Source: a virus. Taken from it: a DNA stretch of 36,894 nucleotides. Below the pieces are notes generated by a model. It was not told where the DNA came from. It searched no databases and saw only the letters and a list, made by a program, of their open reading frames with translations. Positions 1-36,894 of this stretch are shown piece after piece; within the stretch, counting starts at the first letter, position 1, and each line of letters starts with the position of its first letter. The translations under genes were made by a program, and so were the position numbers. The stretch covers positions 1 to 36,894 of IMG/VR virus record IMGVR_UViG_3300028800_000209. One strand, given 5' to 3'.

Positions 1-1705
1 TCGGGGCCATGCCAGCTCCAGTAGATAGTTTCAGCGCTACCGACAGGCTGTTCCAGTTATCCCCTGTCTCGTTGACCGAGACAATGGCGGGGACGATAGC
101 AGCGCTCGTCGCCTGCACGGTGCCAATGACGGCCTTGGGCAAGCTGGTATTGGGGTTCGCGTTCCAGCCGATATCAGCATTCAGAATCGTCTGATTCTGG
201 CCGGGGAAAACGGCCGTCGTAAGGTTGCTCGGATTGTTATCCGACTTGATGAAGTACGACCAGACGAAGTTTCCGCCGTTGGCATTGTTGTTGCCTGGCG
301 TGAAGCTCGGCACCGCGGTGCTGGTCGATGGCGTCGCTCCATTGCTCGACGTGCCGTTAGTGACGCTCGATGTCGCCACACCGTAGAGTTCGGTGACGAC
401 CATGTTGAAAAGCTTCGACGGGACCGTACAGGTTCCAGTTCCAGTGCCGGCCCCTGTCGCGGTGAACAGGGTTCCGACGACATAGCCGGCCGGAGCCCCA
501 AACGTTGCCCAGTTCGTCGTGCCAAGCGTGGTGATGGTGTAGTTGGTGCCATTCACCATCGCCGTCGCCGCAACGGGCGCGTTGAGGTTCAGGGTGATGG
601 AGTCCTGACCGCCCGCGATATTCTCTAAAACATAGACATAGGCATCGTTGGCGCCGGCACCGAGCTGCGAGCTGACCTTCTGACTCAGGTTACCGTTGAC
701 CGCGCTGACGACGCTCGTGATCGTCGTGCCGCCGTCGACCTCGAAACCGACGACGAGTGTATTGCCAGCGCCGCTCGGAAACGGCAGCGGGTACTTGAAA
801 TTGTTGCCGCCGATGTTGCGGCCTGACGGGTTGCCGCCGCCGCCAAGGTGCTGGTAGATGTGCCCGATGCTGGTGTTCGTCGGCGCGAGCACCAACTCGA
901 GCGCGAAGGACACCGTGTTGCCGCTTCCGACCACGTTGGCATTCGTGCTCGCCCAGCTCGATACGCCGCCGTTCGTGTCGTGCAGCGCCGCCTGACTCGT
1001 CGCCACGATGGACGTGACGTTCGTCATGCCAGATGGGGCGACCGTCAGCGTCTGGGTCGCGTTGGAAGCCGCGACAAAGCCTACGATCCAGTCGTTGCCG
1101 CTGAAGCTGTCCCCGAGCGTCAGGGCCGGAAAGTTGACCGTGGCCGTGGTCGAACTGCTGCTCGCCGCGGCGCCGACCCGGATGGTGTTGTTGGCAGAGG
1201 GCCGGTAGAGCGCGCAGATCAGCTGGCTGGCGTTTGTCCAGGTGCCGCTGAAGTCCGTCGTGATCGTGCAGGAAGCCGAACTCGTCGGAATCTTGACCGC
1301 GCCGCCCTGGCTCGCCGACAGCTCGACCGTCGTGCTCGTCAGGTTCGTCGCGATGACGAAGTACGTCGTGTTCGCCGCAAAGCCACCAGGGATAGACCCT
1401 GTGAGCTGCACGGCCTGGTTGACAGCCAGCTTGTTTGCCGCCGTCGCGAATACGCCGGTGCCGGTATTCTGCGATGCGGAGGCGAATGACCCGGTGGCGT
1501 AGCGGTACGCGAGGCGCCCAGAGAGTGCCGTCGCCGTCGCATTCGTCTTGGCTACAGGGCTGAACCATCCGGCGGGCACGGTGACAGCGGTAACAGCGCC
1601 GCTGTGCATTGCCCCCATGACGATGACATCGCCGGCCTGCGGGGTCGCAGGCATCGCCACCGTCGTGGCGCTTGCGGTCGTCGTGCCGACGCGAGAAATT
1701 GACAT
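1..1705 (-). CDS. Putative tail/appendage beta-rich protein, 3' end outside window
   Basis: An open frame runs from an ATG at 1705 to the left edge with no stop, giving at least 568 residues. It starts MSISRVGTTTASATT. The protein is rich in Thr, Ser, Ala, Gly and Asn with almost no charge, as in phage appendage beta-sandwich proteins. Around residues 370-420 there is a segment of the type YTITTLGTTNWATFG followed by TATGAGTGTGT, a motif that recurs in phage tail fibres. Its ATG overlaps the stop of the upstream tail-spike gene (TGATG), so the two are translationally coupled. I infer a virion surface role from composition and position only. A competing 347-residue frame (690-1733) has unnatural Arg/His-rich composition and is its shadow. 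Confidence 0.8.
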   Translation of the reverse strand, partial: MSISRVGTTTASATTVAMPATPQAGDVIVMGAMHSGAVTAVTVPAGWFSPVAKTNATATALSGRLAYRYATGSFASASQNTGTGVFATAANKLAVNQAVQLTGSIPGGFAANTTYFVIATNLTSTTVELSASQGGAVKIPTSSASCTITTDFSGTWTNASQLICALYRPSANNTIRVGAAASSSSTTATVNFPALTLGDSFSGNDWIVGFVAASNATQTLTVAPSGMTNVTSIVATSQAALHDTNGGVSSWASTNANVVGSGNTVSFALELVLAPTNTSIGHIYQHLGGGGNPSGRNIGGNNFKYPLPFPSGAGNTLVVGFEVDGGTTITSVVSAVNGNLSQKVSSQLGAGANDAYVYVLENIAGGQDSITLNLNAPVAATAMVNGTNYTITTLGTTNWATFGAPAGYVVGTLFTATGAGTGTGTCTVPSKLFNMVVTELYGVATSSVTNGTSSNGATPSTSTAVPSFTPGNNNANGGNFVWSYFIKSDNNPSNLTTAVFPGQNQTILNADIGWNANPNTSLPKAVIGTVQATSAAIVPAIVSVNETGDNWNSLSVALKLSTGAGMAP

Positions 1706-4044
1706 CAGGGCTGAGCGAAAGGCGTCCCGGCATTCCAGCGGGCCTGCGCTGGCAGCCCCGAGCCTGAACAACTGTTAATTTTAATGAACGGAGAAGCCTG
1801 CGAGGTCACCCACGGCCACGGGTACGTGCAAGATGATCCGGTGAAATATGCGGGCTGGCTGCTCGTATAAAGCGAATTAGGCAGCGTCTGAGAGAAGCCC
1901 GATGCGTTGTCTACAATCGAGGCATTGACATAGTCGTAGTTCGCATTCCTGAACTCGAATGGCGTTGATGCGGATAGGTTCAGGTTCGGGTCTCCAGAGC
2001 CGTTCCACTCGCTACCAGTCCATCCAGACATCCACTCACACTGTCCACCACCATTAGTGTTGCCAGTTCCGCCGTGGTTGCATTGGTACACCCACCCATG
2101 GGCAGTGGTAGTGACCCCCGAAACCCCAATGACGTTGCCAACGAAAGCGAACCAGTAATCGAACGCCATGCCACCAGCGCCGAACCTCGGGCCTGGTGGG
2201 TTGGCAACTCCAGCGCCGCACGCACCCACGCCGCAGTACGCGGTGCCGGCGCTGTCACTCACCGAGAGGCTTGTGTTAGACGGGTCGGTGAAGTTCGGGC
2301 GAATGGCGGTGCAGTTATTGCGGAAGAACACTTGGTAGACGTTGTTGCCGTGCGTCTCGTCCCCGGCACAGTTCGGACCCGTGTTCCCTTCAAAAAGGAA
2401 GTGATGAGATCCTGCGTAGTGCGAGCCGTTGATGTACTGATCCTCCCACCAGTCTCCGATCGACGCCTGCATGTACGAACCGGCCTCAAAGTCATTGTTG
2501 GCAACGACGTTCCCACCGCCTGTGGCCCGTCCCACCATGCCCTTCGGCCCCATGCGAATGATGTTGTTGTCAATCAGGTTTTCTGTCGACGCGGCATCGA
2601 CGGCGAGTGGGTATTCAGTCCCGTCATTCTCGGCGTTGAATGCGGAGTGTATATACGAGCCAGTGAGTTGACTGCGAAAGGCCCACTCGAAGTTCACCGC
2701 GCCACTGGTGAATCCCGCAACCTCAACATTCTTGACCCAGCAATACGCGCAAAAGGCTATCTCAATCGCGGATGAGGCACGAGTAATAGATAAGTTCTCA
2801 ACCCCGGCAGACTGCACGAACGGTGTGGCGGTTGTCGAACAGCACGAGGTTGGCCAAAATGCCTGCGCTGCGTGACTACCACTTTGCCGAAATGCGATGG
2901 TGAGCGGTGTGTCGAAGCTGACGACGCTTCCGACGACGCCTGTTATCAGTTTGATTTCCTGCGTTACGTAGTTAGGCCACAGACTCCAGGCGTAAGAAGT
3001 TCCTCCACCGGAACCGTCGGGGTTGGCCACCCTTCCGGTGGCTGGCGACCCAGTCGTGCTCAGGAAATCCGAACTCGCCTGGATGCTTGTATTGCCTGGG
3101 ATGGGGTTGGTCACCGTGCCGAGCGCTGGGTTCTCAGCGATCAGCATGAAGGTGCCAGCAGTCAGGTTGGTGGTGCTGGCTACCGTGATCGATGTGGCGC
3201 CTTGCGCCGCGTCAGCGCTCAGTGTCGTGCCAGAACCGACCGGAGTCGTGCCGACTCCGATGTGCAGTCCGGCCCACCCGTCGTTATTCACGCCGTTTGC
3301 GCCCATGAGGATCATGGGATTGCCAATGCCGCACTGTGCCGCGACTGCAGACGTCGCACCGCACTGCGTGTTTCCGGTAGAGGGACTGATCGTCCAGTCG
3401 GGGATCATTCCGTTGTAAAACGCCAAGATGGATGGCCAAAACCCCCAGGTGTTGTTGTAGCTTCCGTTGCCGCGCAGCGTGATGCCCTTGTTCAAGTTGA
3501 TATAGGTCGCCGTCTGGTCAACTTGATAGGCCATGACGGCGGTCATCGACTCGCTTGGCACCGAGTAGGTCGAGCCGTTGTAAACCGCGTACGACACGGT
3601 GTACGTCGTGCCAGCACTTACCACGGCGGTGACTGTCGGGGCTGGGGCATTCAGGGCCATGAGGCCGTTGACGCCGTCGAATAGCACCATGCCAACGGAG
3701 AGGCCGGTACAGGTCGGGGAACAGGTAAGCGTGTTGTTGGAAATACTCGCGGTGATGGCCAGTGTCGTACCAGCGCTAAGCATCACGACCTGGCCGGCGG
3801 TGCACCCGGAGATTGCAGTATTGATCGCCGATGCGTCGGTGGCCGGAACGCCGGTGGGCGCGGCCACTGTGGCGCAGACGGTCGAGCGCGTCGGGATTCC
3901 TCCCGGCGGACCAGACGTAGTCCAGTTCGTTGACACGTTGTCGAACGCCGGCATGATGAGCCCAGAGGCCGCGTTTATGACGATGTGATGGACTTTCGCC
4001 TGCGCGATCGAGGAGAAAGCCAGCAGCAGTAGAAGCCGCTTCAT
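1705..4044 (-). CDS. Tail-spike-like protein, putative right-handed beta-helix, with Sec signal peptide
   Basis: 779 residues. The N-terminus is a clear Sec-type signal: MKRLLLLLAFSSIAQA, then KVHH. Around residues 60-95 is a pectate-lyase-like entry motif (DASAINTAISGC, then GQVVMLSAGT) that usually opens a right-handed beta-helix. Mid-protein stretches of short hydrophobic/Asn-rich rungs (ENLSITR, NVEVAGFTSG, NLIDNNIIRMG, NVVANNDFEAG) fit beta-helix coils. The C-terminal part is rich in Trp, Tyr and Cys. Its ATG overlaps the stop of the preceding Ig-like gene (ATGA). It probably binds or cleaves a surface glycan as a tail spike. No catalytic residues could be assigned. The signal peptide is unusual for a phage adhesin, which normally stays in the cytoplasm for assembly. 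Confidence 0.75.
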   Translation of the reverse strand: MKRLLLLLAFSSIAQAKVHHIVINAASGLIMPAFDNVSTNWTTSGPPGGIPTRSTVCATVAAPTGVPATDASAINTAISGCTAGQVVMLSAGTTLAITASISNNTLTCSPTCTGLSVGMVLFDGVNGLMALNAPAPTVTAVVSAGTTYTVSYAVYNGSTYSVPSESMTAVMAYQVDQTATYINLNKGITLRGNGSYNNTWGFWPSILAFYNGMIPDWTISPSTGNTQCGATSAVAAQCGIGNPMILMGANGVNNDGWAGLHIGVGTTPVGSGTTLSADAAQGATSITVASTTNLTAGTFMLIAENPALGTVTNPIPGNTSIQASSDFLSTTGSPATGRVANPDGSGGGTSYAWSLWPNYVTQEIKLITGVVGSVVSFDTPLTIAFRQSGSHAAQAFWPTSCCSTTATPFVQSAGVENLSITRASSAIEIAFCAYCWVKNVEVAGFTSGAVNFEWAFRSQLTGSYIHSAFNAENDGTEYPLAVDAASTENLIDNNIIRMGPKGMVGRATGGGNVVANNDFEAGSYMQASIGDWWEDQYINGSHYAGSHHFLFEGNTGPNCAGDETHGNNVYQVFFRNNCTAIRPNFTDPSNTSLSVSDSAGTAYCGVGACGAGVANPPGPRFGAGGMAFDYWFAFVGNVIGVSGVTTTAHGWVYQCNHGGTGNTNGGGQCEWMSGWTGSEWNGSGDPNLNLSASTPFEFRNANYDYVNASIVDNASGFSQTLPNSLYTSSQPAYFTGSSCTYPWPWVTSQASPFIKINSCSGSGLPAQARWNAGTPFAQP

Positions 4045-4358
4045 TGCGCTATGTTTCCGCGCGCATCAGTGCAGATGAGGTTCGGCGCGATGGTGCCAGA
4101 AGAACTCGGAGTGCCTGAGATAAGGCCGCCGGAACTGATGGATAGCCCCACGGCCGCCAGTATTCCATCCGGGTCGCTCCAGGAGTACGGGGTGAAGGGG
4201 CTGCCAGAGTTTGTCGTACACAAGTAGCTGTAGGCCACTCCTTGCGTCGCCTGCACCGGTATAGGGTCTGGCGTTGTGTCTATGAAAGTCCACGGCAGAG
4301 GCCCGCGGTCGCAGCGAAAACTCTGGGCCACCGTCATAGAGGGAAGTGGGGGGGGCAA
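4041..4358 (-). CDS. Small Ig-like domain protein
   Basis: 105 residues from a TTG at 4358. The body follows the putative-Ig (He_PIG-type) pattern: QGVAYSYLCTTNSG, PYSWSDPDG, LSISSGGLISGTPSSSG, LICTDARGN. Two or three Cys may form a disulfide. It ends with an ATGA overlap into the tail-spike gene, so it may be a spike accessory or a detached N-terminal module. The start is uncertain. The TTG has an AAGGA nine bases upstream but sits in the loop of a G7/C8 hairpin. ATG 4337 (MTVAQSFRC) lacks a ribosome site. ATG 4368 would join this frame if the G run were one base shorter, so slippage or a sequencing error is possible. Confidence 0.65.
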   Translation of the reverse strand: MPPPLPSMTVAQSFRCDRGPLPWTFIDTTPDPIPVQATQGVAYSYLCTTNSGSPFTPYSWSDPDGILAAVGLSISSGGLISGTPSSSGTIAPNLICTDARGNIAQ

Positions 4359-4367
4359 GCCCCCCCA
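4351..4367 (-). promoter_or_regulatory. G/C-run hairpin covering a start region
   Basis: Just after the stop of the 175-residue gene, the message reads GGGGGGG-CTTG-CCCCCCCC, an almost pure G:C stem with a tiny loop. The TTG of the Ig-like gene lies in the loop. There is no U tract, so it is not an intrinsic terminator. It could lower translation or read-through into the spike genes, or provoke slippage. The effect is inferred. Confidence 0.4.
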
Positions 4368-4370
4368 TCC

Positions 4371-4898
4371 TTAGAACTCAGCGATCTGGATGCGCGCCTG
4401 GAGAGCTGCGGCAGCCGTTCCCGCCGCGACAACCTGAGCGATGAACAGTCCGTTGAGCAGCGCGGTCGCCGTTCCGGGGAAATCCACTGCGTTGTTGATG
4501 TTCGGGTTCGCGCGCCAGAAGTAGCGCTGGCCGTTCGCGTTCGCGGACAGGTTGAAGAGCGCTGCGCCCGCAAGCGTCGCCTGCGTGGTCGCGAAATTGC
4601 CCTGGCCGGCAGAACCGCTGAAACTCGGGTTGGTGCCCAGAGAAACCGTCGGCTGGCCTGTGATGACAGTGGTCAGCGCGCCAGCAGCGGCTGAGGTGAT
4701 CGTACGGAAGACGCCGATCGTGACCGGGGCGGACGACGAGCCAGATCCTTCCACGTCGATCTCGAGCAGCACGAACGAACGGTTCGTGCCTGGAAAGATG
4801 ATGCCGAGCGCGCCCTGCGTCGCTCCCTGCAGACCACCCGCTACCGGGGTCAGCGTGGTTGCCGTGTAGATCGGGAAGTTGAAATTATAAATGATCAT
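4371..4898 (-). CDS. Unknown virion-like protein with dedicated promoter and leader
   Basis: 175 residues, starting MIIYNFNFPIYTATTLTPV and ending QARIQIAEF. I do not recognise the family. The composition (Ala, Thr, Gly, Asn; low charge) resembles capsid decoration or appendage proteins. It is one of only two genes in the window with an obvious sigma-70-type promoter, and it carries the same structured leader as the first gene of the capsid cassette 20 kb away. That suggests it is needed in high copy. The Shine-Dalgarno GGAG lies ten bases before the ATG, inside a leader hairpin. The next gene follows after a G/C-rich hairpin. Confidence 0.75.
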   Translation of the reverse strand: MIIYNFNFPIYTATTLTPVAGGLQGATQGALGIIFPGTNRSFVLLEIDVEGSGSSSAPVTIGVFRTITSAAAGALTTVITGQPTVSLGTNPSFSGSAGQGNFATTQATLAGAALFNLSANANGQRYFWRANPNINNAVDFPGTATALLNGLFIAQVVAAGTAAAALQARIQIAEF

Positions 4899-4979
4899 AG
4901 CGAAGACGCTCCTGTCAGGAGGTCATCGCATAGCTGCCGGAGCTGCCGAAGACCGATAATAGCTCTTTTCTAGGGCCGC
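4896..4979 (-). promoter_or_regulatory. Structured 5' leader, copy B (SD hairpin plus ATG-CGA-TGA mini-ORF)
   Basis: Second copy of the leader found at 25564-25644. Shared blocks in order are GCGGCCCT, CGGTCTTCG, AGCTCCGGCAGC, ATGCGATGACCTCC, AGGAG and GTCTTCG. GACCTCC pairs with GGAG-C-GTC (positions 4905-4924, loop TGACA), burying the Shine-Dalgarno. The mini-ORF is at 4923-4931. Stem bases are kept while the loop differs between copies, which supports a real RNA structure. Confidence 0.7.
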
Positions 4980-5000
4980 ACCTGGCAGCCCGCTCGCCGG

Positions 5001-5030
5001 AATATACCAACAAATTTTAATGGGCGTCAA
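5001..5030 (-). promoter_or_regulatory. Sigma-70-like promoter B
   Basis: TTGACG (-35, 5025-5030), an 18-base spacer and TATATT (-10, 5001-5006). Expected transcription start is near 4994, giving a leader of about 96 bases. It lies 14-44 bases after the stop of the upstream gene. Box identity and spacing match the consensus closely. Activity is inferred. Confidence 0.65.
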
Positions 5031-5043
5031 GTTAAGAAATTCT

Positions 5044-5760
5044 TCAAAACTCCATCTGCTCTCCGATGGGGGCGGACGCCGGCGGGATAAGCCCTAGCAG
5101 GACGGCTCCGACAGCCATCCATTCATTTGCAGTCGGTGATCCAGAGTTGGCCCATGTGAAGCCGGCGCTGCTTGGATCTTGTATCAGGTCAAAAATGGCA
5201 GAGTATCCACCGTTGATGCCAGCCTGCTGCGCCAACGAAAATTGACTCGGTCCGCTGCTTTGCGAGGTGCAGCCATTACCGCATACCGCGACACGTAAAT
5301 CGTACTTTGATGCGCCAGCAAAAGTAAGCGAGCCGTTGTTGCTGCTTGCCCCATGGTTTGAATTGAGGTTCTTAATTCCAGGAAAAATAGTAGAAGAACC
5401 TCCTGACGTAGACGTATCGACCCCTGACGCGAAAAGCAACGCAATCGCTGCTGCGGTGACGGGGCCGTTGGGATAAGTTGCCTGTAATGTATATGGGCCT
5501 CCGGTGGGCGGATTAGGCATCATCCAGAATGATGCCTCCATCGCGATGGCGTCACTTATTGAAAAATGGTAAGGCAGCTGGACGCCGTTATATGTGAACG
5601 GGAAAGGAGCTTGTAGCGCCCCTCCGCCAGTGCTGTAGTTCCATTCCAGAGCTATCAGGAAATTGTTCGGAGCCCTGCATGTACCGGAGACGGAAATGGT
5701 TGTGGAGCCTGATCCGACGCTCGCCGATGCAACCGCTCCGACATCTATTGCAGCAGGCAT
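5044..5760 (-). CDS. Unknown beta-rich virion protein
   Basis: 238 residues from ATG 5760 (MPAAIDVGAVASASVGSGS) to GEQMEF. Low charge and rich in Ser, Gly, Ala and Asn, with short alternating hydrophobic strands (TTISVSG, FLIALEWNYS, YTLQATYPNG) and C-terminal EWMAVGAVLLGL. That last strand resembles the NWNSLSVALKL segment of the left-edge protein, and both start with a similar Ser/Thr/Ala stretch, so they may share a jelly-roll-like fold. The gene follows a Cys-rich small gene after 14 bases and precedes promoter B. I infer a tail or capsid appendage. I recognise no catalytic motif. Confidence 0.7.
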   Translation of the reverse strand: MPAAIDVGAVASASVGSGSTTISVSGTCRAPNNFLIALEWNYSTGGGALQAPFPFTYNGVQLPYHFSISDAIAMEASFWMMPNPPTGGPYTLQATYPNGPVTAAAIALLFASGVDTSTSGGSSTIFPGIKNLNSNHGASSNNGSLTFAGASKYDLRVAVCGNGCTSQSSGPSQFSLAQQAGINGGYSAIFDLIQDPSSAGFTWANSGSPTANEWMAVGAVLLGLIPPASAPIGEQMEF

Positions 5761-5774
5761 GCCTGAGTCTCAGG

Positions 5775-6152
5775 TTACGGCGTGACGCCTGGGCACACGG
5801 TCACGCTTCCGCTCAAAAACCTCGTAACATTGCCGGCGGGATCTGTGAGTAGTAGGTCATAAACGCCGGTCCACCAGGTGAAGGTTTCAGTGTCAGCCGC
5901 TGGAATGGTCAACTCAACGGTGCCCGCGGGACCGCCGAGCGTGATATCCCCAGACGCGTCATACAGCGCTGCGGTCGCGAGTGGGTACGCCTTGATCTGC
6001 ATATTCGCCGTGTACCCGGTCAGATCGACCGGCTGCGGAGCCGCACCGGCGGTTCCCTGGCCGCAGCACGTTCCGGCGTTCCACAGGAACGTCTGATTGA
6101 ACGTTGCGCCCTGCGCGATGCAGATGTTGTAATTGGGACAGCAGCAGCTCAT
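5775..6152 (-). CDS. Small Cys-rich phage beta-sandwich protein
   Basis: 125 residues. The N-terminus is MSCCCPNYNICIAQGATFNQ, followed by PVDLTGYTANMQIKAYP, IPAADTETFTWWTGVYDLLL and VTRFLSGSVTVCPG. The order (QGATFNQTF, DLTGYTA, ELTIPA, YDLLLTDPAGNV) is a layout I associate with small baseplate- or head-fibre-type beta-sandwich proteins found in many tailed phages. The C-terminal Cys and the CCC/CC clusters are unusual and could bind metal or form disulfides. Its ATG overlaps the stop of the 783-residue gene (ATGA). Exact function unknown. Confidence 0.7.
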   Translation of the reverse strand: MSCCCPNYNICIAQGATFNQTFLWNAGTCCGQGTAGAAPQPVDLTGYTANMQIKAYPLATAALYDASGDITLGGPAGTVELTIPAADTETFTWWTGVYDLLLTDPAGNVTRFLSGSVTVCPGVTP

Positions 6153-8500
6153 GGCATCGCGCTCGAGTTCGCCACGCGTAGCGCCTTGGTAATCGCCTCA
6201 TCCGGCAGGTTAAGCAGATTCTCGGTGTGCAGATTCGCGTTCTTACGCGCTGCGTGCCATCTGTCCATCAGGCGATTCACTAGGACTTCGTGATCGACGC
6301 GACCTCCGGAGGCGCGGGCGATAGGTGGAGCGGCGCCCTTCTCTATGCCGGCTCCGGGAGCGGTGGCGTCCTGGGCGAACTTCAGCTTCGCGTCTTTCAG
6401 CGACTTCACGACCAGACGCGCATACGCGTCTTTCTGAGCGGCTGTCTTCGCTCTCCATATACTGGAGCCAATCTTTTTCGCCGCGTAGCCTACGGGGCCT
6501 GAATGCGCCGCCGCGAGATCTGTCGTCCAGTCCGCTAGGTTGCCAAGCATTTCTCTACGCGCCGAGATCGGCACTTCTTCTCCGGGGAATATCGCGCCAT
6601 GCCTTTGCAGCGTAAGCGCCGTATTTGATCGGTTGATGGTGTTGGCTTTACCCGTCCAGTTCACATCCTCTGAATAGCGCTTCAGATGATCCACATTATC
6701 CAGTGTTTCCGGCCTCATCAGGAGATGGGCTTTGTCATCCATGGCGGCGCGGGCTTTCTGGAACTTATCGTTCTTGAATATGCCGCTGTCGTACTTATCG
6801 AGACCGGCTGCATCGCGCAACTCATTCAGGCTCGAGGCTTCAACCGCTCTGGAGAACTCAGGTCGAGCGCTCATTACCCCCTGCATGCGGGCCACATAGG
6901 CTGGAGCTGCGTTCCCGCCGCCCCCAGTGAAGTAACGGTCCATGAATACTGGTGCAAGAGGAGAATCCTTGCCGATCACATGCAAGCCAGTCTTAGGATC
7001 TTTCGGCACGTTGTCTTCGATGACCGCCTCATACGCTGGATTTTGATCAATCGTGTCAAAGCGGTGTTTGGCAGACGCGGAAGCCGCGTCTCTGAGTCCC
7101 TTAAGATGAGCGGACTCAGGAGTCAGCGGCATATCCTCCAGAACCTTGCGCACGATAGTGGCAGCTGCGCCAGCTGGTGTGCCGGTCCGTTGCAATGCAG
7201 CCAGATTGCTGAGGGCGCTGTGAAAAGTCTCGAACGGCATAGGCTTGCCAGATTTCAGGTTATCCATTATCTCGGAGATAACCTTATCGCCTGACGCAGT
7301 CGTTGTTAGTAGTTTCTTTGTGAGTCCGGTGTTGATCTCGTCTATAGCGGTTCCGGTGTCAATCGGCATTGCGCCGTTGGCGGCATCAGCGAGCGCCTTG
7401 TATTTCGTTCGTGTATCAAGAACGTTCTCGTTGTCTACTGTCTTGATCTCATCGATAGCGGTCTGCCCATGGTTAGTCGTGGTACGTTGAACGATGTCAG
7501 GTGTTGCGCGGCGGCGAATCTCTCCCATGCTCTTGCCGAGCGTGGCGTCCTGGTTGGTCATCGATGCCGATAGAATTCCCTGCGTGTCCGGATCACCGCG
7601 CTTGTCTATTTCATCAGAACGTTGCTGTGCGTCTCGCGCCGCCTGTCCCCTGGTAAGAGGCTCTGGCGTCTCACCTTCCGGCATAGGGAGCGTCTCTGCA
7701 TTCACATGACGCTCGACAGCGTCCATGTCAGGATTGGCGGCGTTCGCGACGGCCTGCTGCAATGCTGTAGACGTGCCAGCTAGAGACGGACTGGCGGCGG
7801 CAGCCCCAATGCTTTGCCGAGATCCAGCAGGAGCAACCGCTGGGGTTTCCTGCACTTCGGCGTGCGGGGTTGCCGGCGTCGGCGTGCCTTCGCCAACCGG
7901 CAAATCCTTTGCCCATCTCGCTACTGGGCCGGCGACCTTCGCGGCAGCCGCCACTCCAGGAAGCACATTCGCCACGTCCCCAGCGACTGAGCCAGCCTGA
8001 TGCAGCACGTCCTGCGTCGTGGCGCCGAAGGTGTTCCCGACCCACTGATCGGCTTTCGCTGCGCCTCGAGCCACGGCTTTGCCTTCGTCGGAATTGGCGA
8101 TGTCGCTGATCACTTCCTTGCCAGCTTCGCCTGGTGAAAACTCCGGGATGACATGATTGTTTTCCGTGCCAAATCCGAACATTCTGCTGCCGAGGTCAAT
8201 CGCGGCATTGCCGGCGGCTGAAGGAATATTCGCTACGCCAGTGGCAGCGATCTCAGCCAGCCCAGGCAACGTGTGAGAGTCGGTCGGGCCGCGGAATGCC
8301 GCGCGCGTCGCTTCGTCCCAGGGGTTGTTGCCGACCTTGACTCCGGATGGGATGTTGGTGTCGGCGGACTGAGTTGGAGAGTCGTCGTCGTCGCTTCTTA
8401 CGATCTGCGAACCAGATGGCAGCGTGTCATATGATGGCGCGACGTCATCGTCGCTCCGGACTATAGACGAGCCCTCTGGCAGTTGATCGTACGACGCCAT
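6149..8500 (-). CDS. Large candidate internal/ejection protein with N-terminal tandem repeat
   Basis: 783 residues. Residues 3-42 hold two copies of a roughly 19-residue unit (SYDQLPEGSSIVRSDDD and SYDTLPSGSQIVRSDDD). Then come NPWDEATRAAFRG and an Ala/Gly-rich stretch (LPGLAEIAATGVANIPSAAG) with amphipathic, membrane-active character. The rest is long, charged and mostly helical. Near the C-terminus is IARASGGRVDHEVLVNRLMD, which carries the ASGG motif seen in other proteins here, then a Trp/Leu/Asn tail. Short YDxLP-type N-terminal repeats followed by long helical regions are typical of phage proteins ejected with DNA. It shares a stop/start base with the 1294-residue gene. The ejection role is inferred from length, composition and position. 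Confidence 0.75.
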   Translation of the reverse strand: MASYDQLPEGSSIVRSDDDVAPSYDTLPSGSQIVRSDDDDSPTQSADTNIPSGVKVGNNPWDEATRAAFRGPTDSHTLPGLAEIAATGVANIPSAAGNAAIDLGSRMFGFGTENNHVIPEFSPGEAGKEVISDIANSDEGKAVARGAAKADQWVGNTFGATTQDVLHQAGSVAGDVANVLPGVAAAAKVAGPVARWAKDLPVGEGTPTPATPHAEVQETPAVAPAGSRQSIGAAAASPSLAGTSTALQQAVANAANPDMDAVERHVNAETLPMPEGETPEPLTRGQAARDAQQRSDEIDKRGDPDTQGILSASMTNQDATLGKSMGEIRRRATPDIVQRTTTNHGQTAIDEIKTVDNENVLDTRTKYKALADAANGAMPIDTGTAIDEINTGLTKKLLTTTASGDKVISEIMDNLKSGKPMPFETFHSALSNLAALQRTGTPAGAAATIVRKVLEDMPLTPESAHLKGLRDAASASAKHRFDTIDQNPAYEAVIEDNVPKDPKTGLHVIGKDSPLAPVFMDRYFTGGGGNAAPAYVARMQGVMSARPEFSRAVEASSLNELRDAAGLDKYDSGIFKNDKFQKARAAMDDKAHLLMRPETLDNVDHLKRYSEDVNWTGKANTINRSNTALTLQRHGAIFPGEEVPISARREMLGNLADWTTDLAAAHSGPVGYAAKKIGSSIWRAKTAAQKDAYARLVVKSLKDAKLKFAQDATAPGAGIEKGAAPPIARASGGRVDHEVLVNRLMDRWHAARKNANLHTENLLNLPDEAITKALRVANSSAMP

Positions 8501-11500
8501 TACTCAGTCCAAGGTCCGTTCTTTTTGTATTGGTACAGCCTCTTTCCATCAGGCGTATTTGCCACCGCGAAGGCGTTGACTTCCTTCTCGCGAGGGTAGT
8601 ACTTCTGATTCCACTTGTTGAAATCCATTGGCCTGTTCGCAGGGAGATCCCCGTTACCAAGATATGACTTCACTCGATAGGCAGTATCAATGTTGTACCG
8701 CATGTTTTTCATATTGGCCGCAATCATGGCATTGATTGCGTCCCTATCCATGCCTGGATATGGACTAAGTTGCTCGAACTGAATTCCCATCTCCTGCTGT
8801 GTGGCGGATGGGAAAGTTGCCTTCGCGCTCTGCGCGGCAGCGTTTCCTAGAAATTTCGCCAGATCCTGGTAATCTGTAGAAGCCGGCCCGCCTCCCAATA
8901 GTTGGCTAGCTTTAGCAAGAACAGGGGCGTAGTAACCGACATTCGAGCCCTTGGAATCCATGATGGCCTTCGCGGCCTTCAGATAAGTATTGGCTGTGGC
9001 GGCATTGGATGTAACTTCATCGGCATCATCAGAAAGTTTCTTCGCGCTGTTTTGGTAGATATTTTTCTGATTAAGTGCCGTAGGGGACTGCGACGTGCCT
9101 GACACAACTGGAGGCATCTGAACTCGCCATGACGTATCGGCGAGACTCCTGGACAAATAGGGGTCGTCCGCAGATGGCTGCGTCGGCGCCCCCGTGGCTG
9201 CCGGCGTCGAGGTCTGCGGAGTTCTTGGCGTCTTTGGGGCGCTAGTTCCTCCAGCCGCTGGTGATGTTCCATCGCCTGACCGAGGTGCTGGCTGCGGCAA
9301 CCCAGCGGTAGAATACGACGCGAGCATGTCAGCATAAGCCTGAGGGCTCGGCGCTCCGACCCGCTGCCAATTCTGCTTCTGAGTAACTGACCCGTCAGAA
9401 TTAGGCACATCTACCGGCTTGATGGCGTCAGCCATGTAGGCCGCTCTTTGCTCCAACGTCGGCTGTGGCGCGGCTGTTCCGATCGCGACAGCTCCAGTGC
9501 GGTCGATGGTCTTGTTTCCAGCCACTACTGAATATGTGTCGCCAGTAAATTGGTGCCATGCGTTGTACTTCGCACCAGCCGCCATGCGGGTCTGGTAATC
9601 AGCGTTCGGATCAGTAGCCTGGGCGTACAGCGCATCCGCCTCATGCTGAGCGTTCATCTTGCTCTGGAATTGTTCGCTGGTGACGCGCGCGTCATGGCGA
9701 GCAAGAACCTGCTGAGCCGCTGAATTTCCATTATAGAAACCCAGTGCCTGACCTTGATTGGCTTCGTTCAGGTCAGCCTGCTCCTGCGCATTAAGCGCCG
9801 GGTTGACAGAGAATCTGGAGCGGGCCTCGTTGTCCAAGCTGGCGGCAATGTCTGGAGCCTTCGATGGCTGCTGCTGCGAATTCTGACCAGAAGCCAGCCC
9901 CGTTGCTGGCGTCGCCGCCGCAGCGGGCTGATACGGTTGTCCTGGCGCGACGCCGCTAGTCGTGGGCTGCCCCTGCTGGTTCAGCAGCTTCTGCGCGAAG
10001 TGCTTCTTCACATCAGCCATCGTCTGGGCCTGCTCCGCGTCGGCCTGCGTCTTCGCCGCCGTCGCCAACCCCTCCTGCGTCGGCACGTACGACTCCGCGC
10101 CGGCCTCAAGTCCAGCCGCCAGGGCAACGCCAGGGTGAACGGTCTTCGCCGTCCCCATGGCGCCGATACCCTGCACGACCGGCAGCACCCATCCCTTGTT
10201 CCGGTCCCACCAGGACGTCTGGGAGGTCGCTGGAGCGGACTTCTGCGGGGCCGCCACGCCAGTCGCAGGAGCCGCGTCCGGCGGATCAGGGGGCGCGGGG
10301 GTGTCTACAGGGGCCGCTGACTCAGGGTCCATCGGATCGATGTCGCCACCGTCTGAAGGGCCACCGGCTCCGTAGCCGCGACGTCCAGCGACCCCGCCGG
10401 TCGCCAGCGCCTGGTTGCTGAACATGTCCCCGGTCAGCGTGCTGCCGTTGTTCGGATTGCTCATGTACATCAGCGACTGCAGGCCGGTCGGCTGCTTGCC
10501 GGCGGCCGGGGCTGCCTTGAGCGTGTTCGTGTTCTGCTGGTCCGGGATGTTCAGGTTGCCCTGGGCGTCCTCACCCGGCTGCGTGTAGGGGGAGCCGCCG
10601 AGGTCGAACTTCGGCCGTATCGCCCCTCCACGCTTGGCCGCAGCGACCGCGACGGCGGCGTCAGCGGCCAGATATTCGGCTGCGGCTGCGGCGGCGGCAT
10701 CAGCCGCAGCTGCGGTGGCTGCGTCCGCGCCACCGGCCGCCAGAGCCGTTCCTCCGGCTCCTGCCGCAGCAGATCCGGCCGCATCGGCGGCTGCGCCGGA
10801 CGCAGCTCCGGAGGCCACTCCAGAGGCGGCGGCATCCGCTGCCGGCGCGGCGGTCGCGGTCGCCTCTGGAGCCGCCGCAGTCGTGGCTCCAGACGCCTGA
10901 ACGCCGGCAGGCGCCATGGTCGAGTAATCCGGAGCCGCTGCCACCGTCGGCGTGATGCCGCCAGCAGGCGTCGCGGTAGCCGGCGCACTGGGAGTCGAGG
11001 ATGGCGTATTGAAGCTCTTGTAGAGCTTGTGCGCGTTGTTCGCCAGCTGGATCCCTTGGCCAACCTGGCTCATTCCGGACTGGGGTGGCGCGGTCGGCGG
11101 CGCGTTTGATACCGCCAGCGAATGACCGCCGCTCGAGCCGGCCTGATTGATGTTGCGCTGCTGGTTGCCGCCCGTATTCCCGTACATCTGCCGCTGCGCG
11201 TTGAGCACATCGGTCAGGTCATAGACGCCGCCGCCGGCATCGCGATGACGTCGAATTGGAACGACGCCGCCAGCACAGAAATGGCCCTGATTCGCAGCTT
11301 TCTCTGTCGCCTTCCCATAATCGACAGTCTTGAAGCCGCCAGCGACGCCGACAGCCTGGGGGTGCTTCTTCTCGACGTCCTGCGCGATCAGTCCGATATG
11401 CGTGCGCTCATCATCGCCCATCTTGTAGCTGACGATGTCCTGACCGTCGTAGGTCTTGCCGATCTTCTGGATATCGCGCTTCAACCTGCGGTCGCTGAAG

Positions 11501-12384
11501 AATCCGCCGGGCTGCTGCGTGATCGTCGCGGAGCCGGAAAGACTGCCGGTCCCCTCGGCGATATTCGCGAGGAACTGATCGACCTGGAACGGATAGGACT
11601 GCTCCTGAAGGAACTGGTTGTATTCGGCGGTGTCCTGCGCCTGCGAGGTCTGCTGCTCAACGGTGCCGGCGGCGATCTGCGCGTTCGCCCCAGTCAGGGC
11701 TGCGGTCTGTGCTCCGGCCCCGAGTCCTGCAAGCGTCGTCGCGGTGTTCGCGCCCTCTCCGTACGCAGTCTGGCCGATCGTCGCCAGTTGATTGGCTCCT
11801 GCGAGTCCGATCTGCTGCTGTCCCTGAGCGGTCGACAGCGCCGACTGATACCCAGTGTTGGCGATGCCGGAGTAGATCTGCGCATTCGCCAGATTCTGCT
11901 GCTCCTCGAGGTTCGCCGCAGCGATGCCAGTTCGGTCGCCGCCGAAGGCACCTGATTTGATCGCGTCTCCAAGCTGACCGGCTTGCTGCTGCTGATTGTT
12001 CTGGTTCAGCACCGCAGCAGTCGATCCCATTACGTCGCCCAAATATGGCGACAGGTACCGGTTGATGTCGGCTCCGCTGAGCGGTGCGGAACTCGCTGCG
12101 GTCGAGTTCTCTGCGTACTGATTGATAGGATTGACGCCAGCTTGTGCGGCGCCAAGCACGCCAGTGGCGGCTCCGTAGTACGGCTGCGCCTCGTTCGCTG
12201 CGGCCGACGTTCCAGCTATGCCCGCGGCCTGCGTCTGATTAACTGGGGCGACAAATTCGCCGCCGTAGGTCTGGAATGGCGTAGAAGCGGTTTGATTTGC
12301 GGCGTCATTGACCGCCTGGTACTGCGCGAGTACCTGCGGCGGTACGTCGACAGTACTCGAAGTGGTTGATGTCTTTCCGCCCAC
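8500..12384 (-). CDS. Giant candidate ejection protein with internal S74-like motif
   Basis: 1294 residues from a GTG (MGGKTSTTSSTVDVPPQ). Residues 1-290 are Ala/Gln/Gly-rich helices. Residues about 297-360 read SDRRLKRDIQKIG, HIGLIAQDVEKKHP and VDYGKA, matching the intramolecular-chaperone (Peptidase_S74) signature, which normally sits at the C-terminus of tail spikes. Here 930 residues follow. Residues 480-600 are extreme Ala-rich low complexity ending KRGGAIRPKFDLGG. The C-terminal 150 residues are a compact charged domain (NPDGK-type end, YQYKKNGPWTE). AGG/GGV motifs recur. It sits one base after the GNAT gene and overlaps the next gene by one base. I infer an internal virion protein. The S74-like part could instead be a fused remnant. 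Confidence 0.75.
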   Translation of the reverse strand: MGGKTSTTSSTVDVPPQVLAQYQAVNDAANQTASTPFQTYGGEFVAPVNQTQAAGIAGTSAAANEAQPYYGAATGVLGAAQAGVNPINQYAENSTAASSAPLSGADINRYLSPYLGDVMGSTAAVLNQNNQQQQAGQLGDAIKSGAFGGDRTGIAAANLEEQQNLANAQIYSGIANTGYQSALSTAQGQQQIGLAGANQLATIGQTAYGEGANTATTLAGLGAGAQTAALTGANAQIAAGTVEQQTSQAQDTAEYNQFLQEQSYPFQVDQFLANIAEGTGSLSGSATITQQPGGFFSDRRLKRDIQKIGKTYDGQDIVSYKMGDDERTHIGLIAQDVEKKHPQAVGVAGGFKTVDYGKATEKAANQGHFCAGGVVPIRRHRDAGGGVYDLTDVLNAQRQMYGNTGGNQQRNINQAGSSGGHSLAVSNAPPTAPPQSGMSQVGQGIQLANNAHKLYKSFNTPSSTPSAPATATPAGGITPTVAAAPDYSTMAPAGVQASGATTAAAPEATATAAPAADAAASGVASGAASGAAADAAGSAAAGAGGTALAAGGADAATAAAADAAAAAAAEYLAADAAVAVAAAKRGGAIRPKFDLGGSPYTQPGEDAQGNLNIPDQQNTNTLKAAPAAGKQPTGLQSLMYMSNPNNGSTLTGDMFSNQALATGGVAGRRGYGAGGPSDGGDIDPMDPESAAPVDTPAPPDPPDAAPATGVAAPQKSAPATSQTSWWDRNKGWVLPVVQGIGAMGTAKTVHPGVALAAGLEAGAESYVPTQEGLATAAKTQADAEQAQTMADVKKHFAQKLLNQQGQPTTSGVAPGQPYQPAAAATPATGLASGQNSQQQPSKAPDIAASLDNEARSRFSVNPALNAQEQADLNEANQGQALGFYNGNSAAQQVLARHDARVTSEQFQSKMNAQHEADALYAQATDPNADYQTRMAAGAKYNAWHQFTGDTYSVVAGNKTIDRTGAVAIGTAAPQPTLEQRAAYMADAIKPVDVPNSDGSVTQKQNWQRVGAPSPQAYADMLASYSTAGLPQPAPRSGDGTSPAAGGTSAPKTPRTPQTSTPAATGAPTQPSADDPYLSRSLADTSWRVQMPPVVSGTSQSPTALNQKNIYQNSAKKLSDDADEVTSNAATANTYLKAAKAIMDSKGSNVGYYAPVLAKASQLLGGGPASTDYQDLAKFLGNAAAQSAKATFPSATQQEMGIQFEQLSPYPGMDRDAINAMIAANMKNMRYNIDTAYRVKSYLGNGDLPANRPMDFNKWNQKYYPREKEVNAFAVANTPDGKRLYQYKKNGPWTE

Positions 12385-12385
12385 G

Positions 12386-12871
12386 CTATGCTCCTACCTC
12401 GTGGCCACCAGTTCGCGTCTGGTAGATCCAATAAGACCCGGAAGGAGGCCCGAGCATGCGCTCGTACAGCTTGCACTTCGCTTTCGTCCGTTCGTTCGAA
12501 AGAACGCCGATGAGCAGCGGTAATTCAAGCTTGTCAGATACTGACTTGCTGAATTCGACCAGTTTCTTGGCCCGGCCGCCCTTGGCGCTCCGATACTCCG
12601 GCCTCACGAAGACGGTGCGCTCCTCGAGGCACTTCGTATCGCTGTAGAAAATGCTGCCGACGCTGAGCACCACCATTCCCTCTATCGGGTTGGTGCCAAT
12701 GCACCCAATGATCCCGTGATCCTGATTGAGAGGCCCCCAGATGGCCTTGAGCAGGAGCGCCGTGCTGGCATCGAGAAAGCCGTTCTCTTTCGCCGCCTCG
12801 ACCGCGAGCTTCATGATCTCGTCCAGGTCGGCCGTCGTCGCAACGCGTACTTTGATGTCGATGTCAGTCAC
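12386..12871 (-). CDS. GNAT-family N-acetyltransferase
   Basis: 161 residues from GTG 12871 (MTDIDIKVRVATTADLDEI). The pattern is that of a GNAT fold: beta1 with ATTADLDEIMKLAVEA, then GIIGCIGTNPIEGMVVLSVGSIFY, the central strand and pyrophosphate-loop region ERTVFVRPEYRSAKGGRAKKL (RxxxGG/A-type acetyl-CoA loop), then LLIGVLSN and a C-terminal Tyr helix (LYERMLG). It overlaps the ART-kinase-Nudix gene by eight bases and is followed one base later by the giant protein. Small GNAT proteins between head and injection genes are known in podoviruses and may acetylate a host protein or small molecule. The substrate cannot be read from sequence. Confidence 0.75.
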   Translation of the reverse strand: MTDIDIKVRVATTADLDEIMKLAVEAAKENGFLDASTALLLKAIWGPLNQDHGIIGCIGTNPIEGMVVLSVGSIFYSDTKCLEERTVFVRPEYRSAKGGRAKKLVEFSKSVSDKLELPLLIGVLSNERTKAKCKLYERMLGPPSGSYWIYQTRTGGHEVGA

Positions 12872-15659
12872 GTCGTGGTCCTGGAAGCTTTGACAGCGTT
12901 CCGATCAGTTCCTTGCGTACGCGCTTGACGAAGGCATCGAGCACGCGGTGGCCGGTGTCAAGATCTCCATTCCCGACTCTTCGAACTTGGTCAGGCGAGA
13001 GGACGTGCTCGCCACCCGCCGCCACGATAGGGACACCAGACGCTTCACCTCCGCCCGCTTTCTCGACACGACGGCTGCCAAGCTTGGCGAGAGCGGCCTT
13101 GACTCCAGGATGGAGCGGAAGATCGCGCTGTGCAGCTTCTGGGTCGACCCACATGGCGCCATCATGTTCCTCGTTCAGTTTTGGCGTGAAGCGCTGAGAG
13201 TGCGCCAAGTACGTCGTAAATTCAACACCTTGCGAGTCGCTATGCATGAACGGGGACAGGCCACCATCGTGGTCGTACCCGGCTTCCTCCTGCGTTTCGC
13301 GGCGCGCGGCGCGCTCAGGAGTCTCGCCTTTCTCGATATGGCCCGCCGGGAACGCCCACTCGCCCTTGTGGTTCTCGCCGGCCCGGCGAAGCAGTAGCAC
13401 CTGTTTCTCGGGCGATAGGAACATGACTCCTGATGCGCGGACTTTGCCACCGGCCGCATACGTCACCGGCAACCCGTACACGCCTCCCTTCTGCCCGTAC
13501 GGCGCGCTGACGCCATACGGCGCACCACCGAACGTCCTGCGCAGGACGCGGAAGCCTGCCAGCGTGTTGCCTTCGCCGCCCGCGCTCACGATGTCTGCCG
13601 GCAGCACGTACGATCCGGACTCGACCGTCATCGGCAGATGATCGGTGCGGCCAGAGACACCACTGTGGATCGGGCCGACGTGGAACTTCGTCGATGGCAC
13701 TGATGGCGTCTCCGGAGTCTCGACGCCGCCGCCGTCGGCGCGATGGAGGCGGGTGGGACCGCCGGAGGCGAACGCTGCCTTTACGACGTCGGAACGTTCG
13801 CCAGCGCGTTGCGGTTCAGGTTGTTGATGATTTCCTGCCCCCAGTCCGACGCCTTTGGTGCCGGCGAATCCCCGGTAGATTTCGGGGGAGATGCGACCGG
13901 CGGCGTATTCGCGCTCAAGGGCTTTGGTAACTCGTTCACGGGTGGAATTGTAGTCCAAATGCGGCAATTCATCAACCGACATGGCACGCGCTGTGCCGCG
14001 CTCGCCATTGTTATCAATGAGTTGGAAATGTACGCGCGTATCGTTTTTGTAATGCGTCATCAGCTCGCGGATGGCCTTATTAGACTCGACGTGTGTCTTG
14101 ACGTGCTCTTCGATCGGCACCGTACGCCCAGATCCATGCTTCGCCGCTTGGCCCATCGCCCGAGGCAGCGCGCCTTTCACTAGCGCGGTAACGGGATCGC
14201 GGTAGACATAGGCGACATGATTCTCTTTGCCATGCGCGAGTGCGGCGTCAATCTTCTGCTTCGTCTTTCCAGCATCGCTGAGATTCGTGTCATACACGAT
14301 CTGCGCCCGGTCCTCGATCGGCCCGAGAACGCCTTTCACGGCAGTGCTCTTGCCGGCTCCGGTACCGCCTCCGGTCCACAGCACCTTGGATTCCTCTCCT
14401 GGACGAGGGGCCTCTTTCAGTTTCTCCGCATACAGACGTTTGATGACATGCGAAGCCGGCTCATGAACCGCCGCCGACTGCGTCCTGTCAGCCAGGTAAT
14501 CCGGCGACAACTCGCGAGCGGTGTCCGTATTCAAAACTTTGCCGCCTCGAGCATCAGGCAACTGGTTGTAGCGCGATCGTACTGAATCGAAATTTCCAGA
14601 GATCTGCCCGTAGAACCTTTTCTCCATACCGCGCTGCGCCGCAGTGAGGCCGGAAGCGCGTTTGAAAACTGGATTAGCGGTCTCGCCAAAACCTGGCGAT
14701 ACTCCAGTGACTATCCCATGCACCGCGTCATCGATAGCGCCGCCAGATGCCATGCCTTTCTTCACGATCTTGGCGATGTCCGGATCGAAGATGACGAAGT
14801 TGCGGGTACGTGGTTTGTGAGACGCAACCAATTTCGCATGCGGAAATGCGCCGGCCTTGTACTTTCCAAGGAACTCATTTGCCTCGTCTCTTGAAGTGTA
14901 AGCCGTAGAGGTATCACCATTACCCAAATCAAGATGGTAGACGGTGTCTTCGCCCCTTCCGCGACTTCCTTCGTCTAGATATTTTATGCCGTGGATGCCC
15001 CTCTTATTCAATTCGCGCGATGCTAATGGCGCGTACGATTCTAGGCTGCCTCTATGACTGGGCTCCAGAGAAGACATCGCGCGATTCTTCAACGCGTCAT
15101 AAATCTGATCCCCGCGAGCCACCGCTGGCAGTTTCATGTCAGAAAGCGCATTTTTTACGTGCGACGACTGATCACTCAGCGGCGCATCCCAATCCAGCAT
15201 CCTGTCGATATGCTTCTTTGGAATGGCTACGTGATAGACCGCCCCTGGGCCTTTAGCGTCCAATTCATTCGCCTCTCGCTCCAGCTTCTCGGCATACGAC
15301 AGTCGCATGGCAGCGACCCTCGTATCAGTATCAGACGCCGCCAAAACGCGCAGCCTTTTCGCGGTGCTAAGATTGTTATCGACGTTCGTAGCAATGGAAT
15401 CGTTTTCAAACTTGTTCTTCCAGGTTGCCGGCCCTCCGCTGATCGATGTCAGAGACCTTCTATATTGTCTGGCAACATCAAGGCTTTCTGCCACATAAAT
15501 TCCGTGCCCGTACGCCTGCGCTCCCTCTCCGGTTCCTAACTTCGATAGATCGAACTTTCCGAGCGGCGCGTCTGGCTGAGGCGCGAACGTATGTGGCGTT
15601 CCGTGATAGGCGACGGTGTTCGCCACATCCATCGCATTCTGGATATCGTCGTCACTCAT
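12864..15659 (-). CDS. Polyvalent-type protein: ADP-ribosyltransferase + zeta-like kinase + Nudix
   Basis: 931 residues. Residues 16-300 form an ADP-ribosyltransferase of the polyvalent-protein type: YHGTPHTF, KFDLSKLGTGEGAQAYGHGIYVAE (residues 35-58, given here as two overlapping landmarks), GIKYLDEGSRG at 224 and NFVIFDPD at 287. Residues 425-600 are a zeta-toxin-like P-loop kinase with Walker A GGTGAGKST at 431-439. Residues 743-860 form a Nudix hydrolase with a complete box (GHIEKGETPERAARRE then TQEEAGY) at 773-795. A related module (VLPADIV..GEGNT / VLSPDQV..GNGDL) lies before and after the Nudix domain. It probably travels in the virion and acts on host targets at entry. Its ATG overlaps the stop of the preceding gene (ATGA). 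Confidence 0.85.
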   Translation of the reverse strand: MSDDDIQNAMDVANTVAYHGTPHTFAPQPDAPLGKFDLSKLGTGEGAQAYGHGIYVAESLDVARQYRRSLTSISGGPATWKNKFENDSIATNVDNNLSTAKRLRVLAASDTDTRVAAMRLSYAEKLEREANELDAKGPGAVYHVAIPKKHIDRMLDWDAPLSDQSSHVKNALSDMKLPAVARGDQIYDALKNRAMSSLEPSHRGSLESYAPLASRELNKRGIHGIKYLDEGSRGRGEDTVYHLDLGNGDTSTAYTSRDEANEFLGKYKAGAFPHAKLVASHKPRTRNFVIFDPDIAKIVKKGMASGGAIDDAVHGIVTGVSPGFGETANPVFKRASGLTAAQRGMEKRFYGQISGNFDSVRSRYNQLPDARGGKVLNTDTARELSPDYLADRTQSAAVHEPASHVIKRLYAEKLKEAPRPGEESKVLWTGGGTGAGKSTAVKGVLGPIEDRAQIVYDTNLSDAGKTKQKIDAALAHGKENHVAYVYRDPVTALVKGALPRAMGQAAKHGSGRTVPIEEHVKTHVESNKAIRELMTHYKNDTRVHFQLIDNNGERGTARAMSVDELPHLDYNSTRERVTKALEREYAAGRISPEIYRGFAGTKGVGLGAGNHQQPEPQRAGERSDVVKAAFASGGPTRLHRADGGGVETPETPSVPSTKFHVGPIHSGVSGRTDHLPMTVESGSYVLPADIVSAGGEGNTLAGFRVLRRTFGGAPYGVSAPYGQKGGVYGLPVTYAAGGKVRASGVMFLSPEKQVLLLRRAGENHKGEWAFPAGHIEKGETPERAARRETQEEAGYDHDGGLSPFMHSDSQGVEFTTYLAHSQRFTPKLNEEHDGAMWVDPEAAQRDLPLHPGVKAALAKLGSRRVEKAGGGEASGVPIVAAGGEHVLSPDQVRRVGNGDLDTGHRVLDAFVKRVRKELIGTLSKLPGPRRD

Positions 15660-16036
15660 GACCAGCTCAAAGTCACAGTCTGCCCAGTCCCCGGCGCGAC
15701 AACGATACCTGAGTCCGTCGGCATATTCACCACGTACGGCTCACCGTTGGAGGCGGCCGCCGCTGGAATAACCCACAGCGGGGCGCTCGTATTGTTCAGG
15801 TTCGCGGCGTCGTAGATCATCCCTGTTGAGCTTCCAGCGACGATGACGCTCACTGAGCAGGCGCGTCCTGCTGTCGTCTTTACTACTGTCGGTGCTGAGA
15901 TCGCCTCCTTCGTGGAAACGCCGTTGACGTTGTTGAACGACTGCGCCGCGAAGTTCAGCGCGGCCACGAGGTTCTTCAGCGTCGTCAGGACATCTGATAC
16001 CGACCCCCCACCGGTCTGGTTTTGCGGCGCGGCCAT
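15656..16036 (-). CDS. Small structural protein of unknown function
   Basis: 126 residues from ATG 16036 (MAAPQNQTGGGSVSDVLTTL). The first 45 residues are a helix-prone Ala/Asn segment (LKNLVAALNFAAQSFNNV). The rest is beta-rich: TSAGRACS-like strands, then LWVIPAAAAS, YVVNMPTDSGIVVAPG and TVTLSWS. This helix-plus-beta-sandwich layout fits a small tail-fibre or head-fibre subunit, but I do not recognise the family. The ATG overlaps the nozzle gene stop (TGATG), and the gene ends with an ATGA overlap into the 931-residue gene. A longer in-frame start at 16288 would lie wholly inside the nozzle gene and gives a non-protein-like N-terminus. Confidence 0.7.
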   Translation of the reverse strand: MAAPQNQTGGGSVSDVLTTLKNLVAALNFAAQSFNNVNGVSTKEAISAPTVVKTTAGRACSVSVIVAGSSTGMIYDAANLNNTSAPLWVIPAAAASNGEPYVVNMPTDSGIVVAPGTGQTVTLSWS

Positions 16037-18108
16037 CAGAATTTGCCGTCCGGCGCGTAGCGGTATCGCAGCGCTCCAATACGCCACCAGGTACCCAGAT
16101 CTGACGACGAGATCCTGATGGCAACCAATCTCCCGCGCAGCCGCGTGTTGAAGTACTCGGTCGCCTTGGTCACTGTGTATGGGCCGTCTGCGGTCGGGGT
16201 GTCGCCTGGGTAGTCGACGACATAAAACGTGATCTGCACTGCGGCGGTCTGCGCCGCAGAGTATTGCCCCCATTTCATGTCGGGCCACACCAGATCAACG
16301 AATGTCTTGAAGTCGCCTTCCGCCAGCGCGAAATAGCCAGTCTGCAGGAACGGCTGCATTGCCACTCCATCGGCGTCGTTCGATGTCTCATGCTGGTAGA
16401 GATACAGCGATGACGGGTCAGCGCCGATTGGAGGGCCGAGCACCGACTGATCAACCCATGCAGAGCGACCGAGAGATCCGTAGTCCCACTCGCCCAATAG
16501 CACGTTGTATTTGACGTATGAGTCGACCTCGCCTGCGCCGTTGGCGGATGGGTAGAACCACTGGATTTCTCCGAACCGCGAATTTACTGCGACTCTGATC
16601 CTATTCATGGCTGTCTGAAACGGAACCAAAAGAGACCCTTGCCAGAGATTCTGGAACACCACATCCCACACTGGACACGGAAGCGGCACGACTCCAGCTG
16701 AACCGAGTGTGTAGAACTGTGCCTGGCCCATCCAGTATACGATTCCGTTCAACGACGCTGCGGCTTTGCGCCCGATAAGACCGCAGCCGGCTCCAATTTC
16801 GTTAAACGAATAGACTAGGGGTGGCCCGATATACTGCATCGACCAGACATCGATGTCTGTCCAGATGATCGCCTGCTGTGGCCCCTGGATGCACCCAACG
16901 ATGCGTGAACCCTTTGGGATGCGATACGAGCCCGCCTGGTTCGTCGTCAGCGGAATCCATTGGCTCGGGTTGTTGACGTCGCACCACGCCACGAGCAGTG
17001 GATCTTGAATGCCTGTCTGAGTCGAACCCCACGCCACAATCTGCCGCTGTGGCATCGCCACAAAAGCACCGTCATTGATCGGAGGAGCCTGTGGGATGAC
17101 TGCTGCAGCTACCTGACCATACGGTTGTCCGGTCGGATCCCACAAATAGAGCGGCTGCACCTGAAGGCCCGCTATTCCTGAAATCGATGTCGTAGGACAC
17201 GCAATTAGGTCTTGCCCGAAATTATCTAGCGTCCAGTCCGCCGCCAGTACTTTGCCTCCCGAAGGGCCGAAGATGGCGCCAGTATCAAAGATGAAGACTG
17301 CTAGGCCATTATTAAGGGTTACGCTGCCGGTCGATGATGCTTTTCCAGATGCCGCTATAGTGAAACTATTGGCACTGCTTATGCTCTGTACGACGTAGTT
17401 TCCTTGCAGCAGAATCCCGTTTACAGATGTGGCCATTAACACCGGGAACGTGGTGCCTAAAGCGTATCCGTGATTGGTAAGAGTCACCGTTACTACGCTT
17501 GATCCGATTACGGTGGTGAATACAGGAAGAGAGGCCCCGGCCACCGTCGTAGCAGCCACCAGGTTTCCTAGCTGGTCTCTAGCCAGAACATGGTAGTTTG
17601 CGGAATTAAAATAACCGTCCTGGTTGCACTGATAAAACCCGAACAGAACGACTCCGCCGACAGCTATTTGCGTGGCTATATATACGCTGCATCCTTGTTG
17701 CACGCCAAGCTCCGTAGAGCTTGATACAGTTATCGTTGCGCTTCCTATGGTTGCTGAGGCCGACGGGGCGTTGTAATTGTCATATCTTGCAGTAGGGGTT
17801 ACGTCAGTCAGCGCGCCCGCAGTGATCACTCCGAGCTGCGAATACGTTTGCGCAGGTACTTGCTGCGTTCCGAAAGCAAGGTGCGAGTTGTCGTTGACGT
17901 CCTCCCACGCCCAAAGCGCGCGAACGACCGAAGCCATTACGGAGGGATAGAACTTCGACCATCCACCGAGTTTGCCAACCAACCCAGGCCCGTTCTGATC
18001 GAAGAAATATCGAATGAGATTCGAGGACGAAATCCCGCCATTCTCATTAAGGGCCGGCGTCTCAGTGGTGTTGACGCCTCCGGTCAGACGAAGCATTGCA
18101 TGCGGCAT
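16036..18108 (-). CDS. P22 gp10-like tail nozzle / DNA stabilisation protein
   Basis: 690 residues starting MPHAMLRLTGGVNTTETPAL. The N-terminal LTGGVNTxxTPxLNxxG followed by NLIRYFFDQNGPGLVGKLGGW is the classic opening of P22 gp10-type packaged-DNA-stabilisation or tail-hub proteins. The long middle is beta-rich with WAWEDVNDNSHLAFGTQ, FVAMPQRQIVAWGS, DPLLVAWCDVNNPSQWIP and VDVWSMQYIGPP-like segments, fitting a beta-propeller. The C-terminus includes WWRIGALRYRYAPDG. It lies three bases from the adaptor gene upstream, as expected for a connector module. An alternative start at MLRLTGG (18096) is possible. Family assignment is by motif memory and is fairly secure. Confidence 0.8.
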   Translation of the reverse strand: MPHAMLRLTGGVNTTETPALNENGGISSSNLIRYFFDQNGPGLVGKLGGWSKFYPSVMASVVRALWAWEDVNDNSHLAFGTQQVPAQTYSQLGVITAGALTDVTPTARYDNYNAPSASATIGSATITVSSSTELGVQQGCSVYIATQIAVGGVVLFGFYQCNQDGYFNSANYHVLARDQLGNLVAATTVAGASLPVFTTVIGSSVVTVTLTNHGYALGTTFPVLMATSVNGILLQGNYVVQSISSANSFTIAASGKASSTGSVTLNNGLAVFIFDTGAIFGPSGGKVLAADWTLDNFGQDLIACPTTSISGIAGLQVQPLYLWDPTGQPYGQVAAAVIPQAPPINDGAFVAMPQRQIVAWGSTQTGIQDPLLVAWCDVNNPSQWIPLTTNQAGSYRIPKGSRIVGCIQGPQQAIIWTDIDVWSMQYIGPPLVYSFNEIGAGCGLIGRKAAASLNGIVYWMGQAQFYTLGSAGVVPLPCPVWDVVFQNLWQGSLLVPFQTAMNRIRVAVNSRFGEIQWFYPSANGAGEVDSYVKYNVLLGEWDYGSLGRSAWVDQSVLGPPIGADPSSLYLYQHETSNDADGVAMQPFLQTGYFALAEGDFKTFVDLVWPDMKWGQYSAAQTAAVQITFYVVDYPGDTPTADGPYTVTKATEYFNTRLRGRLVAIRISSSDLGTWWRIGALRYRYAPDGKF

Positions 18109-18111
18109 GCG

Positions 18112-18894
18112 TCACCGAGTCGGCGTCGCCGCAGTCGGCGTGGAGTAGGATGACCACCCAGAACCTTCCTGCTTGCGTCGGTTCTCGAGCGCGATGGCTC
18201 CGAGGCGCAGCGCCTGATACTGCTTTTCGTACGACTGGCCCATGTCTGGGCTATCCGATCCGGCTGAGAAATTGCGCTGGTACGCCGACACAAAAATCAT
18301 GCTCGCCATCACCAACAGGTCAGGGTAGTACGCGCTAATGTAGGTGTAAGCCGTATCTGCCGGCCCATTAGAAGCGTTCGTAAACAGGCTTGGCGCACAC
18401 TGCGTTCCAGTCACGCGCAGCGAGTACCCGTAGTTCGGCGGCGGACCAAGAAGGATGTTGGTGAACGAATCTTCTTCGCTCCCAAAGTTGTCGCCGTACA
18501 TCGCGGCGTATCGCGGCGTGCCAGCCTGAGCCATGCCCCCGTAGCAATTCTGAATGAATTCCTTAGATACAGGCACAAGTGGGGAGCTATTGACGACCGT
18601 GCCACTTGAGAGTTGCACGATCTCCAGTGTTTGCACCGTCAGAAAATCTCCTACCGGAAGCGGGAACACCGCCTGCCCAGCCGTGAGCGTGTACGTGTTC
18701 GATGTCTGCGAAGACAGCATGTCGAGGTCGCGCTGAATGCGGCCCTCGGCGTACGACAGTATCTGAGGCAGGATCTGCTGCAGCGGCGCATCGACGAACC
18801 CATAGACCCCGGACGTCTCCTGCGTCTGCGCGACAGCCATCGATCCAATCGTCTGGACCCACGCGTTGAATGAAAGGGGATTGAGGGATGGCAT
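18112..18894 (-). CDS. Head-tail adaptor-like protein
   Basis: 260 residues. It begins MPSLNPLSFNAWVQTIGSMA. Features are a helical N-terminal half (LQQILPQILSYAEGRIQRDL), a beta segment (YTLTAGQAVFPLPVGDFLTVQ), a Gly/Pro-rich loop (ILLGPPPNYGY) and a C-terminal helical bundle (YYPDLLVMASMIFVSAYQ, SYEKQYQALRLGAIALENRR). The ordering matches podovirus adaptor proteins that attach the tail to the portal (SU10-type adaptor or T7 gp11 in role). It sits immediately upstream of the gp10-like nozzle, which supports the call. No good ribosome site precedes the ATG, so translation may depend on coupling to the gene one base upstream. Confidence 0.65.
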   Translation of the reverse strand: MPSLNPLSFNAWVQTIGSMAVAQTQETSGVYGFVDAPLQQILPQILSYAEGRIQRDLDMLSSQTSNTYTLTAGQAVFPLPVGDFLTVQTLEIVQLSSGTVVNSSPLVPVSKEFIQNCYGGMAQAGTPRYAAMYGDNFGSEEDSFTNILLGPPPNYGYSLRVTGTQCAPSLFTNASNGPADTAYTYISAYYPDLLVMASMIFVSAYQRNFSAGSDSPDMGQSYEKQYQALRLGAIALENRRKQEGSGWSSYSTPTAATPTR

Positions 18895-18895
18895 A

Positions 18896-20137
18896 CTATT
18901 GAAAGAAACACGTCAGCATGTAACTGCCATCTGTGTTTACAAACGACGTGGAGTAAAGCTGCACACGCACAGTGATGAGTCCAGATCCAACTCCAGTAGT
19001 AGTGAGTTCAGGAATCAGAAGCGTTCCGCTTAAACCAAAATTTGTGACTTGGCAAATTGGCGTATACGAATTGTTCAAAACACCATTGAACTGTACGGTG
19101 TATATGCCAACGCCATTGTAGGTGCAACCAACAACGTTTGCTGTGTGAGTTGAGGTAGAAGCAAAGCAGGTTGACGGACTTCCGGTAACAAAGGCATATG
19201 CGATCTGGGTCGGACCGGAGCCGCTAGGAACTGAGACAATAGGATTACCGGCAGTGGCGATGGTCGTCGTGCAATTAGCATTTCCGTTCGCCGTTACTCC
19301 GGTTGCAAGCGTGCCTGAGCACTGCGTTGGTGTCGTCGCCAACGCTGTTGCGGTAGCGATATTTCCGGTAACCGTGGCATCAGCTACGCCGTTTTGATAT
19401 ATCGATTGTGCGTTGATTGAGCCAAGACCTTTGTCTGCTCCGCTAGGGGAGCCAAACACGGCTCCGCCATCGCCGTACACTGCGGCATATTCTACGCTTT
19501 GGTTATAGTTACTTATGTTTAACGCTAAATCTCCAGATGTTGTTCCGGCCGCAATATAGGCTCCGAACGAAGCTCCGCTTGTGGAGTTCCCCTGTAGAAA
19601 TAATCCGTAGTTGTTGGATCCATTGATGGTTATTCCGGGGTTCGCTGTCGCGGCATTGACTGTGATAGGAAAGCCGGCACTTGGAGAGAACGTCCAATGC
19701 CCGGTCATAGTCGGAGAAATAGATTGCGATAGTACTGGCGCTGCGTCTGAACGCATGAATGTCGTTGCTGCCCCGTTGACAGCGCTCAGCCCTATGGTGC
19801 CAGTAGGATTTGCGCCTACCGGATACGCCGGCAGCGTCGCGCAATTCGCGTTCCCATTCGCAGCTATCCCGGTGGCGAACTGGCCTGAACACTGCGTCGG
19901 AACGGCGCCCAATGCGGTGGCTGTGGCGGCTACGGTAGCTGTGGCTGCATTTCCAGGCCAGCTTCCTGTTGCCACAAGGCTGATCGGCAACTGCCCGGTC
20001 AGGAATCCGGTGGCGGCGAGATTGATCGACTGCGACGTTGCCGTTCCATACAACGCGCCACCAGGGGCGAAGTAGTTGTATACCTGTGCGCACGCCGCCT
20101 GCGCCAGCATCAGAAACAGGAAAAGTATTTTCTTCAT
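18896..20137 (-). CDS. Tail-fibre-like protein with signal peptide and Cys-framed repeats
   Basis: 413 residues from ATG 20137 (MKKILFLFLMLAQAACAQVY). The N-terminus is a Sec signal with likely cleavage after ACA. Residues about 85-110 and 270-292 carry two copies of a repeat, PTQCSGQFATGIAANGNANC and PTQCSGTLATGVTANGNANC. A third block, TTFMRSDAAPVLSQSISPTM, resembles phage fibre linker motifs. The C-terminal domain has four Cys and many short strands. The start at 20137 gives an ATGA overlap with the upstream gene. An in-frame ATG at 20149 only adds four residues. It lies between neck genes, so it may be a side fibre. The repeat type is one I associate with Acidobacteriota proteins, a weak host hint. 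Confidence 0.7.
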   Translation of the reverse strand: MKKILFLFLMLAQAACAQVYNYFAPGGALYGTATSQSINLAATGFLTGQLPISLVATGSWPGNAATATVAATATALGAVPTQCSGQFATGIAANGNANCATLPAYPVGANPTGTIGLSAVNGAATTFMRSDAAPVLSQSISPTMTGHWTFSPSAGFPITVNAATANPGITINGSNNYGLFLQGNSTSGASFGAYIAAGTTSGDLALNISNYNQSVEYAAVYGDGGAVFGSPSGADKGLGSINAQSIYQNGVADATVTGNIATATALATTPTQCSGTLATGVTANGNANCTTTIATAGNPIVSVPSGSGPTQIAYAFVTGSPSTCFASTSTHTANVVGCTYNGVGIYTVQFNGVLNNSYTPICQVTNFGLSGTLLIPELTTTGVGSGLITVRVQLYSTSFVNTDGSYMLTCFFQ

Positions 20138-20622
20138 ACCGGAATCCATTTGCCGATGGTTGTCGAATATTTGAACGATTGAGAATTGTTCTGGGTCAAA
20201 ATCATGTCAGCTGGCAGTCGAAATTGATTGGCCGCTAGCGAACCGGCGTTCAGCGCGTTCAAAGTCATCGCGAAGGCGCTGAGATTTGTGATCGTGACAA
20301 TCTGGCCGTTGAATCCGGCTAGCAACCCGGTGATGTTGCAGATCGCCCCAGGCGTCAATTCAAGAAACCCGGTCGCGATTCCATACCCGACCGGGTTGTA
20401 ATTGTTGTTGGCGCCGGAGGCTGGAACAGCAGTAGCCACTCCAACCGGACCTGTTGGGACAGCCAGACCGGCCAATACCACGATTTGCGCGACTGTAGCC
20501 CGTATCGAGGCATAACCTGGTTGTCCGTTGGGCAGCAGCGTCGGCTGCGCCAGTTCGATCTGCTCCGCTCCGGTAAGGCCGCCGACCGCCTGTGGCAACT
20601 GCAGAATTGTGGCTGTGCTCAT
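20134..20622 (-). CDS. Unknown beta-rich structural protein
   Basis: 162 residues from ATG 20622 (MSTATILQLPQAVGGLTGAEQ). The first 60 residues (ILQLPQAVGGLTGAEQIEL, then YASIRATVAQIVVLAG) resemble the head-fibre or tail-fibre N-terminal anchor seen in several podoviruses, where LTGxEQIxxxQ followed by TxxQI is common. The rest is a beta domain (IVTITNLSAFAMTLNALNAG, then SFKYSTTIGKWIPV) with a C-terminal W-I-P-V that fits a fibre tip. It shares ATGA overlaps on both sides, with the Cys-rich gene upstream and the signal-peptide gene downstream. I infer a fibre or decoration subunit. Confidence 0.65.
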   Translation of the reverse strand: MSTATILQLPQAVGGLTGAEQIELAQPTLLPNGQPGYASIRATVAQIVVLAGLAVPTGPVGVATAVPASGANNNYNPVGYGIATGFLELTPGAICNITGLLAGFNGQIVTITNLSAFAMTLNALNAGSLAANQFRLPADMILTQNNSQSFKYSTTIGKWIPV

Positions 20623-21344
20623 GCTGCTGGCACCGTTGGTGTTCCGTACGGCAGACCCACGAGCGCTGTCACAATGCGGGTCTTGTACGTCAACAGCGAC
20701 GCTGCGGCGATATTGCCTGGAGTCGTGTAGGTAAACGCCGTGGCGCTCACGACCGTCACGCTATAGAACCCATTTGCCGCGGTGAGGCCGGACACAGCGA
20801 TCTGCGAGTTCGTTTGCATCCCATGGGCCTGGGAGCACGTCACAGCGATTGTGGCCGTTCCATTAGAGACTGCCGATAGGATGGCTAGGGGGGTTCCGAA
20901 CGCCTTCTGTACGCCTCCGTTGTACGGCATGACGGCATTCTGATCGAGGCCGTCTGGGGCTCCGATCGGCTGCATGGAACGGTTCCGGCAGTCCTGAGTG
21001 ACGCGCAGCGTCGTAGACGGCACCGGCAGCCCGGTGATCGCGTCGATGGTGCCTGGAACAGTTGAACGGTAGTCCGTCTCGGCGTCCGCGAAATTCTCTA
21101 CCCGAGGCTGCCACACCGTGACCGGGTCAGCAGGCAACTGGATCGCTCGCAGCTGCTCCTGCGGAACGTCCAGGCAGCGGCGGCAAACCCGAATCCATAT
21201 ATTCTGGATCGTCGTGCCGCGCCATTCGTGCTGCCAGTTGAGATTGACGAGGTTATTCCAGAATCCGCACCGATCACACACCCCAAAAGCCTGTGGGTTC
21301 TTGGCAGATACTCGAGCCCGGCCGGAGCGTGATGCGTAGGCCAT
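20619..21344 (-). CDS. Virion-associated protein with zinc-ribbon-like CxxC pairs
   Basis: 241 residues from ATG 21344 (MAYASRSGRARVSAKNPQAF). Residues 23-26 and 52-55 are CDRC and CRRC with about 25 residues between, so a single zinc ribbon is likely. After that comes a Pro/Asp-rich part (PVTVWQPRVENFADAETDYR), then a beta domain with LPVPSTTLRVTQDCRN, ATIAVTCSQAHGMQTNSQI and VSGLTAANGFYSVTVV. The latter resembles an Ig-like tail domain found in phage neck or tail proteins. The ATG overlaps the gp4-like gene stop by one base (TAATG). A longer frame reaching 21623 runs antisense-like inside the neighbour and is rejected. Role is probably neck or tail. Confidence 0.65.
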   Translation of the reverse strand: MAYASRSGRARVSAKNPQAFGVCDRCGFWNNLVNLNWQHEWRGTTIQNIWIRVCRRCLDVPQEQLRAIQLPADPVTVWQPRVENFADAETDYRSTVPGTIDAITGLPVPSTTLRVTQDCRNRSMQPIGAPDGLDQNAVMPYNGGVQKAFGTPLAILSAVSNGTATIAVTCSQAHGMQTNSQIAVSGLTAANGFYSVTVVSATAFTYTTPGNIAAASLLTYKTRIVTALVGLPYGTPTVPAA

Positions 21345-22054
21345 TATCTGAAATATCCACTCATCATCGGCGTGATGTAGGTGCTCGAGGTTTCCACGTT
21401 CTGTCGCGTGGCTACTCCCCACGACTCGTCCGCCATGATTTTCAGCCCCGGCGCGCGCTCTGGAGCCCAGATCGCGGCCAAGCGCGTCGCGAGTCCGAAC
21501 ACGTATGGTTCGAGGAAATAGACTGGCACCTCGACGTTCTGGCCGCCCTGCAGGTTGGAGTCCTGCGTCTGGCGCAGCCGGTAATACTTGAAGGATGCCT
21601 GCTGGCCATTTGGCGCCGGCCACAGGGTGACTGTCGGAGACAGTAGCCGATCGAACCAGAAGACGGTGGGCGCTCCCTGCTGCTGCTTGTTCGGGTAATT
21701 CGCATACTCAGTCCGGCTTATCGGAGTCATGATCCGATCGATCTCCGAACTCCCGGTATTGATCGTGTAATAGCCGTCGAGCATGACGATGGTGTTGTAC
21801 GGCACCGGGTAAGTCGTGCATCCCTGAACGAGTGAGATGCACTGCAGGTCTACCTGCCACAGGTTGACGCCGTCCGCGCTCCAGCGCGCCATGAGCATGT
21901 TGGTGGCAATGCGCGCATCTTCGAAGTGCTGCTGCGTCAGCGCTGTTCTGCGAACGCCGCAAAGCCCGTAGGCATAGAGCACTGCTTCGCCCATCGATGG
22001 GGCGAACGAATAAGAACCTGAAGTGTTCAGCGGGCTTTGAAACGACGAACTCAC
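21344..22054 (-). CDS. P22 gp4-like tail accessory factor
   Basis: 236 residues from GTG 22054 (MSSSFQSPLNTSGSYSF). The core motif, ALTQQHFEDARIATNMLMAR followed by WSADGVNLWQVDLQ, is the signature of P22 gp4-type head-to-tail connector proteins (a helix, then LxxWxxxGxxLW). Downstream are TYPVPYNTIVMLDGYYT, RIMTPISRTEYANYPNK, FWFDRLLSPTVTLWPAP and a helical C-terminus. GGAG lies seven bases before the GTG. In P22 this protein follows the portal and closes the neck after packaging. Here it precedes the zinc-ribbon protein and adaptor, which is consistent. The GTG gives a GTGA overlap with the small gene upstream. Confidence 0.8.
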   Translation of the reverse strand: MSSSFQSPLNTSGSYSFAPSMGEAVLYAYGLCGVRRTALTQQHFEDARIATNMLMARWSADGVNLWQVDLQCISLVQGCTTYPVPYNTIVMLDGYYTINTGSSEIDRIMTPISRTEYANYPNKQQQGAPTVFWFDRLLSPTVTLWPAPNGQQASFKYYRLRQTQDSNLQGGQNVEVPVYFLEPYVFGLATRLAAIWAPERAPGLKIMADESWGVATRQNVETSSTYITPMMSGYFR

Positions 22055-22320
22055 CCGATTCTCCAGATCGTGCCATCGAAATAGACAGGTACAGCATTTG
22101 CTCCACCACCTGCCGCCGGGGCGCCGAATGTGGTTGAAGTCGCGTCAGTCACAAACGAGCGCGTTCCTTGAGGAGACGATACAAGGGCGGCCACGACAGT
22201 AGGGGCTGTATATGCCATTGACCCAGCCACACCCTGCGGCCCTTGAGGCCCTGGCGTCGCAATCTCGACAATGGTAGCCGTGATGTCGCCAACGGATACC
22301 TGTGAGCCTGAGCAACTCAT
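22051..22320 (-). CDS. Small head/fibre-type protein
   Basis: 89 residues, MSCSGSQVSVGDITATIVEI. It includes ATPGPQGPQGVAGSMAYT, a short collagen-like G-x-y run, then TVVAALVSSPQGTRSFVTDA, GAPAAGGGANAVPVYFDG and WRIG. The order (collagen-like stretch, then TRxFVTDATSTTFG, then VPVYxDGTxWRIG) is typical of small phage head-fibre or tail-fibre tip proteins. It lies six bases after the preceding gene and overlaps the gp4-like gene (GTGA). Trimerisation through the collagen-like segment is a fair inference. Confidence 0.65.
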   Translation of the reverse strand: MSCSGSQVSVGDITATIVEIATPGPQGPQGVAGSMAYTAPTVVAALVSSPQGTRSFVTDATSTTFGAPAAGGGANAVPVYFDGTIWRIG

Positions 22321-22326
22321 GGCGCG

Positions 22327-22974
22327 TTAGTACGGCGCCGCGCCGGTCTGCATGAACGTCGCCGTGACGCTTCCAGCTCCGCTGTTCAGTAGTACGCGGG
22401 CGAAGATCGGCACCAGAGGGTACTGGGTGCTGTAGATCGCGGTCGTCGCCCCGACCATGGTCGCATCCAAGCTGTTCAGCCATGTCATATTGGCCGGCAG
22501 CACAGGGTTCGTCGGACTGTTTGGGTCGTCCATCGATTGCTGGATGGTGTAGTTCACCGTGCCAGTGACGTCGGTCGCGACCGTGGCGGTGCCTGCGGCA
22601 TATTCGTCGAAGCGCACCCATGGGGATGAGGCGATGCCGTTCGTGCCAGCCGTGACCGCCGCAGTGGCTCCGCCGTTGATCACGATTGACGTCACCGTCT
22701 TGAAGTCCTGAGCGGTGAACGCAGATCCGGTTATCGGCCCGACGACCTCAGTCAGCAGCGTACCGGTCGGAGAAGTTCCTGTGACCGTGAATGTATGCGT
22801 CGTGTCCGCAGTGGTGATGAGGACGCGGCGCGCCGTATCAAGGATCGCGATCCCATTGACTACGGTGGCTCCGTTCAGCGTGAGCGGCCCGGCAGCTCCA
22901 GGGGTCTGGGACAGCGCGATATTGTTCGCGGACGCCGCAGCGAGGGGACCGACGGTTGCTGTGATAGGGCGCAT
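22327..22974 (-). CDS. Beta-rich virion protein of unknown function
   Basis: 215 residues, MRPITATVGPLAAASANNIA. It is low-charge with many Thr/Val/Ala strands (GAAGPLTLNGATVVNGIAIL, RRVLITTADTTHTFTVTG, SIVINGGATAAVTAG). I do not recognise the family. It resembles small head-decoration or tail proteins and is the first gene after the terminator that closes the capsid cassette. GGAG lies nine bases before the ATG, just past the terminator's T tract, so this gene depends on read-through or on a promoter I could not identify. Confidence 0.65.
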   Translation of the reverse strand: MRPITATVGPLAAASANNIALSQTPGAAGPLTLNGATVVNGIAILDTARRVLITTADTTHTFTVTGTSPTGTLLTEVVGPITGSAFTAQDFKTVTSIVINGGATAAVTAGTNGIASSPWVRFDEYAAGTATVATDVTGTVNYTIQQSMDDPNSPTNPVLPANMTWLNSLDATMVGATTAIYSTQYPLVPIFARVLLNSGAGSVTATFMQTGAAPY

Positions 22975-22985
22975 GTCTTTACTCC

Positions 22986-23014
22986 AAAAATGAAAACGGG
23001 GCTCTAGGCCCCGT
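22986..23014 (-). terminator. Intrinsic terminator after the capsid cassette
   Basis: On the transcript, ACGGGGC pairs with GCCCCGT across a five-base loop (CTAGA), followed by TTTTCATTTTT. It ends the cassette that began at promoter A. The next gene starts 12 bases later, so some read-through is expected. It shares the CTAG loop start with the terminator at 25704-25731. Confidence 0.75.
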
Positions 23015-23054
23015 AATCATATAGCCATGGGCCACGGCCGCCCTACTATCCGGT

Positions 23055-23450
23055 TCAATCCTCGCCGCTGGCGACGTCCTGCTCGTCCTTCATCAGCTTG
23101 CGTCCAGGAGCATCGGTGCCCTTGCGCGCGCTCGTGAATGGCTTCGAATCGGAGCCCGAGCCGGCTTGGCCGCCGCCCTTCTTGCCAGGACGAGTCCCCT
23201 GATTCTCAGGACCAAATCCAGCGGCGCCACCGCTCTTGCGGGGTTTCCGACCGGAGTGGAACGGCACCTTCTCGCCTTCTACCTTGCCGCCGCCCTTGCG
23301 CTTCGCGCGACCGCCGCGCTTGCGCTCTTCGGCCTCGTTCGCGACGCCTTCCTGTTTCTCTCCGGTGTTGGAGCGATTCTGAGGCTTGTCATTCAGATCC
23401 TCTTCTGGCTCGTTCGCGCCACCGGTTTCTCTGTGCTTACGACCCTTCAT
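23055..23450 (-). CDS. Basic low-complexity protein
   Basis: 131 residues, MKGRKHRETGGANEPEEDLN. Very rich in Lys, Arg, Gly and Glu with several GG/GGG runs (RKRGGRAKRKGGGKVEG, RKPRKSGGAAGFG, KKGGGQAGSGS). No fold is evident. Expected to be disordered and nucleic-acid-binding. It is the last gene of the capsid cassette, before the terminator, with AAGGAG upstream. It may be a condensing or internal packaging protein. The (S/R)GG motif also appears in the candidate ejected proteins. Confidence 0.65.
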   Translation of the reverse strand: MKGRKHRETGGANEPEEDLNDKPQNRSNTGEKQEGVANEAEERKRGGRAKRKGGGKVEGEKVPFHSGRKPRKSGGAAGFGPENQGTRPGKKGGGQAGSGSDSKPFTSARKGTDAPGRKLMKDEQDVASGED

Positions 23451-23461
23451 TGCATGGCTCC

Positions 23462-23998
23462 TTACGAGGCGTTATTGATGCCCTGAACGTAGAACACGGT
23501 CAGTGTACCAACAAACGCGCCGGTAGCATTGAACGTCAGCAGAATCTGTACGTCGGTGTTGCCGACGTTGTCCCAGTTCCCGATCTGGCCTGCAGTCGTT
23601 GGAAGCAGCGTCGAGTTCAACTGTCCGAGTGCCGCCAGAGATCCGGCGCCTGCGTTCGTGAAGAACGTCGCGCTTCCGCCGACGATACCGATTCCGACTG
23701 TTCCGGCCGCCTGGACGGTCGTCACCATCAGGTAGATGTCGGTGATCTGGCTCTGGGCCGGGATCACGATGTTGGTCGCGAACGTAGTCGCTACGCTGTT
23801 GACGCCGGCCTGCGTCTGCACCATCTGGCAATAGCCCACGTTGGCCTGTCCGTTGGAAGTGCTTCCAAGGCCAGCAAGCGTTGTGGACCCGTCAGAATGG
23901 ACGATGTTCCCGGCCAGAATCGGACCCGTGAACAGCGTGCCCGGAAAAATCGGGCTCCCGTTCGGGTTCGGGTATTGGCCGCCGTTGATGTCGGACAT
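23462..23998 (-). CDS. Small virion protein in the capsid cassette
   Basis: 178 residues, MSDINGGQYPNPNGSPIFPG. The N-terminus contains NGGxYPNPNGSPIFPGTLFTGP, then GNIVHSDGSTTLAGLGS, after which come alternating strands (IVIPAQSQITDIYLMVTTVQ, GTVGIGIVGGSATFF, TDVQILLTFNATGA). The architecture fits a trimeric head fibre or decoration protein. It lies 14 bases downstream of the major capsid gene, with GAGG eight to nine bases before the start, so it is probably expressed in high copy. Function inferred from position and composition. Confidence 0.7.
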   Translation of the reverse strand: MSDINGGQYPNPNGSPIFPGTLFTGPILAGNIVHSDGSTTLAGLGSTSNGQANVGYCQMVQTQAGVNSVATTFATNIVIPAQSQITDIYLMVTTVQAAGTVGIGIVGGSATFFTNAGAGSLAALGQLNSTLLPTTAGQIGNWDNVGNTDVQILLTFNATGAFVGTLTVFYVQGINNAS

Positions 23999-24012
23999 GG
24001 GTCAGTCCTCGA

Positions 24013-24927
24013 TTACGACGTTGGGAAGGCGCCCCAGATGGCGCGCCAGTTGTAGTAGTTGAAGCTGTAGCGCTGGTACCCCTTGACGAGCAGGTTGTCG
24101 GTCACGAAATCGACCTGCATGTCCGTCTCGAACGAAATGCGGTCCATGAACGCCAGACCAGAGATGTTGGTCAGAAGGAACCACGCGAACGACGAGGTCA
24201 GGAAGTCCATGACCATGTAGCCCTCTGGGATGCCGCCGGCCGTCGACAGGATCGCGTTCAAGTCGTTGTCGGCGGTTCCTGGCCGCAGTTCCGTCTTGGT
24301 CAGACGGATCGCGACCGGCTCGAGCTGCGGCGGCACGATCAGTTTCCGGCCACGCGCGAACGTCTTCAGGTTTGCCTGGTCGCGGAAGTTCGTGCGGATC
24401 GCGATCATCGCGTTCAGCAGTGTCGCTTCGTTCAGGTCGACCTGCGTGGTCGGCGTGTTCGCGATCGTGCCACCATCTATCGGGTGGGTCGTGGCGCACA
24501 TCGCGACACCGTCGCCACCGACGTTTGGATTGTACGTGGTCGCCGTGTTGAGCACGTTCGCCGCGTAGATTTCCATCGTCTGGTGGAATGACTCCATCAG
24601 ACCGAGGTTCGACGGGTGGAACTGGGTCTTGTACAGATTGTCATCGATGGACTTGCGGGTGATCGCGTAACCCAGGGCGATTTCGACATGCTCTTGGTTG
24701 TAGACGTAGCGTTCACCAGCGTTGTTGTCGAACTGCGTCTGGCCGCCTTCGGTCTTGAGCTGCGCGAGCCCGAGGTAACGCATCTCGGCCGTGCGCTCAA
24801 GAGCGAGCTTCGAGTTGAATCTCGTGAATACCTTGTCGTATTGCGACGGAATCTGCTCGTACTTTCCGGTGATCCCGCGCAGACCTGGCAGGAGCAGGTC
24901 TTTGATTTGGGAAAGATTGATGGCCAT
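24013..24927 (-). CDS. Major capsid protein (HK97-fold candidate)
   Basis: 304 residues, MAINLSQIKDLLLPGLRGIT. Residues 1-100 contain YEQIPSQYDKVFTRFNSKLA, RTAEMRYLGLAQLKTEGGQ and the E-loop-like YVYNQEHVEIALGYAITRKS. The C-terminal half has GRKLIVPPQLEPVAIRL, then GIPEGYMVMDFLTSSFAWFL and FETDMQVDFVTDNLLVKG, a layout of capsid proteins that end in an A-domain sheet and helix. It follows the decoration-like gene at 24946 and a strong promoter, and has AGGAG nine bases before the ATG. Position between scaffold-like and head genes strengthens the call. No N-terminal propeptide is apparent, so scaffold protein is separate (26647-27588). Confidence 0.8.
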   Translation of the reverse strand: MAINLSQIKDLLLPGLRGITGKYEQIPSQYDKVFTRFNSKLALERTAEMRYLGLAQLKTEGGQTQFDNNAGERYVYNQEHVEIALGYAITRKSIDDNLYKTQFHPSNLGLMESFHQTMEIYAANVLNTATTYNPNVGGDGVAMCATTHPIDGGTIANTPTTQVDLNEATLLNAMIAIRTNFRDQANLKTFARGRKLIVPPQLEPVAIRLTKTELRPGTADNDLNAILSTAGGIPEGYMVMDFLTSSFAWFLLTNISGLAFMDRISFETDMQVDFVTDNLLVKGYQRYSFNYYNWRAIWGAFPTS

Positions 24928-24945
24928 TTAAGTTTGCTCCTGCCC

Positions 24946-25566
24946 TTACGTGTTGATCGCCGTCGTGACCTTGGTCTCGACGTTGTTGAACGCCACGACC
25001 GCGTAGTCGTACGCGCCTGCCGCAGTTCCAGGGGCGCCCGGAGGGTCAGTGACCAAGCCGACGAGGCGCCATGGAAAGGCCGCCGTTACCGCTCCGGTGT
25101 GAAGCAGAAATGCTCCAGAGATGCCATTGGATGCGTTCCCCACTCCGATGTTGAAGTCGAAGTTCGCCCCGACATCAGCCTGGGCCACGCCGGTGGCATC
25201 GCCCTGCACGAGGAACTGCGCGGCCGGATCGTTGACCACGTACGCCTCGATCGTGGACTGGTTTCCGACCGTGACCGGCGAGCCGCCTGGCCAGAAGTTT
25301 GACCACACGGTGCGTCCGACCGCGGTCGACAGGTACTTGCAGCCAGCGAACACGCCGGCCATCGTGACCGTCGCGCCGCCAGCGGATCCGGCTGCCTGCT
25401 TGATGGTGCCGTCGCCAGTTCCAACACGAACAACCGGATCTCCGAAGTAGATCGCGGTGGCGTTGTAGTCGATGCCGCCGTTGCGGAAGCTCGTCAGTTC
25501 GTAGGTCGGCGAAGAGCCGGTTCCCTGGCGCTGAGCGAATCCGAAGGGAGCGTTGGAATTGGCCAT
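24946..25566 (-). CDS. Capsid decoration-like protein, first gene of the capsid cassette
   Basis: 206 residues, MANSNAPFGFAQRQGTGSSP. The start MANSNAPFGFxxxxG and the following YELTSFRNGGIDYNATAIYF and DPVVRVGTGDGTIKQ resemble small head proteins next to the capsid gene in several podoviruses. Many beta strands, no Cys-rich motif, one TVWSNFWPGG loop. It is transcribed from promoter A with a leader of about 92 bases whose Shine-Dalgarno is in a hairpin. It lies 18 bases upstream of the major capsid gene. I infer a decoration or head-stabilising protein. Confidence 0.75.
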   Translation of the reverse strand: MANSNAPFGFAQRQGTGSSPTYELTSFRNGGIDYNATAIYFGDPVVRVGTGDGTIKQAAGSAGGATVTMAGVFAGCKYLSTAVGRTVWSNFWPGGSPVTVGNQSTIEAYVVNDPAAQFLVQGDATGVAQADVGANFDFNIGVGNASNGISGAFLLHTGAVTAAFPWRLVGLVTDPPGAPGTAAGAYDYAVVAFNNVETKVTTAINT

Positions 25567-25644
25567 ACGAAGACACTCCTGCTGGAGGTCATCGCATGGC
25601 TGCCGGAGCTATCGAAGACCGAAAACTTTTTAATCAAGGGCCGC
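25564..25644 (-). promoter_or_regulatory. Structured 5' leader, copy A (SD hairpin plus ATG-CGA-TGA mini-ORF)
   Basis: Same conserved blocks as copy B (4896-4979), in the same order and spacing relative to the start codon. GACCTCC pairs with GGAG-T-GTC at 25572-25590 around loop AGCA, with one bulge. A two-codon mini-ORF, ATG-CGA-TGA, lies at 25589-25597. The GGAG is the only good Shine-Dalgarno for the gene at 25566, so folding should limit initiation. Confidence 0.7.
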
Positions 25645-25664
25645 GCCGAGCGGTCCATGGGCAA

Positions 25665-25693
25665 TTTATCCCACACAATTTCCGCGATGTCAA
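25665..25693 (-). promoter_or_regulatory. Sigma-70-like promoter A
   Basis: Perfect TTGACA -35 (25688-25693), 17-base spacer, GATAAA -10 (25665-25670). Start of RNA near 25658. It lies 11 bases downstream of the end of the terminator's T tract, so the capsid cassette is isolated from the upstream operon. Confidence 0.7.
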
Positions 25694-25703
25694 ATATCGG
25701 TCG

Positions 25704-25731
25704 AAAAAAAACCCGGCACTAGGCCGGGTTT
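25704..25731 (-). terminator. Intrinsic terminator before the capsid cassette
   Basis: On the transcript, AAACCCGGC pairs with GCCGGGTTT across loop CTAGT, followed by eight T. It lies 41 bases after the stop of the gene at 25773-26081. A textbook Rho-independent terminator. Confidence 0.85.
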
Positions 25732-25772
25732 GAGAAGCCGCGCAAGCCTGGGGGATTGCGCTGGCGGGGGAG

Positions 25773-26081
25773 CTACTTCGATGGTGCAGGAGCGTGCTTC
25801 ACTGGCTCGGTTTCGCCAGTCGCCACCGCCTTCTGATACGGCATCCATTCGGCATAATACCCGCCCTCAGGGGCGTCTTCCCCTTCCTGAACGAGCGGCA
25901 CATTTGCCATCGCAAAGCTTGCGCCATTGCCATCGAAGACCGCGAGATTCAGCTTCCCGTTCGGGAGCACATTCGCGATGACGGCCGCGCACACCGCATT
26001 CGGTTCGAAGGCCGGATGCGATGAGCTGTTAGACGGATGGAAATGCACCATCCTGGCGACGGTAGGAACAATGCTTGTCAT
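25773..26081 (-). CDS. Small unknown protein
   Basis: 102 residues from ATG 26081 (MTSIVPTVARMVHFHPSNSS), preceded by GAGG at good spacing. A GTG at 26087 adds two residues and overlaps the upstream stop, but has no room for a ribosome site. Sequence includes AVCAAVIANVLPNGKLNLAV, VFDGNGASFAMANVP and QEGEDAPEGGYYAEWMPYQK. The pattern (VHFxP, PxAAIVTxVxxxGxVxLxVFxxxG, W) resembles small phage proteins seen beside head genes, whose function is not established. It is the last gene before the intrinsic terminator. Confidence 0.65.
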   Translation of the reverse strand: MTSIVPTVARMVHFHPSNSSSHPAFEPNAVCAAVIANVLPNGKLNLAVFDGNGASFAMANVPLVQEGEDAPEGGYYAEWMPYQKAVATGETEPVKHAPAPSK

Positions 26082-26083
26082 GA

Positions 26084-26650
26084 TCACTCCCTCGGGATTG
26101 GAATAGATTCGAAGTTCTTCTTCACGCTCGCCATCGACTGGTCTTTGTTGCGACGCTCGAACTGGCCGTCAGGCGCTGCGCCGAGCTGCGCCTCTTTCGC
26201 CCGAACCTGATCGCGAGCGCGGCGATTGTCCATCGTTTTCACCTCGTCGGTGATTTCCTTCGGGCGCTCCATGAGGATCTGGCCATCACGAGTGATTGTC
26301 TCACCCTGATCGCTTTCCGGCATCATCTCCGGATGCCGCGATCTTGGAACCGCCTCCCATCCTCGATGCGCAAGCGACACCTGATACGATGGATTCTGCT
26401 TGCCAAGAATCTCGAATGCCTTCCACTCGTACGACCAGCCATCCGGAATGCTGCGCGGGTCGATGTAGAACTTGTCGGTGCTCTCCTCCATGCCACCAAG
26501 GTGATCGCGGAGTTCCGCGGCGCGGTGAGCGGCACGCGCTCTTGGGTCATCAGCAGCCGCTGCCTGGCCTTTGGAGACCGGTCCCGCAGCACCAGGAAGC
26601 GGCGCGTGCGGGACGTTGGTACGATTCGGAGTCTGTGCTTCAGTGGTCAT
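26084..26650 (-). CDS. Conserved-looking phage protein of unknown function
   Basis: 188 residues, MTTEAQTPNRTNVPHAPLPG. The first 60 residues are low complexity. Then comes DKFYIDPRSIPDGWSYEWK, a landmark of a family I have seen near capsid genes in many podoviruses, followed by NPSYQVSLAHRGWEAVPRSR, HPEMMPESDQGETITRDGQI and LMERPKEITDE. The C-terminus is a charged helix. It overlaps the scaffold-like gene upstream by ATGA. The function of the family is not known to me. A role in head assembly is suggested only by location. Confidence 0.65.
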   Translation of the reverse strand: MTTEAQTPNRTNVPHAPLPGAAGPVSKGQAAAADDPRARAAHRAAELRDHLGGMEESTDKFYIDPRSIPDGWSYEWKAFEILGKQNPSYQVSLAHRGWEAVPRSRHPEMMPESDQGETITRDGQILMERPKEITDEVKTMDNRRARDQVRAKEAQLGAAPDGQFERRNKDQSMASVKKNFESIPIPRE

Positions 26651-27588
26651 GACAATTTGCCCTCTTTCTTGAGCGCGACTTTGTTTTTCGCGTATTCCTC
26701 GACAGTCATGCCCATATTCTGGGCCATTTCGACTTCGGCTGGACTCAGCTTCACAACGTTGGTGCGGGACGCGCCGCCGCTGCGAGTGACCGGAGCCGCT
26801 GCTGGCGCCGCGCCACGCCCACCATTGGCAAGCTGCGCCGCATCCGCAGACGGATCAGGGTCGTCCGCGTGAGGCGCCACCAGCGTCGGAGCTGGACTCA
26901 GGTCAAGTGTTTTCTCGATCGACGCGAAGTAGGTGTCAGTGTCCGGTGTATGGCCGCGGGCGAGCGCGAGTTGATGCGCCGCGAGCATCTGCTGCTCTTT
27001 GTGTTGATCGAGCACGAATTCAGGGTGCGCGCGCACCCACGCGATGCTCCGGGGATATTCTTTCCCCATCGTGCTGACGTACTTCTCGACCGGATCAACC
27101 GGGGCGCGAGCGACTGGCGGCGGAGCGCGCTCGAGAGCGCTTTTCCCGGCCTCGAGTTGGGAAAGCTTCGACGAATTGTCCACCATCTGCCGCTGCACCT
27201 TCGCTGCGGCCTTGAAATCCTGCGCCGCTAGCGCTTCGGCGTACTGATCTTCCAGAACGTCGTTCGCCTGGCTGACTTGGGCGATTGCGCCCTTGATTTG
27301 CTCCAGTTGGGTCTTCTGGACGGTCCCACGGGCCTCTGCTTCGCCAGCAGCGGCATCTCGGGCGCGTGCTTCGGCCGCCGCGCGCGCCTCACGCTCGTCT
27401 TTGAGCTGTTTTTGAAGCTTTTCGATGCCTGCTTCGGTCGTAACTGGATCTTTGGCGGCCGTTTTCGCCGCTACATCCGGATCGACGACGACTGTCGACT
27501 CATGATCCGCGCCATTCGCGACCTTTTTCCCTGCTGCCGCGTCGAGCGCATCAACATCCAGGGTAATTTCGCCGTTTTCATCTGCCAT
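26647..27588 (-). CDS. Scaffold-like coiled-coil protein
   Basis: 313 residues, MADENGEITLDVDALDAAAG. Acidic N-terminus, then a long Ala/Glu/Arg coiled coil (about residues 50-155; AGIEKLQKQLKDEREARAAA is part). A Pro-rich hinge (APPPVARAPVDPVEKYVS), HPEFVLDQHKEQQMLAAHQL and TPDTDTYFASIEKTLDLSPA come next, and the C-terminus is basic (MGMTVEEYAKNKVALKKEGK). An acidic, helical protein ending in a basic helix just upstream of the capsid gene fits a scaffolding protein. The sequence alone cannot prove it. Confidence 0.7.
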   Translation of the reverse strand: MADENGEITLDVDALDAAAGKKVANGADHESTVVVDPDVAAKTAAKDPVTTEAGIEKLQKQLKDEREARAAAEARARDAAAGEAEARGTVQKTQLEQIKGAIAQVSQANDVLEDQYAEALAAQDFKAAAKVQRQMVDNSSKLSQLEAGKSALERAPPPVARAPVDPVEKYVSTMGKEYPRSIAWVRAHPEFVLDQHKEQQMLAAHQLALARGHTPDTDTYFASIEKTLDLSPAPTLVAPHADDPDPSADAAQLANGGRGAAPAAAPVTRSGGASRTNVVKLSPAEVEMAQNMGMTVEEYAKNKVALKKEGKLS

Positions 27589-27591
27589 AGA

Positions 27592-28035
27592 TCACCAGAT
27601 TACCTGTGGATTGGAGACGCGGAGCCGAATATGCTTGTCGCGGACGAGTCGGCACGGCACAAAGTCCTCGATTCGCAGCCCACTCGCGTTCCCGTTGATG
27701 TCGAGCGCCCAAGTATCGCTGGGACGCACGACAACCCAGTCGTGAAGCTTGATATCGAGACTGAATTTCATGCCATCGTACGGATTTTCCTGCTGGAAGT
27801 TGCAGGCTGCGCCGATTTTCACGACCAAAGCGACCTTCCCCTGATAGACATCCTCCTTCAGGGTCTGCGCTGCGAGGGCGATTCCTCCCGGAGTGGTGTC
27901 TGGACGCCGATAAATCGCCAGAAGCACCTCGTTCTGGGCGATTTCGATCTCTGCAATGTCACCAAGCTTCGCGAGAAGCTCCCGTTTTTCGTCGCGCTCT
28001 GACATGTTTTTGCGTTTCAGAACTTCGATCGCCAT
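27592..28035 (-). CDS. GroES-like (co-chaperonin-fold) head-region protein
   Basis: 147 residues, MAIEVLKRKNMSERDEKREL. Residues about 36-140 follow the GroES order: a first strand, EVLLAIYRRPDTTPGGIALA (which aligns with the mobile-loop region of GroES, ending GGIxL), then YQGKVALVVKIG, the FSLDIKLHDWVVVRPSD strand pair and the C-terminal strand ending in HIRLRV. GroES itself is about 97 residues. The extra N-terminal 35 are charged. The glycine pair and GKVxxVxxxG are the diagnostic landmarks. Location between portal and scaffold suggests a capsid-folding aid, like phage T4 gp31 in role. Confidence 0.65.
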   Translation of the reverse strand: MAIEVLKRKNMSERDEKRELLAKLGDIAEIEIAQNEVLLAIYRRPDTTPGGIALAAQTLKEDVYQGKVALVVKIGAACNFQQENPYDGMKFSLDIKLHDWVVVRPSDTWALDINGNASGLRIEDFVPCRLVRDKHIRLRVSNPQVIW

Positions 28036-28038
28036 GCA

Positions 28039-28230
28039 TCATCCCTCGTTGAGTTTTCTATTCACTTCTTCGCAGAACGTTTCTGCCACTTGCATGAGGG
28101 CAGTGATGCGCCCGACGTAATTCTGGTAGTGGGCGTAGTCCTTGACCGCCATTCCGGCCGCCAATTCACCGGTCAGGCGTTCCACTTCGGAAGCGATGAG
28201 CTTCTTGAGCTCGTGCTCGAAACGCGTCAT
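28039..28230 (-). CDS. Small helical unknown protein
   Basis: 63 residues from ATG 28230 (MTRFEHELKKLIASEVERLT), wholly helical and charged, ending FCEEVNRKLNEG. Its ATG overlaps the stop of the 334-residue gene (ATGA), which fixes the start. A longer frame reaching 28626 gives an Arg-rich shadow N-terminus and is not used. Function unknown. It could be a small assembly factor or dimerising partner for the GroES-like protein, whose ATG lies four bases downstream. Confidence 0.65.
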   Translation of the reverse strand: MTRFEHELKKLIASEVERLTGELAAGMAVKDYAHYQNYVGRITALMQVAETFCEEVNRKLNEG

Positions 28231-29231
28231 GCGCGCGCGGCGCGCGCGGCCTTGTCGAGTCTCGCGCGACCACCACCGCTGCCAGTCTCGATTGGATACG
28301 TGCGACCGCCGGCAGCACGCGGCATCAGTGGCGCGGCTGGTGGGATCCCGGCAGCTCCTGGCGGAGGCATCATCGCGCCCTGCGGAGGCATACCCTGCGC
28401 CATTCCAATCGGGCCACCTGGCGGCGGGCCGCCCGGAGGACGCATGCCCATCGGTGGCATCGGCGGCTTTGCCGGCGGCTGGATGATGTTGATATTGACC
28501 GTGGTGCCCTTCTTCGTGCGACCACCGGCCTTGCGCGCGAGACGCCCACCGACGGGACGCGTGCCTTCGTTGATCGCCGGGCCGCCGCGGGCGCGACCGA
28601 CGCGGCCACCGCCGCACTTCGCACACTGACAGTCGCTCACGTGACCGCCGTCCTTCCGCATTGGCCTGGACATGCCGCCCTGCGGAATCGTCGAGCGCTG
28701 CCCGAGCGCCATCCGCTGTTGGGGAGAAAGGGCGCCGCCGGCCATTTTCCCGGTGCGACCGCCGGACTTCATCCCCCCGTCGTGCTTGATGCCGTCGCGC
28801 TTCTGGTTGGCTTCCTTCACGTTCGTGTTTGCCAGCGAATCTGGAGTCAGCGCGGCGCCTCCGGAGGCAAAGCGTTGTTTGTTGCCATCTGACCGTGGAT
28901 CTGGGTATGGAGCAAAGCCTTTCTTGACCACACGCTGATTTTCTGCTTGCAGTTCCTTGAGTTCGTCTGCATTCAGAGGCTTGTTATGCGACCAATCTTT
29001 GGTCGCTCTCGGCTTCCGATCCGCCCGCTGGGGCGCCGCGCCGCCGGCAACTCCGCCGCCGCTGGCGTACTGGCGCCGAGAAATCACTCGAGGACCGGTC
29101 TGCACGTCGGCGTTCATGGCGCCCTCTGGCATGTAGCCAGACGCATCCACGCGCTGGCGCGGATCCGCACGCACGAGTCGTTCGGCCTTGGACTTTGCCT
29201 TGGAACGGGCCGCTTCTGACATCTTGCTCAT
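28227..29231 (-). CDS. Gly-rich protein with repeated GG motifs
   Basis: 334 residues, MSKMSEAARSKAKSKAERLV. It contains many copies of a short GG motif, including RRQYASGGGVAGG, RFASGGAAL, MKSGGRTGKMAGGAL, RARGGPAINEGTRPVGGRLA, KAGGRTKKGTTVNINII and RAAGGRTYPIETGSGGGRA. Residues 201-206 are CQCAKC, a possible metal site. A Met/Pro/Gly-rich tract (PPMPPMGMRPPGGPP) follows. Good GAGG site. The protein has no recognisable fold. GG-rich proteins of this kind are common beside portal genes in phages of GC-rich hosts. Function unknown. Packaging or internal-virion role is possible. Confidence 0.7.
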   Translation of the reverse strand: MSKMSEAARSKAKSKAERLVRADPRQRVDASGYMPEGAMNADVQTGPRVISRRQYASGGGVAGGAAPQRADRKPRATKDWSHNKPLNADELKELQAENQRVVKKGFAPYPDPRSDGNKQRFASGGAALTPDSLANTNVKEANQKRDGIKHDGGMKSGGRTGKMAGGALSPQQRMALGQRSTIPQGGMSRPMRKDGGHVSDCQCAKCGGGRVGRARGGPAINEGTRPVGGRLARKAGGRTKKGTTVNINIIQPPAKPPMPPMGMRPPGGPPPGGPIGMAQGMPPQGAMMPPPGAAGIPPAAPLMPRAAGGRTYPIETGSGGGRARLDKAARAARA

Positions 29232-29238
29232 GGGTGCC

Positions 29239-29520
29239 TCACGGAGTCGATTGCGCCGAGTGTACGTCGGTCGACGGCAGGGTGCAATTTGGGATCAGGT
29301 ATGAGACGTCAGCCCCATCCTCGAAGCAGGCTTTCGCGAACGTGGCTTCCTTGCGCACGCTCAGCGTCATGGCGTACTGGCAGGCTAGGTCATACTGGTC
29401 GCTCTGAAAGTCTTTGACATGCTCCCAGCAATCTTCCTCGTATGGTCTGTACCCCCTCCATCTCTGCACTGAGAAATAGTCGCGATCAGTGCCAATGATA
29501 TGGGCCACCCGCACCCTCAT
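29239..29520 (-). CDS. Small unknown protein downstream of portal
   Basis: 93 residues from ATG 29520 (MRVRVAHIIGTDRDYFSVQR), with an ATGA overlap with the portal stop that fixes this start. It contains WRGYRPYEEDCWEHVKDFQS and DQYDLACQYAMTLSVRKEAT, and three Cys near conserved-looking aromatic residues. I do not recognise the family. Because it is coupled to the portal, a head-assembly role is possible. Confidence 0.6.
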   Translation of the reverse strand: MRVRVAHIIGTDRDYFSVQRWRGYRPYEEDCWEHVKDFQSDQYDLACQYAMTLSVRKEATFAKACFEDGADVSYLIPNCTLPSTDVHSAQSTP

Positions 29521-31868
29521 TCCCGCCTCCCGATCCACTTTCCGATCTGCCCCATGATTCCAACCGCGCGCTTCCCGGCGCTAGCGGCATCCTTCGGCTC
29601 CTGAATGACTTCCTTCGCCAGCCCGATCGCGGCGTCTTCCTGACGGGCTTCGCGGTCCTGGTCGCGGTTCTGGTCGTTGACGACGAGTTCTCGCGCCTTC
29701 AGCCCCACATCCGCACGACGGGTGTGCGCATCCATAATCTTCGCCTGGGCCGTAGCGACGTCAAGGGACGTCTCTTTGGACTCCGGAGCCGACGCCCCTT
29801 CGTGCTTCGGCTCGAAGTGGCCCATGGCGATCTTCGCATTCACCTCGTCGGCACGCGCCTCGGCGACCTTGGCCTGTGCCTGAGATGTCGCGACCTTCGC
29901 ATCCGCGACCTTCGTCTTGTCGTCCATCTCCCGCTGCATCTGCAAGAGCTGCGGCGGCGGCTGCGCGCGAGCCGATGGCGGCACGAAGAATTCCTCTGGG
30001 TTCGACCAGCCCATCGCGGCGAGCGCCGCAGTATGGATCTTGATCGGATCGTACAGCGCAGGAGCCTTGTCCTGCAGCTGCATCAGCCCCATGATTTTCA
30101 TCATGCGTTGGCCGGCAGAGGACGTGTTCGGGTCGGCTTGCGGCACGAGTGAGCAGTTGTCGATGGCCATCAGAAACTTCTGCTTATCCCACGTCGTCTT
30201 CGATTTGCAGCCGCTCTCGAAGAAAGTCTCAGGGTTCTCCTTGATCACCTGCTTCAGGAGTTGGAATTCCTCCGCCTGCGCGCTATGCATGCGCTTATGG
30301 ACGGCGTTCATGACCTTGATGGCCTGGTCGATCATCGCCATCACGGTGCCGACTGGCACGTCCGCGCGACCCTCACCAACCTGGACCTCAGCAGTGCCGC
30401 CGATGCGCCGACCGGTCTCGGCCATGTTCTCGACCAACTGCATCAGGGCCGCCATGCCCTGGGTCGAATACGGAAGCGGCATCACCGCGTCTTTGATTGG
30501 TACCCCGTTGGTCTTGACCGATGCTCCGCCGCCTGGCGGCACACGGAAGATGTTCGTGTTCTGCCGGCCGCCATTGTCGGCCATCAGGTAGCCTGGGAAG
30601 TTCGCGAACATTCCGCAGTCAAGCATCTCGCGCCATGCCGCGGTCACGGCATTCGTCGTGTTTCCAAGGATGTGAAGGAGCCCGATATCGTAGAACCCGA
30701 GCCCTGGAATGAACGGCCACTTCACGAACCGTTTGCGAGCCACAGGCAGCGGAGCATCGTCCTTTCCGTAGTTGCGAACGACAGAAAGCGTTTCTCGCGA
30801 TGACGTATCGATCGTGACTACGTAAGGAACCGCCAGTCCGCTGTCCTTGCCATGGTGCTTGTGCTCGAAACCAACGATATCCAACTCGCAGTAAATCTCG
30901 TAGATTTCGCGTTCGCGATCCTGCGGGCGCCCCGTGGTATTGACACTGATTCCCTGCTGCGCGCGCTTTTCGTCCTCCAGCGCGTCGGTCGTCGGTGCCT
31001 TCGCGTCAGTGAGCGATATATCGCGGTAAATTCCCAGAATCTGCATGCGCCGTACCGTCGACGGTTTCATCATCGAGCGGTGCGTGACGCGCTGGGCGTT
31101 CGTCAGGTCTGTTGCCGACTGATTGACGATCAGATCCTCGGCATCGACTGATTCCGATACCGCGCGATTCCGCAGTGGGCACTTGTAGACCTTCTTGAAT
31201 CCGTCACCTCCGAACCCAGCCATGAGCAGCATGCGGTCTGTGTCCGGGTAGTACTCTGAGGCCCTCGTCGTCAGGTAATGATTCATGTCCATTTCGAGCG
31301 CCGAGGCCAACTCGTCGCTCAGCACGTTGGCGGACGTGGAATCATTCCTGATCTTCACTGGCCCATCTGTGGGCAGGAACTCGCTGCGGGCGTTCGCATT
31401 GAAACGCACCACGGCCTCGAGCAATAGCGGATGCCGAACCTTGCTCATTCCTTCGACGGGCGCGCCGTCGGCGGCGCCTTGAACATTCGGAAGTTCGATC
31501 TTGAGTCCGAGCAGCTTGATGCCCTGCGCGCGGTCGTCTATCCAATCCTGGCGGGAGGTAAGGTCTTCCTCGACTCCGCGCAGGAGATCGTCAGTGATAC
31601 GGGATAGTTCTGCGGCGTCGATTTTGTCCGCAAGGTTGTCGAACCATTCGATGGGTTTCTCTGGCTTCGGCTCGTTCAGCGGCTTGCCGTCCAGGGATAC
31701 GGTGATCGAGCCGTCGGCATGCTCGATGCGTACGACATTGTCGTTGTCATCGATGACCGGAGCATCCTCTCCGGCATCGACATGAACCTCTATGTTGGCC
31801 GGAGGGGGCATCCCAGGTTCCGGATCTGGAACCAGGCGCAGATTCGTGTTTGGGGCTAAGCCGGGCAC
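29517..31868 (-). CDS. Portal protein, P22-like
   Basis: 783 residues from GTG 31868 (MPGLAPNTNLRLVPDPEPGM) with GAGGGA upstream. Key parts are LLRGVEEDLTSRQDWIDDRA, GMSKVRHPLLLEAVVRFNAN (wing), EYYPDTDRMLLMAGFGGDGF and KKVYKCPL in the clip and stem region, FVKWPFIPGLGFYDIGLLHI with LGNTTNAVTAAWREMLDCGM, and VGEGRADVPVGTVMAMIDQA in the central helix. Length and order match P22-type portals (about 725 residues). The C-terminal third is an acidic coiled coil (KVADAKVATSQAQAKVAEAR), as in P22 barrels. It links DNA entry by the terminase to the neck proteins. Confidence 0.85.
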   Translation of the reverse strand: MPGLAPNTNLRLVPDPEPGMPPPANIEVHVDAGEDAPVIDDNDNVVRIEHADGSITVSLDGKPLNEPKPEKPIEWFDNLADKIDAAELSRITDDLLRGVEEDLTSRQDWIDDRAQGIKLLGLKIELPNVQGAADGAPVEGMSKVRHPLLLEAVVRFNANARSEFLPTDGPVKIRNDSTSANVLSDELASALEMDMNHYLTTRASEYYPDTDRMLLMAGFGGDGFKKVYKCPLRNRAVSESVDAEDLIVNQSATDLTNAQRVTHRSMMKPSTVRRMQILGIYRDISLTDAKAPTTDALEDEKRAQQGISVNTTGRPQDREREIYEIYCELDIVGFEHKHHGKDSGLAVPYVVTIDTSSRETLSVVRNYGKDDAPLPVARKRFVKWPFIPGLGFYDIGLLHILGNTTNAVTAAWREMLDCGMFANFPGYLMADNGGRQNTNIFRVPPGGGASVKTNGVPIKDAVMPLPYSTQGMAALMQLVENMAETGRRIGGTAEVQVGEGRADVPVGTVMAMIDQAIKVMNAVHKRMHSAQAEEFQLLKQVIKENPETFFESGCKSKTTWDKQKFLMAIDNCSLVPQADPNTSSAGQRMMKIMGLMQLQDKAPALYDPIKIHTAALAAMGWSNPEEFFVPPSARAQPPPQLLQMQREMDDKTKVADAKVATSQAQAKVAEARADEVNAKIAMGHFEPKHEGASAPESKETSLDVATAQAKIMDAHTRRADVGLKARELVVNDQNRDQDREARQEDAAIGLAKEVIQEPKDAASAGKRAVGIMGQIGKWIGRRE

Positions 31869-32137
31869 TTGAACAGTCCCTCATCCCGCGAACAGATCGC
31901 CGGGTCTGCTATCGGGCCGGTGCGTGCGATGATCTTCATGCCGGCGATCTGCGATCCTTCCTTGAAACCTTTGGATTCGAACACGCGCAGTGTCGCGCCA
32001 TTCACATGAATGCAGGTCGGGGGCTGCCCGCAAAGGTTCTCATACGCCGTGCGCGCTTCGATGACGCGCCGAATAAAGTCGATGTGCGGCGTCGATTCCA
32101 TATTCGGCGGCGTCAGGACTGACGAAGGCGCGCTCAC
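31856..32137 (-). CDS. Small unknown protein upstream of portal
   Basis: 93 residues from GTG 32137 (MSAPSSVLTPPNMESTPHID), with a GTGA overlap to the preceding stop. Residues 20-80 include HIDFIRRVIEARTAYENLCG, QPPTCIHVNGATLRVFESKG and GSQIAGMKIIARTGPIAD. It overlaps the portal start by 13 bases. No family recognised. Possibly a small cofactor of terminase or portal. Confidence 0.6.
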   Translation of the reverse strand: MSAPSSVLTPPNMESTPHIDFIRRVIEARTAYENLCGQPPTCIHVNGATLRVFESKGFKEGSQIAGMKIIARTGPIADPAICSRDEGLFKCPA

Positions 32138-32391
32138 TGCAGCTTCGCCTTCGGCGCCAGCGTCGCCATTTCCGCTCGAATGATCGGGTTCATGCAGCTC
32201 TTCACGAACAACTCCAATCCCTTCATGGCCGCACTGTCATCGGATTCCGCGGCGATAGTGTAAACCTGCCTCCAGTTGTGAGGGAACTGGCCGCTAACCG
32301 TCACGCGAAACAGGTATGGACGCTGGACGCGCGAGATCAGATCGACGATTGCCGTGCAGCGCGGAGTGGCGGTTTCAGGCGTCAGGATCAT
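32134..32391 (-). CDS. Small unknown protein after terminase
   Basis: 85 residues from ATG 32391 (MILTPETATPRCTAIVDLIS), continuing VQRPYLFRVTVSGQFPHNWR and VYTIAAESDDSAAMKGLELF to PKAKLQ. The order resembles a small beta-alpha protein. The longer TTG frame to 32493 contains an alternative small frame ending at this ATG (see the 30-residue peptide). No family recognised. Located between terminase and portal. Confidence 0.6.
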   Translation of the reverse strand: MILTPETATPRCTAIVDLISRVQRPYLFRVTVSGQFPHNWRQVYTIAAESDDSAAMKGLELFVKSCMNPIIRAEMATLAPKAKLQ

Positions 32392-32480
32392 GGCTTGCGA
32401 CTTTCTCTGCGCGACGCGCGGAAACGACGGACGGAGTCGTATGTAATCCACGCAGCTAGGGCCAGGAAACTCCAACTCAC
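32388..32480 (-). CDS. Possible 30-residue single-pass membrane peptide
   Basis: A GTG at 32480 starts MSWSFLALAAWITYDS followed by a strongly basic tail (VRRFRASRRESRKP). AGGAG lies five bases before it, overlapping the terminase stop region, and the stop TGA overlaps the next gene's ATG (ATGA), the same coupling seen across this window. The Trp-flanked hydrophobic segment of about 12-14 residues followed by positive charges suggests an inside-positive membrane anchor. It is very short, and the alternative TTG frame covers the same bases. Function unknown. Confidence 0.45.
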   Translation of the reverse strand: MSWSFLALAAWITYDSVRRFRASRRESRKP

Positions 32481-32489
32481 GACAGCTCC

Positions 32490-34118
32490 TCAAACCGGAT
32501 ACAGCGGCTGCTCCCTGCCAACATACGCCTTTTCCTGTTCAATTTCAGCTTCCCGTTCCGGCTGGCGCACCAGAAGCCCCATATCGCGCAGCTTCCGCAG
32601 GGCGCCGGATGTGCAGTCCACGTACTCGTCGTGCTTCCCCTTCGGGAACTGGCCGACCTGCTTCATGACCGCCTCCATCCAGAGCGTGTCAGGGCCGTGG
32701 ATGATGCCCTCGGCGAATATGTGCTGGACGCTGTAGAGCCTAGAGGTCTTGTCCTGGCTCTTCGGATCGCACAATTCCACGCCGAAACGCTCGCGACTGT
32801 ACAGGCGCCTGATTTCCTGCGCCACACTGATGCCGGACGCCTTGTTCTCGATCACCAGATTGTCGACCTTCCACTTGACGCAGGTCGAAACGGACTTTTC
32901 GACCAACTCGTGGAACTCCAGACGCTCGGTCCATGCGTACATGCACATGACCTTTGGTGCGAATTCCGAGAAGGTGGGATTTAGCCGGATTGGCTCGCCG
33001 TCAGGCCCCATAATCAGCGTCGCGTGCGCCTGCACATCGCCCGAGAAGATCCCCCAGATGATCATGCCGGACGGGTCGTTCATCGTGTCTTCGGTGTACG
33101 CCGTATCGAGCCACGCCAACACGTAATCCATCGGCGGAAACCGGTCTTTGTCCCAGAGCTTCCACCACTCGCGCTTGATTATCCCGCCGCCCTTCGGCTC
33201 TGGGCGCTGCTGAATCTGGCCGGCGAAGATGAACGGCCCCATGGTGCGCTCAAGGCCCTTGAGAGCGGCCTCGCTGAAACGCTCAGGCCAAAGCAGCTCG
33301 CCAGGCTCCGTCCGCGGATCCTTCCAGCCGATAACGGTGTGCAAAGACCGCTCCGGTTCGTATCGTCCGGGAAGGCAAAGATGCGTCCAACCATCGGCCT
33401 CCTTCTCCAGAATGTGCCCCGTCAGATCGTCTTCGGCCAGCCGCTGCTGGATGATGATCCAGGCGCCAGTTTCAAGATCGTTGACACGTGTCGGCATCGT
33501 GGTCTGCCACCAATCGATGACCTCGAGCATGCTGGCTTCGCTGGCGACATCGTTCGCCGCGTTCGGGTCGTCGATGATGATGATATTGCCGCCCTCTCCG
33601 GTAACCCCGGCTCCGATGGAGGTGATCAGGCGCTCGCCGCCTTTATCGTTGGCAAATCGGCTCTTCGTGTTCTGATCCGACGTCAGCTGAAACCTATGCC
33701 CCCACCGCGCCTGATACCACGGGGATTCGATCAGGCGGCGACATTTCACTGAATCACGTAGAGAAAGCTTGTCTGCGTAGGAGGCATGCAGCATCGGGAC
33801 GCCGGGGCCAGATGTCGGGGTATTGATTGGCTGCGCCCATACCCAGGCGGGAAACGCGACCGATACCGTGTCAGATTTACCGATGCGAGGAGGACAATTG
33901 ATGATCAGCTTCTTGATCTGCCCGTCGACGACGGCCTGCAGATGCTCGCAAATCGCATCGACACACCACCCGTCCTTCCACTGCGCAGGATCTATGTATT
34001 TCCATGCAGACTTCAGGAAAAGATAGAGCGATTCCTCGCATTCCGCACGATCAATGTCGAGCAATTGCAGCTTTGCATCGACAGAGTTCGGATCGAAAGA
34101 AGCGAGATTGAACGCCAT
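32490..34118 (-). CDS. Terminase large subunit
   Basis: 542 residues from ATG 34118 (MAFNLASFDPNSVDAKLQLL). ATPase part: Walker A CPPRIGKSD at about 75-83 and Walker B NIIIIDDPNAAND at about 178-190. Nuclease part: LAWLDTAYTED (first acidic site), DNLVIENKASGIS (second) and HDEYVDCTSGALRKL (third), as in RNase H-type terminase nucleases. It pumps and cuts DNA at the portal. No small terminase subunit is visible nearby. A TTG at 34154 adds 12 residues, would begin two bases after the CCA end of the tRNA-Gln gene, and has no ribosome site. The ATG has none either, so the start is uncertain. Confidence 0.9.
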   Translation of the reverse strand: MAFNLASFDPNSVDAKLQLLDIDRAECEESLYLFLKSAWKYIDPAQWKDGWCVDAICEHLQAVVDGQIKKLIINCPPRIGKSDTVSVAFPAWVWAQPINTPTSGPGVPMLHASYADKLSLRDSVKCRRLIESPWYQARWGHRFQLTSDQNTKSRFANDKGGERLITSIGAGVTGEGGNIIIIDDPNAANDVASEASMLEVIDWWQTTMPTRVNDLETGAWIIIQQRLAEDDLTGHILEKEADGWTHLCLPGRYEPERSLHTVIGWKDPRTEPGELLWPERFSEAALKGLERTMGPFIFAGQIQQRPEPKGGGIIKREWWKLWDKDRFPPMDYVLAWLDTAYTEDTMNDPSGMIIWGIFSGDVQAHATLIMGPDGEPIRLNPTFSEFAPKVMCMYAWTERLEFHELVEKSVSTCVKWKVDNLVIENKASGISVAQEIRRLYSRERFGVELCDPKSQDKTSRLYSVQHIFAEGIIHGPDTLWMEAVMKQVGQFPKGKHDEYVDCTSGALRKLRDMGLLVRQPEREAEIEQEKAYVGREQPLYPV

Positions 34119-34155
34119 CGCTACAGAGTAGCGGGCAGCCTCATCGATGGTCAAA

Positions 34156-34229
34156 TGGATCAGGGACTAGGACTTGCACCTAGATAGCGGGCTTCAAAGG
34201 CTCGCGTCCTGCTGTTAGACGATCCCTGA
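34156..34229 (-). tRNA. tRNA-Gln (TTG)
   Basis: TCAGGGA/TCCCTGA acceptor, loop CTTTGAA, encoded CCA. T-loop TGCAAGT with G at 55 and D-loop AGC in place of the usual GG. It ends two bases before a possible TTG start of terminase. Confidence 0.85.
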
Positions 34230-34230
34230 A

Positions 34231-34306
34231 TGGTTCAGGCGGCACGAGTCGGACGTGCGTGGCCGTGGTTCAGAGCCACGATGGGATACCGGCAACCCAC
34301 ACCTGA
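34231..34306 (-). tRNA. tRNA-Gln (CTG)
   Basis: Acceptor TCAGGTG/CGCCTGA, anticodon loop CTCTGAA with a strong CGTGG/CCACG stem, encoded CCA. The D-loop keeps GG. One-base gap to the previous tRNA. Confidence 0.85.
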
Positions 34307-34314
34307 GCTGAGAT

Positions 34315-34386
34315 TGGCGGGCTGTCGAGGTGTCGATCCTCGCACGGCAAGATTTGGAGGCTCGCCTGTTCGCTGGAACCCAACCC
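34315..34386 (-). tRNA. tRNA-Trp (CCA)
   Basis: Loop CTCCAAA is typical of tryptophan, with G73 and CCA. The D-arm is unusually small (GTTC-CAGC-GAAC), base 7 and the 31-39 pair are mismatched, and the total length is only 72. Possibly degenerate. Confidence 0.75.
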
Positions 34387-34391
34387 GTAAA

Positions 34392-34480
34392 TGGCGGAGA
34401 GCACATCGCACGATGACGATACCCGTGAGGGTACAGCGCGCTTTCCAGGCGGCTCCAGCACCCCGGCTGGTTTACTCTCC
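34392..34480 (-). tRNA. tRNA-Ser (GGA)
   Basis: Long variable arm (TACCC-TCAC-GGGTA), loop CTGGAAA, G73 and CCA. Anticodon- and T-stems have mismatches, T-loop ATCGTGC. First of four consecutive serine tRNAs. Confidence 0.75.
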
Positions 34481-34484
34481 AGAT

Positions 34485-34574
34485 TGGCGGAAGGCAGTGA
34501 ATTTGCGTCACATACCCGTCAAGGTACGACCTGTTTTCGAGGCAGGCGCAGCGCGCTTGTCTGCTTTACCTTCC
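34485..34574 (-). tRNA. tRNA-Ser (CGA)
   Basis: GGAAGGT/ACCTTCC-like acceptor (GCCTTCC at the 3' side), long variable arm, loop CTCGAAA, CCA. T-loop CGCAAAT (G55) with D-loop AAGCG. Confidence 0.85.
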
Positions 34575-34578
34575 AATG

Positions 34579-34669
34579 TGGCGGACAGCGGTCGGGCACG
34601 ATCCACAAACCCGGTAAGGGTTCCACCCGGCTTCAAACCGGAGGCGTGCGCCTGCACGCTTCACTGTCC
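34579..34669 (-). tRNA. tRNA-Ser (TGA)
   Basis: Loop TTTGAAG on a perfect TCCGG/CCGGG stem, long variable arm (AACCC-TTAC-CGGGTT), CCA. The D-arm is a strong GCGTGC/GCACGC hairpin and the T-stem is weak. Confidence 0.8.
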
Positions 34670-34674
34670 AAAAG

Positions 34675-34762
34675 TGGCGGAGAGCTGTGATCCTGCCTCA
34701 CAAACCCGTGAGGGTTCGCTTCGTTTAGCAAACGAGCCAGGGCCTCGCCCAGTTAACTCTCC
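34675..34762 (-). tRNA. tRNA-Ser (GCT)
   Basis: GGAGAGT/GCTCTCC acceptor, loop TTGCTAA, long variable arm, T-arm TGTGA/TCACA, CCA. It completes a set reading all six serine codons. Confidence 0.85.
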
Positions 34763-34766
34763 AAAT

Positions 34767-34843
34767 TGGTGGATCGCCAGGGCATCGAACCCCGATCTCT
34801 GCGCTTAAAAGGCGTGACTTTAGCCAGGTTAAGTTAGCGATCC
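34767..34843 (-). tRNA. tRNA-Lys (TTT)
   Basis: GGATCGC/GCGATCC acceptor, lysine-type loop CTTTTAA, T-loop TTCGATG, A73 and CCA. Three-base-pair anticodon stem with two outer mismatches. Confidence 0.85.
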
Positions 34844-34847
34844 AAAC

Positions 34848-34923
34848 TGGAGCCCCACGCCTGAGTTGCACAGGCCACCTCCTGGGTACGAATCAGGCGC
34901 TCCGCTGTCAGAGCTTGAAGGGC
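34848..34923 (-). tRNA. tRNA-Thr (CGT)
   Basis: Loop TTCGTAC, D-arm GCTC/GAGC with loop TGACAGCG, T-loop TGCAACT (G55), CCA. First of three consecutive threonine tRNAs. Confidence 0.85.
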
Positions 34924-34928
34924 AAAAC

Positions 34929-35003
34929 TGGAGCCTCGTCAGCGACTCGAGCGCTGTTCTGCCCGGTACAAGCGGGCTGCATCACCGTCAATGCTTACGG
35001 GGC
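34929..35003 (-). tRNA. tRNA-Thr (TGT)
   Basis: Loop CTTGTAC on a perfect GCCCG/CGGGC stem, D-loop TGACGGTG with the normal GG, T-loop CTCGAGT with the normal T55. CCA encoded. Confidence 0.85.
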
Positions 35004-35006
35004 AAT

Positions 35007-35082
35007 TGGAGCCTCACCAGGGATTTGCGCCCTGCACCTCGAACTTACCAAGTTCGCGTTCCGCTGTCAGAACTTGAGAGGC
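35007..35082 (-). tRNA. tRNA-Thr (GGT)
   Basis: Loop TTGGTAA on CGAAC/GTTCG, D-loop TGACAGCG, T-loop CGCAAAT (G55). CCA encoded. Its body resembles the CGT threonine tRNA. Confidence 0.85.
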
Positions 35083-35087
35083 ATGAT

Positions 35088-35162
35088 TGGCACCCAGGAT
35101 GCGAATCGAACGCATGCTGCCGCGCTTCGGAGGCGCAGTGCCGGAAGTCCACCGGCCTGGAT
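35088..35162 (-). tRNA. tRNA-Arg (CCG)
   Basis: Acceptor ATCCAGG/CCTGGGT, loop CTCCGAA on a GCGC stem, T-arm ATGCG/CGCAT with TTCGATT. CCA encoded. Confidence 0.85.
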
Positions 35163-35165
35163 AGT

Positions 35166-35260
35166 TGGTTGCCCGTCAGGGTGTCGAGCCCTGCCGTCGC
35201 CGCTAATCTGGCAGCTCTCCGCGCTTTATAAGGGCGCGCCGCACGCCGGTGCTACGGGCA
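35166..35260 (-). tRNA. Long-variable-arm tRNA with UAU loop (isotype uncertain)
   Basis: Perfect TGCCCGT/ACGGGCA acceptor, T-arm CAGGG/CCCTG, CCA, and a 26-base variable arm. The anticodon stem CGCGC/GCGCG closes a nine-base loop CCTTATAAA centred on TAT. TAT reads AUA (Ile), but long arms belong to Leu, Ser and Tyr. The D-arm is very short (GCAC-CGGC-GTGC). Confidence 0.7.
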
Positions 35261-35262
35261 AA

Positions 35263-35338
35263 TGGCACGCATGGTAGGAGTCGAGCCTACGCGATCAACG
35301 TTCGTAGCGTTGTCCCCGAATTCCCTCGGGCCATGCGC
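35263..35338 (-). tRNA. tRNA-Arg (ACG)
   Basis: Loop CTACGAA on a perfect CAACG/CGTTG stem, T-arm GTAGG/CCTAC, CCA. A34 would need deamination to inosine to read all of CGU, CGC and CGA. Confidence 0.85.
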
Positions 35339-35343
35339 ATGGA

Positions 35344-35415
35344 TGGTAGCGAGCTCCGGGGTCGCACCGGACGCGCTGAGCTTATGAGACTCTGCTGATC
35401 ACTGGATCGCTCGCA
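35344..35415 (-). tRNA. tRNA-Met-type (CAT)
   Basis: Loop CTCATAA, A73, CCA. Position 1-72 is an unpaired T-T, as initiators have an unpaired first pair, but the anticodon stem lacks the three G:C pairs of initiators. Initiator, elongator or Ile2 cannot be separated. Confidence 0.75.
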
Positions 35416-35421
35416 ACTGTT

Positions 35422-35497
35422 TGGTGTCTCCCCTCCGTTACGCTCGGAGCCCTCGTCCTCTTCAGGGACACGCTTCCACTAGGTTAGCTTGAGAGAC
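35422..35497 (-). tRNA. tRNA-Phe (GAA)
   Basis: GTCTCTC/GGGAGAC acceptor, loop CTGAAGA on TGTCC/GGACG, A73 and CCA. T-loop AGCGTAA is atypical. Confidence 0.85.
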
Positions 35498-35501
35498 GAA
35501 T

Positions 35502-35577
35502 TGGTGCGCTCAACTGGATTCGAACCAGTAGCTTTCAGGTTCTCAGCCTGTTGCGTATGCCGTTCCGCCATGAGCGC
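35502..35577 (-). tRNA. tRNA-Leu (GAG), short variable arm
   Basis: GCGCTCA/TGAGCGC acceptor, A73, CCA, loop CTGAGAA. The D-arm TGGCGGAACGGCATACGC is leucine-like, but the variable loop is only about five bases, whereas bacterial leucine tRNAs usually have a long arm. Confidence 0.8.
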
Positions 35578-35582
35578 GTAAG

Positions 35583-35660
35583 TGGTACCGCTGCTGGGAT
35601 TCGAACCCAGAACCGAATCGCTCTTGAGGCGAACGCATCTGCCGATTGTGCTACAGCGGT
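35583..35660 (-). tRNA. tRNA-Leu (CAA), short variable arm
   Basis: ACCGCTG/CAGCGGT acceptor, A73, CCA, loop CTCAAGA on TCGC/GCGA. The variable loop is about six bases. Confidence 0.8.
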
Positions 35661-35661
35661 A

Positions 35662-35732
35662 TGGTCTCCCCGAGACGATTCGAACGTCCGATGCGGTCGA
35701 TAGGAGCGACTGCTGTGTCCACCACCGAGGAG
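35662..35732 (-). tRNA. tRNA-Arg (CCT)
   Basis: CTCCTCG/CGGGGAG acceptor, loop CTCCTAT on GTCG/CGAC, T-loop TTCGAAT, CCA. Only 71 bases, with a small D-arm. Confidence 0.8.
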
Positions 35733-35733
35733 C

Positions 35734-35805
35734 TGGCGCGCAGAGAAGGATTCGAACCTTCAATCGTCGGTTTAGAAGGCCGTCTACCGGTCCATCGGTC
35801 TGCGC
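35734..35805 (-). tRNA. tRNA-Arg (TCT)
   Basis: GCGCAGA/TCTGCGC acceptor, loop CTTCTAA, T-arm GAAGG/CCTTC with TTCGAAT, G73 and CCA. One-base gap to the previous tRNA. Confidence 0.85.
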
Positions 35806-35808
35806 ATC

Positions 35809-35879
35809 TGGAGCGGGCGAACGGAGTCGAACCGTCCCATGCCTCTTTGGCAAAGATGCCGCGCACCATGCGCGCCCGC
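35809..35879 (-). tRNA. tRNA-Gly (GCC)
   Basis: GCGGGCG/CGCCCGC acceptor, loop TTGCCAA, T-arm GACGG/CCGTT, U73 and CCA. Confidence 0.85.
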
Positions 35880-35883
35880 GTGT

Positions 35884-35957
35884 TGGTACCTCGTGATGGA
35901 CTTGAACCACCATACGTCGCTAATCGGGCGACAGTCCTGCCGTTGAACGAACGAGGC
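35884..35957 (-). tRNA. tRNA-Ile (GAT) with C33
   Basis: Loop CCGATTA on a perfect GTCGC/GCGAC stem, giving anticodon GAT but C instead of the near-universal U at 33. T-arm GGTGG-TTCAAGT is isoleucine-like, A73, CCA. Confidence 0.75.
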
Positions 35958-35963
35958 ATTGAT

Positions 35964-36038
35964 TGGTCAGAGTGGCAAGACTCGAACTTGCATGGACATG
36001 CTCCCAAGGCACGTGGTCAACCTTTGACCCACACTCTG
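35964..36038 (-). tRNA. tRNA-Pro (TGG)
   Basis: CAGAGTG/CACTCTG acceptor with the proline-type C1-G72 pair, loop CTTGGGA, T-arm GCAAG/CTTGC, A73, CCA. Confidence 0.85.
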
Positions 36039-36043
36039 AATGT

Positions 36044-36118
36044 TGGAGATTCGTGCTGGGGTCTCACCAGCCTGAAACGGTTTTGCAGACCGCTGCCTGG
36101 ATGCTCGGCCAACGAATC
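36044..36118 (-). tRNA. tRNA-Cys (GCA)
   Basis: GATTCGT/ACGAATC acceptor, loop CTGCAAA, U73 as expected for cysteine, T-arm GCTGG/CCAGC with loop TGAGACC. CCA encoded. Confidence 0.85.
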
Positions 36119-36122
36119 AAAA

Positions 36123-36198
36123 TGGGGTGATGGGTTGGGCTTGCACCAACTAACAGGAGTTTCACAGACTCCGGCCTATCTGCTTCGGCTTCCACCAC
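36123..36198 (-). tRNA. tRNA-His (GTG)
   Basis: GTGGTGG/CCATCAC acceptor, loop CTGTGAA on GGAGT/ACTCC, C73, CCA. The base before G1 is T, so the usual encoded G-1 is absent. Confidence 0.85.
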
Positions 36199-36202
36199 AA
36201 GT

Positions 36203-36278
36203 TGGTACCCTTCCCCGGATTCGAACCGGGACTGACATGCTCCTAAGGCAAGTGCCTCTGCCGTTGGGCTAGAAGGGC
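36203..36278 (-). tRNA. tRNA-Leu (TAG), short variable arm
   Basis: GCCCTTC/GAAGGGT acceptor, loop CTTAGGA, T-arm CCCGG/CCGGG, A73, CCA. The variable loop is about five bases, like the other two leucine tRNAs. Confidence 0.8.
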
Positions 36279-36285
36279 GATGAAA

Positions 36286-36359
36286 TGGCGTTCCGTATGG
36301 GTGTCGATCCCATCACGACGGATTGAAAGTCCGCCTGCTTCGCCGGCTGCTCACGGAAC
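36286..36359 (-). tRNA. tRNA-Glu (TTC)
   Basis: GTTCCGT/ACGGAAC acceptor, loop CTTTCAA on CGGA/TCCG, G73 as for glutamate, CCA. T-loop ATCGACA is shared with the Trp tRNA. Confidence 0.85.
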
Positions 36360-36364
36360 ATTGA

Positions 36365-36425
36365 TCGATCGCGGCTCCGGAACCAAACCGGATTTAATCC
36401 CCATAACTCTGGGCACCGCATGCGA
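36365..36425 (-). pseudogene. Short tRNA-like remnant
   Basis: 61 bases between two tRNAs. A perfect T-arm-like hairpin (TCCGG-TTTGGTT-CCGGA) and one other arm with a GTT-containing loop are visible, but there is no D-arm, only four acceptor pairs and CGA in place of CCA. A decayed tRNA is likeliest. Confidence 0.4.
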
Positions 36426-36502
36426 TGGAGAACGGCGCGGGGCTTGCACCCGCTAAGATCAGGTTGAGAACCTGAGCGCTCGGCTACTTTGCATTGCCGT
36501 TC
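36426..36502 (-). tRNA. tRNA-Glu (CTC)
   Basis: GAACGGC/GCCGTTC acceptor, loop TTCTCAA on TCAGG/CCTGA, T-loop TGCAAGC (G55) with D-loop AGC. CCA encoded. U73 is atypical for glutamate. Confidence 0.8.
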
Positions 36503-36505
36503 AAT

Positions 36506-36577
36506 TGGTGGACCGGTAGGGAGTTGAACCCTCGGAGCTATCTTGCAAGGATCGCCCGCAGCCCGCTGCACTGGCCC
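36506..36577 (-). tRNA. tRNA-Ala (TGC)
   Basis: GGGCCAG/CCGGTCC acceptor with a mismatch at 6, loop CTTGCAA, A73, CCA. The anticodon stem has one mismatch. Confidence 0.8.
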
Positions 36578-36581
36578 GTAT

Positions 36582-36631
36582 TGGTGGACCGTCTCGTGGC
36601 CCCTACGTCACCGCCAACATGGACGGCAGAA
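36582..36631 (-). pseudogene. Truncated tRNA-like fragment
   Basis: About 50 bases that repeat the 3' end of the neighbouring Ala tRNA (GGTCCACCA preceded by CGAGAC) but lack a 5' acceptor strand and D-arm. A CCGTC/GGCGG hairpin with a GTT-containing loop is present. Probably a partial duplicate. Confidence 0.4.
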
Positions 36632-36632
36632 T

Positions 36633-36711
36633 TGGTACCGCTACCAGGATTTGAACCTGGACCTCGCTGCTTAAGAGGCAGGACTCTGTACCGGACTTGA
36701 GTTATAGCGGT
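36633..36711 (-). tRNA. tRNA-Lys (CTT)
   Basis: ACCGCTA/TAGCGGT acceptor, loop CTCTTAA on CTGC/GCAG, T-arm CCAGG/CCTGG, D-loop with GG, A73, CCA. Confidence 0.85.
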
Positions 36712-36712
36712 A

Positions 36713-36798
36713 TGGTGCGTCGTCAAGGAATCGAACCTTGCGGATCGTTAGATAACCGGGTTACAGCCGGCGCCTTCTCCATAGAGGTCTAACAACGC
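36713..36798 (-). tRNA. tRNA-Tyr (GTA)
   Basis: GCGTTGT/ACGACGC acceptor, loop CTGTAAC on GCCGG/CCGGT, medium-long variable arm, T-arm CAAGG/CCTTG, A73, CCA. Confidence 0.85.
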
Positions 36799-36804
36799 AA
36801 TGAA

Positions 36805-36881
36805 TGGTGCCCAGTGCAAGGTGAGTGCTTGCGACCTTCGCTTTGTAGGAGCGTTGCTCTTCACGTCTGAGCTAACCGGGC
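36805..36881 (-). tRNA. tRNA-Val (TAC) with C33
   Basis: GCCCGGT/ACTGGGC acceptor, T-arm GCAAG/CTTGC, A73, CCA. Stem CGCT/AGCG closes loop CCTACAA, so C replaces U33 as in the Ile tRNA. T-loop CACTCAC. Confidence 0.75.
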
Positions 36882-36885
36882 AAAT

Positions 36886-36894
36886 TGGCGGTCC
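36886..36894 (-). tRNA. Partial tRNA at window edge
   Basis: Only the 3' end (GGACC, then G and CCA) is inside the window. It shows that the array continues to the right. Confidence 0.5.

Follow-up and report, generated by a model that had tools for sequence, protein, structure and literature searches.

Short-arm leucine tRNAs and a putative two-headed tRNA-Ile(UAU) in a phage tRNA array

Bacterial leucine tRNAs are normally class II. How should one read, then, a viral tRNA array in which leucine anticodons sit on short-arm tRNAs, while a tRNA with the anticodon UAU has a long one? The question is raised by a fragmentary IMG/VR virus record of 36,894 bp, here referred to in its entirety as the window, which carries all of its recognisable genes, including those for the portal, the major head protein and the large terminase, on the minus strand. 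The tRNA array (34156-36894, minus strand) is located directly upstream of the large terminase gene (34154-32490, minus strand; PHROGs) and extends beyond the end of the record. Reading this strand by eye, together with an enumeration of cloverleafs, yielded about 33 tRNA genes or remnants, most of them with an encoded CCA; ARAGORN reports 17 tRNA genes in the window, and the 95-nt UAU gene is not among them. Since many of the array tRNAs lack U8 or T54-T55-C56, about half of them are missed by annotation programs. A preliminary description of this locus had proposed that either recognition by LeuRS is relaxed, or charging differs from the anticodon.

The genes for tRNA-Leu(GAG) (35502-35577), tRNA-Leu(CAA) (35583-35660) and tRNA-Leu(TAG) (36203-36278), all on the minus strand, are class I, with variable loops of 5, 6 and 5 nt, respectively, which agrees with the five to six bases first described; the long variable arm that is usual in bacterial tRNA-Leu is absent from all three. 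Each has A73, an encoded CCA and a 7-bp acceptor stem, and their Rfam scores are 63.7, 51.6 and 50.2 bits. Leucine identity in E. coli is made up of A73, the A15-U48 pair, G18G19, A20a and contacts between the D- and T-loops, and tRNA-Leu from which the long arm has been cut away is still active, the arm being dispensable for E. coli LeuRS (PMC9976931). We scored 11 identity and elbow positions, covering A73, A15-U48, G18G19 and A20a as well as U8, A14, T54, T55, C56 and A58. All 11 are present in the three leucine genes, confirming that they keep A73 and a leucine-type D-arm, and elsewhere in the window only in the ordinary tRNA-Ile(GAT) (35884-35957, minus strand), while most other array tRNAs reach 2 to 7. 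Furthermore, CTC, CTA and TTG sites in window proteins align with leucine in homologues. With the full E. coli determinant set in place and the arm dispensable, neither a relaxed LeuRS nor charging at odds with the anticodon is necessary for these tRNAs. The plain conclusion from their sequences is that they are, in all probability, real leucine tRNAs, which the host LeuRS would charge with leucine by way of A73, A15-U48, A20a and the D/T elbow.

Relatives of the window were sought via its terminase and portal, which led to a single syntenic tRNA array, that of contig L003; portal relatives mostly carry few tRNAs or none. The L003 terminase is 84% identical to that of the window, and the L003 array has no UAU gene. 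There, the slot of Leu TAG is occupied by a class II tRNA-Leu(CAG), which indicates that presence of the arm is exchangeable. BLAST of window positions 24000-36894 against named phages gave no match, and the Leu GAG tRNA gave partial matches to other tRNAs only.

Short arms on leucine tRNAs are also found beyond the window. A pattern for leucine NAG anticodon loops together with variable loops of 5 nt, leaving position 73 unspecified, matched at least 120 IMG/VR stretches. Among the matches listed, 117 of the 119 that were folded are clean class I cloverleafs, with A73 in all, and the 109 distinct viral genes of class I with a NAG anticodon likewise all have A73. Moreover, in at least 178 distinct class I Leu genes found by ARAGORN in the same contigs, A15-U48, A20a, A73 and G18G19 occur jointly in 92%, as compared with 48% of Ala tRNAs and 26% or less of any further isotype in these contigs. 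Contigs selected for a tRNA-Asn gave 41 classified Leu tRNAs, of which 8 are class I and 30 class II. Named phages have such genes as well: in the cultured E. coli K-12 phage 4MG, a tRNA-Leu(TAG) of class I (KF550303:60431-60504) goes under the plain annotation tRNA-Leu. Short-arm tRNA-Leu is a widespread and little noticed variant in phages, with an ordinary explanation for its charging, and it contradicts the textbook rule on bacterial leucine tRNAs. We found no report of it in the open-access literature searched, and a description elsewhere is possible.

These phage genes share A73, A15-U48, G18G19, A20a, the leucine-type D-arm and the leucine anticodons with bacterial class II tRNA-Leu, but differ in their variable loop of 4-6 nt. 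Animal mitochondrial tRNA-Leu also does without the long arm, its identity residing mainly in A73 and A14 (PMC9976931); these are otherwise reduced tRNAs, served by an organelle LeuRS. Septu and retron-Eco7 cut tRNA-Tyr in its variable arm, and a phage tRNA-Tyr that resists retron-Eco7 has, like the present genes, a variable arm unlike the host form, although this resistance has been demonstrated for tRNA-Tyr alone (PMC13096335). By analogy, loss of the arm in tRNA-Leu may perhaps be an escape from nucleases that cut there. Class I tRNA-Leu(TAG) was also seen in many bacterial assemblies (L158-L276), including Acidobacteriota, Variovorax, cyanobacteria and Planctomycetota, often in tRNA-dense stretches and at times solitary; about a dozen Acidobacteriota contigs share a near-identical gene.

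The UAU tRNA (35166-35260, minus strand) is 95 nt long including its CCA, with a 7-bp acceptor stem and A73. Its variable region in the cloverleaf measures 26-27 nt, so that the 26-base variable arm and TAT-centred loop initially described for this 95-base tRNA are upheld. Its minimum-energy fold comprises five arms, namely the acceptor, a mini D-arm, the UAU arm, a second hairpin and the T-arm. What we call the first head is the 5-bp anticodon arm (35220-35238, anticodon TAT at 35230-35228). The second head is the variable-region hairpin GCTGC-CAGATTA-GCGGC (35199-35215), which in the RNA (GCUGC-CAGAUUA-GCGGC) has the size of an anticodon arm, with 5 bp and a 7-nt loop, and is centred on the pseudo-anticodon GAU (GAT at 35208-35206). 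This loop resembles CCGATTA, the anticodon loop of the window's own tRNA-Ile(GAT), whose form the second head imitates. The T-arm (35177-35193) starts 5 nt past the second head, a distance such as class I variable loops span. For comparison, tRNA-Tyr(GTA) (36713-36798, minus strand) has a long variable arm of the normal kind.

In the window copy, U8 is missing, the D-loop is 4 nt long and the T-loop is a non-canonical CUCGACA; many array tRNAs are non-canonical as well. This copy has a mini D-arm in common with the members in L115 and L127. It has 4 of the 11 leucine positions, A15-U48, A20a, U8 and A14 being among those missing. We considered a mutated class II tRNA-Leu(UAA), which was dropped on account of this absent leucine set. 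Of the features of tRNA-Ile, it has A73, and GAU solely in the second head; the CAU that makes a TilS substrate for lysidine modification is absent, the anticodon being TAT. A covariance model built from other records only places 35260-35166 at the top of the window, with 47.7 bits against 44.9 bits for Leu TAG, a margin that is small because every tRNA partly matches the model.

An unbiased sample is given by Leu- or Asn-anchored viral contigs and Leu-anchored bacterial contigs, all of which had been fetched for other reasons. ARAGORN found 25 long TAT tRNAs in it, along with 21 short-arm UAU tRNAs without a second head. GAT is present in all 21 distinct variable regions scored from the long-arm UAU tRNAs, and 20 of these 21 have a 7-nt GAT-centred loop closed by at least 3 bp, as opposed to 0 of 377 distinct variable regions of Ser, Tyr, Leu and other long-arm tRNAs (Fisher 8e-33, for sequences that are related and hence not independent). 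At 80% identity, the 24 unbiased genes form 16 clusters, and across an alignment of 25 long-arm UAU genes the GAT columns are invariant, as is the T-loop core. One member, in L251, has the second-head loop CTGATAA, which is the anticodon loop of E. coli tRNA-Ile1. Including targeted sets, at least 89 distinct UAU/GAU members were scored (35 clusters at 80% identity), with A73, the discriminator matching isoleucine, in 87; because the targeted sets were picked by loop sequence, the 21 unbiased arms are the fair test for isoleucine.

The second stem varies in sequence, and compensatory two-sided changes occur at all three core pairs; 121 of 136 cells are paired, compared with 71 +/- 5 in shuffles (maximum 87). 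When the 25 aligned genes were folded with RNAalifold, the first anticodon stem did not appear, one subfamily being shifted in register; it is plain to see in the cloverleafs of the single genes. In a held-out search, the genes of Vibrio phage Thalassa (MG649967:78904-78996) and Acinetobacter phage vB_AbaS_qsb1 scored 77 and 88 bits with the covariance model, and other tRNAs at most 45 bits; both are cultured phages with named GenBank records, in which the two-headed gene is annotated as tRNA-Ile. The GAU-centred long arm is thus not leucine-like, and the window gene belongs to a widespread phage family. In most second heads U33 is missing and position 37 is variable, whereas the UAU loop is canonical. 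The reverse assignment, with the GAU hairpin as the true anticodon arm and UAU as an insert, is disfavoured in view of the missing U33 and the canonical UAU loop.

A parallel family came to light in L309 (5558-5653), where a tRNA with the anticodon UCA, which reads UGA, has the variable arm CCUGU-GUCCAAA-GCAGG and G73. Its second loop copies the anticodon loop of tRNA-Trp and is centred on CCA. Scanning for this UCA/CCA arrangement returned 44 good genes, 37 of them distinct, in 25 clusters (for instance in L537, L606, L499 and L544), with the variable-arm loop [CGT]TCCAAA. This set was selected on the loop sequence, the unbiased cases amounting to one, and the window contains no such tRNA. 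Determinants of bacterial tRNA-Trp include G73, the anticodon and the acceptor pairs A1-U72 and G5-C68 (PMC9976931). The search pattern had left position 73 free, and G73 is nevertheless present in 37 of the 37 distinct genes, 26 of which have A1-U72 and 27 G5-C68. Here too the second stem covaries, with 119 of 128 cells paired, compared with 74 +/- 4 in shuffles. The second head of either family shows the normal anticodon for its amino acid, from which the first head departs at the wobble base.

UGA appears to be read as tryptophan in part of the UCA/CCA carriers. When TGA was taken as sense, ORF coverage rose by more than 0.15 in 17 of 41 UCA/CCA loci, compared with 8 of 60 controls (p = 0.002). 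In L544 the coverage went from 0.52 to 0.96, and two in-frame TGA codons, in its ribonucleotide reductase (RNR) and a DnaB-like helicase, correspond to W292 (vs 5im3) and W339 (vs 8due), respectively, both tryptophans of solved homologues; at the remaining TGA positions aligned for the RNR, the homologues listed have residues other than tryptophan.

What could a second anticodon-like arm be for? Position 34 is among the anticodon bases that bacterial IleRS reads. In its unmodified form, with C34, tRNA-Ile2 is not charged by IleRS (PMC11938285), and in Mycoplasma mobile the use of a UAU tRNA is accompanied by mutations in IleRS (PMC4014445). On these grounds the phage UAU tRNA is expected to be a poor substrate for an ordinary IleRS. 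We propose that its first head reads AUA at the ribosome, and that the second head, with its loop C-A-GAU-W-A, would show host IleRS the GAU signal that UAU lacks, possibly by being placed in the anticodon-binding site of the enzyme. The phage would in this way gain a tRNA-Ile for AUA that does not depend on TilS and lysidine. The combination of UCA, a CCA arm and G73 may be the equivalent trick for UGA and TrpRS. Since most second heads lack U33, their own decoding should be poor, and with GAU in the extra arm and the leucine set absent, isoleucine is the likely charge of the UAU tRNA. For the window as a whole, we consider it quite likely that LeuRS-charged short-arm leucine tRNAs occur together with a UAU tRNA that has one head for decoding and a second as an identity signal for IleRS, as paralleled by the tryptophan family. 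More generally, these phages probably separate decoding from synthetase recognition on two anticodon arms, UAU/GAU serving isoleucine at AUA and UCA/CCA serving tryptophan at UGA.

At 11 ATA sites of the window with homologues that use a different codon, the homologues have isoleucine 45, valine 22 and leucine 13 times, and the substitution profile of ATA resembles those of ATC and ATT, unlike the CTN codons. Because the AUA-reading tRNA of the host can serve ATA codons as well, this isoleucine profile opposes a leucine misreader, without proving a role for the second head. Of the earlier suggestion that the UAU tRNA is charged at variance with its anticodon, the discord between anticodon and arm stands; the absent leucine set, the GAU in the arm and the mostly isoleucine ATA sites speak against the remainder. 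The amino acid that this tRNA decodes is probably standard, and the apparent novelty lies in the charging route.

One alternative is a leucine misreader, in which the long-arm UAU tRNA carries leucine (or serine or tyrosine) and misinserts it at AUA, like the nematode nev-tRNA-Ile(UAU). The class II shape and A73 would suit this, and the nematode nev-tRNA(UAU), which shares the long variable arm and the anticodon with the phage tRNA, was found to accept leucine in vitro (PMC4300185). The tRNAs of the phage family, on the other hand, differ from it in their GAU pseudo-anticodon, which a misreader leaves unexplained, and in the missing A15-U48, A20a, U8 and A14. As ATA sites align with isoleucine, and the parallel family fits tryptophan and not leucine, serine or tyrosine, we regard misinsertion as very unlikely. 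Neither do we give much credit to the view that the odd tRNAs are decaying or chimeric, the short-arm leucine genes being Pro- or Lys-like tRNAs with altered anticodons and the UAU arm a chance insertion. While U8 or T54-T55 is missing in many array tRNAs, ARAGORN overlooks the UAU gene, and the anticodon arm of Leu TAG is similar to that of Pro TGG, the leucine genes rank among the most canonical of the array and clean short-arm counterparts are common in phages. Moreover, the UAU gene has both hairpins, the acceptor, the T-stem, A73 and CCA intact, and its arm is conserved in other phages, which makes decay highly improbable.

A second head that serves another purpose, with the UAU tRNA charged differently, would have to be a decoy for anticodon nucleases, a contact for phage proteins or modification enzymes, or a loop-loop partner of the anticodon loop. 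Phage tRNAs do interact with tRNA-cutting defences, some of which cut the variable loop (PMC13096335), and the occurrence of short-arm UAU tRNAs without a second head, which implies that it is not always needed, fits such a purpose as well. However, in two isotypes the conserved triplet is exactly the anticodon of the cognate amino acid and the discriminators match it, and kissing between the two loops is rejected, as their complementarity is not conserved among loop variants. We therefore hold a function outside charging to be unlikely, and prefer the second head as a signal to IleRS or TrpRS. With regard to origin, a recent duplication of the anticodon arm was rejected, since within a single Trp-type tRNA the heads resemble each other no more than heads taken from different tRNAs do.

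The comparative support for the two-headed tRNA is strong, and it would appear to be a new architecture, with a mechanism that we infer. The phage tRNA shares the assignment of AUA to isoleucine with tRNA-Ile2 (CAU, lysidine) and with the tRNA-Ile(UAU) of Mycoplasma mobile and lactic acid bacteria. These need either a modification of C34 or an IleRS that has adapted (PMC11938285, PMC4014445), whereas the phage tRNA apparently supplies its own recognition arm. On E. coli ribosomes, a tRNA-Ile with unmodified U34 lacked selectivity for AUA (PMC4014445). In recoded phages and bacteria, UGA suppressor tRNA-Trp(UCA) likewise has UCA and G73, with UGA apparently meaning tryptophan in some carriers, but a second arm with a CCA loop is undescribed in the open-access literature searched, in which we found no precedent for two-headed tRNAs of either kind; they may have been described elsewhere. 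If the proposed mechanism is true, these tRNAs are a natural exception to the rule that ribosome and synthetase use one and the same anticodon, and explain how AUA can be read without lysidine and how some phages gained a UGA-reading tRNA-Trp. Host synthetases would then aminoacylate tRNAs that they would turn down on account of the decoding anticodon. This would also open a way to recode stop codons, and suggests that codons could be reassigned without engineering of synthetases.

Long-arm forms of the normally short-arm Met, Gly, Pro, Lys, Thr and Cys tRNAs were also encountered (L277, L283, L295, L366 and others), several with GNRA-like loops in the variable arm, and phage 4MG has a long tRNA-Asn and tRNA-Lys. 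Among long-arm Lys, Asn, Thr, Cys and Met tRNAs, no variable-arm loop holds the anticodon of the tRNA's own isotype. In L003, positions 3091-3177 combine the Asn anticodon GTT with a Ser-like body, a 17-nt variable arm and G73, and short ORFs resembling HNH-type endonuclease genes sit between the tRNAs at 2640-5230; the window array has no such ORFs. Two stretches of the window array (36362-36425 and 36585-36632, minus strand) resemble tRNA remnants, neither forming a full cloverleaf and the former being without a terminal CCA. Finally, among the structural genes, positions 12864-15659 (minus strand) of the window encode a 931-aa protein with a Zeta-toxin-like kinase domain and a NUDIX domain.
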